NCBI RefSeq assembly: GCF_009392895.1
Contig: NZ_CP045489.1
Location: forward strand, 62,001 to 126,000
Source of the DNA: Natronorubrum aibiense
GTDB taxonomy: Archaea; Halobacteriota; Halobacteria; Halobacteriales; Natrialbaceae
DNA length: 64,000 bases
Direction of reading: 5' to 3'
How positions within the stretch are numbered: position 1 is the stretch's first letter; each line of letters starts with the position of its first letter. A program made the position numbers and the translations under genes. The notes below the pieces were generated by a model. The model did no database searches. It was not told the DNA's origin and saw nothing but the letters and a program-made list of their open reading frames with translations. Below are positions 1 through 64,000 of the stretch, piece by piece.

Positions 1-44
1 TAGGCTGCACAGATATGTACTCTATTCATAAGACATTTCTACTA

Positions 45-277
45 TCAATACTCGAACAACGGTTTGAGACCACAGTATTCTGGAAGTATCTCCCCATTAT
101 TCCCATAGTCAAAATTGAATTCCCACGAGCTACCACCATCTCCCTCAGCAATATCGAGCTTCGATATGAAATCAGCAAACGGAATCGTCTATCGGTGTTC
201 GTTAATCGTGCCGAGAAACACAAGATAGAGCGAGTAGTCTCTCCTGAGTTCGTTTATTGAATTTCATGTCGAGCCAT
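45..277 (-). pseudogene. Possible degraded minus-strand reading frame
   Basis: On the minus strand a protein-like frame runs from an ATG at 277 to a stop at 45-47, with one internal in-frame TAG after about 29 codons. The second half reads like a normal C-terminus (FISKLDIAEGDG, then ILPEYCGLKPLFEY). I do not recognise the family. The alternative is a chance open frame. Confidence 0.2.
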
Positions 278-320
278 AGATGGGTGTGACGGGCACTCTG
301 ATACTGTGCGAGATACGTGA

Positions 321-476
321 AAGATACTCATACAATTGGTCGGACTCTACCAGCAACTCAGCGAATCACCTACTGCGGCAAACTTGGATGAACAGACAGA
401 CTTTGGCTACCTTGAGTATCGTGACGAGTTTAGGAGCATTTCAGAGGCGCTTCAGGCTGCTGGATTCGAAAGTTGA
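321..476 (+). pseudogene. Possible C-terminal gene remnant
   Basis: A short open frame without a start codon follows a stop at 318-320 and ends at 474-476. It encodes about 51 residues with protein-like composition (VGLYQQLSESPTAANLDEQ and FRSISEALQAAGF). It looks like the end of a decayed gene. The stretch 477-666 holds no gene that I can see and should contain the promoter of the transporter gene at 667. Confidence 0.2.
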
Positions 477-666
477 CAGTAATATTTGACGAGCCTCTGA
501 TCCATATCCAAGAACAGCTCTCGACACATCGGATTGATCAACCAGTAAGACTATATTCCGCAAAAGTATTCCCCTAGTATGATTCAAAGAAGACCTGAAG
601 GTGCTCCAAGTAGTATCGAATTACCGACTGGTAAGATAACAATCCAGATTAAGACGGTGGTTCAAC

Positions 667-1326
667 GTGCAGATTGAGGATACTCGAGCGATATTCACCG
701 CTCTTTTTGCTGGCTCCATCGTTCTTGCCAACGTGCTGGCGGCGAAATTGACGTGGGTTGAGCTACCTGGCATCGGTGGCGTCGCCGTCCCTGCTGGATT
801 CGTTGCGTTTGGCGTCGCGTACCTCGCATCTGACTTGCTTGTTGAGTACCACGGTCGTGAGTACGCGGCATCAGTTGTCAACGGGACCGTTTTCACGCTC
901 GCTGTGTCGTATCTGCTGGTCTTCGCGGCAATCTGGATGCCGACAGCACCGTTCTATGACGGGCAAACGGCGTTCGTAGCTACGTTGGGCGACTCCGCGT
1001 CGATTATCCTCGCGTCAGTCGTGGCATTGGCAATTGCTCAGCACATGGACGTGAGATTGTTCTCGAGGCTCAAGGCTCGAACATCCGGTCGCCATCGATG
1101 GATACGGAACTGCGGGTCGACAGCCGTTAGTCAGGGTATCGATACAGTCGTGTTCATCACACTTGGATTCGCAATCTTTCCGGCTCTTGGGCTCGGTGGG
1201 GATCCAACGTTGGGTTGGGCGCTGCTCTCGATTATCGTCGGTCAGTATTTGGTCAAGCTACTGGTTGCGCTCATTGACACAGTCCCGTTCTATGCAGTGA
1301 CAGAAGTTGTCGAACAGAAGGGCTGA
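667..1326 (+). CDS. VUT/QueT-family queuosine precursor transporter
   Basis: This is an integral membrane protein of about 219 residues with roughly six hydrophobic segments and the YhhQ/VUT (QPTR) pattern. That pattern includes an N-terminal FTALFAGSIVLANVLAAK helix, a VAYLASDLLVEYHG acidic segment between helices, and a late helix with QGIDTVVFITLGF. Members of this family import 7-deazaguanine precursors such as preQ0 or preQ1. The start is a GTG at 667, chosen because the family's N-terminal helix begins there and no upstream ATG is in frame. It converges with the modification operon ending at 1391, so a role in supplying the base for DNA modification is a natural inference. Haloarchaea can also make preQ0 themselves for archaeosine. 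Confidence 0.82.
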   Translation: MQIEDTRAIFTALFAGSIVLANVLAAKLTWVELPGIGGVAVPAGFVAFGVAYLASDLLVEYHGREYAASVVNGTVFTLAVSYLLVFAAIWMPTAPFYDGQTAFVATLGDSASIILASVVALAIAQHMDVRLFSRLKARTSGRHRWIRNCGSTAVSQGIDTVVFITLGFAIFPALGLGGDPTLGWALLSIIVGQYLVKLLVALIDTVPFYAVTEVVEQKG

Positions 1327-1390
1327 GAGTGAATTACGGAACTGAGAAGAATCAGATCCCTCTGGATGAGCGATCAGAGACTGCTATTGA

Positions 1391-2542
1391 TCAAATCGAT
1401 TCTTCGACGAACTCTGCGGTGATCTCTGAGCGCTGTTCTCGTGCCGCTGTGTCAAGCAGTCGGCTACACACTGAGAGTACCTGACGGATATTCCCTTGAG
1501 ATCGCTGCAAAATCATGTTCAAGCCGTCCTCTGTAAACGGTTGGACTCCGAATTCTTCCCGTTTACGTGCTTGATTGAGGTACTCTTCGACTAGCTCATG
1601 GAGATGCTCGTTCGTAAGCGGTCGAAGTGCGACTTCTTGACCGATTCGTTCGCTGAACGCGTGGTATTCACTCATCACATCCTGCCACACCTCCGGCGCA
1701 CACCCAAACAACAGACAGAGACCATCACTGTTTTGATCCATCAAATGGCGAATACTGTTTAGCGTCGCCTGCTCGTCTTTCGAGGAAAGCCGGGCGATGC
1801 TTTCGAATTCGTCGATAAAGACAAACACGGCCGTATACCCTAATTCGAGCAGCAAGTTCTTCAGCGCTGTAAACGCCCGCACACCCATGGTATCGTCGTC
1901 GAGGGCGGTATGGATCTCCATCTCTTTTCGCTGCTCGTATCGAATCCCCTCGGCTGTGAGCCACTGCCAGGCGTACAGATTTGTATCCTCATACACCATG
2001 TGGACGATCGCTCTGGCAAAGTCTGCGAACTGTGTCACGTCGCTCAATCGTTTGATGGCTTCGGGAACGATTTCGGAGAGAAGTACGTCTCCATCGTCGA
2101 TCAGCGAACGCATCGCACCCGCACTAACTGGGTTCGTCTCGGTGACGTCCCGTGCAATTGATGCGAGATACTCGTACGCGATATCTTGGACCTCGGCGAA
2201 GCCGAGATCATACATGAATTCGTGGTAGATATCTACGAACCCTTCTCCAGGCTGAGCGACGTAGCCGACAACAACGTCGTTTTGATCCCGAAGGAGCGAC
2301 CGGGTATATTTGAGCGTATGCGATTTGCCGTTGCCGTACTTTCCAGTGACGACGAGGTGCTTCGACTTCCCTGTCGAGAGGGTCGTTGATACTGTCGAAC
2401 TGATCGTGTTCGTTGCCTGCTCTTGTCCACAGTAAATCTCTGGATCTTCTGCAGGGACTGGACTGTACGGGAACGGGTTCCCGGTGAGTCCGAATTGGTC
2501 GTAGTCTTGCGTCTCGTCGGTGATATCGAAGGCTTCGCTCAT
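1391..2542 (-). CDS. AAA ATPase (Orc1/BrxD-like) of the modification operon
   Basis: A 383-residue P-loop ATPase. The Walker A motif GKYGNGKS is at residues about 67-74 and the Walker B VFVFIDEFE at about 239-247. The N-terminus FGLTGNPFPYSP and the C-terminal all-helical region with QGNIRQVLSVCSRLL resemble Orc1/Cdc6-, ExeA/TnsC- and BREX BrxD-type AAA proteins that assemble on DNA. It is the last gene of a five-gene minus-strand operon, and its start overlaps the stop of the winged-helix gene by four bases (ATGA). I infer that it works with that winged-helix protein to load or regulate the transglycosylases on DNA. Salmonella-type Dpd loci use DpdB, a ParB-like protein, in the modification module, and no such gene is present here. 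The exact subfamily is uncertain. Confidence 0.7.
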   Translation of the reverse strand: MSEAFDITDETQDYDQFGLTGNPFPYSPVPAEDPEIYCGQEQATNTISSTVSTTLSTGKSKHLVVTGKYGNGKSHTLKYTRSLLRDQNDVVVGYVAQPGEGFVDIYHEFMYDLGFAEVQDIAYEYLASIARDVTETNPVSAGAMRSLIDDGDVLLSEIVPEAIKRLSDVTQFADFARAIVHMVYEDTNLYAWQWLTAEGIRYEQRKEMEIHTALDDDTMGVRAFTALKNLLLELGYTAVFVFIDEFESIARLSSKDEQATLNSIRHLMDQNSDGLCLLFGCAPEVWQDVMSEYHAFSERIGQEVALRPLTNEHLHELVEEYLNQARKREEFGVQPFTEDGLNMILQRSQGNIRQVLSVCSRLLDTAAREQRSEITAEFVEESI

Positions 2543-3438
2543 GGGTTTGGTGTGAACGTGATGTCGCGGTCGTACACTGCGAGGTAGTAGTACTGTTTAT
2601 CGAACTGTTCGAGTCCGGCCATTACCTGTTGCGTCGATTGCGAGGTTGAGACGAGCGACTCGCCGTCTGTGAGCTCTATCTGCTTGATTCCGAGTGCTGA
2701 ATCTTTGGCCTCCGTGTCTAGTGGCGCTCCCGAGAGTTCGAGTTTGCCAACGTTCTCTCGGCAGAGTTTCGAGAGTCCTCGGTCAAACGTCGCTCGAGGG
2801 CATCCAAGCCGTTCACAGGTTCGCTCTCGAAGACGGGGAATCGAGAGGTAGCGTTGTCGAAGGTCGACACCAGCCCTCTCTTCGAGGTCATCATAGATCT
2901 CGAGGAGGACGTACTGGAAATTTGATGGAACGGTCTCGCGATCGACGGTGTAATAGTCGCCTGTGAAGGCATTTCGTTGGATTCCGCCGAGTCGTTCGCC
3001 CCAACTGCCAACGACCTCGATTCCGGTCTGATTGAACGAATAGGGCGAGAACTCGTGTGCCTCTTCGAGGTGTTCGAGCAACTCGTCAGGACCAACCGGC
3101 TCGAGTTCGGACAACGACTCGACGAAGGCACCATAATGCGGACTTCGAACGGCCAGAATTTTATCCGCTTTCGACCAGTCTTCGTTTCGGACTGCGCTCA
3201 AAAACTCTTCACCAACAGGGGTTGTCCGATAGATCGAGTCCTTATCGTTTTCTCTGTCGTGTTCTTCGAGAAGGCCGATCCGGGTGGCCTCGAGGATCGT
3301 CTCTCGAGCCCGACGATGTGTAATATCCAGCGCTCCTTCGACCCCGGTTGTCGTTTTCCCAGCCGTCTCACAGAGATGAGTGAGTTCAGTGAGTCGGCCA
3401 AGTGTTACCGGACGGACTGTCGGGCGTTCGGATGTCAC
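2539..3438 (-). CDS. Winged-helix protein of the modification operon, unknown function
   Basis: A 299-residue protein with a winged-helix-like N-terminus (residues about 10-75). It has a helix-turn-helix-like stretch ALDITHRRARETILEATRIG followed by a wing with GLLEEHDREND. A second possible helical DNA-binding region lies near residues 195-235 (RLGCPRATFDRGLSKLC). No enzymatic motif is visible and I cannot name a family. It overlaps both neighbours by four bases, so it is translationally coupled to the TGT-like enzyme upstream and the AAA ATPase downstream. The pairing of a winged-helix protein with an AAA ATPase suggests a DNA-targeting subcomplex, but that is inference from context. Confidence 0.6.
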   Translation of the reverse strand: MTSERPTVRPVTLGRLTELTHLCETAGKTTTGVEGALDITHRRARETILEATRIGLLEEHDRENDKDSIYRTTPVGEEFLSAVRNEDWSKADKILAVRSPHYGAFVESLSELEPVGPDELLEHLEEAHEFSPYSFNQTGIEVVGSWGERLGGIQRNAFTGDYYTVDRETVPSNFQYVLLEIYDDLEERAGVDLRQRYLSIPRLRERTCERLGCPRATFDRGLSKLCRENVGKLELSGAPLDTEAKDSALGIKQIELTDGESLVSTSQSTQQVMAGLEQFDKQYYYLAVYDRDITFTPNP

Positions 3439-4469
3439 GCTAACCTCCGAACTTGCTGCTTGGCAATTCTGTACGCCCGTTGTGTCACCTTGTTGCCCTG
3501 GAATCTAAGATCGAGATAGTTCTCGATATCCTTGCCAGCAGCTGCGACGTATCGGAACCGACGTAACTCCGCTGCCAGGGCCCAGAGATTGTGTCTTACC
3601 AACGCGTCTCGATCTTCTCTGATATCGTCAAGCGTTCGGGAACCACAGACGGGGCAGGGGCAGGGAAGGTACTCGAGGTCGTCAATGTTCCATAGTTCTT
3701 CACCGCCGAACCCGGGAAGCAGGTAGTTTCGATTCCCCGCGCTTCGAATGAAGGCTGACGAGTCGAAACTGTCCACCCCGAGATAGAGTAAAAGCGGTTG
3801 GTAAACCAGGCCACCAAGCCCGTACACGTGAAGGTGTTTGTCCGTCGCAGTTCGCGCGGCCAACACTAGCTTTGTGACTTTTTCGTAATCCGTCCGAACA
3901 GGAACAAGACTCCCGAGCGCGTAGCCATCAAAATCACCACGACTTTCTAGATATTGAATACTGTTTCGAACTGTCTCGGGGTCGTACCCATGGACACTTG
4001 CGAGCAAAAGTTCATCGCCGTCATGGCGATCACTTGCCTCTAACGCGAGTTCGATACTCTGCTCGATTCGACGCTGGTTCTCCGCTGCTCGGTTCTCCCG
4101 CGAGAGGGGGATATCTACCGTACCAAAGATATCCGCTTCGAACAACCGTTGGGTCTCGAGTGTTTCTCGGGGCGTTGTGTCTGGTTCTGTTTGACTGAAA
4201 TCGTACCCGCCACTATCGGCGTAGACGATCGTATTCTCCGGGACGCCCATCTCATCCCGGAGTGACAGTCCATCGGTTAGCCGATTCCACATCGGGTCCC
4301 GGTTCCTGATCGCCCGAGCGTTTATCATCGCGGTCGGGAGATCCGGGATCGTCCCTACGTATTCTGGTGTATTGTCACTCGATCGCTTCCCGAGATTTCG
4401 GACGGGAAAGAGAACTGGGGTCTGCAGTTCTCCATGGGGAAGATCGAGCACCCGTTGCCGGTACAGCAT
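3435..4469 (-). CDS. TGT-fold DNA/tRNA-guanine transglycosylase paralogue (second, short DpdA-like enzyme)
   Basis: A 344-residue tRNA-guanine transglycosylase-fold protein that keeps the known active-site elements. ADSGGYD (Asp85) matches the TGT TDSGGYQ motif with its general acid/base. GYALGSLVP matches the substrate-binding GLAVGE region. VDSFDSSAF (Asp236) matches the nucleophile loop. CPCPVC with a downstream His (Cys270, Cys272, Cys275, His293) matches the structural zinc site. At about 340 residues it is shorter than archaeal ArcTGT and lacks a PUA domain, which argues against a tRNA archaeosine role. It lies in the same operon as the larger DpdA-like enzyme, 80 bases downstream of the DUF6884-like gene. 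It probably inserts or handles a 7-deazaguanine base in DNA, possibly as a partner of the 734-residue paralogue. Confidence 0.75.
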   Translation of the reverse strand: MLYRQRVLDLPHGELQTPVLFPVRNLGKRSSDNTPEYVGTIPDLPTAMINARAIRNRDPMWNRLTDGLSLRDEMGVPENTIVYADSGGYDFSQTEPDTTPRETLETQRLFEADIFGTVDIPLSRENRAAENQRRIEQSIELALEASDRHDGDELLLASVHGYDPETVRNSIQYLESRGDFDGYALGSLVPVRTDYEKVTKLVLAARTATDKHLHVYGLGGLVYQPLLLYLGVDSFDSSAFIRSAGNRNYLLPGFGGEELWNIDDLEYLPCPCPVCGSRTLDDIREDRDALVRHNLWALAAELRRFRYVAAAGKDIENYLDLRFQGNKVTQRAYRIAKQQVRRLA

Positions 4470-4549
4470 CGGGTTTTAGCTCAGCTGGTCGCCTCAAGGT
4501 AATGGTCATACTATGACACGAAATGATATATTAGAACTAGATACAGAAT

Positions 4550-5251
4550 CTAGAAATCGGTCAGATCTTTCTGCGATGTCGGCTCAGAGAGGCATGCCGA
4601 TTTCACATCGTCGGGTGAGTCGGGTTCATTACCGATAGCGAGATGCCTTGCGAAGTTTTTCAGGTAGTTCCCCTTGAGAGCGACGACGATCGTCCCTTGC
4701 TCCTTCGCCTGTTCGGTGCGTGCTGGGATCGAGATGACGTTCTCGTATTGATCTGCCACTTCTTCTTGATTGAACGTCACGCCGAGTGTGTCGGCCGGCA
4801 ACGCAGACAATACGTCGGACAATTCCAAAGCACGATAGTAATCGCTCCCGAGTGCGAAGAAGACGATATCGTAAGAGGAAGACGAGAGTGCATCACGTGT
4901 TCGCTCCGAAATCTCGAGGGAGGCCGACCGTGAGTCAATCTCGCTTGCAGCCATCTCTGCAAAAGTGGCGTTGTACGGTGGGAGTTCCTCACGTTCTGCA
5001 ACGAGCCCGAATCCGGCACTGATGAAATATCGATCGACGGTATGGCTATCGGCTCGAAGCGAGTCGACCGCTTCACTGATGTACTGCTGCTGCCGGCCAT
5101 CGTAGAGCTTTCTCGCCGGTACACTGACGGCATCATCACGAGCACGAAGCTCATCGAGACCTGCGTCGTCGATTTCGGCTGCGTCGAAGACGGCGCTTTC
5201 GTCCGGGTACGATTTGCTGTTCGAACATTGGTCGATAACGAGTATGTCCAT
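4550..5251 (-). CDS. YaaA/DUF6884-like protein, candidate DpdC-type base-converting enzyme
   Basis: A 233-residue protein whose N-terminus (MDILVIDQCSNSKSYP) and downstream SVPARKLYDGRQQQYI and FISAGFGLVAEREELPPYNATF match the YaaA/DUF328/DUF6884 pattern. That pattern is a Cys-Ser-x-x-K loop, a P-A-R-x-L-Y segment and a G-x-G-L-V motif. In bacterial Dpd systems the DpdC protein is, as I recall, a YaaA-like protein that converts the inserted preQ0 base to its amidated form. By analogy this gene may act on the base after or during insertion. It starts two bases after the stop of the 734-residue transglycosylase gene, so co-translation is likely. The family link is fairly good; the reaction is inferred. 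Confidence 0.65.
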   Translation of the reverse strand: MDILVIDQCSNSKSYPDESAVFDAAEIDDAGLDELRARDDAVSVPARKLYDGRQQQYISEAVDSLRADSHTVDRYFISAGFGLVAEREELPPYNATFAEMAASEIDSRSASLEISERTRDALSSSSYDIVFFALGSDYYRALELSDVLSALPADTLGVTFNQEEVADQYENVISIPARTEQAKEQGTIVVALKGNYLKNFARHLAIGNEPDSPDDVKSACLSEPTSQKDLTDF

Positions 5252-5253
5252 GA

Positions 5254-7458
5254 CTAGAACTCCATCAGCCCCTTTTGTACCATAAACTCCGGCAGGAACT
5301 CGCTGTCGTATCCGAGGCGGTCGAGAACAGCCGTTCGGAGTTCCTCCGTGTTCTCATACGATTCGACAACGCATCCATTGCGTTCAATCGCCTCAATCGC
5401 GTCCTTCGAAACCGTCTCCTCGGGATCGTACAGGAATGCGTTCTGATAGCGTGCGCAGAACTCGCCGACAGATGCTGCCATGGCTTCCGACTCGTACGAA
5501 ATGGTTTCTGGCGGTTTGGCCCACCACTCGTGAACACCAGTATCACTTATCACGCCGACCTCCGCTACCGGTAGATCGTGGACATTGGACCAGAAGTCCG
5601 TCCGTTCCGTGAGGAGGTGGGCTTCGACCGTACTGGTCTTTGTGATCGTATCGGTCGCCGGCGTTATGATGAGCGTTTTCGGCAGTGCTTCTCGGAACTG
5701 ATCGTAGAACCGTTTCGTGTTATGGAATCCGCGGCGGCGGTTGCGATTGTTCGCGCGGAAGATTGCGACTTCGATCCCGTATTCCTCACAGATTCGGCAA
5801 TCGCACTCCCGCCACGGCTTCTCTCGAAGCAGTGTCTTGTACTCCTCGAGTAAGTTGTCGTCGCCGATCCACGACGCGTAATCCTCGACGAGTTGCCAAA
5901 CCTGATCGAATGTCGCAACCTCTCCTGAATACTCCTCACGCTGCTCGAGTTTGTCCGCCATTCGCGGGAACGTTCCCTCGAAATGATCTCGAGCCGTATC
6001 GATCAACGTCTGGTACTCTTCGAAATCGACCGGCGATTCAGGATCGTCCTCCCGGAGCAGCTTGATCACTTTCTTCCGGAAAGGGCGGCTGAAACTTGCC
6101 CGCAGCTCGCGACCGTGGTCGTAGTCATCGCGGAAGTGCTCCTCGATATCACGGAGGAGACGTTGGTCGTACTCGTCGTCATGTCGATGGGCCTCCAGAT
6201 AGGAGGAGAGCTCATTGAGCGCTTGCTCTGCTTCAGCGGCCCATGCTTGAATTGCTTGTGAGATGGATTCACACTCGTCGAATGCACGAAGCGAGTGAAG
6301 CAGTTCTTGTCCCCGGAGAGCCGTTTGGATTCGCTTGTCAAGTGGATCCCTGTTCGATCCGAACCGAACACGAAGGGCGTCGTAGCGCTGCTCGCTGTCG
6401 AGATGATAGTTGTCGCCACCGGTCCAAGCCGCCCGAAGCATACTCGCGCTGTCGAAACTCGACATCCCAGTTCGCCCGATTGCGTCGAACGCGTCGGTTT
6501 TTGCGAAGCCGAATACGTGTGTGTCGACCCTCGTCTTGCGGGCTCGCTCGTGTTCTTTCACTGCGTTCCCAACGCCAGTGACGATGTCACGAATTCTGCT
6601 GGCATTGGTACCTGCAACACCACCGATCCCGACGTACTGGTATCCGAGGTCAAGTACCTGATCTGCAGCCTGTGCGTACGACATCGGGTCCCAGCCCTGA
6701 ATTGCAACCATGAGACGGAAGGAATAGTCGTTTGCGTCATAGAGGTCCTTCATCTCCGCGGCATTGTCGAGAGTCAGCTGGTACCGGAACTCCGTGTCGT
6801 CTTCTCTGTAGACGGCCCGCGGATCGTCTCGGAGTCGCTCAAGTACGGCGGCTGGCTCGCCTTCGAAGTCTTCCTGCTCAAACGGGTCGACCGACGAGAC
6901 ATCGAAAATCGTCGAATCATGGTCGGCGACGTACTCGGGCCACTCCGTCGGCCATTCGTCGATCATAACGTCGACTTCGTCAGTTAACTCTTCAGGAAGG
7001 TCACTCGATGTGAGTGCAGACTCAGCGAACGCACGCTTATTCAGATAGAGTCGGGTTTCGTGGTCAGAGCTAAGCACGAGGTGATCGATCGTCACGCCGA
7101 CCGTGACGTCAAGGTCTTCGTAGAACGCCAGCATTTCGTCGTTCCCATAGGGAGGAAACGGGAGCGATTTGTAACCCCAGGCGCCGCAGTCGCTGATTGT
7201 CGGGAGCCAGTCAGGCACGTTGAGCCCCGATTGTTCGTCATAGACGCCGTGAGATGTGAGTTGGTCGAACTTCGTTGCACTTTCTTCAACCTGTTCGCGC
7301 GAAATGAGAACGCCGTCTATCGGGGTCGTTTCGTAATCAAAGATGTCCCAGATATACTGCAACTCTCGCTCGTCCTTTCCGAGTTCAGAATGCTCGTCGT
7401 GCTCGAAATCGTAGTGAGCGTCAACGTTGTCATCCCATTCAGGGACGTAGAACCTCAC
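5254..7458 (-). CDS. dpdA: DpdA-like DNA 7-deazaguanine transglycosylase
   Basis: A 734-residue protein with the TGT catalytic signature embedded in a much longer chain, as expected for DpdA. SDCGAWGY (Asp90) carries the predicted general acid/base and GYQYVGIGGVAGTN the substrate loop. SSFDSASMLRAAWTGG (Asp336) carries the predicted nucleophile. CDCRIC plus GFHN (Cys552, Cys554, Cys557, His579) forms the zinc site. DpdA enzymes exchange guanine in DNA for preQ0 or a related 7-deazaguanine. An insertion of about 200 mainly helical residues lies between the nucleophile loop and the zinc site. The acidic N-terminus (DNVDAHYDFEHDEH) is a halophilic adaptation. It is the first gene of the minus-strand modification operon. 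No queCDE or folE is nearby, consistent with the host's archaeosine pathway or the transporter at 667 supplying the base. Confidence 0.83.
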   Translation of the reverse strand: MRFYVPEWDDNVDAHYDFEHDEHSELGKDERELQYIWDIFDYETTPIDGVLISREQVEESATKFDQLTSHGVYDEQSGLNVPDWLPTISDCGAWGYKSLPFPPYGNDEMLAFYEDLDVTVGVTIDHLVLSSDHETRLYLNKRAFAESALTSSDLPEELTDEVDVMIDEWPTEWPEYVADHDSTIFDVSSVDPFEQEDFEGEPAAVLERLRDDPRAVYREDDTEFRYQLTLDNAAEMKDLYDANDYSFRLMVAIQGWDPMSYAQAADQVLDLGYQYVGIGGVAGTNASRIRDIVTGVGNAVKEHERARKTRVDTHVFGFAKTDAFDAIGRTGMSSFDSASMLRAAWTGGDNYHLDSEQRYDALRVRFGSNRDPLDKRIQTALRGQELLHSLRAFDECESISQAIQAWAAEAEQALNELSSYLEAHRHDDEYDQRLLRDIEEHFRDDYDHGRELRASFSRPFRKKVIKLLREDDPESPVDFEEYQTLIDTARDHFEGTFPRMADKLEQREEYSGEVATFDQVWQLVEDYASWIGDDNLLEEYKTLLREKPWRECDCRICEEYGIEVAIFRANNRNRRRGFHNTKRFYDQFREALPKTLIITPATDTITKTSTVEAHLLTERTDFWSNVHDLPVAEVGVISDTGVHEWWAKPPETISYESEAMAASVGEFCARYQNAFLYDPEETVSKDAIEAIERNGCVVESYENTEELRTAVLDRLGYDSEFLPEFMVQKGLMEF

Positions 7459-7657
7459 AGATGATATTCACCACGAGATGATTGCTCGCTCTTGCATATG
7501 AATCTCCCCAATCCAGTCGAGATCCGTGCCGTGGGAAACCTCGCCTTTTGCTGCGAGAAGAATGTCACTAAATAGTTCACCCACAAAACACATTCGATTA
7601 AGCGAAACCGTTGCAAATGAGTGCTACGAATGAAACGTCTATCAGGTGCGACAAAAA

Positions 7658-8317
7658 TTAGAAGACGTTAATATCAATAGCGAGACGCCCCTCTTCCGTA
7701 GGATATACCATCTTAGACTTACCGTGTTTTTCGCTACGGACAAATCCTCGTTCTTCGAGCTCGCTAACGTGACGGGCGACGGTGCTCTTCGCGACGTCGA
7801 GTGTATTCGAGATAAACGTCAATGACGTCTCTTCATCAGCGTCGACAATCGCCTCGAGGGTTTCAACAACGGAATCGCCTAAGGGATCCACAAAGTTGGG
7901 GATCTGTATCTCTGAGACGGACCCAGTGATATCACTGAACTGGAGGACTGTGTGGATCTCATCACGTGCCAGGAAGGCAGAGAACGAGACAGGGAGGTAG
8001 ATATCTCGTGCGCCCCCACCGAGAACGAGGACGACGTCGTCGCTTTCTGATTTAATACGATCGATGCTTTGTCGTATGCCCTCGTAGAATTTCTCGGGAT
8101 CAAGTGCGACCGAATCAACGGTGACATTCGGTTGCAGTTCGGTAACCATTCGACGCACGTCCTCGCGTGCCTCGTTCGATCGGTCGTTTTCGCCGTCGTC
8201 CGCTGGTTGTACTAAAACGATTTCGTCGCCCTCCTCGAGTCCGTAAGTGAGTACTGGTCGCGTAACGCGGGTACTGTCAAATCCAATCGTAGCGATGAAT
8301 GTCGTCATTCGTGCCAT
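7658..8317 (-). CDS. Csa3-like CARF-HTH transcriptional regulator
   Basis: A protein of about 219 residues with an N-terminal Rossmann-like CARF domain (TFIATIGFDSTRVTRPVLT; later VLVLGGGARDIYLPVSF). Its C-terminal winged helix contains TLDVAKSTVARHVSELEERG. This is the Csa3 architecture, in which a CARF domain binds cyclic oligonucleotides and modulates a DNA-binding HTH. I chose the ATG at 8317. The open frame continues 56 codons upstream, but that part is not CARF-like and covers a palindrome. It lies between the divergent modification and restriction operons with no cas genes in the window, so it probably regulates one or both. Whether it retains ligand binding cannot be seen from sequence alone. 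Confidence 0.75.
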   Translation of the reverse strand: MARMTTFIATIGFDSTRVTRPVLTYGLEEGDEIVLVQPADDGENDRSNEAREDVRRMVTELQPNVTVDSVALDPEKFYEGIRQSIDRIKSESDDVVLVLGGGARDIYLPVSFSAFLARDEIHTVLQFSDITGSVSEIQIPNFVDPLGDSVVETLEAIVDADEETSLTFISNTLDVAKSTVARHVSELEERGFVRSEKHGKSKMVYPTEEGRLAIDINVF

Positions 8318-8659
8318 TGTATTGGACGTCCCAAGTAAAACAGTAGTGTTGCACGGTCGTAGAACAGTCCTATCTCGTTGTAACCGATTTGCAACGATCA
8401 ATCGGAGCAGCACGTCGGTCACGACAGACGACCACAAAGGCTTTACCCAGAACTCCGAGTTGGATTCGATAAATCTAGGATTCACTTAGCGAATTCTGGT
8501 GCACTTGAACAGTTATCAATATAACAGAAAGTTTAATGTGATGATAGCCCTCCTCGAAAACACGAACAAACGAATCGGAGTTGCTGCGAAAGACGACTGA
8601 ACGACGTATCGACATTAGAACATGCTTGCCGCGACACATAGTGGAAACACTGTAACAGG
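8318..8659. promoter_or_regulatory. Divergent control region between the CARF regulator and the restriction operon
   Basis: This 342-base gap holds no convincing gene; the open frame covering part of it is an upstream extension of the regulator. It contains the palindrome at 8377-8395 and a small inverted repeat GTTAT-CAAT-ATAAC at 8512-8525 followed by an AT-rich stretch (AGTTTAATG), which could include promoter elements. The restriction operon starts with ATG at 8660. Confidence 0.45.
8377..8395. promoter_or_regulatory. Palindromic candidate operator
   Basis: GTTGTAA-CCGAT-TTGCAAC is an inverted repeat with 7-base arms, one mismatch and a 5-base spacer, about 60 bases upstream of the CARF regulator start. 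A matching half-site GTTGCAA, in the context CCGTTGCAAATG, occurs at 7610-7616 in front of the dpdA-like operon. The shared motif suggests one regulator, possibly the Csa3-like protein, acting on both promoters. Confidence 0.4.
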
Positions 8660-9523
8660 ATGACTACAGGACACTGGTACGAACGATTTGATGACTCGGA
8701 AGCGTTTCAACTCGTGGACATAGTACACACAAGAACACCGGCAATTGTCGTCAAAGACTCACAATTACAAAAGCGGGGAAAACAGGCGCGAGCGCAACTC
8801 CGATCGCTCCCCCTGTTTCAGTCGCTTGGACTGAATCGAGTTGTTCACACAGACCTGTGGGATAACGAGTATAGCCCAATCGATTATGAACATATCTCGA
8901 GCGAGAACGTAGATCCTGAAGAGGTCGAGTTCCCCCTCGTGCACGTGGTTACGCAGGACGGTATCCTTGAATACGGCGAAGAGGACCTCGTCCGTCGACT
9001 CCTAGAGCGTTCGCTCGACGAGGATGGACAATACGTCCTGATTACGGACACGACGGCGCCGCGGACACCGACCTATACAAAAAAGCCCGGGCGGTCCGTC
9101 GTGGACGACTTCCCAGCTATCGCAGTCCGCGATTACGCCTCGCTAGCGAACTCGTTTCTAGAGGACGCCCTCGATGGTCGATCGCGGATTCCCGTAGTCG
9201 ACACGCGAAACGTGTTCTTCCACGCCGCATCAGCGATCCACGCTGAGGCAGGCGCTCCGGCCGACGGTATCGAAGCGGTGTTCGACTACACTCGAGCACC
9301 GACTGACAGTCCGGTGTGGGACTCGGCCCGCTACTTCGTCGAGCACGACCTCGAAAATGTGCTAGAAGACTACTCTGACCACATCCGCGAGGCCCTGCGT
9401 TCATGGACTGAGAAAGGAGACACTCAGCGGGTCGCCAACCACATTTTAGAGGTGCTCCGGATCTGCGACTACGACGCATCGACGCTCGAAAACTACCGAC
9501 AACGAGACCCTAACTACAGATGA
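8660..9523 (+). CDS. Unknown protein, first gene of the restriction-type operon
   Basis: A 287-residue acidic soluble protein that I do not recognise. No P-loop, metal site, zinc pair or membrane segment is visible. The middle part (FPLVHVVTQDGILEYGEEDL; then QYVLITDTTAPRTPTYTKKPG; then IPVVDTRNVFFHAASAIHAE) has a hydrophobic alpha/beta look. The C-terminal 80 residues are predicted helical. It is the promoter-proximal gene of a seven-gene operon and overlaps the next gene by four bases (ATGA). It may be lineage-specific to archaeal versions, since I match the following five gene types, but not this one, to DpdG-K. Confidence 0.7.
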   Translation: MTTGHWYERFDDSEAFQLVDIVHTRTPAIVVKDSQLQKRGKQARAQLRSLPLFQSLGLNRVVHTDLWDNEYSPIDYEHISSENVDPEEVEFPLVHVVTQDGILEYGEEDLVRRLLERSLDEDGQYVLITDTTAPRTPTYTKKPGRSVVDDFPAIAVRDYASLANSFLEDALDGRSRIPVVDTRNVFFHAASAIHAEAGAPADGIEAVFDYTRAPTDSPVWDSARYFVEHDLENVLEDYSDHIREALRSWTEKGDTQRVANHILEVLRICDYDASTLENYRQRDPNYR

Positions 9524-10410
9524 CAGCTACCTACGAGACGAACGACAACAAACCGCAGAAAGACCTCGTGAACTACACGACGGTTCGCGTCCCCGAATTA
9601 CGGCTCATCTACCGCAACCTCAAGGCCGCTGATGGCGGGCCAATGAACGTATCCACGCTCAAGGACGCGATGGTACCGAGCGACGACGATGGCTCGAAGG
9701 ACGACGCCCACCTTGAGGCATGTTTCAAGTTCCTCCGCGCGATCGATCTCCTCGAACGCCCCGAGGACCGCGTGGTTTCACTGCTCAACGAGGACGTTTA
9801 TTCCGATCTCTCGTTCGAGCTCCGGTTGCTCTACCACATGAACCGTCAGGACCATCCACAGGACCACATCGTCGAGGCCCAGCGCGTTGCCTTCGAGTTC
9901 GCCCCAAAGACAGTCGAGCGTGAGCGCCTCGTGACCGAACTCAACAACGAGGTGGGATACATCAACTGGAATAAGGAAAAAATCAATGGCTGGTACCACC
10001 TCCTCGAGGGCATCGGTGTATTGTCGTACACCGACTCTCGGGAGTTGGTGCTGTCGCCGCGGCCGGCGCTGCTGTACGAACTCCTCGAGACCTTCCGGGA
10101 CGAGGAGAACTCAACCGACTTCGGCGCTGCGGTCGGCTGGATTGAGAACGAGTTCCTCACCGTCCTTACGACCCGCCCCGGGACCCCGCGACTCCACCAG
10201 GGTGTCACCGACACATTGCAGACCCTGATCGACGAGGATTACATCGACGTGCGCGGAATGTCGGATGCGAAGAACGAGGTCGTGCTGCCCTCGACGCACT
10301 CCCGAAACGAGGAACCGAGTGTGACGAAGTTCGAACTTCACGGCTGGCCGGAGGAACCACCCGCAAGCAAACGCTACCCTCTCGACCGATTCATGGAGGT
10401 GGACGCATGA
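9520..10410 (+). CDS. DpdG-like protein, winged-helix type, role unknown
   Basis: A 296-residue protein of helical, winged-helix-like composition (VPELRLIYRNLKAADGGPMN; then DAHLEACFKFLRAIDLLERP). A second repeat-like region lies around residues 130-185 (ELNNEVGYINWNKEKINGWY; then GIGVLSYTDSRELVLSPRP). No catalytic motif is visible. Its size and its position directly before the large ATPase match DpdG of bacterial Dpd loci, where the order is DpdG-H-I-J-K. I cannot confirm this without a profile search. It overlaps both the gene before and the ATPase after it by ATGA. Confidence 0.6.
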   Translation: MTATYETNDNKPQKDLVNYTTVRVPELRLIYRNLKAADGGPMNVSTLKDAMVPSDDDGSKDDAHLEACFKFLRAIDLLERPEDRVVSLLNEDVYSDLSFELRLLYHMNRQDHPQDHIVEAQRVAFEFAPKTVERERLVTELNNEVGYINWNKEKINGWYHLLEGIGVLSYTDSRELVLSPRPALLYELLETFRDEENSTDFGAAVGWIENEFLTVLTTRPGTPRLHQGVTDTLQTLIDEDYIDVRGMSDAKNEVVLPSTHSRNEEPSVTKFELHGWPEEPPASKRYPLDRFMEVDA

Positions 10411-13400
10411 GCGAGTATCCCATTGACTGGTCCGACGACACCGTTCGACAATACCTGACTGCGGAGGCGCACCAGAAGTCCAAAGAAGAGTTCGAGCGTA
10501 CTCACATCGACATCGACAAGCTCAGGGCAGACTACCTGTTCCCCCACTCGACGAACGACGAGTTCGTCACGCAGGAGGAGTTCCGCGACGCGATCCTGAA
10601 ATCAAACACCAAAGACGACAATCGGATTTTTATCCTGCGCGGGGAGACCGGGAGTGGCAAGAGCCAGCTGTGCCAGTGGCTCGAGTACCAGATCGGACAA
10701 GACGCTGACTCCGGTGTGGACGACACGCACGTTGCTCTGCACGTCTCCCGGAGCCAAACCCGAATCAAAGACATCGTCGAGATTCTCACAGAACCACTCG
10801 AGATGGATGTCAATGTACGCGATGTCGGCGGGCTCGATCCCGAGAAGGTCGCGAACGCGATGATTGCGAATCTCGAGGCGTACAATCCGATGCTCGAGTC
10901 GTTCACAGAGGAGGAGATTCAATCGCTCGTCGAGGATCGTCCCCAGAGCACCGATCTCCGTGGTATCCTTGAAAAGAACGTCCGCAAGTACCAGGAGGCG
11001 GTCCTGAGCGACGATGAGGAGGACATTCCGGAACTTATCACAGAGAAGGACTACCGCGACCTTTCTATGGTGGCGTTCGGGATGGCGAAAGGTGGCGACA
11101 CGATTTTCCCCGCGCTTCAGAGTTTCATCGATCAAGAACTGTCCAGTAAGCTCGGTGTTGGCGACTTCCAGCAACGGCTTAAGGAAATCTCCGAGGAATA
11201 TGTCGCTCAGGGGCTCCGCCCCGTTTTGATCTGCGAGGACCTCACTACGTTCAGCGTCCTCAAAGAGCAGTTACTGGACCACATTTTCCAACTCGACAGT
11301 GGACACTACGACGTGGTGCTCGGGTGGACGACCGGCTGGGAGAAGGACAACGTCGACAAGGCACTGGGAACGAACGAGGATGCTCAGACGTACATGAAGG
11401 ACCGCGCCGAGGGGTACCTCAGCACCACTGACGACACGGGCCAAGCGTACTTCCTCACGGACGACGTCACCGTCGAACTTGCGAGGAAGTACCTCTCTGT
11501 CATTCGAGAGGATTCGAGCACATCAGCCGACGTTGAGATCCCTGATGGGGACTTCGACGGTCTCTATCCGTTCAACGCGGAGTTCGTCAAGCGGGCCTAC
11601 GAGAACCTCGTCCAAGACGGAAACGAACGTCGGACACCGAGGCTGCTGCTCATGCGTATCGTCCGTGAATGTCTCACGTCGACGAGACCGCCCTTCGAAG
11701 CTATCGACGGCAACCCGTACGTCAAGCAGTTCCCGACGCCAGTCTCGCTGGACTACCCCGCAGAAGTCCAGTCGATCGTGAAATGGTACGGCATTCCGAC
11801 TGCTGAGGGTAACATGCGGGTGCCCCGCAGTGTGTTCGAACTCTTCGACGTCCCGGTCCCCGAGCGCACTGTCAGGACCACAGAGTCTGACGTGGTCTTC
11901 GACGCGGACACCGGTCCAGCGCCCGACCTTCGGCTACGGCAGATCGACGGACAAATCGAGCCCGGTGCGACGATCACGGTCGAAGCGTTACTGAGCGACC
12001 GTCCAGAGTCGGACGTCGAAGTGACCATTGACGGGACAATCGTCGGCTATTCCGACGATGACGGCCGGTTGTCGGTGACACTTCCCGACGAGGAAGGCGA
12101 AGTGGTTCTCGGCGGTGAGAAAGCCGACTTGACTGGGACGCTTGACTTTGCAGTCGGAACGGACTCGCTCGCATTGATTCCGACGCCGTCCACCCCGAAC
12201 GAAGGCGAGACGGTGCGGCTTACCGCCCGCGTCAACGGTGAGCCAACACCGGGGGTCTCAGTCGAACGCGATGGAGAGGTGCTTGGTACGACTGGTGAGG
12301 ACGGGACATTCGAACTCCCCGCTGACGATCCGCCCTCGATGACCATCGCCGCGGAGTACGAGAATCTTGAAGACGAAATCGAAGTCCGGATTGCAGGGGC
12401 TCGGACCTATCCGGTCGAGATTGACTACGACAGCGAGACCGTTGACGAGTACCTTTTCGACTACCAGCAGTGGGTGTCCAACGGCGAGGAGTACTCTAGT
12501 TCGACGACGCTGCGAGATGGGGCGGCGGAGTTACTCGAAGGGTGGTATGACCCAACTCGCCTCGCCAACCCCAACTCGTCGACACGGGGAATAGAGGGGA
12601 TCTACTACACCCGTGGTAACCAGGTCCCGGTCTCGCTGCAGGGGGTCGACGAGCGGACGGGAATCAGCGTCGAACTCCCGTTCGGCTCCGAGTACGACCA
12701 GATCTACGAGCCACTGTTCTGGTACGGGGTCAGCGCTGATGGCGAACTCCCCCGTGAGGACCGCTACGACCTCAACTACGGGCTACTGCGTAACTGGGCA
12801 GACGACTCCGTTGCCGAGTTTAAACGAGGGATGCGTGAGCGTATCGAGGATTGTTTCGAAGGCTGGACCATCGAGGAGTTCGTCGTCGTAGCCCAGTACC
12901 TCCTCATCAATGCGGCGCAGGGGAAAACCGAGTTGACGCGCGACTTGGTGTTCGAGTCCTACGATCTCTCGACGAACGACTACCCCCACCCATTCAAAAA
13001 GCGGTTCAAGAGGACTCACCCCTTCTTCGAAGCGTTCAGCAACTTGACCACCAAGAGCAGCGTTCCAGCCGACCTCGCGGAGGGGTTCTTCAAGATCAAG
13101 GAGAACTTCGTCGATTCAGAGCGGCTGAACGAGGCCTACGGAGCGGTCGCCAACGACCTCGAGACATACCTCGAGGAAGCGATGTTCATCGACACCAATA
13201 ACCTCCCAGATGCGTACAAGGTTGGAACGACGCGGAAGAAGGCGACAATCAAGCTAGCGTCCGTCCTTGAGTGCGTGAAGGTCTTCTCACAGGAGGTCAA
13301 CGGACTCGGTCCGAGTGATATCGAGTATATTACTAAAACCGTAGAAGAAATTGACGAATGGTACGACAAGAGCCACTCGCTGCACGAACTCCGGGAGCTA

Positions 13401-13775
13401 TACGACGAGTTGCTAGAGATCATCGGCGACCTCGACGTGAACATGCGTACTAGGTGGGAAGAGAGACGGGAACGCCTCGATGACGAGGCTCAGTTCCAGC
13501 TTGGGGCGTTCGCGAAGGACATCGAGCGGTTCCGGGAGATTGAATCCGCAGGTGGACATGAACTCGTCGGACTGATGCACGAGTTCGAGAAAAGTCGGGA
13601 GAAAGCCGAAGAGTGGAAAATCTACGAGGCCATCGGCGAGATGATCGAGACTGCACGAGTCGTCGATATTCCCGAGATAGACAACGAACTGGAGAGCGCA
13701 GTCAGAGACTCCGAGGAGTTCCATGACCTCGTCGGGACACGCAACGAGATTGCCGACGTCATCGGAGGTGAGTGA
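10407..13775 (+). CDS. DpdH-like large P-loop ATPase with internal Ig-like repeats
   Basis: An 1,122-residue protein with an N-terminal P-loop ATPase domain: Walker A GETGSGKS at residues 79-86 and a Walker B-like RPVLICEDLTTF near 270-285. Residues about 505-655 contain two beta-sandwich, carboxypeptidase-regulatory/Ig-like repeats. Each has the pattern G-x-T-V/I-x-L/V followed by an x-V-x-V/I-D/E-x-D/N-G turn (VEVTIDGTIVGYSDDDGRL and VSVERDGEVLGTTGEDGTF). The C-terminal 450 residues are helical and partly coiled coil. It follows the DpdG-like gene with an ATGA overlap and precedes the coiled-coil gene by two bases. It probably provides the motor or switch of the restriction complex. There is no signal peptide, so the Ig-like repeats act inside the cell. 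Confidence 0.68.
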   Translation: MSEYPIDWSDDTVRQYLTAEAHQKSKEEFERTHIDIDKLRADYLFPHSTNDEFVTQEEFRDAILKSNTKDDNRIFILRGETGSGKSQLCQWLEYQIGQDADSGVDDTHVALHVSRSQTRIKDIVEILTEPLEMDVNVRDVGGLDPEKVANAMIANLEAYNPMLESFTEEEIQSLVEDRPQSTDLRGILEKNVRKYQEAVLSDDEEDIPELITEKDYRDLSMVAFGMAKGGDTIFPALQSFIDQELSSKLGVGDFQQRLKEISEEYVAQGLRPVLICEDLTTFSVLKEQLLDHIFQLDSGHYDVVLGWTTGWEKDNVDKALGTNEDAQTYMKDRAEGYLSTTDDTGQAYFLTDDVTVELARKYLSVIREDSSTSADVEIPDGDFDGLYPFNAEFVKRAYENLVQDGNERRTPRLLLMRIVRECLTSTRPPFEAIDGNPYVKQFPTPVSLDYPAEVQSIVKWYGIPTAEGNMRVPRSVFELFDVPVPERTVRTTESDVVFDADTGPAPDLRLRQIDGQIEPGATITVEALLSDRPESDVEVTIDGTIVGYSDDDGRLSVTLPDEEGEVVLGGEKADLTGTLDFAVGTDSLALIPTPSTPNEGETVRLTARVNGEPTPGVSVERDGEVLGTTGEDGTFELPADDPPSMTIAAEYENLEDEIEVRIAGARTYPVEIDYDSETVDEYLFDYQQWVSNGEEYSSSTTLRDGAAELLEGWYDPTRLANPNSSTRGIEGIYYTRGNQVPVSLQGVDERTGISVELPFGSEYDQIYEPLFWYGVSADGELPREDRYDLNYGLLRNWADDSVAEFKRGMRERIEDCFEGWTIEEFVVVAQYLLINAAQGKTELTRDLVFESYDLSTNDYPHPFKKRFKRTHPFFEAFSNLTTKSSVPADLAEGFFKIKENFVDSERLNEAYGAVANDLETYLEEAMFIDTNNLPDAYKVGTTRKKATIKLASVLECVKVFSQEVNGLGPSDIEYITKTVEEIDEWYDKSHSLHELRELYDELLEIIGDLDVNMRTRWEERRERLDDEAQFQLGAFAKDIERFREIESAGGHELVGLMHEFEKSREKAEEWKIYEAIGEMIETARVVDIPEIDNELESAVRDSEEFHDLVGTRNEIADVIGGE

Positions 13776-13777
13776 CC

Positions 13778-14521
13778 ATGTCATCAAATCTTGAAGAAAC
13801 AGTCGAAGCGCTGCGATCGAAAGCGGATGACTACCAGGAGGCAACGAACTTCGAGGCTAAACTAGGGGAACACACCAGGAGCGCGTCGTCGCTGGAGACG
13901 TCTCTCGTCGGGCTTCGAAAGCGGATGGAAGAGGTTGAACGACTGAACGATATCTACACGCGGGTCTTCGGCCGTGACACGCCCGGGGCAGTCGAGGACG
14001 CGCGCCATCGAGCGCGTCAGGTTCTGGACCGGACCGCGGACGACTACTGGGAGGTGATTGACGACGACCGGAGCGAACAGTACAAGGCCAAGGTCCAGAC
14101 TGCGAAGTCAGAGGCCGACGACGCGCGGACACTCCTCCGTGCGGAACTGAACGATCTCCAGACCGCTTGGCAGAGCGACGTCCGGGCGGCAAAACGGATT
14201 CAGACGCTGATGCCCGACTCTCGGGAGTCGTCCCGGCTGCTCAACGACATCGAGGAATTTGTCGGCAAACGCATATGGGATGACTCCACCGACGTCAACT
14301 CTCTGCAGGGGGAGTGGCAGGGACTTGAGCGGAAGTGGAACGACGGCGTCGTCAGCTGGAACGAACTGCAGAAACGGTACCGCCTCGGCGACGACACGAT
14401 CGACCTCCTGAAGGAGCTCGCACAGGGTGAGAACGTCTCCTTCCGTGACCTCGACGGTGACGTCGTAGAGGAACTGCTGAACGTCGACGAGTTCCGTGAC
14501 GTACTCGAGGTGACGCTGTAG
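13778..14521 (+). CDS. Coiled-coil protein, DpdI-position gene
   Basis: A protein of about 247 residues that is almost wholly helical and charged, with heptad-like stretches from residue 10 to 120 (for example SLVGLRKRMEEVERLNDIY). No enzymatic motif is visible. The start chosen is the ATG at 13778, two bases after the ATPase stop; an in-frame GTG at 13772 would overlap that stop. It sits between the DpdH-like ATPase and the first DpdJ-like helicase, the place and approximate size of DpdI. A scaffold or coupling role between ATPase and helicase is plausible but only inferred. Confidence 0.6.
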   Translation: MSSNLEETVEALRSKADDYQEATNFEAKLGEHTRSASSLETSLVGLRKRMEEVERLNDIYTRVFGRDTPGAVEDARHRARQVLDRTADDYWEVIDDDRSEQYKAKVQTAKSEADDARTLLRAELNDLQTAWQSDVRAAKRIQTLMPDSRESSRLLNDIEEFVGKRIWDDSTDVNSLQGEWQGLERKWNDGVVSWNELQKRYRLGDDTIDLLKELAQGENVSFRDLDGDVVEELLNVDEFRDVLEVTL

Positions 14522-14523
14522 GA

Positions 14524-17500
14524 ATGGAGAACCCGACTCAGCGCGCCACCGAGGCCGTTAGCGCTTACCGGAACCACTTTGTCGGCCGGACGGGGCCGGC
14601 CGCGCGAAGCATCGCGAACCGTCAGGAGCGGTTGCTCGAGGACCCTGACGGTCTGGTCAACGTCCGTGGGCCGTATCTTCAGGCGCTGGACGTGCCCAAC
14701 TGGAGCGATGAGTCATGGCGATCGTTCGCCTCGCGCGTAAGGCTGAACCCGCTCATCAAGAAGACCTTCGACGATCTAGGGTTCCGGCGCCTGTACGACT
14801 TCCAAGAGCGGAGCATCGAGACGATCCGTGACGGTCACGACACCGTCGTCACGGCCGCCACTGGCCGGGGGAAGACCGAGGCGTGGCTGATCCCGATCCT
14901 CGACCGCATCTTAGAGAAGAAGCGCCGTGGCGAGGCGGACGGCACGACCGCGACGCTCATCTACCCCACCAAGGCCTTGGCACAGGACCAGTTCAAGCGG
15001 TTGGTCCAGTACCTCTACCGGATCAACGAGCAGTGGCCGACAAATCAGCAGATCACGATCGGTATCTACGACGGCGACACGCCGACGAACGTGAGCGCGA
15101 ACGCTCAGGGGTATCTCGAGTCGTCGTTCAAGTACACCGAGTGTCCCGGCGCGAACGAGGATCTCGAGAAATGTCGAAACTGCGGTCAGGGGGTCCACGT
15201 CCACCACAGTGGGCAGTCTTACGAACTCCGCCCAGAGAAGCGTCAGTGCACCGAGGACGTGCCGCTCGATTTCATCCGCCTCACCAAGCATTCGATCCTC
15301 ACCGAGGGCGTTGACATCCTGTTGACGAACCCGGACACGATCAACATGAAGCTCGTGAACGTTAACGCACCCGACGAACACGAGACCTTCGTGTATGATC
15401 CCGAGTACCTCGTGTTCGACGAGGTACACACCTACGACGGTCTGTTCGGGAGCTATACCGCCACGCTGACCAAGCGCATGCGCGCCCTCCGCGAGGACCG
15501 CGGGTGCGACGATCTTCAGGTGATCGCCAGCAGTGCGACCGTTGAGAACGACGTCGAGCTATTCCAGCAGATCAGCGGCGCGACAGAGGTAAAGCACGTC
15601 GACGAGCAGACCCGCTCGCTCGATGCGCCATTGGAGACGGGTATGCCGCCCGCGTTCACTGAGTCGACGCTTGACGAGGCAGATCTGCTGGCATTCGCAC
15701 GCGGGAAGCAGACTCCTCCGTTGTTGGCCGACATTGATTTTGACGTTGACGCGTCGATACACGACGACGACCGATTACTCGAACTCCTTGGCGACGAACT
15801 CTTCGACGTCATTGCGAACAGTGACGGGGACGCGTCACCCGTCGTCACCGCTTTCCGGGCGCTACACGCCGAACTCTCCACGGAGCCCCGGACCTACGAG
15901 GCCTTCCTCAGGTGGGTCACGGAAGAGTTCGACCTAACGGAGCCCGAGGCCGAACAGGCGCTGGAGAACTTCACTCTCCTCGGGACGTTCTCCGGCCTCC
16001 TCGAGAACCGAACCCATCTCTTTTCGTGGCCGATAGACGGCTTCTACGCCTGTGCCGCCTGTGATGCGGTGTATACCTCGCCACAGGAGACGTGTCGGGC
16101 CTGCGGTCACGGCTTCGTCACACGCAGCACATACTGTAGCCGCTGCGATGACGAGTCGCTGGTCGCGTGGTTCTGTCCGTCGTGCGAGCAACTGGACCCC
16201 TATGTCCCGAGCGAGGAGGGTGAACGCCGTGCCGACGATGAACACCACTGTCAGCGCTGTCTGGAGGGCCGCAACGAGGAGGTACGCTCACTTCGGGTTA
16301 CCTTCCAGCCGACACTCGAGTGCGAGTCCTGTGGGGAGCGGACGACGCGGTCGACGCGGACGTCCTGTCAGGAGTGCGCAACCGATCTCGTCCATGTCGG
16401 ACCGGACCGGTACCAGTGCCCGAATCCTGACTGTGAGACAAGTGTCGAGTACGAACCCGGCTGTTCCGCCTGCGGCGGAGACCAGCGACCGGTCACAGGC
16501 GACGGTCCAGTTGACTGTCCTGGCTGCGGGCAATCGTACGAAGCGGACGTTCCGGAGACCTGTGACTGCGGCCGATCGCTGACGCAGACGCGACTGGTTC
16601 CCTGGGTGTGTCGGAAGGACTCCTGCGACCGGGAGTACTTCGGCGACCCGCCCGACACCTGTCCCTGCGGATCCTACACGTTCGCGCGAGCGGGGCTGTT
16701 CGAAGTGCTCGCCGACTCGTTCTGCGAGTCTTGCGGGACGAGTACCGTCGGAGATCCGGTCTGTGACTGCGACAGTACTGTCAGGACGCGAGAAACGCCG
16801 TTCCAGGCGTACCAGACTATTCAGCCGGACGGGAGCGTGCGAGCAGCAAGCTCGTTCTCGAGCGTCGCGCCCTGCACGCACCAAGGGCTGAACTACAATA
16901 CAGACCGACGATACGACGAGCTTGTCCGAGGGCCGGGGAATCTCGCAGTGACGACCAGCCAGTACCTTCTCCGGCGAGTCGCCGACGAAGAAGGGCACAA
17001 AGCGGCCAAGCTCCTCTCGTTCGCGGACTCCCACCGCGACATGAAGGAGGTTGACCGTGATTTCTCTGAGCCCGAAGTGGCGACGCTGCTGGACCAGACG
17101 CTGGTCGAGACCACCCGTCAGCGCGAGCCGTGGATCGACGCTGAGACCGTTCTCGACGATGCGATGGGACTGATCGAGGACTTCGGCGACGAACTGGCAC
17201 CGCCTCAGGATGTCCGCGGGGTTACCTTCAATCTCGCTGAGGAACTCGTCGACGTCCCAAGGCGGCACATGGACACCGAGGAAGCCGTCCGAGACCGACT
17301 CCGGCGCCGGCTGTATCCACACAGTTACGCTGGTCGGTACGGGGAGTTTGGGGGTGCTCTCGCAGACGACGGACTGGTCGACATCCGACTCAATCCGGAT
17401 GTCCGAGCGGGGCTCTCCGCCGAGGAGCGAGGAATCGTACAGGAGGTCGTCAAGAACGGCTCTGGAACCTCAATCGAAAAGATCGATCCGCCGTCCCCGT

Positions 17501-20028
17501 CAACGGACGTCCGCGGGGTCGTGGACAAACTCGACGATCGGGGCGTGCTCGAGGCGGACGACGATTACGTCGAACTCGATCCAGGTGCGCTCGAGGTGAC
17601 GCTCGCGGGTGACGGCGATGACCTGCACTACAGGCTGTCGACCGGGGGCTACGAGCACACGATCGACGCGCAGTTCGGTGGGCGAAGCGGAGACGCCGTT
17701 CCCTCGAATGCGTCGATTGATGCGCTGGCAGACCCGGAACACCCCCGATTCACTGCTCGTGCGTACCGGACGACATACTCGAAGCCCCGCATGCTTGTCG
17801 GGCAGGTATACCACGGGATGACCGAGAAGAAGGAACGGCGCGAGTTAGAGTACCTCTTCCGCGAGGGGAACCAGCCCCACTTCCTCTCGACGGGACCAAC
17901 GATGGAACTCGGCGTCGACATCGGTGATTTGGATGCGCTCCTGTTGTACGGTACGCCGCCAAACATGAACGCGTACCTGCAGCGAATCGGTCGCGCCGGA
18001 CGGGACTCCGGGTCCTCGCTCGTACACTCGGTCAGCCAGCGCAACCCTATCGACTACTACTACTACGAGCAACCGGCGGACTTGATGGACGCCGACCCAC
18101 AACCGGTTCCGCTCAAGGAGTACAATGAGGAGGTGCTACGCGTCTCGCTAACATGGGGGGTTCTCGATTACGTCGCCGCGAACTTCGTTGTCCCGTGGGA
18201 CGTCGAGCGGCGCGGACGATACGCGTCGGTCAGCGGCGGCGACGAGTTCGAACACCGTGTGCCCTCGTCCGACGACGACGCTGCAAAGCTGACTCACGTA
18301 ATGTCCGCGCGGACGAAGGAACTCGGTCTGCAGTCGCGGAACTCGAAGCTAGCCGCGCTGGGGACGGTGGTCCACGACTACGACCGGGAGATCCGGAAAC
18401 ACCTCGAGCGGTTGTTGGACCACCGGTACTGCGTCGAGTGCAATCGCAAGTACGACCGCGACGCCGACCGCGGGACCTGCGTCGACGACGACTGCTCGGG
18501 CGAACTCCGTGACGCACTGTCGGAGTTCGAGCACTTGATCGACGAGGCGGTCGAGCGGTTTGCCGACCGCTTTATCGACCACTACGGAGAGTACCGCCGC
18601 GAACTCGAGGACGAACTCGAGGATGTCCAGCGGCGCTGGAGGAAGCTCAAGCGTGATCGCCGCCGGGCGAGTTCCGGCGAGGAGGCACGACGCATCTCGG
18701 AGGAGCGCGCCACGCTCGCCGATCGTAAGGAGGCACTCAGACGGCGACTGGACCAGATTGAGCGTATGTCCTATCTCGACTTCTTGCGCGAGTCGCGCCA
18801 GAGTCGCTACGCGTTCAACATGCGGAGCGTGACAAACAACGTCGGCGTCAGCCTCGTTGACGCGGGCGAGGACGGCTACCTGACCCGTAGCATCGGCGAG
18901 GACGACGGACGGTCGATGCGGATGGCAATCAGCGAACTTCACCCGAGTGCCGCGTACCTCGACGGCGGCGACGCGTACGTGGTCTCCCAACTCTCGACCG
19001 ACGAGTTCGCGTCGTCGGAACTCCGCGAGCGCGTTCGGCGGAGCAAGGCGAGCGGACTTGCCGAGGAATACGTCTGTCCAGCCTGCGGAGAGGGCCACGA
19101 CGCTCCGGGTGATGCCTGCAATTGCGGCGCCGACGCGGACCTCCGGCGGCGTCGGTTGGTCGTCCCTGAGTCGGTACGGGCCCACCGTTCCGACCTCCTA
19201 ATGTCCGCAAATGGTGATCCCGCACGGACGATGTATCGTGAGCCGTCGAACGAGATCCAGAACACCTACGCCGAGCGGAAGACGGAGGTTCTCGAGTTCG
19301 AACCGGCCAAGCGCTTCGATCTGACAGACGAGGACGGCGAGCAATTGGGCACAGTCGAGTACGGGAACATCGACGTGTTGCTCCATACGGACAGCTTCCG
19401 CGCGAAGTACAAGTCAGGTGAAATGGACGGTGAGACGACGCCGTTCATGCTCTGCGGCGACGACGACTGCCCCGGCATCGTCTATCGGGACGAGGATGAC
19501 CAGTTGCACTGCAGCGCAAACGCAGATCACGCCCCGGCGCACGACACCGGCTACGAACTGGCTCGGCTCGGATACGAGTATCAGACCGACGGGATTCGCG
19601 TCGACCTGGACGACACCGCCGAGGCGCACACCCTGGTCCACGGGTTCCGAGTCGCGCTCCAGTACCTCGGCGGCGTGAGCATCCGTGAACTCTCGGAGGT
19701 CGTCCACGGGGACGGCATCGTGGATCTGTTCGACGCCCAGGAGGGCGGCGCCGGGGTGACCGGGCTGCTGTTCGAGAACGGCGACGGGCGGCGGAACTTC
19801 GAGCAGGCGATCTCACTTCTCCGCGAGCACTTCCAATGCGACTGCGACGATGGCTGCCCGCTATGTCTCTACCAGTACGGTTGCGACACGCACAACCGGG
19901 GGCACTCATTCGATCGCGAAGGACTGTTCGAGCGTCTCGATCGAGCCTCGACGGCCATACTGGCGACCGACGGTGGTACCGGCATCGAACGAACCGAACT
20001 GAACGAAGACACTAAACCCGACTCATGA
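14524..20028 (+). CDS. DpdJ-like giant DEAD/DEAH helicase, copy 1
   Basis: An 1,834-residue superfamily 2 helicase. Motif I AATGRGKT is at residues about 111-118, motif II VFDEVH near 297-302, motif III ASSATV, and motif VI QRIGRAGR near 1152-1159. Residues about 508-750, between the two RecA-like cores, hold an array of roughly fifteen Cys pairs (CAAC, CRAC, CSRC, CPSC, CESC and so on), predicted to form several zinc ribbons. The C-terminus ends in a DUF1998-like Cys cluster (CDCDDGCPLCLYQYGC near 1771-1786). DpdJ and DISARM DrmA are related helicases of this type. It starts two bases after the previous stop, and its end overlaps copy 2 by four bases. It is likely a DNA-translocating component of the restriction module. 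Confidence 0.8.
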   Translation: MENPTQRATEAVSAYRNHFVGRTGPAARSIANRQERLLEDPDGLVNVRGPYLQALDVPNWSDESWRSFASRVRLNPLIKKTFDDLGFRRLYDFQERSIETIRDGHDTVVTAATGRGKTEAWLIPILDRILEKKRRGEADGTTATLIYPTKALAQDQFKRLVQYLYRINEQWPTNQQITIGIYDGDTPTNVSANAQGYLESSFKYTECPGANEDLEKCRNCGQGVHVHHSGQSYELRPEKRQCTEDVPLDFIRLTKHSILTEGVDILLTNPDTINMKLVNVNAPDEHETFVYDPEYLVFDEVHTYDGLFGSYTATLTKRMRALREDRGCDDLQVIASSATVENDVELFQQISGATEVKHVDEQTRSLDAPLETGMPPAFTESTLDEADLLAFARGKQTPPLLADIDFDVDASIHDDDRLLELLGDELFDVIANSDGDASPVVTAFRALHAELSTEPRTYEAFLRWVTEEFDLTEPEAEQALENFTLLGTFSGLLENRTHLFSWPIDGFYACAACDAVYTSPQETCRACGHGFVTRSTYCSRCDDESLVAWFCPSCEQLDPYVPSEEGERRADDEHHCQRCLEGRNEEVRSLRVTFQPTLECESCGERTTRSTRTSCQECATDLVHVGPDRYQCPNPDCETSVEYEPGCSACGGDQRPVTGDGPVDCPGCGQSYEADVPETCDCGRSLTQTRLVPWVCRKDSCDREYFGDPPDTCPCGSYTFARAGLFEVLADSFCESCGTSTVGDPVCDCDSTVRTRETPFQAYQTIQPDGSVRAASSFSSVAPCTHQGLNYNTDRRYDELVRGPGNLAVTTSQYLLRRVADEEGHKAAKLLSFADSHRDMKEVDRDFSEPEVATLLDQTLVETTRQREPWIDAETVLDDAMGLIEDFGDELAPPQDVRGVTFNLAEELVDVPRRHMDTEEAVRDRLRRRLYPHSYAGRYGEFGGALADDGLVDIRLNPDVRAGLSAEERGIVQEVVKNGSGTSIEKIDPPSPSTDVRGVVDKLDDRGVLEADDDYVELDPGALEVTLAGDGDDLHYRLSTGGYEHTIDAQFGGRSGDAVPSNASIDALADPEHPRFTARAYRTTYSKPRMLVGQVYHGMTEKKERRELEYLFREGNQPHFLSTGPTMELGVDIGDLDALLLYGTPPNMNAYLQRIGRAGRDSGSSLVHSVSQRNPIDYYYYEQPADLMDADPQPVPLKEYNEEVLRVSLTWGVLDYVAANFVVPWDVERRGRYASVSGGDEFEHRVPSSDDDAAKLTHVMSARTKELGLQSRNSKLAALGTVVHDYDREIRKHLERLLDHRYCVECNRKYDRDADRGTCVDDDCSGELRDALSEFEHLIDEAVERFADRFIDHYGEYRRELEDELEDVQRRWRKLKRDRRRASSGEEARRISEERATLADRKEALRRRLDQIERMSYLDFLRESRQSRYAFNMRSVTNNVGVSLVDAGEDGYLTRSIGEDDGRSMRMAISELHPSAAYLDGGDAYVVSQLSTDEFASSELRERVRRSKASGLAEEYVCPACGEGHDAPGDACNCGADADLRRRRLVVPESVRAHRSDLLMSANGDPARTMYREPSNEIQNTYAERKTEVLEFEPAKRFDLTDEDGEQLGTVEYGNIDVLLHTDSFRAKYKSGEMDGETTPFMLCGDDDCPGIVYRDEDDQLHCSANADHAPAHDTGYELARLGYEYQTDGIRVDLDDTAEAHTLVHGFRVALQYLGGVSIRELSEVVHGDGIVDLFDAQEGGAGVTGLLFENGDGRRNFEQAISLLREHFQCDCDDGCPLCLYQYGCDTHNRGHSFDREGLFERLDRASTAILATDGGTGIERTELNEDTKPDS

Positions 20029-23000
20029 GCTCACAAGACGACACAATCGAACTCGCGGAACAGACGAAGCGAGCGTACGCGGAACACGTCGTCGCGTCCG
20101 GTCGGTCCCGGGTCCTCCGGGACGTGATCGACCGGTACGCGGAAACGGACGCCGATGAACCACTGGAAGAGGCGGTAACCTCATTCACGCGGACACGAGG
20201 CCCCTTCCTCCAGGCGCTGGACCTCCCCCAGCGAGGGCCCGACTGGAAGTCCTTCGCCGACGAAGTCGGCCTGCACGAGGACGTCGCGCGCACGTTTACC
20301 GAGGCTGGATTCGAGCACCTCTACGAGTTTCAGGCAGAGACGATACGGTCGGTCCTCGACGGTGACCACACTCTGGTGACCGCGGGGACCGGCCGGGGAA
20401 AGACCGAGAGTTGGCTCGTCCCGATCCTCCAGTACATCTGCGAGGCGAAAGCGGGCGAGCATCCCGACCATCCGCCACAGAGCGTCAAATGTATCCTGAC
20501 CTACCCGACGAAGGCGCTCGCACAGGATCAGCTAAAGCGCCTCATCGAGTATCTCTACGAACTCAACCGAAACCGTGCGGGGTCCGATCGCATCACGGTC
20601 GGTATCTTCGACGGCGACACGCCCCAGAACGACCCGCAGGAGTTCGAGTACCTACAGACCGCCTACAAGTTCTTCGAGTGTCCCTGCGAGCACTGTGACG
20701 GCTCGCTGACTGTCGAGCGGACTGAGGACGAGCAGTTCCGCGTTGACCACGATGCAACCGGAACGCCGGAGGTCGATCTCGACTTCATCCGCCTGACCCG
20801 TGATGAGATCGTGGCCGAAGAGGTCGACATCCTCCTGACGAACCCCGACACCGTCAACTACCGGTTGTTCAACGTCAACGAGACCGACGAGCAGTCCGCG
20901 TTCGTCGAGCAGCCGCGGTTCGTCGTCTTCGACGAGATTCACGAGTATTCCGAACTGTTCGGCGCGTTCACCACCGGGCTGATGCGACGCTATGCCCGAT
21001 CACGCCAGGAACTGCTCGATAACGACGCCATCGAGGACGACGATTTGCAGGTGATCGGTGCGAGCGCAACCGTCTCGAACCGCCGGGCTATCTTCAACCG
21101 GATCCTGCCGTTCACCGACCCGGAGACGTCGGTCGTGACCGAGGATCCGCAAACGCTCGATGCACCGATACCGACGACTGTTCCGGAGCCGTTCCGCTTG
21201 AACGCGCTCGATGTCGAAGCATTCGGGCAGGCGCTGGCCGACGGCGGCGAGTTAGGACCGGCCGGTGAACGGTTGCTTGCGATCGCTGATGTCGATATAC
21301 CTGGCGACGCGACGCCGACAACCGCGCTTCGCCGGGTCGAGGACGCCCTCTACGAGCGGTTGCTTCACGGTGGAGACGACGACCTCGACTTCGTCCGGGC
21401 GCTGTACGCTGAACTCTACGAGGATCCGCAGGAACTCGACGGACTGACCGAAACGATTGCCGCCGAACTCGATGTCGACGAATCGGTCGCCACGACGATT
21501 CGGGAGAACTTCGTTGCAATCGGTCGGCTGGCGGGCGTCCTCGAGAGCAGGGTTCACCTGTTCTCCTGGCCCATTGACGGGTACTACACCTGCCTGCACT
21601 GTGGGACGGTCTACGACACGCCCCGGAGCCAGTGTGCGGAGTGTGACCACCACTTCGTGACGAAGTTCTCCTACTGCCGACACTGCGGGGAGGAAGCTCT
21701 GGAGTCCTGGTTCTGTCCTGCCTGCGAACGCCTCGAACCGCTCGCGGTGACGTCCTCGGAGGGACGGTTCGAGTACTTCGATGTCCAGACCTGCAACTGC
21801 GACGAGGGGACTGAGAGCGAGACGGACATGATCCGCACTCTCTGGCGGCCGTTCTACGAGTGCTCCGGGTGCGGTGACCAACAGACCATCGACCGCGTGC
21901 GGCGGTGCACGTTCTGCGACGCTGAAGCGCCGATGGTGCTTACGGACGACCGCGAGGCCTACGAGTGCACCAATCCCAACTGCGGCGCACGAACCGAGGC
22001 GACGGGCACCCACGAGTGTCAGTCCTGTTCGCACGAGGAACTTCACCCCCTCGCCGACGACACTCTCTACTGCGATGAGTGCGATGAGACCTACCCCGAC
22101 ACTGCTGGAGAACGCTGCGCCTGCGGCGGCGCCTTGCGACCCAAGCGTTTCCTTGGCTGGCAGTGCAGCGGCGAGGACTGCGACGCGGTCTACCTCGGCG
22201 AGGCCCCGCGGACCTGCGAGTGCGGGAAGCGGCGGTTCGCCCGCACTGCTTTGTTCGACCTCGACCGCGTCTCGCAATGTCAGTCCTGCGAGCGCGAACT
22301 GTTCCCCGAGCAGGAGTGCTTCTGTGACGACCCCGACGTGAAGACCGTGCCGAAGGGGTACAGGACCTACAAGATGGTCGACGAGCGCGGAGAAGTGCGC
22401 TCACCGACCGACTTCCCGGGAGCCGTACCCTGCTACGACAAAGGAAAATCGTACTCGAAGCATCGCCGCTACGAGTCGATGCTCCGTGGTCCGGGCAACA
22501 CGGCCGTGACCTCTTCTCAGTACCAGCTCCGGGCGTCGGCCAATCCGGACGACCCCGAAACGTTCGAGCGGGCCAAACTGCTCTCGTTCGCTGACAGCCA
22601 GTCCGACATGAAGGAACTGGCTCGGAACTTTGAGGAACCGGAGACGTCGTTGTTCTTCAGTCAGTTGACCGTGGGTGCTCTCGAGGACGTCGACACCGAC
22701 TGGGCGACACTTGAGGAAATCGGCGAGCGCGTCTGGGCGGCCGTCTCCGAGTACGAGGAGATGCTGGAGACATCTGCCGACGCCCACCGCTCGCCACTCG
22801 AGCGACGACTGACGGAGTACGACGAATCTCTCGAGCGCTACGTCCACGACGAGGTGGCCGCGCGCGTGCTGTCCGGCCGGTTCAACAACCGCCGCCGGAC
22901 GCCTCGCCTTGCGAGGAACGGGCTGATCGATGTTCGTCTCGACGTCGATATTCCGTCGCTCGACGAGACGAAGCGAGAACTGCTTGCCGAGTTCCATGCC

Positions 23001-25520
23001 CAGAGCGCGCGCTACGTTTCTACGCTCGCTGAGGAGATCGAGGGCGCAGGCCACCACGTCGAGGAACTGGTCGACATGGGCGTCCTCGAAAAGCGGGACT
23101 CGGACGGGAGTGTCGTCGTGGCGCTGGCGCCCGACGCCGTCGAAGTCGCGCTGACCGGCGAGTCGACGCCAGCCGAGTATGATCCGGCAGCAGAGCGGTT
23201 CTACACGACGTTCGACCTAGCCTGCCGCGACGTCGAAGCCAACCTTGTCTCGTTTACCGACAACTACGTCGCACGGGCGGAGTTCTCCCATCCCCACTTC
23301 GATCGGCTGGCGTACCGTATCGAGTCCTCTGATCCAATGGTGTTGCTCAGTGACTCGTACTTCGGGCAGACCGAGCGATCCGATCGGCGCCGTCTGGAGT
23401 ACCAGTTCCGCGAGGGGCGACACCCTAACTTCCTCTCTTCGGGGCCAGCGATGGAGGTCGGCGTGGACATCGGTGATCTCGACTCGCTGCTGCTGTACGG
23501 GACACCCCCCAACGCGAACTCGTACCTCCAGCGCGTGGGGCGAGCCGGGCGAGCATCCGGGTCCTCGCTCGTGCACTCAGTCAGCCAGCGCAACCCCATC
23601 GACTACTACTACTTCCGGCGCCCAGGGGAACTCATCCAATCGGAGGCCCAACCGGTGCCACTGAACGAGGTGAACCGCGAGGTCCTCCAGCGGTCGCTCA
23701 CGTGGGCCGTCCTCGATGCCGTGGCGGCGACACGATGGGTCCCGTGGCGCCGCGAGATGAGTGCGATGGACGATCTGTTCGTCTACGAAGAGGACGACGA
23801 AATCCGCTCCCGCGCCGAGACGCCCCGACCCAACGACGTAGTGACCTTTAGCACACTCTTGGCGAACGGATGCGGGCAACTCCAGCCAGGAGCGGTCATC
23901 TCGCCACTGGAGGCGCTCCGCGAAGTGGCCGAGGAGGACGCCGACGGCCTGCAGGAGTACCTCACTGACGTCGTGCGGTTCAGCCCCTGCGATCGCTGCG
24001 GTCGTAAGCACGAAGCGGGGTACGAGGGCCCCTGTGCCGACGACGATTGCGACGGTACGACGGTGTCACTGCTCGACGAGTACGACGACCTCGTTGAGGA
24101 CGCCCTCGAGAGTTTCGAGCAGGAAATCGTTGACCGGTACGTCGAGTTCGAGGACGAACTCTACGACGAACTCGATCGCGTAGAGGACCGCATCAGCGAC
24201 CTCCGGCGGTCCTCGCGAAACCGGCGACGCGGGCGGCGAAGCGATGAACCGGAGACGGATCAGCGCGAAGAACTCGATCGACTCCGGGACCGCCGGACAC
24301 GTCTGGACGAATTTCTGATGCGACTCGAGAGCATGCAGTTCCAGGCGTTCCTGAACCGGTACAGCGACGCCGCATTCAGTCTTCGGTCGGTCTCGGCCAG
24401 CGTGACCTACGATCTCATCGGCAATGGGTTCCAATCAGCGACCAACGGCGGACTCGACCGTGACCGCCAGATCGCGCTCTCGGAACTCCACCCTGGCGCC
24501 GCGTACCTCCACGGCGACGACGAGACCTACGTCGTCACCGAGGTCATCGAGGACTCACACATGACTCAGGAAGTCCGGAAGAACGTCCCGGACGAGGCGA
24601 TCTGTCTCCGGTGTGGCGAGACCGAGGATGTCGACGCCTCGCACTGCGAACACTGCGGCGAGCGTCTGAAACGGCTCGAGACCGTCGTCCCACGGCGCGT
24701 TCAGGCCTACAAGGACAGCCTTCCGATCGATCGCACGGCAGACGGGGGCGCGCTGACACCCGCAGCAATCTACCGGAACCAGCAGGACGAGGTCCAGAGC
24801 ACGTATGCACCCGTGGAGGACGAGGCGGTGTCGTACGAACCAGCCGAGGACCGCCGGTTCCGCATCGTGACCGAGGGCGGAGACTACGTTGGGACGCTGG
24901 AGCACGGGAACCTCCATCTCCGATCGTCGACGACCCAGTTCTTCGCCACGTACAAGGGCGGCGGTTCGGACGGTCTCCCGACCGTCTTCGAACTCTGTGG
25001 CCGCGATAATTGCTCCGGCGTGGTCGCGCGCACCGACGACGCCGCCTACTGCCTGCAGAATCCCGAACACGACGTCGGTGACTCGAAGGCCATCCGACTG
25101 GCCACAGAGTTTGAGACTGCCGGCGTCCGACTGCAACTGGCCTCCGAGGAACTGGAACACACACTCGCACACGGGTTCCGCGCGGCGCTGCAGTACATTG
25201 GCGGCGTCAGCGTCAGGAAGGTCCCCGAGACGATCGAGGAGGAGGGGACGTTCATCTACGACGGCGACGAGGGCGGCAGCGGCATCAGCGTCCTCCTGAC
25301 CCAAGGCTCTGACGGCGACGACGACGGGAACTTCCGACAGGCAATAGAGATCGTCGCCGAGACGTTTGACTGCGACTGCGAGGACGGGTGTCCGTTCTGC
25401 CTCTACCAGTACGGCTGCACGAACCACAACGATCCCGACACCTTCGACAAAGAGCAACTCGTCAAACTCGCCGGGGAAGGACTCCGACTCGAACCCGCTA
25501 ACGGAGGATCGGATGAGTAG
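20025..25520 (+). CDS. DpdJ-like giant DEAD/DEAH helicase, copy 2
   Basis: An 1,831-residue paralogue of the preceding gene with the same domain order. Motif I AGTGRGKT is near residues 120-127, motif II VFDEIH near 301-306, motif III GASATV, and motif VI QRVGRAGR near 1168. The central zinc-knuckle array lies near residues 520-770. The DUF1998-like cluster CDCEDGCPFCLYQYGC is near 1782-1797. Collinear identity is obvious in the N-terminal segment (RGPFLQALDLP versus RGPYLQALDVP) and around motif VI, so the pair arose by tandem duplication followed by divergence. Both copies keep complete ATPase motifs, which suggests two working motors rather than decay of one. Its last eight bases overlap the PLD gene. 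Confidence 0.8.
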   Translation: MSSQDDTIELAEQTKRAYAEHVVASGRSRVLRDVIDRYAETDADEPLEEAVTSFTRTRGPFLQALDLPQRGPDWKSFADEVGLHEDVARTFTEAGFEHLYEFQAETIRSVLDGDHTLVTAGTGRGKTESWLVPILQYICEAKAGEHPDHPPQSVKCILTYPTKALAQDQLKRLIEYLYELNRNRAGSDRITVGIFDGDTPQNDPQEFEYLQTAYKFFECPCEHCDGSLTVERTEDEQFRVDHDATGTPEVDLDFIRLTRDEIVAEEVDILLTNPDTVNYRLFNVNETDEQSAFVEQPRFVVFDEIHEYSELFGAFTTGLMRRYARSRQELLDNDAIEDDDLQVIGASATVSNRRAIFNRILPFTDPETSVVTEDPQTLDAPIPTTVPEPFRLNALDVEAFGQALADGGELGPAGERLLAIADVDIPGDATPTTALRRVEDALYERLLHGGDDDLDFVRALYAELYEDPQELDGLTETIAAELDVDESVATTIRENFVAIGRLAGVLESRVHLFSWPIDGYYTCLHCGTVYDTPRSQCAECDHHFVTKFSYCRHCGEEALESWFCPACERLEPLAVTSSEGRFEYFDVQTCNCDEGTESETDMIRTLWRPFYECSGCGDQQTIDRVRRCTFCDAEAPMVLTDDREAYECTNPNCGARTEATGTHECQSCSHEELHPLADDTLYCDECDETYPDTAGERCACGGALRPKRFLGWQCSGEDCDAVYLGEAPRTCECGKRRFARTALFDLDRVSQCQSCERELFPEQECFCDDPDVKTVPKGYRTYKMVDERGEVRSPTDFPGAVPCYDKGKSYSKHRRYESMLRGPGNTAVTSSQYQLRASANPDDPETFERAKLLSFADSQSDMKELARNFEEPETSLFFSQLTVGALEDVDTDWATLEEIGERVWAAVSEYEEMLETSADAHRSPLERRLTEYDESLERYVHDEVAARVLSGRFNNRRRTPRLARNGLIDVRLDVDIPSLDETKRELLAEFHAQSARYVSTLAEEIEGAGHHVEELVDMGVLEKRDSDGSVVVALAPDAVEVALTGESTPAEYDPAAERFYTTFDLACRDVEANLVSFTDNYVARAEFSHPHFDRLAYRIESSDPMVLLSDSYFGQTERSDRRRLEYQFREGRHPNFLSSGPAMEVGVDIGDLDSLLLYGTPPNANSYLQRVGRAGRASGSSLVHSVSQRNPIDYYYFRRPGELIQSEAQPVPLNEVNREVLQRSLTWAVLDAVAATRWVPWRREMSAMDDLFVYEEDDEIRSRAETPRPNDVVTFSTLLANGCGQLQPGAVISPLEALREVAEEDADGLQEYLTDVVRFSPCDRCGRKHEAGYEGPCADDDCDGTTVSLLDEYDDLVEDALESFEQEIVDRYVEFEDELYDELDRVEDRISDLRRSSRNRRRGRRSDEPETDQREELDRLRDRRTRLDEFLMRLESMQFQAFLNRYSDAAFSLRSVSASVTYDLIGNGFQSATNGGLDRDRQIALSELHPGAAYLHGDDETYVVTEVIEDSHMTQEVRKNVPDEAICLRCGETEDVDASHCEHCGERLKRLETVVPRRVQAYKDSLPIDRTADGGALTPAAIYRNQQDEVQSTYAPVEDEAVSYEPAEDRRFRIVTEGGDYVGTLEHGNLHLRSSTTQFFATYKGGGSDGLPTVFELCGRDNCSGVVARTDDAAYCLQNPEHDVGDSKAIRLATEFETAGVRLQLASEELEHTLAHGFRAALQYIGGVSVRKVPETIEEEGTFIYDGDEGGSGISVLLTQGSDGDDDGNFRQAIEIVAETFDCDCEDGCPFCLYQYGCTNHNDPDTFDKEQLVKLAGEGLRLEPANGGSDE

Positions 25521-27480
25521 GAACGTGGGACACGCCGCAGCCCTCGCAGTGGAGAACCCAGTCCGTCTGTGGGGTGTCTCGACCGAGAGCGTCTATGCCG
25601 CCCTTGACGCGACCGCCCGCGGTCAGTCCCTCGAGACCGCTCTTGCCCGGTATCGGCGGGTCGAACTGGCCGCCACGAACGAGGAGCGTGACCTCGAGAC
25701 TCTCGTCTCGTTGCACAGACGGCTGTTGGTCGACCTCGGACTCGTCGACGCTGAGCAGGAGTCCGAAACTGGCCCGGTCTCGGAGGTCGGCGCGCTCGTT
25801 CTGTGCGGCGAGGATCCCCGATCCCTTCTGCAGACCCTCGCCGTCGCCAGGTGGCGAAGCGCCCGCCGCCTTCTCCGAGAGTGCCTGGCGATCGACGGTG
25901 AACTGCCCAGGGAGGAGTACGACGGACTGCTCCGCGACGACTGGGAGGAGACCGTCCTGACTCCCCTTCTCGGCTCGTTCAGGCTCCTGACCGCGTACCC
26001 GACCGGCGTCGATGTCGCCGGACCGGACGCGCGGGCGGCCCTGGACGCGTACGACGCGACCTCAACGGATGTCGCCAGGGCGTCGCTCTACCGTCGTGTG
26101 CTCTCGTCGGCGATGAACCTCGACGCCGCGACAGCGGCGGACGTCACGGGTGAACTCCTGGGCGCTGAACCGGGTACCGAGATCGATCCCGCGGACGTCA
26201 TCGGGACGCTTGGAGAGGGCTACCCCCGAGCGATCGACCGCGATGCGATCCTCGAGGCGGTGAACGAGGTACAAGTGGAATACGAGCAGGCGGCCCGGAG
26301 ATATCGCCGCCTTGCCACCGGCGACGTCTCGGTACTTGAAAGAGCTGACGAGGTTCCTCGCGTCAAATCCGAGGACATTGATCCACCCTCCACTGTCGCA
26401 TCGGTCGACGCGGTCTTGGATCTGGTCGCAACAATTACTGACGGCGACCTCGGTCTCATTGACGCAGGCTACGTCACCGACGCCCTCGACGCTGAGCCCT
26501 ACGACTGCTACCGCGTGCTGAACGACGTTCCCGGACTCGAGTGCGAACTCGCAGACGAGACCGTCGAGGTGGCGCGCGTCCCGTCCGACGTTGCCGGGAC
26601 GAGTCGTCACGACGAGTACGTCGAGTACCTGCTGGATCGGCACGCAACCATCTCGCAGCGGATCGACGTTCTCTCGGATCCCGAGTTCGAACTCGAGGGG
26701 CGTCACGCCGACGCAAACCTCGTTGATCGCCTCGATCGACTCCGGGATCGGCAGGTCGCGCCAACGTACTTCGCGTACACGCTGATCGACCCTGAGTCGC
26801 TTGGCGAAGAGGTGATGGACGACTACGCCGGCGACTCCCGAGGTCTCCGCCGCGAGCGTGCGCGCCTCCGTCGCTGGCACGAAGATCGCCCGAGTGGCCT
26901 CCGGTCGTACACGGCGATGACCGACCGCCTGTTCAGTCTCGGGCTTGAGGAGGACCTGGACCACCGTGTTCTGCGGATCATGACGCCGTTCGACGACGAC
27001 ACGTTCAGCGAATACGCCGCGCAACTGCGGCGCCTTCTCGAGCACGGCTTCGAACTCCGTCTGCTCACTCGGCACACGAAAGCACCCTGGGAGTGGCGTC
27101 GTCTCCGGGACAACCTGCTCGCACAACTCGAATCGAATCGCGAGAACGTCCGTATCCGGACCTACTCGCGCTTCAAAACGCAACAGCGGATCACCCGCGA
27201 CACAGACCTCCGCGACCTCAGCGAAGTCGGGATCCACGGCAAACTCCATGTCATCGGCGCTCCCGACGAAGGCGCCGCGCTGCTGGGTTCGGCGAACTTC
27301 ATGGAGAATAGCTACCACTGGAACCCCGAGTGCGGCGTCTACACCGAACAGTCCGCGTTCGTCGACAGTGCCACCGAGTTCTTCGACATCGTCTGGGACA
27401 TCGCCGAGGCCGATCAGCTCTCCCTGGAACGACTGCAAGAAATTCCTGAGCGGCGATTCATCCCGAGTTACTACAGTTAG
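25513..27480 (+). CDS. DpdK-like phospholipase D-family protein
   Basis: A 655-residue protein with one clear PLD (HKD-type) motif near the C-terminus: HGK at about residues 575-577 followed by LLGSANF at about 590-596. PLD-family proteins in DNA defence systems (DpdK, DISARM DrmC) are predicted nucleases. The first 350 residues are helical and of unknown function. A region from about residue 440 (LFSLGLEEDLDHRVLRIMTP) begins the PLD fold, and I do not see a second canonical HKD. The ATG at 25513 is used because it overlaps the helicase stop in the style of the whole operon. It is the last gene of the seven-gene operon. A decayed second copy of its C-terminus lies at 28165-28439. Confidence 0.75.
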   Translation: MSRNVGHAAALAVENPVRLWGVSTESVYAALDATARGQSLETALARYRRVELAATNEERDLETLVSLHRRLLVDLGLVDAEQESETGPVSEVGALVLCGEDPRSLLQTLAVARWRSARRLLRECLAIDGELPREEYDGLLRDDWEETVLTPLLGSFRLLTAYPTGVDVAGPDARAALDAYDATSTDVARASLYRRVLSSAMNLDAATAADVTGELLGAEPGTEIDPADVIGTLGEGYPRAIDRDAILEAVNEVQVEYEQAARRYRRLATGDVSVLERADEVPRVKSEDIDPPSTVASVDAVLDLVATITDGDLGLIDAGYVTDALDAEPYDCYRVLNDVPGLECELADETVEVARVPSDVAGTSRHDEYVEYLLDRHATISQRIDVLSDPEFELEGRHADANLVDRLDRLRDRQVAPTYFAYTLIDPESLGEEVMDDYAGDSRGLRRERARLRRWHEDRPSGLRSYTAMTDRLFSLGLEEDLDHRVLRIMTPFDDDTFSEYAAQLRRLLEHGFELRLLTRHTKAPWEWRRLRDNLLAQLESNRENVRIRTYSRFKTQQRITRDTDLRDLSEVGIHGKLHVIGAPDEGAALLGSANFMENSYHWNPECGVYTEQSAFVDSATEFFDIVWDIAEADQLSLERLQEIPERRFIPSYYS

Positions 27481-27497
27481 CCCTCGCTAACTACTCT

Positions 27498-28064
27498 TCA
27501 GACCGTTTCGAAGAGCCCTGGGCTCGTTGGAGGGATGTAAGAGTCGAGGAAGGACCGGACACTCCCATGCTTCGCACGGAGTGTCTCGAACCGCTCATCA
27601 GTAGGTCGCATGAACCCCTGCGGGTACTCCATCGAATACCCCAACGCCTCGTGGAGTTCCTCCGCAGGAAGATCGATCCGTCGAACGCGATCCAGATAGA
27701 TCATAAACGACCACGGCTCCTCCTTATCTGCAACGATTCGACCCCCGTCGTACGGCTCCCACAGTTCTTCGGCGAGTTCCTGATTTTTCTCTGTGTGGGT
27801 AACGACCGCGGCGTGGGTGTACATCCCCGACTTCGTGTAAAAGACCAGCGCATCACCCTGGTCAATTGACTCCCAATGCGTTCGGTTACCGCTCACGACA
27901 CCCCAGATCGATGTCGGCGTCTCGAACCCTGCCTCGCGGAGCGGTTCAAAATGATCTGGAGAAACTGGGTTCAAAACGGTTTCTCTGAAGTATCGGTAGG
28001 TGTGCTCCTTGTGTTCCCGACTACAGGGAGCGATATAGAGTTCGACATCCTCGTCGTCTGTCAT
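27498..28064 (-). CDS. Orphan EVE-domain protein
   Basis: A protein of about 188 residues consisting mostly of an EVE-like (PUA-related) domain. The pattern is LYIAPCSREHKEHTYRYF, SIWGVVSGNRTHWESIDQGD, ALVFYTKSGMYTHAAVVTH and WSFMIYLDRVRRIDLP. EVE domains bind modified bases in DNA. The fold matches the N-terminal half of the EVE-HNH protein at 57802-58824 almost motif for motif, but there is no HNH nuclease here. The ATG at 28064 was chosen over one nine codons upstream because the family pattern starts there. It converges with the PLD gene, 17 bases apart. It could read the island's own 7-deazaguanine mark or recruit a nuclease in trans. Confidence 0.75.
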   Translation of the reverse strand: MTDDEDVELYIAPCSREHKEHTYRYFRETVLNPVSPDHFEPLREAGFETPTSIWGVVSGNRTHWESIDQGDALVFYTKSGMYTHAAVVTHTEKNQELAEELWEPYDGGRIVADKEEPWSFMIYLDRVRRIDLPAEELHEALGYSMEYPQGFMRPTDERFETLRAKHGSVRSFLDSYIPPTSPGLFETV

Positions 28065-28164
28065 GCCCCCGAGTTTCAGTGGAGTTGTCAAAAAGGGGTC
28101 GTATTAGCTTGACGAATACGTCCACGAGCGGAACCTCAACCTGCAGACTACCACATACGCCACC

Positions 28165-28439
28165 ACCGGTCATACGATAATCTGGTTAGGGAACTCGATC
28201 CCAACCGGCACAATGTAATGGTCTGTACGTACTGCTACGTTGCTCGGGCGGCGAACTTCATGGAGATCAGCAATGACTAGAACCCAGGGTGTAGTGCCTA
28301 TACGGAGAACGCGAATTTCGTCACTGCAGCGCTGGAGTTCTTCGATTTCGTCTGGGAACTTGCGAGCGCTGACGAAGTCAACCTTGACCGATTACAGGAG
28401 ATCACACAACGGGAATACCATCCGAACTATCACATGTAA
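28165..28439 (+). pseudogene. Decayed C-terminal copy of the DpdK-like PLD gene
   Basis: In frame, 28176-28244 reads DNLVRELDPNRHNVMVCTY, matching RDNLLAQLESNRENVRIRTY of the intact PLD protein. After a deletion of the HGK region, 28248-28439 reads AANFMEISND, a TAG stop, then NPGCSAYTENANFV and so on, ending HPNYHM and TAA. The intact gene has SANFMENSYHWNPECGVYTE and ends IPSYYS. The PLD histidine-lysine motif is lost, there is one nonsense codon, and a one-base gap is likely near 28247. This is clear homology to a gene 700 bases upstream but with substantial divergence, so it is an older duplicate or the scar of a second island rather than a recent copy. Confidence 0.8.
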
Positions 28440-28669
28440 GGAAACCATTCAAAGCCCATGGTCCGAACTGACGCACAACTCGTTGGCCAATATCGAACTT
28501 GCGTAGCCGAGGGTGGCAGATGATCTTCCGAACGCTCTGGAGGATTCGTATAGTCTTCTCAATGGACCTCGTGATTATCTTTAAGCGAATTTCCGATAGT
28601 CAGAGAGGAAACTGTGTTGGCATTTGAGGTTGGCTTTGAAGAGGTTGGAGAGCATACGTTTGATAGATA

Positions 28670-31033
28670 ATGTCTAACGAAGAAGTCAACTCCGACACTC
28701 AGGAAGATGGGTATCCGACTGCAAGGATCACCCCGAGCCGGAAGGCGTATAATTCAGTTGCATCCGACGTGGGAATTCCTTCTGCGGTGGGTGAACTTCT
28801 CGATAATTCCTTGGATTCCGCCGCTCTCCAGGGAATTAATCCAGTTGAAGTGACAATTGAGCACCGAACAACCGACGATGGAACTGAGGAGTTCGTCTAC
28901 CGGGATCGAGCAGGCGGTGTCGAACAGGAGGACATGGGAGTGTTCCTCGGTTTAGGTCGTAGCCGTGAGAAACGCGCTGACGAACAAAATGTTGGCACAT
29001 TCGGGATCGGTGCGAAGAAAGCACTCAAACGTTTAGGTGATCGTCTAACTATCGGTAGTCGACACCTTCGAGCGGATCAGGGCTGGCAATATACGGTTGA
29101 ACCAGAGTGGTTCGAAACCACGAACGAGGACGATGATCCGAATCAGTGGGAGTTCCCGCTCAAAGAGGTCGATCTTGAAGAAGGAGGAACTGAACTCCGC
29201 ATCCAAGAACTTTCGTTTGACTGGGACCATCATAAAGAAGAGGTCACGGACTGGATCAGAACGACTTACCGAAAGTTCTTAGATCCTAATAGCGAACTCG
29301 ACTTGATACTCAAACTCACGATTAAAGACGAAAGCGGGAGGGTTGTTGTAAATGAGGAAGGAGAGGTGATCACAGTAGACGATGAGAAGGCAGGTCCGCT
29401 TTCGCCGCCTGAAGAAGTCGAATGGACCTACTCACCGTGGCTCAGAGGCCTTCACCCGCGTCAGTTTATAGGACTAGAATTCAATGATCCAGATTGGTCG
29501 GAACCAATTCAGACGCGTGTTACTGTTGGTCTTCTCAAGAAAGGTAGTAGGAAGCAGAGTGGCACGTTCATTTACTGCCAGAATCGACTGGTTGAGGGTA
29601 ATCTCACAGGAAAAAAGGGAGGATATGGCATTACCCATAATGCATTAAACAACTTCAATCCGTCTCAGCATAAACGGCTTCGGATTGAAATTGAGTTGTT
29701 TGGCGACGCTTCCGATCTTCCGTGGAACTCGGATAAGAGTCGCATCCAGTCGTCCCACAAAGCTCTATCATACACGGAGAAGGGGGTCTACTGGTGGCTT
29801 CGTCTAATGGCTGATCGACATATGGCCGCTGGTGAGTATGGTACTTTCCCACACACGGCTGCCGTGTTCGAACCATACGATCCCGACAGTGATTACAGAA
29901 CCCGTTCAGAACCCGAAGTTGTTCGTGTCGGCGATAGGCAGACCGATCTTATACAGGGCAAGAAAGACCGGATTCAGATCAATGAGAAGCCATCGAACAA
30001 TTATAACGAAATTCAAGAAGTTGCGCATTTAGCGACTGCTCATGCCCGACTGGGAATCGTGGCTAAATCTATGGATGATATGGGTCTGGGAACGAGAGCG
30101 AGGCCCACGTATGAGGTCATGTTGGGAGTCGAATTCCAGAAAGCATTTTATGATAAAGAAGAAGGGAGATTCGACTCACTTGGCGCTGCGTTGTTAACAA
30201 CGGATGCGAAGTCTGTATTTTCAGAAACAGATAAACAGACCGATGAGGACGACAAGACCGACTGGGCAGTCATTGCGGATCACCTTACGCCAGTTACAGA
30301 ACTCCCAGATATCTCATCTTGGAAAATTGAAGATGAAGATATCGATGACATTGACACTGAACGAAGGCGATTAGAAGACGCTGCTAGTGAAGATATTAAT
30401 ATTGATGAAAATGGTGAACGGCGAATTTGGGAAGAAACGTGGCGTCAGCCCCTATACGACGCCCAATTAGCACTCTATATCGAAGATCGTGAGGATGGGG
30501 TTTCCATCTCAGACCTTCCCACAACCGACTATTCCGTCAAGTCCTTCTCTAAGCAAGAAGACAAAAATGATGTTACAGACGACGAGAAAGCAGACATGCC
30601 AACGGAGTCAGACGTTGGTTCTGCGGCCTCACAAGATACATATTCCCCGCTTGATTGTCCCGAATGTGGGGCTGAATTAGAAGGGAACATCTGTGACAAA
30701 TGTGGGTTCGAGTTTGACGTTACAGATGACGAAATTGGGAAAATAAGCGTCGACGAGTTTGATTCCGACAGTGCAGTTGCAAATTTGAAAAACGACAAGT
30801 CGATCACTTCCCCTGAACGAGCAGACGTTGGCCCAATCACTCTTCAAGAGTTTTGCCAGTCACACGCGGAGTTGTTCGGTGACGAACTCTCGGAAGATCT
30901 TCTGGCAGATGACAAACAACTTGAGCAGTTCCTCGAGCAGTTCATCCGCAACCAACAGCAGAAGATCTCCGTTGCTAGTGAGTATGTCGATATTGACCGT
31001 CTCACGGAAATGCAGAGTGCCAGCAGTGACTGA
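28670..31033 (+). CDS. MORC/MutL-like GHKL ATPase with C-terminal zinc ribbon
   Basis: A 787-residue protein with a Bergerat-fold ATPase at its N-terminus. The N-box GELLDNSLDS is at residues 41-50 (Glu42, Asn46), DRAGGV at 79-84 and GTFGIGAKK at 109-117. This is the pattern of prokaryotic MORC-like proteins described with restriction-modification loci. The central part (WTYSPWLRGLHPRQFIGLEF; then IYCQNRLVEGN) fits the S5-like second domain of GHKL proteins. Residues about 663-680 form a zinc ribbon (CPECGAELEGNICDKCGFEF). It is AT-richer than the Dpd island. It is followed by a tiny gene and a PD-(D/E)XK nuclease on the same strand, so the group probably acts as one restriction cassette. A paralogue is at 51064-52932. 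Confidence 0.78.
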   Translation: MSNEEVNSDTQEDGYPTARITPSRKAYNSVASDVGIPSAVGELLDNSLDSAALQGINPVEVTIEHRTTDDGTEEFVYRDRAGGVEQEDMGVFLGLGRSREKRADEQNVGTFGIGAKKALKRLGDRLTIGSRHLRADQGWQYTVEPEWFETTNEDDDPNQWEFPLKEVDLEEGGTELRIQELSFDWDHHKEEVTDWIRTTYRKFLDPNSELDLILKLTIKDESGRVVVNEEGEVITVDDEKAGPLSPPEEVEWTYSPWLRGLHPRQFIGLEFNDPDWSEPIQTRVTVGLLKKGSRKQSGTFIYCQNRLVEGNLTGKKGGYGITHNALNNFNPSQHKRLRIEIELFGDASDLPWNSDKSRIQSSHKALSYTEKGVYWWLRLMADRHMAAGEYGTFPHTAAVFEPYDPDSDYRTRSEPEVVRVGDRQTDLIQGKKDRIQINEKPSNNYNEIQEVAHLATAHARLGIVAKSMDDMGLGTRARPTYEVMLGVEFQKAFYDKEEGRFDSLGAALLTTDAKSVFSETDKQTDEDDKTDWAVIADHLTPVTELPDISSWKIEDEDIDDIDTERRRLEDAASEDINIDENGERRIWEETWRQPLYDAQLALYIEDREDGVSISDLPTTDYSVKSFSKQEDKNDVTDDEKADMPTESDVGSAASQDTYSPLDCPECGAELEGNICDKCGFEFDVTDDEIGKISVDEFDSDSAVANLKNDKSITSPERADVGPITLQEFCQSHAELFGDELSEDLLADDKQLEQFLEQFIRNQQQKISVASEYVDIDRLTEMQSASSD

Positions 31034-31082
31034 ATATTAGTCACACAGTGGAAGGTATTCTAGTAACCATTCGTACAATCTT

Positions 31083-31253
31083 ATGAAAATAAATTATGAC
31101 TGGGACTTCGAATGTAGCGTTTCTGCTGAAGATATGAATTTCCGGACTGCAGTAGTGGCAGCAGTCACCGAAATGGGAGTATTATCTGTGTTATCACTCA
31201 CAGACGCAGGACTTAGGAGCGAATCCTTAGCCGAAGGAACTTTCTTATCATGA
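31083..31253 (+). CDS. Small hypothetical protein between GHKL ATPase and nuclease
   Basis: A 56-residue open frame (MKINYDWDFECSVSAEDMN; then FRTAVVAAVTEMGVLSV) fits exactly between the GHKL gene and the nuclease gene, ending 18 bases before the latter. It has a plausible start in AT-rich leader sequence (ATCTTATG). No known domain is visible. It could be a small operon member or a chance frame. Confidence 0.4.
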   Translation: MKINYDWDFECSVSAEDMNFRTAVVAAVTEMGVLSVLSLTDAGLRSESLAEGTFLS

Positions 31254-31271
31254 GTATTCCTTCATAGCGAT

Positions 31272-32459
31272 ATGGAGAACTCGACGGCAGAAGCTGAGAT
31301 CTTCTTGCCGCTCGCAGATTGGCTCGATGACCACGGATACGATTTTTTCGTCCATGTCCCCGATATGCACCAGTCCAACGAGGGCTACTCCCAACTCTAC
31401 GATCAGTATCCCTCCCACTCCATCTCCATCGGGCCATACAAGCCCGACGTGTTGGGGTACACTCCATCGAACCGCGTGTTTGCGATCGAGGTGAAAGGAA
31501 CTCAGAATCTCCGGAAGGGACTCGGACAGGCGATCAGTTACCAGCGCGGCGTCGATCACGCTTACCTGGCTGCCGACCGGACGAAATTGCAACGCGTACA
31601 CGATCTCGCGCTGAGCAAGGGCATCGGTGTTTTCGAAGTCGACCGTGATGCACGGGACGTTTCGGAGAAACACCCCTACGCGGCGGAGATGAAAGACTTG
31701 CTCTACAACACGCGTCACCAACTCGAGAGCATGTACGTGACTGGAAACCAACAGTCACGCCGGCTCCCGAACTACGCCGATCCACTAAACCAATTGATGC
31801 CCGTCGTCGCAGTCGCTGGGCATGATTGCGCTACCACTGACGAGATCGGTAATCTCGTGGAAGCAACGGACTATCCGTATCGGAGCGCGTACAAACGGAT
31901 GATCCGCCTCGCCGAATATCTCGGAATGATCCGTGAGGAAAACGAGGTCTATCACCTAACTCAACAGGGGATGATGGGCTGGACGCTGTTACAGGGGTAC
32001 GGTATCACTTCGGTCACTGAGCTGAAAACGCTGAAAGAACGCGGTCCGCTCTACGAGAATCACCCACCGATCGCGACGTATCTCCGAAACAGGTTCGTCT
32101 CGAATCCCGATTTCCGAACCCTGTTCGAGGTATTGCTTCGACGAGGCTGTGATCGATTATCCATCCAGGAACTATGTGCGACGCTGATCGACAACTACCC
32201 GAGCACCTTCCTGAATCTGGTGTATACAGATGCCGACGGTGGAGATGCGCCGTACCTCATTGAACAGGGGCGTGGTGACGAGATTTACGAGGATCCGGAC
32301 TATCTAAAGCAGATCATTCACAGCCAATTCATCTCGAATACAGCGAGTCAGTTCAGGAGTCTCGGCGTATTAGACGAGGATTCGCCTGTCATTGAGCCGA
32401 AGTCGGCACTAGATCCGGAGAACGATTACTGGTATCCCCGGGAGTTTCAGCTTGGATAG
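31272..32459 (+). CDS. PD-(D/E)XK endonuclease with winged-helix region
   Basis: A 395-residue protein. The N-terminal domain has the PD-(D/E)XK arrangement YKPDVLGYTPSNRVFAIEVKG (Asp59, Glu73, Lys75), followed by LGQAISYQRGVDHAYLAAD with the usual Gln/Tyr helix. The middle contains a winged-helix-like stretch (ATTDEIGNLVEATDYPYRSA; then KRMIRLAEYLGMIREENEVY). Such combinations are common in restriction endonucleases and conflict-system nucleases. It follows the GHKL ATPase and the small gene on the same strand and probably supplies the cutting activity of that cassette. The transposon at 32468 inserted immediately after its stop codon (target duplication 32460-32467), leaving the protein intact. 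Confidence 0.72.
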   Translation: MENSTAEAEIFLPLADWLDDHGYDFFVHVPDMHQSNEGYSQLYDQYPSHSISIGPYKPDVLGYTPSNRVFAIEVKGTQNLRKGLGQAISYQRGVDHAYLAADRTKLQRVHDLALSKGIGVFEVDRDARDVSEKHPYAAEMKDLLYNTRHQLESMYVTGNQQSRRLPNYADPLNQLMPVVAVAGHDCATTDEIGNLVEATDYPYRSAYKRMIRLAEYLGMIREENEVYHLTQQGMMGWTLLQGYGITSVTELKTLKERGPLYENHPPIATYLRNRFVSNPDFRTLFEVLLRRGCDRLSIQELCATLIDNYPSTFLNLVYTDADGGDAPYLIEQGRGDEIYEDPDYLKQIIHSQFISNTASQFRSLGVLDEDSPVIEPKSALDPENDYWYPREFQLG

Positions 32460-32467
32460 AAAATTCA
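32460..32467. repeat. Left 8-bp target-site duplication of the transposon
   Basis: AAAATTCA directly precedes the left terminal inverted repeat and is repeated exactly at 34620-34627 after the right one. It starts one base after the nuclease stop codon. Confidence 0.85.
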
Positions 32468-32524
32468 GGCTTTGTTGAAACCGTTCAGGTCTGACACGTT
32501 AAACGCCCAAACGGCGCTGGTGGA

Positions 32525-32869
32525 TTACGGCCAGTCGGTCGGGAGTTCTTCTTGGTGGTCGTCAATCAATGTGAGAAGCGGCTCAATTTCACCGAAGCGG
32601 GGCCCGCGGGTAATTGTCCCAGTCTGGGAGTCCCAGTTGATGAACCCCGCGTCCGCCAGAGCGGGCAAATGAGCGTGGTGGAGTTCAATTTTGAGCGTGT
32701 CGTGATTGCCCTCCCCTCCGGCGAATTCTTCGGCCTCGAATTCAGCCGCAGTCCGTGGATTGTGATCGACCAGTTCCAAGAGAATCCGTTGCCGGGAACC
32801 GTGGGTGAGCACATCGAAGACCTCGCTTAGTGATGTCTTGTCCGTCGAGGCCGGATCGTCGTTTGCCAT
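32525..32869 (-). CDS. DUF7344-like winged-helix regulator (transposon passenger)
   Basis: A protein of about 114 residues with an ArsR-like winged helix of the haloarchaeal DUF7344 type. It has SEVFDVLTHGSRQRILLELV, then IELHHAHLPALADAGFINWD and a short C-terminus PLLTLIDDHQEELPTDW. The start is the ATG at 32869 (MANDDPAST); an upstream ATG adds seven residues. It is the last of three minus-strand genes inside the transposon, downstream of the HTH_10 gene by 74 bases. It probably binds DNA and regulates either the element or nearby host genes after insertion. Confidence 0.72.
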   Translation of the reverse strand: MANDDPASTDKTSLSEVFDVLTHGSRQRILLELVDHNPRTAAEFEAEEFAGGEGNHDTLKIELHHAHLPALADAGFINWDSQTGTITRGPRFGEIEPLLTLIDDHQEELPTDWP

Positions 32870-32943
32870 GCAGGTTTCAGTCCGGAGCAACTACGAGTAA
32901 GGGTGTTCACTGACGAGTCAAGCCCTTTTATTTCCCGTGGGAG

Positions 32944-33633
32944 TTAATCACCACCACGCTCCGCAACTGCCGAGGAGAGCAACGTCGTTTCGAGAACTTT
33001 CTCGTTGGCACGCCGAATGCGGGCCGAGACCGCCTGTTTTGTAATACCGAGTTCGTCCGCTAACTCGTCGAGACTCACTTTGCTCGGCGTCGCAAAGTAG
33101 CCTCGCTGAACTGCGAGCACTAACGCTTCCCGTTGTTCGAACGAAAGATCGAACTGTCGTCGGTGATCGGTCTCCTCGGCGAACGTGTAGATACGGTCGA
33201 TATGGATTCTGACCTCGTGATCAGCCAAGGTGTTTTGAAACAACGCCAACTTATCGTGATCCACAAACCGAACGCTGAACTCCCATCGCGTTCCCTGCTC
33301 GGAGCGTGCTTGGAGGATAGTCGCGTCTGAGGTAATGATCGCATCGAGGAGATCCTCTGTAGGATCTGTCCACGAGATTCGGTAGAATATTCCGTTTTTT
33401 ATCTTATCGAGAGCCAGAATTTTCTTGACATACTGACTGTCGAGGAGTTGCGTTTCAAACGTTTCCACCACCTCGTCGAGGTCTTCTTCTGTGGTAGCCC
33501 ACAGGAACGGGAGAGCAAGGTCTCCTGTTGGGACACACCGTTCAAGTTCAAAGGTGATACCCGGTACGCCCGAGAGGGTGTTACCGAGTTGAAACTGGTC
33601 TGCATCGACAGTGAATTCGGCGACGACACTCAT
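32944..33633 (-). CDS. Bacterio-opsin-activator-like HTH_10 regulator (transposon passenger)
   Basis: A 229-residue regulator with the usual haloarchaeal arrangement. A beta-rich N-terminal domain (residues about 1-150) is followed by a C-terminal HTH_10 domain (LSFEQREALVLAVQRGYFA; then SLDELADELGITKQAVSARI). The start MSVVAEFTV is typical for this family. It is on the same strand as the transposase, 106 bases downstream of it, and lies within the inverted repeats. Such regulators are abundant in haloarchaea, so it may have been captured by the element. Its target is not evident. Confidence 0.75.
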   Translation of the reverse strand: MSVVAEFTVDADQFQLGNTLSGVPGITFELERCVPTGDLALPFLWATTEEDLDEVVETFETQLLDSQYVKKILALDKIKNGIFYRISWTDPTEDLLDAIITSDATILQARSEQGTRWEFSVRFVDHDKLALFQNTLADHEVRIHIDRIYTFAEETDHRRQFDLSFEQREALVLAVQRGYFATPSKVSLDELADELGITKQAVSARIRRANEKVLETTLLSSAVAERGGD

Positions 33634-33739
33634 AGTGTCGGTATGCGCCCAGCGGCATAGACCTCACCGGTGAACTCATCACTGGTTTGATTGCAGATGA
33701 CCGCTGGGTCACTGTCTCGTAACGCTCTCTGTGAGCCGA

Positions 33740-34567
33740 TTAGTTGGAGAGATCGATCTCAATATTGTAGACAACGCACCTGATGACGAGTTCACGGAAC
33801 TGTTTCCACCAGTACCGTGACCGTACGAAGGCACCGTACTTCCGTTTGAGAGCGGAATTAACCGTTTCACTTTGACTGCGGTGCCCGTAGAGATCAGTGT
33901 CCATCCGCGCATTCCACGCGTAGTGGAGTGAGGTGAATTCCCGATGCTTGATGAGTGGACGTATCTCATATTCCCGTGCGAGCGATCGGATTGTCTGGTC
34001 GTCGTATCCCTTGTCTCCGAGCAGGATACGGATGCTGTTGCGATTGCGCCTGATGAGTGATGGAGCGATCTGTGAATCGTGTTTTCGGGTCGTTGTGACG
34101 TGAATATCAAGGATAGCGTTCGCTTTGGTATCGATCAAGAGTGTGACTTTCAACTGCTTGATAGTGAGTTTCGCTCGTTTCGTATAATGCTTGGATGCAT
34201 AGCTTCGATCGAAGCCTGACGCGTCAATGCTGACAACACCATTGGTTGGGAGCAACGCGACCGAGAGATTGAGAAGCACACGCCACACAGCCATCTCAAG
34301 GCGATGGAACGCTTTACACAGTGTTGACGGCGATGGAATTTCAGCGAGACCAATTTCGTTTCTAATACGTGGCATCTCGATGAGTTCGTCAAGAAGTGTA
34401 CGGTATGACGTGTTCTTGCGGATTTTCAGACAGAGCAGAACGATGTGTTGGTGGAGCGTGTAGCGTTGCTTCGAGAACTTGGAGGAGTATCGGGCCGTAG
34501 CTCGTTGAGCTAAGTGAAATGCCTTCTCTACGAATTGAAGCAACCTTGATTTTGGGAGAGTCTGCAT
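33740..34567 (-). CDS. IS5-family (ISH1-type) transposase
   Basis: A 275-residue DDE transposase. The catalytic residues are visible as VVSIDASGF (Asp115), LLGDKGYDD (Asp185) and SQSETVNSALK (Glu234), the last in the Y-x2-R-x-x-x-E-x-x-x-x-x-K-type context. The N-terminal region (YTLHQHIVLLCLKIRKNTSY) is the usual IS5 helical DNA-binding part. The frame is intact, so the element may still be mobile. It is transcribed from the right end of the transposon towards the passenger genes. Confidence 0.88.
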   Translation of the reverse strand: MQTLPKSRLLQFVEKAFHLAQRATARYSSKFSKQRYTLHQHIVLLCLKIRKNTSYRTLLDELIEMPRIRNEIGLAEIPSPSTLCKAFHRLEMAVWRVLLNLSVALLPTNGVVSIDASGFDRSYASKHYTKRAKLTIKQLKVTLLIDTKANAILDIHVTTTRKHDSQIAPSLIRRNRNSIRILLGDKGYDDQTIRSLAREYEIRPLIKHREFTSLHYAWNARMDTDLYGHRSQSETVNSALKRKYGAFVRSRYWWKQFRELVIRCVVYNIEIDLSN

Positions 34568-34619
34568 TCGGTCAACCCACTACTCGAAGCTGTAACTCTC
34601 CGAGGATTTCAACAGGGCC

Positions 34620-34627
34620 AAAATTCA
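34620..34627. repeat. Right 8-bp target-site duplication of the transposon
   Basis: AAAATTCA follows the right terminal inverted repeat and is identical to 32460-32467. It confirms the right boundary of the element at 34619. Confidence 0.85.
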
Positions 34628-35048
34628 TAGATTGGGCTTTGGTGAATCGCCATACAGCGTCGGGATGTAGTGTCTCACTGCCTTCCTGAGATCGGTCACT
34701 TGGTTCGTTACCGCCGAATTCCTCGAGGGTGCAGTCACGATCGTTCCAGCGTGATGCCTCGAGTGACGTGATTCTTCATGGTAAGTCGCCGCCATCTAGT
34801 GATTCACCAGAGCCATAGATTGTTATAATACGTACCCTTCTCAAGTTAGACCATATCGATATGAAACCGGTAGAGAATGAGGTGAGCGTGCGACCTTCCG
34901 GTTGCCACCCAACGTTCCGGCGGAAACACGAGGCCATCATCTGCGTGCTCAATGCCAGATGGGGCACCGTCATTCACATGAGCAACGGTAGTTTCGAAGA
35001 AGAAATCTAGACTTATTTAGAAGCCTAATTCATCTGATAGAGCAAACA
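34628..35048. other. Gap with only small uncertain frames
   Basis: No convincing gene is present. A minus-strand frame from 34795 to 34625 encodes 56 residues ending DLRKAVRHYIPTLYGDSP and so on; its stop codon lies in the transposon's target duplication. A plus-strand frame 34861-35010 encodes 49 residues starting MKPVENEVSVRPSG. Both may be remnants of decayed genes. The part just before 35049 should hold the promoter of the next gene. Confidence 0.3.
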
Positions 35049-35600
35049 ATGGCGCTCAGTCAGAACTTGAATGTAAACAAGTACGACGCATTGCTTGAAT
35101 GGATTCCTGAGGTAGTAGACGAAACTGGTGTCCAAGAAGAGGTCCTCTGGAGCATTGCCGAGAAGCTCCTGCTAGAACCAGAGTCAGTGGAACATATCGA
35201 GAAGGAACTTCGTCTCAAGATACTATATGAAATCCATCTCAACCGTTTAGAAGGACAGGATCATGATGCGCTCAGTTCTTGGGTGAAAGTGAACTTCTCA
35301 GTGAATGGTGAGAAGGAGCAGATTCAATTCTCATATGGGCAATTCTCGGTTCCTCTCCAGGATGAGGACTACGACTCAGAAGCTATGAAGAAAATTACTC
35401 GGGAAGAAAACATGGAAGTAAATATAAATGACCCAGATGTAATCGCTACTCGCCCTGATGATCGAGGTCCCATTTGGGCACTTCACGTGACAAAACGAAT
35501 ACTTGGTGAAGTGTATGGGGCGTCACTGGCTGATGTAACCTGGGCAGAAGAGGAAGGGAGTTATAAGCTCACGTGGGAAGACGTCATTGAAGATCGATAA
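35049..35600 (+). CDS. Unknown 183-residue protein
   Basis: A soluble acidic protein that I do not recognise. The N-terminal 75 residues are helical (YDALLEWIPEVVDETGVQEE; then LWSIAEKLLLEPESVEHIEK). The C-terminal half has beta character (WVKVNFSVNGEKEQIQFSYG). No catalytic or metal-binding motif stands out. It stands alone on the plus strand between the transposon and the McrBC operon, with AT-rich leader sequence (TAGACTTATTTAG) upstream. Codon use looks coherent along the whole frame, which argues for a real gene. Confidence 0.55.
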   Translation: MALSQNLNVNKYDALLEWIPEVVDETGVQEEVLWSIAEKLLLEPESVEHIEKELRLKILYEIHLNRLEGQDHDALSSWVKVNFSVNGEKEQIQFSYGQFSVPLQDEDYDSEAMKKITREENMEVNINDPDVIATRPDDRGPIWALHVTKRILGEVYGASLADVTWAEEEGSYKLTWEDVIEDR

Positions 35601-36079
35601 TAGTGAGGTGATGCTGGTATACGCAGTCGGAGCGGCTGTGACCGATATATCATTGGACGGTCGCATTCGGAATGCGCTCCAACCATCGAATTAGCAAAAC
35701 CGCCGGGCGGTGTATGATTTTCATTTTGAATCTGTGCACTCTTCATCCCTGAGCCAAAGCAAAATCTCAAAGCACTAATCCGGAGAAATCTTCCCACAGA
35801 GAGACTGAGGAGTGGCCTTGGAGCGGAACTGAGGGGTGCTGTGAGTTTTATCAGACTGGGTCTGGATACATACGATACTCAAAGACAGAGAGATTGACAC
35901 ACCCCTGGTGGATCCATCGTTTCAAATGCTGACCAGATTGCGAACGAATCTCATCAAGAGTTGGCTTAGCTACTCTACTGCAGGACGTAAGTCGTGAAAG
36001 ATTCTCGCCGCCACGGGGTGGTGAGAATCTTCACACAGTTCCGTCCGATAGTATCAAAGGTCAACTGCACTTGTGTTCC
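35601..36079. other. Non-coding gap between the unknown gene and mcrC
   Basis: I see no gene on either strand in this 479-base stretch; open frames are short and lack protein-like composition. It contains the strong hairpin at 35994-36034, 45 bases beyond the mcrC stop. Confidence 0.45.
35994..36034. repeat. Long imperfect inverted repeat (hairpin)
   Basis: The left arm GTGAAAGATTCTCGCC pairs with the right arm GGTGAGAATCTTCAC around a GC-rich loop, with one bulge and one mismatch. It could be the solo end of an IS200/IS605-type element, whose ends form such hairpins, or a terminator for mcrC on the minus strand. There is no clear T-run. No tnpA or tnpB remains nearby. Confidence 0.5.
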
Positions 36080-37432
36080 CTACACAACTTCTCGAAGAAT
36101 CGCTTCTAACTCGGCTTCCAACTCAGAAGCCTGGAGGATGGCGATCTCGCGGTCGGATTGTTCCCTGAGTGACGCGGTCTCTTCCTCGAGGTCCTGCACC
36201 ACCAGAAGTCCATTCCATCCAGAGCCGAAGTAGTCCTCGTTCCCGTCCTCACGACCGAAGACGTACTCCTTGTTAACACGAAGGAACGCGAGGTACTCGA
36301 GTGTCTCCTTAACACCCCGTCGAATCGTGTCCTCGTTAGTGCTGTTCTTCACCTCGACGATCAGGTACTCGTGTTCGTTCTCATCCTCCGAGATGATCTC
36401 GAGGACGATGACGTCGGGACGACCCGTGTGGTTCTGGTAGTCTTTCTTGAAGTAGTTGCCCGCGACCTCCTGAGCAATGAGTTGCACCTGGTCGGTTCGA
36501 GAGGGATTTTCCTTGTCCTCGTCCGGGACGGCGACGAAGGAAAGTTTTCGATCTCGAGCTGAATTATCGTGGTAGAGTGCGATCTCTTTCTCGCCCTCGA
36601 ATCTGGCGACTTCCTGACGGTCGGTCGCGATCGTTTTGAACTGTGGCTGACTCTCTCGCATCTCCTCGAGCGTGGCGACGAAGCGAAACAGGACGAACAG
36701 TTCGAAGAGCGAGTCCACGTCGTCCGGGGCGATAGCGGTTTCCTCGAGCAGTCTGCGGATCTCGTCAGGTTCACCCCGAAGCAACCGCTGGCGACCTCTG
36801 AGCAGAGAGGCTGCGTTTCGATACACCTCGTGGCGTGAGTCGGCCGCCGTCGTCAGCATCCGCTCGGTTGGCTCGTAGGTTTCGGGCTCGCGGATTCGAC
36901 GGACGTGGACGTTCCGTTCGACGATTCGTTGGAGTTCGTCAATCAAATCCTCGCTCCCTTTCCACGTCTCACTCACCCAGTCGTAGTCCGCACGAAGATA
37001 CTCTTCGGCCTCTCGAATCGTGCGATGTACGACGGAGATGAGTCGCTTGAGAACGAGGTTTTCGGGGATATCGTAGTCCACCGAGCGATTGTCGCAGACG
37101 AAAATCGAGCTGTCTCGAGGGTACTGTGAGTAGCGCTTCTTGATGGTGTCTCCCCAGTTGATTCGTCCGTCAACGGTCCCGCGTCTCGTGCGTGACGTCG
37201 TGCGGGTCTCAGTGCGAATGCTGCGCAGGTGTTCCGGGAGTTGCCTGATGAACTCGACGACATCGTCCTGAAGGATAAAGTGAAGATCGAGCAGGAGTTC
37301 GTACTCCTCGAAGCGCTCGTCTAGCTGCTCGGGTTTGATCGAGCGGGCGAGCTCTCGCTCCGGGAACGACCCCTTCATCGCGTATGCAAGGATGTCGCTG
37401 GTGAGCTGCTCGAGGAGTTGGTCTCTATTCAT
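36080..37432 (-). CDS. mcrC: McrC-like nuclease subunit of a McrBC-type system
   Basis: A protein of about 450 residues. The N-terminal half (residues 1-250) is helical and matches DUF2357/McrC-type proteins, with the typical segment DNRSVDYDIPENLVLKRLIS. The C-terminal PD-(D/E)XK nuclease has RPDVIVLEI (Asp near 337), YLIVEVKNST (Glu and Lys near 362-364) and a following RRGVKETLEYLAFLR helix. The start is the ATG at 37432 (MNRDQLLEQL), giving an eight-base overlap with the mcrB stop; longer versions would overlap more. With the upstream McrB-like protein it should form a modification-dependent restriction complex that cuts DNA carrying modified bases. Confidence 0.78.
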   Translation of the reverse strand: MNRDQLLEQLTSDILAYAMKGSFPERELARSIKPEQLDERFEEYELLLDLHFILQDDVVEFIRQLPEHLRSIRTETRTTSRTRRGTVDGRINWGDTIKKRYSQYPRDSSIFVCDNRSVDYDIPENLVLKRLISVVHRTIREAEEYLRADYDWVSETWKGSEDLIDELQRIVERNVHVRRIREPETYEPTERMLTTAADSRHEVYRNAASLLRGRQRLLRGEPDEIRRLLEETAIAPDDVDSLFELFVLFRFVATLEEMRESQPQFKTIATDRQEVARFEGEKEIALYHDNSARDRKLSFVAVPDEDKENPSRTDQVQLIAQEVAGNYFKKDYQNHTGRPDVIVLEIISEDENEHEYLIVEVKNSTNEDTIRRGVKETLEYLAFLRVNKEYVFGREDGNEDYFGSGWNGLLVVQDLEEETASLREQSDREIAILQASELEAELEAILREVV

Positions 37433-40400
37433 TCGTGGCGAGTGAGACTTGGAGCATCTCTCGGGCTGCACCGTGGAGTAGCGACGTTTCGATATCCGGA
37501 ACCGAAGTGATTTCTCTGACGATCGTGTTTCGCTTTGGAACGCCCTCTAACTGTGGGAAGATGTAGCTGATAACTGCCTGTGTGAGGTGGTACGGGAGGT
37601 GGTCGTCGGGATGTTGGGTGACGTACTCGAGAACGTCTTTGATGATCGCGGGTCCGATCGAGCGTTCCTCGACGGCCGTGTTCGCCTGTCGCCACACCCG
37701 TCCGACTGCGCCAGCTTCTCGTCTCGTGATCTCGAGGTCCCACGCTTCCGCGTAGTCCAAGACGACATCCTCGACTGGATCATCGGAGTCCGTCGCCTCT
37801 GGGAGCGTTGGTGCTGGAACACGGACGAACGCGAACCGGCGCATAAACGCATAGCTCATCTCGTAGAGCGAGGTCTTGTCGTAGGCATTCATCGTCGCGA
37901 AAATGCGCCACGAATTGGGGACGATGTACTGATTGCTGGTGGGGACTCCCTCGAGATCGTCGTACGTGGTTAGTTCGACTTCGCGCCCGTCGACGGTGTA
38001 GGGGAGTTGGACGGATTGGCCCGAGAGGAGGGTGAACAGTTGGCCGAAGGCCTTGTCGATGTCCGCTCGATTGAGTTCGTCGATGACAACCAAGTCGTTC
38101 GACTGTGTGCCTGTTTGCGTGTTCTTGAGACGGTTGAGGACGATTCCGGGCGTAAACGAGAGGTCTTCGCCGTCCTCGGTGGACTCGCTTGGCATATAGC
38201 CGCCGACGGTATCGAACGTCGACCAATCTGCGGTCGCCGTGGTCATCTCGAAATCCGAGTACAGGTATGGGTGTGTTTCTGCGAGGTGTTCACAGACGCG
38301 CTCGGCGATTTCCGTCTTCCCCGTGCCCGGTGGCCCCGTGAGTAGGATATGTTTTCCAGCTCGGAGCGCAGTCGAGATCTGCTCGAGGATTTTCTCGCCG
38401 AGGTCGTCTTCGAAGTGCAGCCCCTCGAGGATGTCTTTCGGGATCGTGCTCTCGAGTGGCTTATGTGGGTTGATCGGTGCGACTTCGGTCAGATCGGCGG
38501 CCATCGCCTCGAGAAGCGCCATGGGGCGATCGTAATCGATTTTGCCGTCATCGGTGCGGAACGTTCCGAAACTCGACTGGACGGGGAATGCCGTTCCGGA
38601 GGCATTCATACAGAGCTGATTGGCCGAGTCGATCGGGAGGCAGTCCGTGGTGAGTGCACTGAGTTCCTGCTCGATCTCTGACGACTCTTTCTCTGCAACC
38701 CCACGTGTGGTGTCGATACGAGCGATATTTCCAGTAAAGAATAACCGATCGAAGCTCGCAACCATCGAGTACTCTTTTCTTCCGTGATATTCGTCCAACC
38801 ACCACGGATCCGATTTTTCGAAGGTTTCGCCGATGATTCCGATCCCAATCACGCCGCTCGGTTGATTAGTGAGTTCTGTAGTCGATGGTTCCACTCGAGA
38901 GTGCAAGAAGGCGACGTCGCCCTCCTCAAGGTCGCCCCACCGGTCTTGTTGACCCTCTTCGAAAGAGACTGATCCAAACTCGACTGTGGTGAGCCAGTAG
39001 TCCGGCGGTGCGGTGAACTTGTAGATCGTCGGCTCAGTGGTCTGAATATGGGTCGCCAGTGGATGATCCACGTTCGATGGTTGGTCAGGATATTCGTCGG
39101 GCGTCGTATACGCTTCCTCGAGAACGCTATTCAGACGGGGCTGATTGAACGGTCCCGACATGTCGGAGTCGTCTTGGACGAGACGAATCCCACAGAGGAA
39201 TAACGTCTGGGCGGGTGTGAACGCATTGAGCGTTCCGACCCCGACCTCGTCGGCTTTCGTCTCTAACTCCGACTCGAGGTGCTCATACGTGCGGCGGATC
39301 TGATCGAGTTTCGCAGCGGTGTCGGGGTCGACCTCGTCCGCCGGTCGGAATCCCGTGAGTGCGTCGGACCAGTCTTTGATGACTGCTTCACCGATGTGGT
39401 TTTTCAGCCACGCCGTCTCGTCTTCCCCGTGAGTTAGCTTCGAGCGGACGTCCTCGAGTGCGTGCTCGAGGGAGTCGTATTCGGAGACTGTGTCCGTCGG
39501 ATAGATCTTTTGGCCTTGGATCTGGTTAATGAACGTCTTGGTCGAGGCGTACTCGTCGTGGAAGGTAGATCCGTCCCGATCGAAGTTGATGGCACTAAAG
39601 GTATCATTTGACCACCTTTTGAAGCCGAGTATGTCCCAAAAAGATTCTCGATCCAGTTCCGCCTCGTAGATCGGCTCGAGAAACATGACATGGGGGAAGA
39701 CCACGTCGGTGACGTCGCCCCAACCGACTGCATCGGTGAAGGCAGTTGCCGTCTCTTGATCCAAGACCGTCGCGTGAGCAACACGGGCAATGATAGTGTA
39801 CGCACCTCCGCGGCGACCCTCGCGATCAGCGAACAACAGACAATCTCCTTCCGTGGCGGGTTCGTCCTCCTGATCTCCCCATATTCGGAGGGTGTCGTGT
39901 TCGATCGGCGGATCGTAGACGGCTTCCACCTCGCTTCGTGGAACGCCCTCGATCACCGTCCGGTCGAAATTCGTTCGAATCGGGCCATCGCCGTTCTTCA
40001 CGGGCACCTGATAGACTGTCGGGTCGGTGAACTGGCGAAGATCGGAGTTTCTCGAGGGTCGGTCGTCTGTGGCCGTTGGTTGATGGCTGGTCTGATCGGT
40101 TGTGATCGGTGCGAGTTTGAATCGGATCCCTTTCCGAGCGTTGCCCTCTGAATCGGGGATCTCCTCGAAGAAGTGTCCGGCGTACATGAACTGGCCGACA
40201 TACTGCACACCCTCGGTTTCCATCGTGAAGAAGTGCAGTTCCCGTCCGTGCTCGAGGTGATCTCGGATCGCGCGGTTCCCGCGTTTCATTTCCATATCGC
40301 CGACCTGCCCCTCTCCAGTGTAGATCACGGTCCCGTCCGGGCGGATCTCGTCCTGATAGCCGTGTGCTTCTCCGGTGCCACCAGTGAAGAGAAAGACGAC

Positions 40401-41051
40401 GGGTTCGTCTCTCGAGGGCGCGATTCCGCCCTGAATACTGCCCCCATATTTTGAGTGGAGGTTCTGGCGGTTGTAGGTCGAGTCGGGTACCAGCTCCACA
40501 GAAGAAAGACCGTGGAGTTGGTCGGCAACTGCGTCACCGGCTTCAGTGAGTTGGTTGTGATCGTCTGTTCGCTCTACGTAGCCGATCATTTGCAACCACT
40601 CGCGGTGGCGTGTCACCACACCTGGCGTCTCCATCTGACACTCTTCGAACTCGCCAACGAGCAGTTCCATGAGGTCCTCGTCGGTTCTGGGCTCGAGAGC
40701 TAACGCACGGAGGATTGTATCGAAGCCCTTGATGCTCGTGCGAAGCGCGTTGTACAAAACGATCGGATCCCGGTCCCTGAGATAACAGCGGCCGATTCGT
40801 GTACAGGAGTATGTGCCGTCTTGGTCCTCGATGAGGCCGAGTTCCTCGATGAAATTCAAGCGATCCGCAACCGAATCTGGGTTCTTCGCGTTCGTATTGG
40901 CAATGATCCAGTCGACGACTTCGTGTCGTGGTACTCCTTCGTCGTTCTCGGTAGATTGAGTGAGGAGTGAGAGTAGATCCGTGAAAATCTCTAACCGGTC
41001 CTCGATTCTCCCGTAGAACCGAGCGGTAGACATTCGGCGCTCGTCTGTCAT
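37425..41051 (-). CDS. mcrB: McrB-like AAA+ GTPase with SRA-like and EVE-like reader domains
   Basis: A 1,208-residue protein. Residues about 1-190 contain winged-helix segments. Residues about 205-320 have a ScoMcrA-type SRA-like signature (LHSKYGGSIQGGI, then GTVIYTGEGQVGDM, then GNRAIRDHLEHG). A further PUA-like region follows (residues about 330-520). An EVE-like domain lies near 675-780 (YWLTTVEFGSVSFEEG; then GVIGIGIIGETF). The C-terminus is the McrB-type AAA+ motor: GPPGTGKT near 902, VVIDELNRAD near 985 and the McrB-type ATMNAYDKTSL. Several reader folds in one McrB imply recognition of modified bases of more than one kind or in pairs. It is upstream of mcrC and 181 bases downstream of dptH on the same strand. 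Confidence 0.8.
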   Translation of the reverse strand: MTDERRMSTARFYGRIEDRLEIFTDLLSLLTQSTENDEGVPRHEVVDWIIANTNAKNPDSVADRLNFIEELGLIEDQDGTYSCTRIGRCYLRDRDPIVLYNALRTSIKGFDTILRALALEPRTDEDLMELLVGEFEECQMETPGVVTRHREWLQMIGYVERTDDHNQLTEAGDAVADQLHGLSSVELVPDSTYNRQNLHSKYGGSIQGGIAPSRDEPVVFLFTGGTGEAHGYQDEIRPDGTVIYTGEGQVGDMEMKRGNRAIRDHLEHGRELHFFTMETEGVQYVGQFMYAGHFFEEIPDSEGNARKGIRFKLAPITTDQTSHQPTATDDRPSRNSDLRQFTDPTVYQVPVKNGDGPIRTNFDRTVIEGVPRSEVEAVYDPPIEHDTLRIWGDQEDEPATEGDCLLFADREGRRGGAYTIIARVAHATVLDQETATAFTDAVGWGDVTDVVFPHVMFLEPIYEAELDRESFWDILGFKRWSNDTFSAINFDRDGSTFHDEYASTKTFINQIQGQKIYPTDTVSEYDSLEHALEDVRSKLTHGEDETAWLKNHIGEAVIKDWSDALTGFRPADEVDPDTAAKLDQIRRTYEHLESELETKADEVGVGTLNAFTPAQTLFLCGIRLVQDDSDMSGPFNQPRLNSVLEEAYTTPDEYPDQPSNVDHPLATHIQTTEPTIYKFTAPPDYWLTTVEFGSVSFEEGQQDRWGDLEEGDVAFLHSRVEPSTTELTNQPSGVIGIGIIGETFEKSDPWWLDEYHGRKEYSMVASFDRLFFTGNIARIDTTRGVAEKESSEIEQELSALTTDCLPIDSANQLCMNASGTAFPVQSSFGTFRTDDGKIDYDRPMALLEAMAADLTEVAPINPHKPLESTIPKDILEGLHFEDDLGEKILEQISTALRAGKHILLTGPPGTGKTEIAERVCEHLAETHPYLYSDFEMTTATADWSTFDTVGGYMPSESTEDGEDLSFTPGIVLNRLKNTQTGTQSNDLVVIDELNRADIDKAFGQLFTLLSGQSVQLPYTVDGREVELTTYDDLEGVPTSNQYIVPNSWRIFATMNAYDKTSLYEMSYAFMRRFAFVRVPAPTLPEATDSDDPVEDVVLDYAEAWDLEITRREAGAVGRVWRQANTAVEERSIGPAIIKDVLEYVTQHPDDHLPYHLTQAVISYIFPQLEGVPKRNTIVREITSVPDIETSLLHGAAREMLQVSLATNE

Positions 41052-41232
41052 TCTTTCGTAACACGAGACAGCATCTTCTCATAAATCCTGTTAAGAGAGT
41101 TACCTCAGAACGTAGTTGCGATACAGTTTCTTCCGACTACTCCAGAGGATACACATCCAACCCAAAATCAATAGCAGAATGGAAACTCTCGGTGGGCCAC
41201 AAAACCTTCGAAAGATTGGGCCGGTTATCACC

Positions 41233-44200
41233 TTAATCCGACAATTGATCAATAATCTTCATTTTGTCTGGAGGGGTTAAATAATATCCTTGTAAATTAA
41301 GTCGGGTACCTGACTGAGAATGGACTATCATGTCACCCGCACCCTGTAGATCCTCAGCTCCGGGCTCATCCAGGATAACTCGAGAATCTGTATTGGAAGG
41401 GAGACGGAAACTAATACGACACGGGAAGTTCGCTTTGATCTTCCCTGATACGATGTCTGCGGACGGTCGCTGGGTTGCAAGTAGAATAACGATCCCAAGT
41501 GCACGACCTATCTGTGCCAATCGAGTCACAGACTCCTCTAAGGAGTCTTCATCATCAGCAGACATTATCAAGTCTGCGTATTCGTCGATGACGATTACGT
41601 GGAATGGCAGTGGCTCAGCATCAATTGTTTCTTGATGTTCATAGAGTTCTGCAAGTGAAGAGACTCCTGTATTGGCTAAATATTCACGTCGCTGCTTTAC
41701 CTCTTCTTGGACGATATTGAATAGGTGTTCTGTCCCTGCGTCAGGAGTGTCGAAATATCCTCCTGCCTTCACATGGGGGAATGAAGAGAAGGCCCCGAAG
41801 TCAACACCTTTCGGATCAATAAGACTAATTTCAACTTCTTCCGGGCTGTGCGTAATGGCGAGAGCAGATACGAGAGTAGTCAAGAAGTTAGACTTCCCCG
41901 ATCCTGTTGCACCCCCAATTAGCGCATGCCTCTCATCTACTAACGATAAGATATGATGTTCATTCTTTGTATCTACTCCTATTGGCAAAGCCAGCGGCCC
42001 GGATGTACGCTCCTCAAGGGCTTTCAGCCCTTCACGAAGGTATATATCTCTTGGGTCTCCATGGGGAATTTCGAGGTGTACCGCTCCTTTTTCAGGAACT
42101 CTTGTCCCGACGATATCTCCGTGGGCCTTGATTTGCACACTCAATGTATCTAAGTTTCTTAGGATTCCCCCTATTTTCTGTCCTTCCTTTGGAATGACGT
42201 CAATACCAACCTTTCGAGGACCAATCGAAATCGAATTTGGATTTGGTGGATGAACATCTATATCAAGAGACTCAAATGCCTGTTTTAGATTTCTTACTAA
42301 CTTACTGTGGTTTACGTTAGTCTCCGGTGCAGGACTCTCACTGAGTTGATTGATTATATCTGGGAAACTCTGTTTTTGATCTCCGCCTTGTTTGCCTTTT
42401 TCTCGATCTTTGTCAGATTTACATTCCTCATCTGCGGGAGTCTCATCCGGTTCAACATCAGCTTCGGAGGTTTCTGCTACGTCGTCCTCCGCGTGGACTT
42501 CCTCTCTTTCTTTATTCGTTGAAATGTCAGTTGGTGTGTCATCGGATGTTGATTCATCCGATTCGTCTGCCGGATCAACTTCTGGGTTAACGGGTTGCTC
42601 TTCTTGATCGCGACTGTGCGTTATATTAGAACCAGAGTCCATAACATCGACTTCAGAGACGGCTCCTCCTTCGTCAGTGCTCGTCTTTGATTCGGGAGAG
42701 ACGACGGGCTTTTCGAATTGAAGGTGCTTCATATTCAGATCGGGTAGAATTTCTTCAGCCGGTTTATTAGACAGGATTTCGAGCGCATCAATCGGTGCCT
42801 CAATAGATCGCACTCGTCCATCTGAATCGATCTCTGACTGGAAGGTGTTTTGCCTGATTCGAATTACCTCCCCAATATGCCCCTCTGAATCCCTGAGGAA
42901 CGATGTATCAAACCTTCCCTCTAAGAGTTCTCGTTCGCGATTTTCTATCTGAACCCATTCTTCTTTAGAAATTATTTCGTAATTGAAGAGACGTCGTGCT
43001 GCATCAAGAATTATTTTGCCAAAGTCGCTGTAGAGCAGTTGTTCGTCTGCAGGATTTTCGTTTGGTCGCAACCAACCCTGTAAATTTTCAATCCCCTTTT
43101 CAATTTGGTCACGCCCGGTATCGATTTTAGAACTTCCTCCTTTTGTTTCAACAAGCCATAATTTTATGGTAGAGTCAGTCTGGTCGGTCGGTACGCCAAT
43201 AAAGCATAGATCATCGCTCGATTTTCCATCTGCATCCGTTTGAAATAGTCCAGTTGTTCCGCTTCGATAAGCCCGATCATGTTGAACCAACTCATTCATG
43301 CTTATCGGTATCCACACATGATCTGGTATACTGTCTTCCAGGATGGTCCGGCTCAACGCTAGTCCGCCGACAAAGCCAATGAACTCGACTACTTCGGTAT
43401 CGTTTGCTCTCTGTAGTTTTAGGGCAAGATCACCATCCACGCCAACAAGTGTTGACAGAATGTTCTCGGTATTCAGTTGACCACTGAGTTCTGATTTAGC
43501 CAGTGCTCTCTGGAGTGACAATAGGTACGGATTCCGTTTGTTAGTTGATGTAATAACATCGTAGTTGGGTGAGGACGAATCATACTGATCGCTGTAATGA
43601 ATCATCAATTTCCCTGTCTGTCGCTGCATATCTGCTTCAGAACGGAGGTAAAACTCAATGCCGACGTTCGGTTGAACATGGCCTACCCAGAGTGAATTGT
43701 CCCACAGCTTTGCCAAATTTGTATCCTGAGACGACTCAATTCTCTTTTTAGGGGCTTGGCCTAATTGATATGAATCTTGTTCTGCCCCTGCTTCTAAGGC
43801 GTTAGCAACACGTGCCACATTATGAATTAATTCGTCAGAGTCTTCATCACAACTAAATCCAACAGTATAAACTACTCCATCAGGTGACCCCTCCACATCA
43901 ATTGATTCACGAGAAAAGAGACCTTTTTTCAAAGTGCCCGACGGAAGTTCGCTCACGTCAGTCATTATTCCGGATTGTTCTTTCAAAAGTCCACGGAAAA
44001 ATGTGATATGAGCAGGCTTCTGATCTTCCTCAACATATTCTTCTTCGTGAATATAGTGAACCTTTCGCCGTAGCGTATCTACGAGCTCGTCATCTTTCCC
44101 CTCTAACGTAGACCGCAGGCGGGACTCAGACGACTCATTAAAGAACTGATCGAGTGATTCACCTTCGGTTTTATCGCCATATATTCGTAACAGAATCGTT

Positions 44201-46680
44201 GGCGGTTCAAAATCTGATGAGTTAATTTTTCTATAGAAGTGGAAAAGGCCCTTAACAACGGATTCTAAGTCACCCATATTCACCAGATTAATGACTAGAT
44301 GCCGCTCTGGGTGGAGTGAAAATAAGGAGGGGAAAGCTTGAACAAATGTATATAGCTTATCACGAATTACTCGTTCCATATACGAGGGTGTTACAGCTCC
44401 TGGTGATTCCACTGGTGAATAAATTTGCCACAACGGATTTTCTCGGTACCGTAGACCTCGAAGAAGTTTGTCAGAAGTGTCCGAAGTGCGATACGGGAAT
44501 ATACCAGATGGACTGAATTTATCAACAAACTCTTCCCGTCTAAAGCCAGTGTCTGCGGTTCCAACGAGTTCTTCGTCGCGCCATTCTGCTATTCGTAGAC
44601 CATATGCTAATAGTACTGGATGGAAGGGTGTTAGCCAAACTTTGTCACCGGTGGTTGACTGAATCGTTCCTAATAATCGGAGCGGGGTAGACGGAGTAAA
44701 TGTCTTACTCGTACCAACCTCAGCAGCAGCATTGACGTAAGACTCCAGAACGTTTCGAACTAGCTTTTGTGTCTGCTGGTCCCACTGGTCACTCGTCGGC
44801 GTCCGTTCGCGACTTTTGAAGTGAACGAAAAGATCTTCATACGCTTTCAGTAGTGCTTCTGGAACTTCGTTCGCGTCCTTGATTAGAGTCCCAAAGTCAA
44901 TTGAGTCACCTTCAACTTCACGACCGAGTGGAGTTCCTTCATTGATTATATGTTCCTCAATCTGAATAAGTTCTAATGCTGGATCCTCTAATCCAATACT
45001 TTTCCCTGAAGTCCTATATATTTCGCCGCGATCTGTATTAATAGAGAGTTGATCTGGTAGGTGGAACGAATCTTGTCCCCAATGATTTGGCTCAACAATA
45101 GCGCTTAACATCAACGGAAGAATGACCTCTTCAGTTTCTACCGAACTCGTCTCAGTAAGAAAGGCAACCTCTACAGGTACCCCTTCAGGGGGAGCAATTC
45201 GGAAAGATAACCGTTCTGTAACTTCGCTAGGCCTTGGTCGGATCGTAGTTTCGCTATCGAACGAGACCGTTTCACCGCTCTCAGTTATTTCCACTTCTCG
45301 TGGTTCAAAATTGAAATCAAGTCGTTCTAACTGCTCTAGGTATAATTCTGTATCACCTGGTAAGAGAAGTGTTTCTTCTTCAACATCCACATCAAACGTA
45401 GTACCGCTTGTAGCGCGGAAAAACCATTCTGGAACAACAGCGATGTCAAATTGATGAGTAGGTTTCCCTCGAGTCGTTTTTTTCCCCACATAGAACTGGA
45501 ACTGGGCATAGTGTGGTACCTCGGGATCCAGATCCTCGATCGAGGCAGTAACACGCTCTTTGCGTTTTGATACACGACCGATGTCGTCTCCATTCGGGTC
45601 AATACATTCAAATGGGGTATCTTCTAAATCAGCATTAAATTGAGCGGTAACGCTTATATCGCCGTCTTTAGCGACCAAGAGAAGTGTCTGCCGAATTTTC
45701 GATCCCTCCTCTTGGGAGTTGTATATGCGCTCATCTGCTGCGTCAATCTCAAGATCCTGAAACCGCCGAATCTTTCCCTCCTCTTCATGCTTCCGGGCTT
45801 TCGAGTGCTTAGCCCATGACCAGTTTCCTAATTCAAGAACCTCATTGATGAAACTCTCTTCATAATTTGCTTTGAGACGTGATTCAGTGTCCACCCCCGC
45901 TCGATGTGCACGCCGAAGATTTTTGGCGTGGTTGAGATTGCTCTTCAGTGTTTTTTCCACGGCCTCCGCAAGGTCCTCCTCATTTTTCTTGTCAGTAAGA
46001 AACTGTTCAGTTAGCATGTCATCATGTAAAAATTGTGGTAAATCACCAATTAGATTAGGTAAGCGATCATATTCTTCGTCTTCTACTACATCTCTAATCT
46101 CACAAAGTGTGTCCAAAATTTCCGTGCTTTCAGCCTGAATTGCATTTTGGTCGATAACGCTTTTCAGCCCCTTCAGCAGAGCACTACCTTGCGTTGACTC
46201 GATGTCACTGGGGTCCAGAATGTTATTTTGGAACGATTCAAGATTTATCGGCCCATCATCCGCAAACAAGTCCTCTGACGCCTCTAACGTATCCAGACTA
46301 GAATCAGTATCCATTATCATAAGCATCGCCCGCGGTTCAGTTGAATTAGCTGATTCAGAGATCAAATTCCGCATTTTAGTAGCAAACCCTTGGACGACGA
46401 TGTGATCATCAGGGTTCTGTGTAGTAACCTCAGGTTTTACACGGAGAAGATATGTAGGGACACCTTCTTCTGGAATATATGTAGGCAGTAAAATACTGTC
46501 GCCAGCTACCTCGATTGGTGGCCCATCTACACCAATTTCATCAACTAGGGCTTCCGCAAATCTATCTGTAACTGCTTTGCTATCGAATTTTGCAAGCAAA
46601 ATCTGACCAGGCTTTGGAGGGCGAGATTTGAGGAATTCCTCCAAATGCTTTGCGAGTCGGTATTCAAATCGTTCGGACAT
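41233..46680 (-). CDS. dptH: DptH-like FtsK/HerA-type ATPase
   Basis: A protein of about 1,815 residues. The C-terminal 250 residues are an FtsK-type motor: Walker A GGATGSGKSNF near 1587-1597, ISLIDPKGVDFGAF, Walker B VIVIDEYADLI near 1690 and LLATQRPSADIVSGKIKANF. The long N-terminal part is of unknown fold. An acidic spacer precedes the motor. Near residue 1174, LWLVETKGGSS resembles the E-x-K end of a PD-(D/E)XK nuclease site. Size and order (after DptF and DptG) match DptH (DndH) of phosphorothioation-dependent restriction. The start is the ATG at 46680 (MSERFEYRL), overlapping dptG by 17 bases. It is AT-richer than the Dpd genes. Confidence 0.75.
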   Translation of the reverse strand: MSERFEYRLAKHLEEFLKSRPPKPGQILLAKFDSKAVTDRFAEALVDEIGVDGPPIEVAGDSILLPTYIPEEGVPTYLLRVKPEVTTQNPDDHIVVQGFATKMRNLISESANSTEPRAMLMIMDTDSSLDTLEASEDLFADDGPINLESFQNNILDPSDIESTQGSALLKGLKSVIDQNAIQAESTEILDTLCEIRDVVEDEEYDRLPNLIGDLPQFLHDDMLTEQFLTDKKNEEDLAEAVEKTLKSNLNHAKNLRRAHRAGVDTESRLKANYEESFINEVLELGNWSWAKHSKARKHEEEGKIRRFQDLEIDAADERIYNSQEEGSKIRQTLLLVAKDGDISVTAQFNADLEDTPFECIDPNGDDIGRVSKRKERVTASIEDLDPEVPHYAQFQFYVGKKTTRGKPTHQFDIAVVPEWFFRATSGTTFDVDVEEETLLLPGDTELYLEQLERLDFNFEPREVEITESGETVSFDSETTIRPRPSEVTERLSFRIAPPEGVPVEVAFLTETSSVETEEVILPLMLSAIVEPNHWGQDSFHLPDQLSINTDRGEIYRTSGKSIGLEDPALELIQIEEHIINEGTPLGREVEGDSIDFGTLIKDANEVPEALLKAYEDLFVHFKSRERTPTSDQWDQQTQKLVRNVLESYVNAAAEVGTSKTFTPSTPLRLLGTIQSTTGDKVWLTPFHPVLLAYGLRIAEWRDEELVGTADTGFRREEFVDKFSPSGIFPYRTSDTSDKLLRGLRYRENPLWQIYSPVESPGAVTPSYMERVIRDKLYTFVQAFPSLFSLHPERHLVINLVNMGDLESVVKGLFHFYRKINSSDFEPPTILLRIYGDKTEGESLDQFFNESSESRLRSTLEGKDDELVDTLRRKVHYIHEEEYVEEDQKPAHITFFRGLLKEQSGIMTDVSELPSGTLKKGLFSRESIDVEGSPDGVVYTVGFSCDEDSDELIHNVARVANALEAGAEQDSYQLGQAPKKRIESSQDTNLAKLWDNSLWVGHVQPNVGIEFYLRSEADMQRQTGKLMIHYSDQYDSSSPNYDVITSTNKRNPYLLSLQRALAKSELSGQLNTENILSTLVGVDGDLALKLQRANDTEVVEFIGFVGGLALSRTILEDSIPDHVWIPISMNELVQHDRAYRSGTTGLFQTDADGKSSDDLCFIGVPTDQTDSTIKLWLVETKGGSSKIDTGRDQIEKGIENLQGWLRPNENPADEQLLYSDFGKIILDAARRLFNYEIISKEEWVQIENRERELLEGRFDTSFLRDSEGHIGEVIRIRQNTFQSEIDSDGRVRSIEAPIDALEILSNKPAEEILPDLNMKHLQFEKPVVSPESKTSTDEGGAVSEVDVMDSGSNITHSRDQEEQPVNPEVDPADESDESTSDDTPTDISTNKEREEVHAEDDVAETSEADVEPDETPADEECKSDKDREKGKQGGDQKQSFPDIINQLSESPAPETNVNHSKLVRNLKQAFESLDIDVHPPNPNSISIGPRKVGIDVIPKEGQKIGGILRNLDTLSVQIKAHGDIVGTRVPEKGAVHLEIPHGDPRDIYLREGLKALEERTSGPLALPIGVDTKNEHHILSLVDERHALIGGATGSGKSNFLTTLVSALAITHSPEEVEISLIDPKGVDFGAFSSFPHVKAGGYFDTPDAGTEHLFNIVQEEVKQRREYLANTGVSSLAELYEHQETIDAEPLPFHVIVIDEYADLIMSADDEDSLEESVTRLAQIGRALGIVILLATQRPSADIVSGKIKANFPCRISFRLPSNTDSRVILDEPGAEDLQGAGDMIVHSQSGTRLNLQGYYLTPPDKMKIIDQLSD

Positions 46681-48091
46681 ATACAGCACCTCCACTGTCG
46701 CTTTGACGATCAATCATTCCCATCTCTTCAAGTTCGTCGAGAGCAATACTCTGGCTTTCTGAATCAAGGTATATTCCTCTGTTTTCTAGGTATTGTATGA
46801 ACATGTCGTAGTGCATATCGTCTTCTGCAAGTATGAAGAGCCGCGCTAGGAAGCGTAGTGCGGCTTGGTTAAGGCGCAGCGTTGGACCCACGCCTGTTTG
46901 TGTTCTCCAGTATTTCCGTTCTTTCCCGTCACCCAGTTGTCGTATGACATTTAAACCAGCTGTAATTGGAGTTTGATTTGAAGCAGATCGCTGCTCATAG
47001 CTTTTGCGTACAGCAACCGTGAGTCGTCTTGCTGAGGTTACAATGTTGACTTCTGGTTGACGTTCTCTTTCTGGAAAGTGACTTTCAATGGCTTCTACAC
47101 ACGATCGCTTGAGTGAGTCTGGTAATTGGACTGCCTCTGATAATGTGTACGCTTTTCGGCCATCATCGTACTTGCTGCCTTGAACTGTCTTTGCGATTAT
47201 ACTTAAAGCCATAAGACGTCCCCAAGAATCGTAGATGTCTCGTTCGATTCCATCCCCATCTCGCTGACGGTACTCTTGTGAGAATTTTCGGTCCTGACTT
47301 GCTGATTCATTCCATAGGCCATAGTGTGTGTCTTTAATCTCAGGTGAGTAGGAGTCGTCTGGATTCTCCGATAACTGTTGGAATTCTAATCTCAGATTGA
47401 CAGAAAGTTGAATATAGTAGACCATGAAATGCAAACTAAACAGGTCACGAGCTGACTGGAGCCAGTTCGATGGAGAGTCATGTTCATCTCGCAACCAGGC
47501 CTCGAGATCCTTTTGAAAAGCTTTTGAGACATCACTCACATATGGTCGGATCGGCTCGGGTTCATCAATACCTTCTGTGTCTCGTGTGTTTTCTTCTGCT
47601 ACTTCAACGAACACCTGTTCGAAAATGTTCGATGGATTTTGCTGTTCAAGTCGACTAACGAATCTCTTGTGCAGATCTGAATTGAATTCGCCATCACCCG
47701 ACGTCATTAACATCGTGTACCACTTCCCCCAATTCCGAGTCTCTTCGGGCTTGATACACTTAGGAATGGAAGGATGAAAGGGGATCATGTATCGTTTTGC
47801 CTTCTTTCCACGGGCGCCCCGTTCACCGGTAGTGGTGTATGTTGATGAAAAGATTTGCCAAGCAGTGTCAATACCTTCTTGGGTCTCAAATGGACCGTCT
47901 TCAGCAACCTTCTCGCGAAATTCTTTGACCGAATCAACGGTTGGCTCGGCTCCCAGCACACTTGTCAAAATCTCTGAAAAAATTGTTTCTCGAACCGTTG
48001 GTGCCGGTGACGTTGGAAAGAGAGAGCCTTTTATTACGCGACTGCTCGACGTTTCCAGCGGTGGAACTGAGTCTTTGTATTCCATTTTCAT
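46664..48091 (-). CDS. dptG: DptG-like restriction protein
   Basis: A 475-residue, mostly helical protein without a catalytic motif. It has the DptG-like core LFSLHFMVYYIQLSVNLRL, followed by LWNESASQDRKFSQEYRQR and a helical end (LRFLARLFILAEDDMHYDMF) closing in a small winged-helix-like segment. DptG (DndG) is a required structural partner in DptFGH. It overlaps dptF by four bases and dptH by 17 bases, so the three are translationally coupled. The assignment rests on this pattern and on its place between clear DptF- and DptH-like proteins. Confidence 0.7.
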   Translation of the reverse strand: MKMEYKDSVPPLETSSSRVIKGSLFPTSPAPTVRETIFSEILTSVLGAEPTVDSVKEFREKVAEDGPFETQEGIDTAWQIFSSTYTTTGERGARGKKAKRYMIPFHPSIPKCIKPEETRNWGKWYTMLMTSGDGEFNSDLHKRFVSRLEQQNPSNIFEQVFVEVAEENTRDTEGIDEPEPIRPYVSDVSKAFQKDLEAWLRDEHDSPSNWLQSARDLFSLHFMVYYIQLSVNLRLEFQQLSENPDDSYSPEIKDTHYGLWNESASQDRKFSQEYRQRDGDGIERDIYDSWGRLMALSIIAKTVQGSKYDDGRKAYTLSEAVQLPDSLKRSCVEAIESHFPERERQPEVNIVTSARRLTVAVRKSYEQRSASNQTPITAGLNVIRQLGDGKERKYWRTQTGVGPTLRLNQAALRFLARLFILAEDDMHYDMFIQYLENRGIYLDSESQSIALDELEEMGMIDRQSDSGGAVYVRTI

Positions 48092-49848
48092 TGGCCTTTC
48101 CCTCTAATTTTGATTCCATCGAAGGCCCCCTTTTCGACGGATAATAATTCTTCACCGTTCTTATTGACAATACGGACAGAGTTTTGCTTGTCAGTGAATT
48201 CAGATAGGCGAGAGTGAATTAATCGAATTCCCTCGGATCTCTCTAAATCACGAACATTTGGATTGTAACCCATGCTAATTCGCTTCATTAAGACATAGAG
48301 TTCGAAGGAGATTGGTATTGGAACTTCAGTATTTGCTTGTTCGGGTTCAAGAACAAACCAGAGCTGCCCAGGTGTTGTTTCACGTTTCGTTCTCTGTCTG
48401 GATTTCTCTCTGTTCGGCGAAGGGTTTGACCATTGTGCCAGAAATCGGTAGTCTGTAGTTTTTATTCCATCAACGAACTCAATATAATTGCTGTTTGTAT
48501 GCTTTCCACTCCATCCCTTTAGCGCATCTGTTAGCGTTTGGTTCATATTGACCGCACAGTTTTTAAGTTCCTTCTCGACTTGAGGATCGATTTCTTCACT
48601 CGTATCCCGGTTGAGATATGTATATGCACCAAGGAAGTCGGTGAACCAAGACCATTCAATAGCCGTTCGAATTTGCTCGCGTTGTTTTCCTTCTAAGTAC
48701 TGTTTTCGAAGCGTAGTTTGGATCTTCTCCTCGATCGAGAAATTAGCTATAGTTGGATGGGACTCCAAAATTTCATCTAGTGTAGATGGGTTTGCAGCCC
48801 ATTCAAGAATTCTAAGATCAATTTCTTTTTCAGACTGGGCAGATGGATCGAGGTGTCCACTCCGCTCTCCGTCGTGATCGTCTATTATTTGGAATACACT
48901 ATTCCAGATCATCATTCTCGATGTGATTTTTCCATCTGTCTCGATCGAGCGTCCGATCGGACATGCCGAATCTTCCTTAGCAATCGATTCTAGCGTAGGT
49001 GGGAGGAGAATAGATGCTAAGTAATCCAAGATTCGACGAGGATTCAGATACGAGTTTTCAATAAGACTCTTAGCTGCAAGTAAACGAGCAATATTCGCCC
49101 TCACCTCGTCATCGGTGAATCGTTCCATATTATAATGGAGTGGGCAATCACCGTGTGCAGGACATTCCTCTTTCTCAAATTGAAAAGCTTCGTAAAACGG
49201 ACTTTCCGGATCACTGGCATCGAATTTGTCTACGATTTCACGGAGTAGACCTTCTCCAAAGTGATCTGGTTGTGTCCTGAACAGTTGTCGATGACTTAGG
49301 TTTAGAACCCGGATTGAGACTTTCTCATTTGTCCTCTGAGGTTTTGCCCCCTCTATCGCATCCCATATTTCTTGATATTTCTCTTTCTTTCCTTTTCGCT
49401 CGAAGAAGTCAATAGCAAGACCGAGATTAATTGCCACTCCAGAACGAGGACCTTCTCCTTCGTTTATCCGTTGTATTGCTGTATCGAAGAACTCGCTAAG
49501 TGTCTCATCATATGTTTTCGTTTTTTGGGTAGATGCAGTGGCATCCATATGGATGTCCGTTTCTGTCAATGAGTCAATCCCCTCTTCTTGAGCTAATCGA
49601 TATGCTCGAGAGAGAAGGGCACTTTTTCCATCACCTGCGCTTCCAGTGATAATTAGTAATTTACCGTCTTCGATATAGTCATCAACAAAGAAAGACTTGA
49701 CTAAGTCATCTTCTTTCGTAGAAACATATAACCCTTGACGTAAACTATTGCGGTCGATATGTCCACCAACAATGGCACCTGCTTCCCCCATTTTACAGGA
49801 TCTTAGAAGATCAAATAAGGTTTGTTTATTCGTGTCTATCAATGACAT
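48088..49848 (-). CDS. dptF: DptF-like P-loop ATPase
   Basis: A 586-residue ATPase. Walker A GSAGDGKS is at residues 69-76. DptF-type motifs follow: IHMDATAST, KTYDETLSEFF, then VAINLGLAIDFFE, and a Cys pair region ECPAHGDCPLHYNMERF near residue 230. This succession is characteristic of DptF (DndF) of phosphorothioation-dependent restriction. It is the first gene of the minus-strand dptFGH operon. Its start lies 121 bases from the oppositely oriented Dam-type methylase, and no dndABCDE or sspABCD homologue is visible in the window. The restriction module may therefore use another self mark. Confidence 0.78.
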   Translation of the reverse strand: MSLIDTNKQTLFDLLRSCKMGEAGAIVGGHIDRNSLRQGLYVSTKEDDLVKSFFVDDYIEDGKLLIITGSAGDGKSALLSRAYRLAQEEGIDSLTETDIHMDATASTQKTKTYDETLSEFFDTAIQRINEGEGPRSGVAINLGLAIDFFERKGKKEKYQEIWDAIEGAKPQRTNEKVSIRVLNLSHRQLFRTQPDHFGEGLLREIVDKFDASDPESPFYEAFQFEKEECPAHGDCPLHYNMERFTDDEVRANIARLLAAKSLIENSYLNPRRILDYLASILLPPTLESIAKEDSACPIGRSIETDGKITSRMMIWNSVFQIIDDHDGERSGHLDPSAQSEKEIDLRILEWAANPSTLDEILESHPTIANFSIEEKIQTTLRKQYLEGKQREQIRTAIEWSWFTDFLGAYTYLNRDTSEEIDPQVEKELKNCAVNMNQTLTDALKGWSGKHTNSNYIEFVDGIKTTDYRFLAQWSNPSPNREKSRQRTKRETTPGQLWFVLEPEQANTEVPIPISFELYVLMKRISMGYNPNVRDLERSEGIRLIHSRLSEFTDKQNSVRIVNKNGEELLSVEKGAFDGIKIRGKGQ

Positions 49849-49969
49849 CTGTTACTGATGACTAATCAACTCAACTCACTCCAAATAAATGTAGCGGATA
49901 TAAAATATGTGAACGATAAGAACAACTCTATATCAAACGAGTTTTAATCGCGCCTTCTCTATTCGCTTT
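49849..49969. promoter_or_regulatory. Divergent promoter region of dptFGH and the methylase cassette
   Basis: This 121-base AT-rich gap separates two divergent starts. On the plus strand GTTTTAATCG lies about 28 bases before the methylase ATG, a typical TATA-box distance for a leaderless haloarchaeal transcript. On the minus strand TTTTATATCC lies about 45-55 bases before dptF. The shared region suggests coordinated expression. Confidence 0.5.
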
Positions 49970-50962
49970 ATGGCCGAACCCATTCTTCGATGGGCAGGGG
50001 GAAAAAGACAATACCTCGATAAAATCCTGCACCACCTGCCACCAAAAATGGAATTTGACGCATATTTTGAACCTTTCTTTGGTGGAGGAAGTGTGTTTTT
50101 CTCTTTGGAACCTTCAAATGGGTACATCAGTGATGTCAATCCTCGTCTCATGAATTTCTATTCACAGATTCAGAATTCACCCTCCCAAGTAATATCGAAA
50201 AACAAGGAATTAGATAGAGAGTTTGAGGCGCTTGTATCACAACGACAGCGAACATTAGATGAGTACGGAGATTCCAACAATATGTCCAAAAGGGAACTTC
50301 CGGATGAGCCCAAGTCGTCGGAAACCTACAGAACCGAGTTTTACGAAACGAAGCGTGAAGAATTCAACGATCTACGGAATTCTAATGGAGAATGTAAAGA
50401 TCCACTTCGCGAAGCCGTTTTGTTCTTGTTCCTTAATAGAACCTGTTGGAACGGACTTTATAGATCTAATCAAGAAGGTGATTTTAATGTCCCACTTGGA
50501 CGTCAGTGGACAAAAATAGCATTTCTTGAAAACCGGATTCATGAGGCTCACCGTGTATTAAGCAGTACTACTATTTCATCAGGAGATTTCGCACAAGTCC
50601 TTGAATTACCGAGTCAGAACGACTTAGTCTTCCTCGATCCACCTTACCCGGCCGGTCCTAACGAGGATGGTTTTCAAGATTATCACCCTGCAGGATTCGG
50701 TCTTGATCGCCAAAAAGAACTTGCTGAATTTGCGCTCAAACTGGACTCACAAGGAGTCTATGTAATGATTACAAATGCCCCTTCAGAAGCTGTTATGAAT
50801 ATCTACGAAGAAACGGGGGTTCTGGACCGGTTTGAAATTGATCGATTAGAGGGGTCTCGAATGATTAATAGCGTTTCAGAAAACCGCACTGATATTGGAG
50901 AAACAGATGTTATTCTTACTAACTACGACCAAACCGGTAGTGCAGGCGTATTCAATTTTTGA
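49970..50962 (+). CDS. Dam-type N6-adenine DNA methyltransferase (D12 class), copy 1
   Basis: A 330-residue methyltransferase of the Dam/DpnM (D12) class. The N-terminal LRWAGGKRQYLDKIL and PFFGGGSVFFSLEPSN form the SAM-binding motif X and motif I region. Motif IV is DLVFLDPPYPAG, with catalytic DPPY near residue 223. Late motifs are GVYVMITNAPSE. Compared with copy 2 it carries an insertion of about 40 residues around 85-125 (REL through ETYRTEFYETKREEF). It is divergent from dptF and is followed 101 bases later by a GHKL ATPase gene. It probably supplies protective methylation for the adjacent restriction module; the recognised sequence cannot be read from the protein. Confidence 0.82.
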   Translation: MAEPILRWAGGKRQYLDKILHHLPPKMEFDAYFEPFFGGGSVFFSLEPSNGYISDVNPRLMNFYSQIQNSPSQVISKNKELDREFEALVSQRQRTLDEYGDSNNMSKRELPDEPKSSETYRTEFYETKREEFNDLRNSNGECKDPLREAVLFLFLNRTCWNGLYRSNQEGDFNVPLGRQWTKIAFLENRIHEAHRVLSSTTISSGDFAQVLELPSQNDLVFLDPPYPAGPNEDGFQDYHPAGFGLDRQKELAEFALKLDSQGVYVMITNAPSEAVMNIYEETGVLDRFEIDRLEGSRMINSVSENRTDIGETDVILTNYDQTGSAGVFNF

Positions 50963-51063
50963 TTGAATATTTTGGGAGGATAGAAGAGAGGATAAGACTA
51001 TTCAGAAGCGGCCACCGGAAACAGCCCGATATATTTATGAGTCTAGGATCGAGCAAATAGTAT

Positions 51064-52932
51064 GTGACTCAGCAGACAGCGCAAGATCTGGCTCAGCAGC
51101 GAGCTCAACTCCTTCCAACAAAGGATACGCTCAAAGCGCTGAAATCGGACGTGACTTTGGAGTCTGCTTGCCTAGAACTTTGCGATAACTCGATAGATGC
51201 GTGGAAGAGAAATAAGAATCAATCGGGATCTGCTCATCTTGAGATTTCCACGGAAGAGAAGGATAAGAGAACAGAACTACTAATCCGAGATGATACGGGC
51301 GGTGTCCGTCGTAAGGACTCGTCTATGCTTTTCGGTTTAGGACAGACTGCCAAAGGCGACTCTCGCGGTTTGATTGGGACATTCGGAGTAGGTGCAAAAA
51401 AGAGTCTCGTCAACCTTGGGATTCCGTTTCAGATCCGCTCATGCCATGAGGATGAAGATGTTGGATGGACATATAGAATCACGGAAGAATGGTTTGAAGA
51501 TGACACTGACTGGTCAGTGAATATTCACCCAGACAGAGATATTAGCCCAGGAACGACAGAAATTCGGATTGAAGACCTAAATTATAATTGGACTAAAGAA
51601 AATACGGAAAATTTGTGTTCTGCACTCGGACAAGCATATAATTGCTTTTTATCCGACGACTTCCAGAGCATCAAAGATACAAATTATAATCTTAAAATAA
51701 CTGTCAATGGTACGCCAGTTACAGCGGAGGGTCTCCCAGAATGGTCATATACACCATTTGATGGCTTGGCACCACGACGCTACGAAAATATTGAGATAGA
51801 CCATCCAGAATCTAATAAACCAGTTTCTGTTTCGATCACTGTTGGTCTACTGAGAAAAAAGACGGCTGATAACGTTGGTACGGACATCTACTGCCAACAG
51901 CGAAAGATCGCATCCGGTCTGAGAAATGAAGTTGGCGGATTTGGGAACGGACCAGAGGGAATTGGGAAGTTTATGGCTCGCCACGAACGGCTGAAAGTTA
52001 TTGTGGAAATTGAGACGGAGGCAGATGGTCGATTACTCCCGTGGGACACTCAAAAATCTACGATCGACCGATACAACCCAATTATGCGTGGCACTGAGAC
52101 CACACGCGGCGTATATAATTGGCTGCGCCGAACGGTTGAACCATATTACCTTCTTGACGCAGACAAGGTGCCCAGAGCCTTCGTAGAACCCTATAATTCC
52201 ACTCATGATCAAGCAGTTAATAATGGATCACCTATCATTCATGATTATCGCGGGCGAGAGAGGGTTGGAACAAATCACCGACCAGATACCGATCTCTCAG
52301 AAATTAAATCTATCCATGATGCCGCAATAGCACATGCTGCACTGCGAATTAGATGTGATGCAGCGTTTAAATCATCAAAACTCCCTGCCTATACCTTACA
52401 ACTCGAAACGGAATGTGAAAGAGATATTGACACACTCACTGAAGTAACGACTGTGCCACCTGATTCAGTGGTTGAAGAGCCTTTCCAAACAGTTGGCCAA
52501 ATCAAAGAGTTGGCACGACGGCATATTGCTGAAGGAATCATCTATATTGACGAGTTAGAAGCATGGGGGCGTCCAACGTATGAACGGTATGTCAACCAAA
52601 ACTCTGATGACAACTTGGAATTAGTAAACGAATCTCCACAGGGGGTTCCCGCAACTTTTGAAGAGTTGACAGACGATGTCATGCAAAAAACAATCTCTGC
52701 TAATTCCTCGAGCAATGTAGCGACCTCGAAAAAGACGGTTTCAGAGGAAGAGGAAAATGGATGCGCAGAAATATACTTGGTCCTTGATCGTGGTTCTGAT
52801 GAGGAACAAGTTGCAAGACTTTTAGAGTGTGAACGAAACAAAATTTGTCGCTCACTTGACCTCTCTTCTAACGAAGCAGACGAGGTTGTCTGGGAAGAGT
52901 TGAAGCACCACCTCGAGTCTTTGATCGATTAA
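51064..52932 (+). CDS. MORC/MutL-like GHKL ATPase of the methylase cassette
   Basis: A 622-residue protein with a Bergerat-fold ATPase: ACLELCDNSIDAW (residues 35-47), RDDTGGVRRKDSSMLFGLG (75-93) and GTFGVGAKKSLVNLG (105-119). The central part (WSYTPFDGLAPRRYENIEID; then SITVGLLRKKTADNVGTDIY) parallels the 787-residue paralogue at 28670. The C-terminal 150 residues are helical and unique, without a zinc ribbon. The start is a GTG at 51064; a nearby ATG is out of frame. It lies between two Dam-type methylases, the sort of neighbourhood in which prokaryotic MORC-like ATPases were first described. A role in sensing or bridging unmethylated DNA is possible. Confidence 0.78.
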   Translation: MTQQTAQDLAQQRAQLLPTKDTLKALKSDVTLESACLELCDNSIDAWKRNKNQSGSAHLEISTEEKDKRTELLIRDDTGGVRRKDSSMLFGLGQTAKGDSRGLIGTFGVGAKKSLVNLGIPFQIRSCHEDEDVGWTYRITEEWFEDDTDWSVNIHPDRDISPGTTEIRIEDLNYNWTKENTENLCSALGQAYNCFLSDDFQSIKDTNYNLKITVNGTPVTAEGLPEWSYTPFDGLAPRRYENIEIDHPESNKPVSVSITVGLLRKKTADNVGTDIYCQQRKIASGLRNEVGGFGNGPEGIGKFMARHERLKVIVEIETEADGRLLPWDTQKSTIDRYNPIMRGTETTRGVYNWLRRTVEPYYLLDADKVPRAFVEPYNSTHDQAVNNGSPIIHDYRGRERVGTNHRPDTDLSEIKSIHDAAIAHAALRIRCDAAFKSSKLPAYTLQLETECERDIDTLTEVTTVPPDSVVEEPFQTVGQIKELARRHIAEGIIYIDELEAWGRPTYERYVNQNSDDNLELVNESPQGVPATFEELTDDVMQKTISANSSSNVATSKKTVSEEEENGCAEIYLVLDRGSDEEQVARLLECERNKICRSLDLSSNEADEVVWEELKHHLESLID

Positions 52933-53010
52933 TGATCACGATTGTACAAACTCCCGCAAATATGATCAGTAAATTCCGAATGGACCGTGTTCTGACATTC
53001 GAGGTAATAC

Positions 53011-53898
53011 ATGGCTAAACCAGTTCTAAAGTGGGCGGGTGGGAAAAGACAAATGTTAGATGAAATTCTCCCCCGTGTACCCTCCGAAAACCGATTTGAC
53101 CGTTATTTTGAACCATTTGTAGGCGGCGGCGCTCTATTCTTTGAGCTTGAACCATCCAATGCTTACTTGAGTGATGTGAACTCTCGGCTCGTTAACTTCT
53201 ACACACAGGTACAACAACGACCTGAGGAATTGATCGGGGTAATTAGCGAACTGATCCGGAAGCATTCTGAGGAACTCTACTACGAGCGACGAACAGAGTT
53301 CAATGAAATTCCTCAGAATGCCAAATGTCCTGATCTCCTTCTTCGCCAAGCAGGGCTCTTTTATTATTTGAATCAGACCTGTTTCAATGGCCTATATCGA
53401 GAAAATGAAGAGGGGGATTTCAACGTTCCTTACGGGAGACAAAAAACAGATCCAAGTGTTCAACCGGACCAGATCCGTCAAGCTCATAAAGCCCTGCAGT
53501 CTGCGACAATCAAATCGGGGGACTTTATGCGGATCGAGGAGATGGTAACAGATAACGACTTAGTTTATTTTGACCCTCCTTACCAAAAATTGTCTGGCGG
53601 GTCCAACTTCTCGCAATATAATAAAAAGGGATATGCATCTGAAGAACAAGATGATCTCCGGAATCTTGCAGTTCGACTTCATAAAAAAGGGGCGCGCGTA
53701 CTGATCACCAATTCCATCTCAGCAAAGTCCCTGTATACTGCGAATAAAATCCCTGATCCGTTTCGTGTTGTCGACGTCACTGCCGAACGGGCGATCAACA
53801 GCGACTCTGCCCATAGGACAGTGGCATCAGAAATCATAGTGACCAACATATCTCCCTTCGAGTTGACTGATACTGATACTCTTCCCTTCTTACAATAA
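53011..53898 (+). CDS. Dam-type N6-adenine DNA methyltransferase (D12 class), copy 2
   Basis: A 295-residue D12-class methyltransferase: LKWAGGKRQMLDEILPRVP, PFVGGGALFFELEPSNAYLSD, motif IV DLVYFDPPYQKLSG (DPPY near residue 189) and the late motif GARVLITNSISA. It is clearly homologous to copy 1 at 49970 over its whole length but lacks the insertion near residues 85-125, and its target-recognition region differs. Two such enzymes in one cassette often methylate the two strands of an asymmetric site, as fused or paired D12 methylases do in some type II systems. It follows the GHKL gene by 78 bases on the same strand. Confidence 0.82.
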   Translation: MAKPVLKWAGGKRQMLDEILPRVPSENRFDRYFEPFVGGGALFFELEPSNAYLSDVNSRLVNFYTQVQQRPEELIGVISELIRKHSEELYYERRTEFNEIPQNAKCPDLLLRQAGLFYYLNQTCFNGLYRENEEGDFNVPYGRQKTDPSVQPDQIRQAHKALQSATIKSGDFMRIEEMVTDNDLVYFDPPYQKLSGGSNFSQYNKKGYASEEQDDLRNLAVRLHKKGARVLITNSISAKSLYTANKIPDPFRVVDVTAERAINSDSAHRTVASEIIVTNISPFELTDTDTLPFLQ

Positions 53899-54240
53899 TG
53901 GCACAGGCATTAGTCTTTAGCCAGGCTTTGGCGATCGATTGAGCGGTGATAGCGGACTATCGTTGAACAATTGGTCATTGTCTGTGGATTTTCTGGACGT
54001 CTTTGATCAGTTGTAGTAGCGTCAAAATCCTCGAGCGCGCGTGGTGTCATGTGGATTGGCTAGTCGTGGGTATCCATCCCCCCGAGCAGTCTCGGCAGAC
54101 TCCTCAGCAGACAGTCTTGGATGGGTATCTGAAGACGGCGGCTGTCCACGGGGTGTCTCGGATTTAGTTTTGATAAACTCGAAATCGAGAATTCTGCCTG
54201 CTTTTATTCGTTTAACAGCATCGATCCATGAATAGAATCA
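53899..54240. other. Gap with a minus-strand gene remnant
   Basis: No intact gene is seen. On the minus strand, 54234 to 54022 is open without a start codon and encodes about 70 protein-like residues (YSWIDAVKRIKAGRILDFEF and so on), then a stop. It may be the end of a decayed gene of unknown family. Confidence 0.3.
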
Positions 54241-54920
54241 GAGAAACAGTCCGGGGAATGGCACGGATATGACGACGAACTGCTCAATGATGGGAGGCTA
54301 CTCTATACCGGCGAAGAACGTGACGGAGACATGACGATGGACGCCGGAAATACAGCAATCCGGGATCACGAAGAAAATAACGATGAGATCCATGTTTTCG
54401 AAAGTGGCGAAGGTGCGTGGGAAGTGTCCTACGTCGGTCAGTTTGAATACGAAGACCATCACTGAATGCATCTCCCAGATCGGAGCGACAATGTGCGCGA
54501 TGCAGTTCGATTCGAGTTCGTCCCCGCCGGTGGTGTAGAAATCGATACTGGAGTCACGAGCCTCGATGACATCTCCGTAGACGAACTGTACGATCAGGCC
54601 GAGGCGAGTGTGAGCGGCGAAGGCCGAACGACAAGCGAATCGCGATCTCGAACCACGTATCCGCGGTCAGAGATCGTTAGAAAATACGCGCTCCGAGTCG
54701 CTAACGGTGTGTCAAGGTTGTGGCGACGATGCTCCGTTTCTTATGATGCTGGGAACCCTTTCTTGAGGTCCACCACCTTCACCGACGCAGTGGGGTAGAT
54801 CACCCAAAGAATGTGATCGCGCTCTGTCCGAACTGCCATCGATGGGTCCATCATGGGCGTAATGGAGACGAATTTAACCAAAAACTGATTGACAGAGCAG
54901 AACAAATGTACTCGAGGTAG
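54241..54920 (+). pseudogene. Decayed ScoMcrA-like SRA-HNH endonuclease
   Basis: The first part (54241-54462) encodes a ScoMcrA-type SRA-like segment: GEWHGYDDELLNDGRLLYTG, then GDMTMDAGNTAIRDH and YVGQFEY. A TGA at 54463-54465 interrupts it. The same frame resumes with HLPDRSDNVRDAVRFEFVPA up to about 54712 (EIVRKYALRVANG). After frameshifts near 54713 and 54755 another frame gives a classical HNH site, VHHLHRRSGVDHPKN then VIALCPNCHRWVHHG, ending with TAG at 54918-54920. The N-terminal head domain is missing. The SRA segment is homologous to that in the McrB-like protein at 37425. The gene once encoded a modification-dependent endonuclease and is now inactive. Confidence 0.82.
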
Positions 54921-55023
54921 TCGACCGTCCTCGAAGACCGGGTTCGCGGACGGAATCGAATTGAAACTACGGTTAGAACAGAAGAAGGGTAATTATATCT
55001 GAACAGAATGCGTCGCGGAAACC

Positions 55024-57639
55024 ATGCCACCTGCGATTGCTAATAACATTCTCAGATTCACAGGGGAGGCAGAGGGAGACAACCAGATTCCTGCAGGCCA
55101 TATAATTAGAGATGTCACTCATCGGGCTGTGAAAATTGAAAAGTACACACTTTCCACTTTCTTTGATAGCGACTTTCGGATTCCAGACTACCAGCGAGGA
55201 TATGAGTGGGAAGAAGAAAACTGGAGTGATCTCTGGGGTGAAATTGAAGAGTTATTTGATGCTGATGAAAATGTTGCTGAGACACAAGTTGCAGATACTT
55301 TTTTCGGCTCAATGTTCTTTGCGGAGCGAGATGGGGAGGAAGTCGGAGAAGAGGAACTTGATGTTATTTTTGATATTATCGACGGTCAACAGCGGATAAC
55401 GACGCTTACTATTCTATTCAAAATTATGGCTGATGAGTTGTACGCGTGTACAGAGGATGATACGGATCTAATGCGTGAATTCAGTAGCGAAGCAGCAGCG
55501 ATTGAAAATCAGGTTTACCGAGACGTCTCTGCAGGAGTAGAAACGAAGCCATCTCTTATACCGAATCGGCATCACAAAGAATTTTTCAATTCTATGATGG
55601 GAGAGGAAGATGACCTACTCGAGTATCTCTTGACCTGCGATCGAGTACACGGGAATACTAAATATGACGCAATCAGGATTAAGAACTATCTCGATATATT
55701 CGGTATCTCCAAAGAATCCTACCTGTCTGCACTCGATGATCCAGATTATTACGATGACTTAGACGACGAAACACTAAGACCAAATCTAACATCAAACCAA
55801 TTATCGAAGGTAAAATCCCGCCAAGAAGAGGCAGAAGAGGAAGTGGAAAAACCGATTATCGATCCCGATTCTGATTTAGGTCGGTCGCTGCTCTCCAATA
55901 AGGTAGAAATCAGTGATTCTAATCAGAACCTTATGGAGGCATATGAATACTTTGAAGACGAACTAACAAGCCGGTTATCGGATTATTCGTCAACTCAGAA
56001 GGCATACGCAATCGTAAACATCAAAAACTACATTCTTCATAGCTTTGAGGTTGGGTACTTCGAGGTACAGAACGACCAGCCGAGACTCCTAATGCGGATC
56101 TTCGAAATTCTGAATGACCGAGGGATGGAGTTGAAGAAGGCAGATGTTATGCGGACGCGAATCGTCGCCTGTTTCCGCGGCAGCAATAATAGAGATGAAT
56201 ACGTCGAGAAATGGGAAAATATCGTTTCTCAATTTGGGAATGAGCGGATTATCGAGTTTCTGCGAACTTACTTCGTGGTAAAAGGAGAGGCCAGTTCAAG
56301 AGGTGAGTTGAAAGACCATCTACTGGAAGCGTTCGTTCGTGACCCCGAAGACAACTCTGAGGCTAAGCTCGATAGTCGACTTACTAGTGTCGATGATGCG
56401 GAAACTTTCATAGATGAACTCGAAGAATATGCTAGCTATTACAAAGATATCACAGACGTCAATAATCGTGGGATAGGTTTGGGTGAGGATGGAGACGAAC
56501 AAATTGAACAGAAATCTAACCGGATTATTACACGTCTTTACAATGCTGACACCAGTATCTGGGAACCACTTGTCGTTGGTGTCTATTATGACATTGACAA
56601 TGGGAATACTGGGCAGCAACATCTGTTGGAAGAGTTGTTAGAAGCGATTGAGTCAATGGCGATTCGGAAGTTCGCAACGATGGATACACACACGAGAGAT
56701 CGTGCATACGCGAATGCCATTGGTGAATATCAGGAGAATGGACTAGAGGGAGACATCATTCAGAAGTTAACAGATATCGAGTCGGACGATCCAAGTGCAG
56801 TTGGTGCTAATTTAGTCGAAGCCCTTTGCCAGTCGGATTGGCGGACCCAATGGGGCAAACAGGTGCTTCGAAAGATAGTATCCGCGAATTTTGCTGATGA
56901 AGAGGAGAAGCAACTGATCCTCCGCAGACTCAATATAAATGACGATATCGTTCATCTAGAACATGTTTTCCCACGAACACCAATCCGCTCAAATAGTGAT
57001 GATGAATATGCTTGGTTCAAATACTTCTTCCGGACTGAGGAGGAAAATAGAGAACTCCAAGAGATGATATCCAGTTTCATCGAGGACGAAAAAGATGAGA
57101 TCTTGGAAGAAATTGCAGCCAAGTATGAACGTGATTTGGGCAATCTCACTCTTCTTCGCTCACAGGAGAATCTCAGTATCGGTAATAAACTGTTTGACAT
57201 TAAGGCACGAGAGTATTTAGGAACAGATGGATTTTGCGACCTCAGAACAAGTGAATATATATGTGGGGATATTTTCTCCGGAAAAACTGATATGATTGAG
57301 AGGTGTTTAAAACTCAATCAGATAGACCTGGATGATAGTGAAGCAGACTGGGTTGAAGTTGCCGAAGATATACAAGTAGAGGCCGATACTAAAACAGATC
57401 TTAAAGAAGAAATCGACCAGGAGTTAGAAGAATTAGAGGAAGAACTGGAGGACTTACGCAGTGATTGGACTTACGAGGCTGTCACAGCAAACCGGACTCA
57501 TCTCGTAAAAGAAATCTGTGAATTGATCGCGTTCGATGACGATGAATTTGCTGGAGTAGATTTCGACGATATTTCAGTACAAGAAACAGGGACGAAAAAC
57601 GACATTATTGAAGCGAATTACCGACGGCAATTGAGTTGA
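55024..57639 (+). CDS. GmrSD-family modification-dependent endonuclease (DUF262-DUF1524)
   Basis: An 871-residue protein. The N-terminal DUF262 domain shows FRIPDYQRGYEWEEENWSDL and FDIIDGQQRITTLTILF (residues about 116-132). The C-terminal DUF1524 His-Me finger nuclease shows DIVHLEHVFPRT (His near 643-646) and DLGNLTLLRSQENLSIGNK. GmrSD-type fused proteins cleave DNA with modified cytosines such as glucosyl-hydroxymethylcytosine. The annotated ATG adds about 36 residues before the usual beginning of DUF262; an in-frame GTG at 55129 would give the more usual N-terminus. A Glu-rich coiled coil lies near residues 795-820. It is AT-rich like the dpt region and stands alone on the plus strand. 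Confidence 0.83.
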   Translation: MPPAIANNILRFTGEAEGDNQIPAGHIIRDVTHRAVKIEKYTLSTFFDSDFRIPDYQRGYEWEEENWSDLWGEIEELFDADENVAETQVADTFFGSMFFAERDGEEVGEEELDVIFDIIDGQQRITTLTILFKIMADELYACTEDDTDLMREFSSEAAAIENQVYRDVSAGVETKPSLIPNRHHKEFFNSMMGEEDDLLEYLLTCDRVHGNTKYDAIRIKNYLDIFGISKESYLSALDDPDYYDDLDDETLRPNLTSNQLSKVKSRQEEAEEEVEKPIIDPDSDLGRSLLSNKVEISDSNQNLMEAYEYFEDELTSRLSDYSSTQKAYAIVNIKNYILHSFEVGYFEVQNDQPRLLMRIFEILNDRGMELKKADVMRTRIVACFRGSNNRDEYVEKWENIVSQFGNERIIEFLRTYFVVKGEASSRGELKDHLLEAFVRDPEDNSEAKLDSRLTSVDDAETFIDELEEYASYYKDITDVNNRGIGLGEDGDEQIEQKSNRIITRLYNADTSIWEPLVVGVYYDIDNGNTGQQHLLEELLEAIESMAIRKFATMDTHTRDRAYANAIGEYQENGLEGDIIQKLTDIESDDPSAVGANLVEALCQSDWRTQWGKQVLRKIVSANFADEEEKQLILRRLNINDDIVHLEHVFPRTPIRSNSDDEYAWFKYFFRTEEENRELQEMISSFIEDEKDEILEEIAAKYERDLGNLTLLRSQENLSIGNKLFDIKAREYLGTDGFCDLRTSEYICGDIFSGKTDMIERCLKLNQIDLDDSEADWVEVAEDIQVEADTKTDLKEEIDQELEELEEELEDLRSDWTYEAVTANRTHLVKEICELIAFDDDEFAGVDFDDISVQETGTKNDIIEANYRRQLS

Positions 57640-57735
57640 ATAAGGACTGTATTCCAAAATAAACACGAGCAGTCAATCAAAATAGAGGAGTGAAAGAATA
57701 GGCTTTCACAACCTAATACCTCCAAGAGATATAGA

Positions 57736-57762
57736 GCCATTTTATTGGCGCCATTTTATTGG
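57736..57762. repeat. Tandem repeat of a 14-base unit
   Basis: GCCATTTTATTGG occurs twice, at 57736-57748 and 57750-57762, separated by one C. It lies between the convergent ends of the GmrSD-type and EVE-HNH genes. The origin is unknown; slippage or a protein-binding site are both possible. Confidence 0.6.
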
Positions 57763-57801
57763 ACAGACCACTTATCACCGATTGAGAACTAAGAGATTCT
57801 T

Positions 57802-58824
57802 CTACACTTTCTCAAACCCGTGCAGTCTCCGATGTTCACGGATGAAGATTTGATGCGGATGATGGTTCGATTCTTGTGGGAGATAGAGGGAATATCCATT
57901 GTAACTCGCAAGCTCATCATATGTTTCGGTGCTTGGTTCAGTACGGACGATCACCTCGAGATCGTCGTTAGTCGAAATCCAACCGGTATCGAAGGGCCAG
58001 TGATGGAATTTACAAAGTGCCAGTCTATTTCGGACATCGTCACTTCCATCTTCACTCTTCGGATAGATGTGAGCTGCCTTGACCTCGGGATTACCAGCAG
58101 GTGATTTCCGTTGCGCTCCGCAGACGGCGCACGTCTCATCATATGCGTCCAGAACTGCACGTCGAAATGCCGAAGAACGGATCCGGCGTTCTGTCTCCGT
58201 GTATTCTGTCGTAGATTCAGTCAGTTCCGGTGGAGCCTGTTCTGTGAGGAGGTTCTCAGTTTCTTTGCTGATCTCTTCCGGTGCTTTTCCCGTCTCGTTC
58301 TTAGCATGCTGTCGAAGGGCTTCGGTGAGGCTGCCGTACTTATCCACTAGCCGTCCTTTTCGATTTTCAGTGAGGCGAGTAAAGCTCTGAGGATAGAACG
58401 CCTTCCAACCGATATTGCCATGTAGAGCCTCTGAAGGAATATCGACGCGTTCGACATCAGTGAGATAGAAGATGTACGGCCACTCTTCGTCCAGATCCTC
58501 CACACGTCGACCTTCATCGTACGATGTCCACAGTTTCTCAGCAAGTGAATTGTTCTCTTGCTTCGACAGAACCGTTGCAGCGTGAGTGTAACTCTTCCTC
58601 TTCGTATAGAATAGGACTCGATCGCCAGGTTCCATCTTTTCCCAGTGTGACTGATTACCGCTCACAACTCCCCAGACAGAGACTTTGTCTAAATCGAAAT
58701 CTGGGATTTCAGTGTATTCAGATGGATCAACACCATCCAAGATCGTCTCCTGAAAATGCCGATACGTACCTGTCTTCTGCTCTCTGCTACAGGGAGCGAG
58801 GAAGATATTGGCGATATCAGTCAT
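57802..58824 (-). CDS. EVE-HNH modification-dependent restriction endonuclease
   Basis: A 340-residue protein. The N-terminal EVE-like reader (residues about 5-165) has IFLAPCSREQKTGTYRHF, VSVWGVVSGNQSHWEKMEPG and DRVLFYTKRKSYTHAATVL. A linker leads to a C-terminal HNH nuclease (about 215-300): RRAVLDAYDETCAVCGAQ, then EVKAAHIYPKSEDGSDDVRN and ALCKFHHWPFD. This reader-plus-cutter layout is that of type IV restriction enzymes acting on modified bases. The EVE part is closely related to the orphan EVE protein at 27498. It is transcribed away from the AbrB-like gene and convergent with the GmrSD-type gene. Confidence 0.83.
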   Translation of the reverse strand: MTDIANIFLAPCSREQKTGTYRHFQETILDGVDPSEYTEIPDFDLDKVSVWGVVSGNQSHWEKMEPGDRVLFYTKRKSYTHAATVLSKQENNSLAEKLWTSYDEGRRVEDLDEEWPYIFYLTDVERVDIPSEALHGNIGWKAFYPQSFTRLTENRKGRLVDKYGSLTEALRQHAKNETGKAPEEISKETENLLTEQAPPELTESTTEYTETERRIRSSAFRRAVLDAYDETCAVCGAQRKSPAGNPEVKAAHIYPKSEDGSDDVRNRLALCKFHHWPFDTGWISTNDDLEVIVRTEPSTETYDELASYNGYSLYLPQESNHHPHQIFIREHRRLHGFEKV

Positions 58825-58931
58825 ACTGAACAGTCTGTTTCTCTTATGATAATTATCTCTCGATATCGACAGACCTCTTGGAGATAACAGTTTGCCCTGG
58901 TAACGAAAAAGAGGATCTTACGTGGTGGAAT

Positions 58932-59135
58932 TCACACTTCCGCCTCCGCGTCTGGGAAGTCATTTGGATCGATCAACGATACCTCCGATGTAGCATCGTC
59001 TGTCTGCGTTATTCGCATGGGGTGGCTCTTCACGTTACCATCCTCGCCAACACAACCGAGTGCCCGAACCTCGCTCTTCGGGAGCACAACACCGCCCGAC
59101 GTACGACCAACTTGTACCAACTGATGGATCGGCAT
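58932..59135 (-). CDS. Small AbrB/SpoVT-like DNA-binding protein
   Basis: A 67-residue protein whose core VQVGRTSGGVVLPKSEVRAL has the swapped-hairpin AbrB pattern (R-x-x-G-x-V/I-x-L/I-P). Such proteins are antitoxins or transcription regulators. Two near-identical 14-base repeats directly upstream (59142-59177) could be its own operator. No toxin gene is visible beside it. Confidence 0.6.
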   Translation of the reverse strand: MPIHQLVQVGRTSGGVVLPKSEVRALGCVGEDGNVKSHPMRITQTDDATSEVSLIDPNDFPDAEAEV

Positions 59136-59141
59136 GACTAC

Positions 59142-59177
59142 GTTTTAAACTGGTCCTGAATCTGTTTAAAACTGGTC
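59142..59177. promoter_or_regulatory. Direct-repeat candidate operator of the AbrB-like gene
   Basis: GTTTTAAACTGGTC (59142-59155) and GTTTAAAACTGGTC (59164-59177) are repeated at a 22-base interval, about two helical turns, immediately before the start at 59135. The AT cores (TTTTAAA and TTTAAAA) may also serve as TATA boxes. Autoregulation by the AbrB-like protein is a reasonable inference. Confidence 0.5.
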
Positions 59178-59267
59178 TAAAAAGTATGAAACTATGATAT
59201 TCTCGACCGCTATCACTCGTACGAGAGTCCCATCCGAGTATGGGTGCAGACAACCCGCCACCGACTG

Positions 59268-59564
59268 ATGAGAAAGACTCTCGACGACGTTTACCAGGAC
59301 CGGAATCTCCTCGTGATCGCCTTCGCGAGGGCGATGCGACTCACCTGCGGACCGGACACCGCGGGCTGGTACCGTCACGACGACTGGCCGGTCATCTGGG
59401 TTGACACGCCAGCGGGCCAGAAATCGTGGCCTGTCACGCCCGACCTCGAGGATGTCCTCGAGCGCTCACCACTCGACAACAGTGAGCTGATCGGCGGTTA
59501 TGACGGCCACTCGCGGATGCTCAAGAACTGTCGGCTCGCCCGCTATATTACCCGATCTTACTGA
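59268..59564 (+). CDS. Small conserved-type haloarchaeal protein, unknown function
   Basis: A 98-residue protein starting MRKTLDDVYQDRNLLVIAFA with a compact, Trp-rich centre (WYRHDDWPVIWVDTPAG). I recognise it only as the type of small hypothetical found on accessory haloarchaeal DNA. An in-frame ATG at 59244 would add eight residues. Its stop overlaps the ATG of the next, frameshifted gene (TGATG), so the two formed an operon. Confidence 0.5.
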   Translation: MRKTLDDVYQDRNLLVIAFARAMRLTCGPDTAGWYRHDDWPVIWVDTPAGQKSWPVTPDLEDVLERSPLDNSELIGGYDGHSRMLKNCRLARYITRSY

Positions 59565-59841
59565 TGACGGAGCCAATCGAGTTCGGATCGAAAGCAGCGG
59601 CTGACAGTTTCCGCGACGAGTACGCCGACCACCTCGCAGTGACGACGATCGCCGGCTCAAGACCGTCGCGATCTCCTCGAGTGCTCCCGACCACGTCCTC
59701 GAAACAGCGACTATCGAGGCCGCCACAGCTGGCTTCGTTCGGAGCGGCTGTGGCGTCCGGACCAAGCTGACCGACCACGAACGGAAGTTATCGACTTCTC
59801 CTGAACGTCGGTGCTCCACGTCAGAAGCGCGAAGGGGTTGA
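59564..59841 (+). pseudogene. Frameshifted small haloarchaeal gene
   Basis: The gene starts MTEPIEFGSKAAADSFRDEY and continues ADHLAV. The frame then breaks near 59640: the neighbouring frame carries the natural continuation DDRRLKTVAISSSAPDHVLE, then ATIEAATAGFVRSGC, to a stop at 59839-59841. A single missing base explains it. The family function is unknown. The original protein would have been about 90 residues. Confidence 0.55.
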
Positions 59842-59857
59842 GAAACGATTTCAGTCC

Positions 59858-60478
59858 CTATACCATTATAGTATACACTATCAAGCCGCCCGCGTACATC
59901 GTAAGAAGAACGTACAGGAGTGCCAGAAGTGCGGCAATAGTCTTCTCTACTGTCGTTTGCTCGTAGTACTGGACATCGTCGGTGTTACGTGCGATATCCC
60001 AAAGAACCTCTCCGAGCATTTTGATTCGAGGAAATCGGGTGTGATTTGCTTCGGTCGCTCCGGTCGGTCCTAACTTCTCCCACTCCTGTTGATATACTGG
60101 ATACGCAAGGTCTGATTCCATCTCGTGGAGGATCTCGTATTTCGCCTGGTTCAGTCGACGATGAGAATCTACTGTTTGATACCAGAGTCCACAGAGACAG
60201 ACGCCAAGCAGACCTACTGCAACCAAACCGATCTGCTGGGCACGCGAAAGCGGTCCTTGGGCGATAAACGTGATTATGACCAAAATCCCCGAGAGGAGTG
60301 AGACGTAAAACCGATTCGTCTGAAGTCTTCGGTCGGACACAGCCATGGCACTCCCTGCGTAGTGTGTGTACTGATCGATGAGCGTCTCATCGCGTGTAGG
60401 GCGGGAATCGTCAGATGTCGTCTTTGAGCCTGATACAGGCTCTTGTCCGGTCGCGCCTTCCTTAGCCATGTTTCGCAA
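59858..60478 (-). CDS. Two-TM membrane protein paired with a TIR-domain protein
   Basis: A 206-residue protein. The acidic, disordered N-terminus is followed by two closely spaced transmembrane helices (FYVSLLSGILVIITFIAQG and QIGLVAVGLLGVCLCGLWY), a cytosolic helical segment (RRLNQAKYEILHEMESDLAY) and a C-terminal helix (TIAALLALLYVLLTMYAGG). The pattern of paired helices followed by a YxI-L-E-M-E segment is that of RipA/SLATT-like membrane proteins found beside TIR-type sensors. Its start overlaps the end of the TIR gene by 17 bases. It may act as a membrane effector or anchor. Confidence 0.65.
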   Translation of the reverse strand: MRNMAKEGATGQEPVSGSKTTSDDSRPTRDETLIDQYTHYAGSAMAVSDRRLQTNRFYVSLLSGILVIITFIAQGPLSRAQQIGLVAVGLLGVCLCGLWYQTVDSHRRLNQAKYEILHEMESDLAYPVYQQEWEKLGPTGATEANHTRFPRIKMLGEVLWDIARNTDDVQYYEQTTVEKTIAALLALLYVLLTMYAGGLIVYTIMV

Positions 60479-61412
60479 TCGCGTTCACGATAGACCGCTG
60501 ACGCCAACCAACGATCTCGTCCGCAGCCGCCCTTACCGACGCAGGGAGCCGCTCATTCCCATTCGGCTGCACTCCTATAACGGGCTTCTGAAAGTGTTTT
60601 GCCATCTCGATTTCCTCTTCGATCCATTCACTGTATGAGACATACATCCCAGCAATAACGACGACGACATTCGCCTGCCGAACCTGCTGGTATAGTTGTT
60701 GCCGAAGATCATTCGTATCCTCGAACTCCAGCGGGTCGTCCTCTGGAACGCTGAAGTTCTGCCAGTCAAGCCGGTCTTCATCATCGAGGAACTTCTCGAT
60801 TCGTTCGCGCTGTTCAGAATATTTCCATGAATGACTCACGAACACCCGATATGGCCGATTTTCGAGGGACAGCCGAGGCTGAGCCGGTGAATCGGTGTCG
60901 TCGGTCGTAGAACCAGCTGAGACTAGGCTACCGAGTCCCTGAGCTCCCTCGTATGATAGATACCCGGCGACTGCAGCAGCAATGATTAGTTCTGGCGCGT
61001 CGTTCCAGAGGTATCGAAGTGGGTCGTCGTGTGGATCATGCTCGACTCGCCCCCCCTTCCAGTCAGCATACCCGGCAAGAAGGTTTTTACCAAGGTCGGC
61101 GAGGTTAGGGGATTGCTCGTCGCCAGTCGGCACGGTGGTTGGCTCAGTGCCATCTAGAACACTGTCTCTAGTACCATTGCTGACTAGCTCGGAGAACGGA
61201 TCATTGTCATCTCGTCCATTCACGAGAGAGTTCACATTGAAACTGCCTGTGGGGCTCTGTACCTCGACTGTCGGGACGCGGGTGACGTGGTCGTTTTCGT
61301 TGGGCGTCACAACCGATATGTCGTGATTTGAGTATTTAACTATAAGGGGACTTATCGCATTTTTCTTGTGGTGGCTGAGAGTGTCATAGAAGAGTTCACA
61401 CACCTGCCGCAT
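60462..61412 (-). CDS. TIR-like (ThsB/DUF1863-type) protein
   Basis: A protein of about 316 residues. The C-terminal 120 residues are a TIR-like domain: PYRVFVSHSWKYSEQRERIE, then DDLRQQLYQQVRQANVVVV (here NDLRQQ), IAGMYVSYSEWIEEEIEMA and KPVIGVQPNGNERLP. The Ser-rich S-H-S loop and the W-I-x-x-E-I helix are as in ThsB. The N-terminal half is polar, with one hydrophobic segment (LIIAAAVAGYLSYEGA). The start is the ATG at 61412; an alternative GTG at 61436 adds eight residues. TIR proteins of this type make or respond to cyclic ADP-ribose-like signals. With the overlapping membrane gene it probably forms a two-gene defence unit. Confidence 0.7.
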   Translation of the reverse strand: MRQVCELFYDTLSHHKKNAISPLIVKYSNHDISVVTPNENDHVTRVPTVEVQSPTGSFNVNSLVNGRDDNDPFSELVSNGTRDSVLDGTEPTTVPTGDEQSPNLADLGKNLLAGYADWKGGRVEHDPHDDPLRYLWNDAPELIIAAAVAGYLSYEGAQGLGSLVSAGSTTDDTDSPAQPRLSLENRPYRVFVSHSWKYSEQRERIEKFLDDEDRLDWQNFSVPEDDPLEFEDTNDLRQQLYQQVRQANVVVVIAGMYVSYSEWIEEEIEMAKHFQKPVIGVQPNGNERLPASVRAAADEIVGWRQRSIVNAIAKHG

Positions 61413-61581
61413 AGCGATCTCTGTTAAGAGTAGCACCAGGTTTGGACACTATTTTCCGCAGTCAACCAGCTGATTACTCACCTCACACCGACCATGTCAA
61501 ATGTTCTATGACACCCTCTCTAGCTTATCCTATGTCTGCCATTAGAAATGCTATCACTGATGAACGTTTGGGGGAATCTGC

Positions 61582-61903
61582 CTACTCGTCAGCGTTCACT
61601 GGGCCTTTGTATTGAGACCGCACCTTCTCTCCATCCCGCCACTGCCAGTAGTAGCGATTGTCGTTGATCTCTTTGACCGTGATCGTGGCCTTTGACGGAA
61701 CGTCGTCCGGGAGGTCGTCAGGTCGTTCCTCGCTCTTGTCCTCATCCGATTCTTCGGCAAGGCGGGGACTCTCGTTCTTTGTGTTCAGCCAACTCTTCGG
61801 CGTAGCGGGCAGCGTGTCGGAGGCATTCTGGACCGCACTCATTGAGGGTGTCAACCAGATCCGTCGGGAGGTCTGCTGGTGGGGTCGGTGGCTCGTAGGA
61901 CAT
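61582..61903 (-). pseudogene. Frameshifted DUF6788-like small gene
   Basis: The frame from ATG at 61903 reads MSYEPPTPPADLPTDLVDTL and then ECGPECLRHAARYAEELAEH. It runs off-frame near 61760. The second frame continues AEESDEDKSEERPDDLPDDV and ATITVKEINDNRYYWQWRDG, ending at 61582. The total length is one base out of phase, so one indel separates the halves. The downstream half alone has an internal ATG and could still be made as a 90-residue product. The C-terminal block is DUF6788-like. Confidence 0.55.
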
Positions 61904-61919
61904 CGGCTGTCACCTCGTG

Positions 61920-61960
61920 TTAACCAACACGGTAGCCGAATCCATGATCGTGTTGGTTAA
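61920..61960. promoter_or_regulatory. Perfect 12-base inverted repeat between divergent small genes
   Basis: TTAACCAACACG (61920-61931) and its exact reverse complement CGTGTTGGTTAA (61949-61960) are separated by 17 bases. They occupy the gap between the divergent starts at 61903 and 61986. The geometry suits an operator bound by a dimeric regulator controlling both genes. Confidence 0.55.
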
Positions 61961-61985
61961 TCTATTATCCACTCGGTGAGTGATC

Positions 61986-62204
61986 ATGATGAGTAACCAG
62001 CAGCCTTTGTCAGACCTCGAGGTCCGCGACGCACTCCAGTTGGTGCCGGCGGCTGGACTCGACGAAGCGAAACACGAGACGGTCACAGACATGTCGACGA
62101 TGCACAAACACGCCAACGGCCAACCCAGTAACTGGACGGTCTACCGAAAGTACCACAAAAAACTCCGGCGACATGACGGCTGGTACGGTTTTGTCGTCTA
62201 CTGA
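61986..62204 (+). CDS. Small haloarchaeal hypothetical protein
   Basis: A 72-residue protein (MMSNQQPLSDLEVRDALQLV; then NWTVYRKYHKKLRRHDGWYG). No known domain is visible. It is divergent from the DUF6788-like pseudogene across a perfect inverted repeat. The following 62205-62476 is AT-rich and holds no gene I can support. Confidence 0.5.
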   Translation: MMSNQQPLSDLEVRDALQLVPAAGLDEAKHETVTDMSTMHKHANGQPSNWTVYRKYHKKLRRHDGWYGFVVY

Positions 62205-62476
62205 CCACATGGGCGATCGGGACTGACAACCCTCCAGGACAAGATGGCTCGCTCGAGCGGTTTACCATTGCTCCGGTGGCATGGAGGTGGTGATCACCGC
62301 GGGACCGAACAGGCGAAAATACCGATCAATACTATCTTCTGAATAAGCAATTCTATTTCGCGTTAATCACTGATTTCCTATAATGATAGATTTCTTCATG
62401 AAAACTGTTCATACCCGGTTGTCTGACGCACGTCATTAGAGAAACATCTGGTTTTATATGTTGGTTTCTGGCAACG

Positions 62477-62749
62477 GTGATTGTGCAGACTATTCAATCA
62501 CTTAGTCTGAAGATTGTAGAGAAAATCGCCAAACGTGAAGGAGTTCAACCGGTAGAACTCAAACCACCAATTCACTACGCGATTGACACGGACGCACTTG
62601 ACTCGCTCTATCAATCGAGTGACTCTGAGAAGGGTCCGTCCAAAGTTGAATTCCGATACAAAGGCTATACAGTAACAGTCGATAGGGTAGGTGATGTGGA
62701 TGTCGAGAAACACGCAGCGGCCTTGGAACCTAATAAAACAGTAGCGTGA
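62477..62749 (+). CDS. HalOD1 output-domain protein
   Basis: A 90-residue single-domain protein of the haloarchaeal output domain 1 family. It has LKIVEKIAKREGVQPVELKP, then PIHYAIDTDALDSLYQS and VEFRYKGYTVTVDRVGDVDV. HalOD1 proteins are presumed signalling outputs, with no known activity. The start is a GTG at 62477; a second GTG at 62483 would also fit. Confidence 0.7.
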   Translation: MIVQTIQSLSLKIVEKIAKREGVQPVELKPPIHYAIDTDALDSLYQSSDSEKGPSKVEFRYKGYTVTVDRVGDVDVEKHAAALEPNKTVA

Positions 62750-62811
62750 GTCGCTCTGCGTCTTAGGACTGAATTTTGATCTATTACTAGTCGATATCAA
62801 CGACTGCCTCA

Positions 62812-63087
62812 GTGGTAACCTTGAGAGTCATTACTCGCGTCAATAACGTCTCGACGATCTCCCGACACTGCTCGAGCATTGAGGTCGTCGCTCTCGAGAA
62901 TCTAGCGGGACGACGGTTCTGGTACAACGCGTACCTGAGGGCGACCAAACAGCTTACAGAACGAATCGACGAAGTGATCGGGTATCAGGGAAGCGCGAGT
63001 GCGGCTGCCGTCGAGAAAAACTACCCAGCGAAGACCGCCGCCGTGACATCATGCGAGAGAACCTCAGTAATCCCTTCGATGAGATAG
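62812..63087 (+). CDS. Uncertain small protein
   Basis: An open frame of 91 codons from GTG at 62812. Only the central part (LAGRRFWYNAYLRATKQLTE; then RIDEVIGYQ) has clear protein-like character; the ends do not. It may be a remnant of a longer gene. The stretch 63088-63280 contains nothing that I recognise. Confidence 0.3.
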   Translation: MVTLRVITRVNNVSTISRHCSSIEVVALENLAGRRFWYNAYLRATKQLTERIDEVIGYQGSASAAAVEKNYPAKTAAVTSCERTSVIPSMR

Positions 63088-63280
63088 ACTAGCGTCCAGC
63101 CTAGGAGTGTCGCCAAGGCGACAGCGCCAAAAAATTACAACGCCCCACCCCCACCTCCGCACAGCAGATCTCCAGTTGAAGCACACGAAATGGGGGTCCT
63201 TCGGTCTACTAACTCTGTATTAGAAAAACCAGATGTAGTCCATGCGCTATTGTTGTATACTGTTATTCTTCAGTCTCGTT

Positions 63281-64000
63281 TTAGTTGATAAGACGGCATA
63301 TTAGTTCCGGGTACCAACCAATATTCAACTCATATTTTGTCGGTGGATTAGACTCCTCACAGTCAGATGAATCCCCTTTTGACTGAAATTCGTCTAATCC
63401 GCTTCCATAGAACGTAGCCGAATGTATACCCAGTAATAGTACCGACTTTTGGCGATTTGCAGGGACTCCATCACCGCCTGTTACAGGATCAAGACCTGAC
63501 ATTACAATTGGACTTCCACTTGTACCTGGATGCATTCGTGCATCTGTTAGAAAATAGGGACTTCCATTAAATAGAGTACCATATGCGCTTGCAATGACGG
63601 CATTTCGTCGAATTGGATACCAAGTTGATTTATCGACAAGATCGCCAGGGTAGCCGACAATATGAACATCATTACTTATCAAATAGTTCTTATGGACAAT
63701 ACACTCTGGAGTGAACGCAATACTCCCCGATTGATGAGATTTATCTTCTAAATCATCTATCGTGCTTAATTTGGGGTGGATCGGAAGGACTGCGATATCT
63801 ATTTCTTCGCCATTGGGACCGGTATCAAACTGAAACCATTTCCGTTCACCATTCTCGTATAGTGATATTGTATGTGAGTTGCTATTTCTGAAATTGGATC
63901 TATCCCGTAATCGTATTCCAATTTCCGTAGGTTTATTTTCTAATTCAGGACATAATACATGCTTATTAGTTACTAAATAGGTATGGCCATTTTGATTGAA
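63281..64000 (-). CDS. Trypsin-like serine protease, N-terminus beyond the window
   Basis: The visible 239 codons (no start inside the window) carry the full catalytic triad of a chymotrypsin/trypsin-fold peptidase: LVTNKHVLCP (His), EEIDIAVLPI (Asp) and MHPGTSGSPIVM (Ser). The segment DVHIVGYPGD is also typical of trypsin-2-type peptidases. The gene ends at 63281. It is AT-rich. Such peptidases occur both as housekeeping enzymes and as activators or effectors in defence proteins; the missing N-terminus and neighbours prevent a choice. Confidence 0.7.
   Translation of the reverse strand, partial: FNQNGHTYLVTNKHVLCPELENKPTEIGIRLRDRSNFRNSNSHTISLYENGERKWFQFDTGPNGEEIDIAVLPIHPKLSTIDDLEDKSHQSGSIAFTPECIVHKNYLISNDVHIVGYPGDLVDKSTWYPIRRNAVIASAYGTLFNGSPYFLTDARMHPGTSGSPIVMSGLDPVTGGDGVPANRQKSVLLLGIHSATFYGSGLDEFQSKGDSSDCEESNPPTKYELNIGWYPELICRLIN

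Follow-up and report, generated by a model that had tools for sequence, protein, structure and literature searches.

A haloarchaeal DptFGH restriction module coupled to a GHKL ATPase and a Dam-family methylase rather than to Dnd genes

Among the closest described systems to the locus analyzed here are the phosphorothioate (PT) systems DndABCDE with the restriction proteins DndFGH (Dpt) and, in haloarchaea, DndCDEA with PbeABCD. N6-methyladenine (6mA) can reportedly stand in for PT against DndFGH, as described by Chen et al. in 2017. In archaea, dndFGH genes were found to be absent beside dndCD, and methylases were located near 155 of 320 solitary PbeAC, for which a Pbe-methylase pairing was proposed (Xiong et al., 2019; PMC6459918). 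DndFGH has been argued to act as a standalone system, and CxC/DndE systems to recruit cytosine methylases, in a study that does not mention GHKL/MORC proteins (Rakesh et al., 2024; PMC10853773), whereas MORC/paraMORC ATPases are known from restriction-modification (R-M) operons (Iyer et al., 2008; PMC2292703). Pbe-methylase pairing, standalone DndFGH, and 6mA-for-PT protection have thus been reported previously, but the literature searched yielded no description of DptFGH with GHKL-Dam and no paper containing both GHKL and DndFGH.

We analyzed a window of 64 kb from Natronorubrum aibiense, in which the genes encoding DptH, DptG, and DptF on the minus strand diverge from those encoding Dam1, a GHKL ATPase, and Dam2 on the plus strand, a six-gene layout whose open reading frame coordinates agree with the initial annotation. 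DptH (41233-46713, minus strand), the predicted restriction/translocation subunit, comprises a PD-(D/E)XK-type nuclease region with the motif SDD...ETK at about residues 1165-1190, conserved in Dnd-linked DptH, and a C-terminal FtsK ATPase with an intact Walker A motif (GATGSGKS). Its open reading frame opens with TTG, an ATG 33 bp downstream being the likelier start; the protein matches TIGR03237 (NCBIfam) with 247 bits (E 2.4e-73), under the equivalog cut-off of 620, and PADLOC DndH with E 5.9e-106, its C-terminus forming the FtsK domain. DptG (46664-48091, minus strand), the putative DNA-binding subunit of the restriction complex, passes TIGR03236 (62 bits, cut-off 20) and is recognized by PADLOC DndG, and DptF (48088-49848, minus strand), a P-loop NTPase subunit with an intact Walker A motif (GSAGDGKS), passes TIGR03238 (91 bits, cut-off 50). 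With DptF and DptG over their curated cut-offs, both E-values of DptH, and the catalytic motifs kept, the earlier statement that DptFGH is intact holds.

The divergent gap of 121 bp between dptF and dam1 (49849-49969), also noted initially and reproduced by the coordinates, is from its position probably a shared promoter region. Dam1 (49970-50962, plus strand) and Dam2 (53011-53898, plus strand) are predicted N6-adenine methyltransferases, the second presumably accessory, and both pass TIGR00571 and PF02086 with intact DPPY and FxGGG motifs. The GHKL ATPase between them (51064-52932, plus strand) possesses a MutL/MORC-like N-terminal domain (HATPase_c_3; PF13589 above the cut-off) with the motifs ELCDNSIDAW, RDDTGGV, and GTFGVGAKKS, and shares 51-52% identity with its homologs at other GHKL-Dam loci; the description of two adenine methylases around a MORC-like ATPase is therefore borne out by these domain matches. 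AlphaFold models of the GHKL protein, in which the fold beyond its N-terminus and an S5 domain after GHKL were sought, are of low confidence (pLDDT 34 from one sequence and 32 from two) and were set aside. A GHKL alignment profile found no match in the PDB, and a search of viral contigs with the GHKL protein found no relatives.

Sulfur-modification genes, reported as not visible around the locus, were sought across the whole host genome (4.35 Mb, 99.98% complete). The best DndC score was 13 bits, DndD produced matches only at Rad50-like scores, and the PAPS-reductase family (PF01507), examined for SspD, was represented by only two proteins, one CysD-like and the other the tRNA-thiolation enzyme NcsA. 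For PbeABCD, the PbeA match was no better than expected of helicases in general (E 1.1e-31), and for PbeC, a CxC ABC ATPase, the DndD-type matches were Rad50-like only. These DndC, DndD, and PAPS-reductase searches rule out dnd genes elsewhere in the genome, and the absence of DndC, DndD, and SspD thus extends beyond the window. Among 391 haloarchaeal genomes, none of the eight with DptF or GHKL-Dam carries DndC, which is not significant by itself (p 0.68 by chance), and all 18 genomes with DndC carry PbeA, while none of these 18 carries DptF or a member of the close GHKL clade.

The same 391 genomes were searched for DptF and GHKL. Intact DptF/DptFGH loci were found in four (G000, the window genome; G064; G058; G239), with a fragmentary match in G385, and an order-level genome draw for DptF returned the identical four genomes. 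Close relatives of the GHKL protein (>900 bits) occur in seven (G000, G064, G058, G079, G144, G200, G329), and in all seven the Dam gene directly follows the GHKL gene. Intact DptFGH lies beside GHKL-Dam at three of the four loci (G000, G064, G058), representing three genera and two families, an overlap with a hypergeometric p of 1.4e-5, although these intact co-occurring loci number only three, two of them near-identical cassettes. In G064 and G058, which belong to different families, the genes are co-directional in the order GHKL-Dam-DptF-DptG-DptH and lie in one common 11.9-kb block of 85% identity, which starts 39 bp ahead of GHKL and stops 12 bp short of the DptH end, with nothing else alike in 32 kb and unrelated flanks. 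Because the block spans exactly these genes, the five move as one cassette, and judging from dN/dS values of 0.05-0.09 in each of them between G064 and G058, all five are under purifying selection. In the same comparison (L010/L012), dS is 1.3 for GHKL and Dam and 0.46-0.59 for DptFGH, a more than twofold difference, which hints that the halves of the cassette had partly separate histories, as if exchanged. In G239, the genes on the flanks of DptFGH (L014, 5343-17571) encode two C5-cytosine methylases plus a Sau3AI/MutH-like endonuclease, and the DptH of this genome stops before the FtsK domain.

A decayed copy was identified in Halorhabdus tiamatea plasmid pHTIA (G079), where, in a relic divergent from GHKL-Dam, a deletion has joined DptF residues 3-33 (64.5% identity) to DptH from residue 1636 onward, followed by IS elements and then the DptH C-terminus (61-80% identity). 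Since the relic is divergent, pHTIA formerly had a layout like that of the window; it has since lost the restriction half and kept GHKL-Dam. Recurrence, this relic, and the cassette boundaries rule out chance adjacency, and together with the lack of dnd genes in the host and the presence of the arrangement in other genera, they make the coupling of DptFGH to a GHKL-adenine methylase module well supported at the level of gene organization. Neither of the outcomes that the initial annotation named as refuting, dnd genes elsewhere in the genome or a lack of recurrence, was obtained.

GHKL-Dam also accompanies other effectors. In Natronorubrum thiooxidans (G329), GHKL, Dam, McrB, McrC, a short PbeA, PbeC, and a dnd_assoc_4 protein are encoded on one strand; Pbe genes are likewise present with GHKL-Dam in pHTIA and in G200, on different contigs in the latter, and in G144 the neighbor is a UvrD-PDDEXK pair. 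The module is therefore found with Pbe/McrBC, an effector normally sulfur-linked, in genomes without DndC. McrBC-like pairs adjoin GHKL-Dam in G329 and pHTIA. Short PbeA proteins, covering only model positions of about 241-681, occur in about 18 of the 391 genomes, nearly all without DndC. In a tree of concatenated GHKL-Dam, a single clade of DptFGH-linked modules is rejected (p-AU 1.5e-6), with G144 nested beside G064/G058, and these comparisons show that GHKL-Dam has been exchanged between the predicted DptFGH and Pbe/McrBC effectors. Pairwise identities of GHKL and Dam track each other (r 0.95, seven close-clade loci), and since GHKL also stays with Dam across effector changes, it probably belongs functionally with Dam.

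The Dam-GHKL-Dam arrangement proposed by the initial annotation stood in part: DptFGH beside a methylase and GHKL does recur, and both Dam genes do flank GHKL in the window, but the recurring unit is GHKL-Dam, and no counterpart of Dam2 was found at the other GHKL-Dam loci, so that Dam-GHKL-Dam was rejected as a conserved unit. In a Dam tree including orphan and R-M Dams, Dam1 groups with the GHKL-linked Dams of the remaining genomes (98/97), Dam2 falling outside; a sister relation of the two is rejected (p-AU 0.007). The conserved unit is GHKL with Dam1, and Dam2 is an extra, separately diverged methylase. In both, the NGLYRxN...NVP and DPPY motifs match those of DpnM, of EcoDam-type enzymes, and of a haloarchaeal Dam beside a DpnII-family REase; NGLYRxN and NVP also occur in AlwI-linked and DpnII-linked Dams, and NGLYRxN resembles the NGLCRYN of EcoDam. 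On the NGLYRxN and NVP motifs, the best guess for the site of Dam1 and Dam2 is one containing GATC; the haloarchaeal sulfur mark, GpsATC, also lies within GATC (PMC6459918).

The window DptFGH shares only about 16-21% identity with Dnd-linked DptFGH, and in the phylogeny initially suggested for comparing the two, haloarchaeal DptFGH form one clade of their own, with the three GHKL-linked ones nested inside. In bacteria, the plasmid-borne dptFGH of Massilia and Pseudoalteromonas have dnd genes in their vicinity. The dndBCDE genes of Priestia Mes11 diverge from dptFGH and occupy the place taken by the Dam module in the window, whereas around the dptFGH of a Levilactobacillus plasmid there are no modification genes. 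Among the bacterial DptF matches, the one with the best E-value is from the Priestia megaterium YC4-R4 plasmid (L122, 7217-20700); there, a Dam-family methylase and an AlwI-family REase are encoded directly upstream of dptFGH, and no dnd genes were found within about 12 kb of it.

Other genes predicted to function in defense surround the locus. A McrB/McrC-like pair (36080-41051, minus strand) follows immediately after DptH in the same orientation, a GmrSD/SspE-like nuclease (55024-57639, plus strand) is next to Dam2, and an EVE-HNH protein near it (57802-58824, minus strand) resembles PT-DNA restriction enzymes (90 bits, cut-off 180); all three lie outside the common cassette and were rejected as parts of the system. 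Farther away are a TIR-domain protein (ThsB-like) beside an 8xMP membrane protein (59858-61436, minus strand) and a second, remote GHKL ATPase of 787 aa (28670-31033, plus strand), the latter beyond a cluster of very large helicase genes, Dpd/Druantia/BREX-helicase-like (8660-25520), whose sizes resemble those of a Natronococcus plasmid cluster (L018) in which a GHKL gene and a near homolog of McrC are likewise present.

We consider it fairly probable that the locus forms an R-M-like system, with GHKL-Dam as the modification module and DptFGH as the restriction module attacking DNA without 6mA. Dam1, helped here by Dam2, would methylate resident DNA at the adenines of GATC-type sites; the GHKL ATPase would be a MutL/MORC-like clamp driven by ATP, working with Dam and probably loading or regulating it on DNA; and DptFGH, with DNA-binding DptG, the NTPase DptF, and the nuclease-translocase DptH, would scan DNA and attack unmarked molecules. 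We infer the activity of the methylases and their site, the part played by GHKL, and 6mA as the signal read by DptFGH, and a functional change of the mark from sulfur to 6mA is, as our best inference, the best-supported mechanism. GHKL-Dam is best read as an exchangeable module that may place 6mA at GATC-type sites on behalf of effectors that in other systems depend on PT. More tentatively, and with less than even confidence, we propose that it could be a plug-in writing ATPase-gated 6mA at GATC-type sites, exchangeable among DptFGH, Pbe-McrBC, and others, whose effectors would read the mark at the site and not sulfur itself. Against the favored explanation, the two Dams of the window exceed what the model needs, and DndFGH has been described as standalone (PMC10853773), as fits the Levilactobacillus genes.

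The last point leads to a different reading, that DptFGH acts alone here and that GHKL-Dam is an unrelated epigenetic or R-M module kept near by defense-island clustering. DndFGH is often decoupled from modification genes (PMC10853773), as in Levilactobacillus, and the window is crowded with other defense genes, but two gene orders, cassette limits falling exactly at GHKL and DptH, and a divergent relic are hard to obtain by island clustering, and the co-occurrence of DptF with GHKL-Dam stands against it as well, so that we regard this reading as unlikely. We give a similarly low probability to 6mA licensing or activating the effector, and not only shielding self DNA, as PbeABCD needs PT on host DNA: PbeABCD without PT loses antiviral activity, PT loss being non-toxic (PMC6459918), and GHKL-Dam also accompanies Pbe-type effectors, yet for DndFGH the literature describes protection, and its presence without PT is toxic to the host (PMC6459918; PMC12707154). 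That the GHKL ATPase is instead a sensor or effector reading methylation state or infection and activating DptFGH, while Dam does no more than protect resident DNA, would agree with the interpretation of GHKL/MORC ATPases of R-M operons as DNA-manipulating ATPases of restriction systems (PMC2292703); it appears very improbable, as GHKL remains with Dam when the effector changes and tracks its divergence.

The 6mA-based R-M reading touches the question of how DndFGH distinguishes self from non-self. Only 10-15% of PT sites are modified. A natural DptFGH traveling with a methylase would be a cleaner test case for self-recognition, because 6mA can be mapped genome-wide and removed by gene deletion, and the system would assign to a GHKL ATPase, whose fold also occurs in eukaryotic MORC proteins, a role in DNA modification that can be tested. 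In some haloarchaea, DptFGH, a DNA-cutting defense familiar from bacteria with sulfur-marked DNA, instead accompanies a MutL-like ATPase and an adenine methylase, suggesting a swap of the self-mark from sulfur to methyl.

Compared with known systems, the locus resembles DpnII/Dam type II R-M in its Dam family, close to haloarchaeal Dam paired with a DpnII-family REase, but in place of a small cognate REase it has an ATP-dependent complex of three subunits together with a GHKL ATPase. MADS (mad1-8) similarly combines methylation with DptG/DptH-like proteins; however, weak mad7 and mad8 matches were accompanied by no PADLOC match to the other mad genes among ten proteins of 36080-58824, and DndF/G/H models score far better. 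The GHKL protein with Dam genes on either side reproduces the GHKL-beside-methylase feature of MORC/paraMORC R-M systems (Iyer et al., 2008), although there the usual companions are SF2 helicases, VSR-type endonucleases, and cytosine methylases (PMC2292703), whereas the window has DptFGH. DndCDEA-PbeABCD is likewise haloarchaeal with a GATC-type mark, and GHKL-Dam also occurs near short PbeA/PbeC loci, but here the effector is DptFGH and the module GHKL-Dam. With DndABCDE-DndFGH the locus shares the same three restriction genes, dptF, dptG, and dptH, and the divergent position of the modification genes seen in Priestia Mes11, while its genome, without DndC, DndD, and SspD, has an adenine methylase and a GHKL ATPase.
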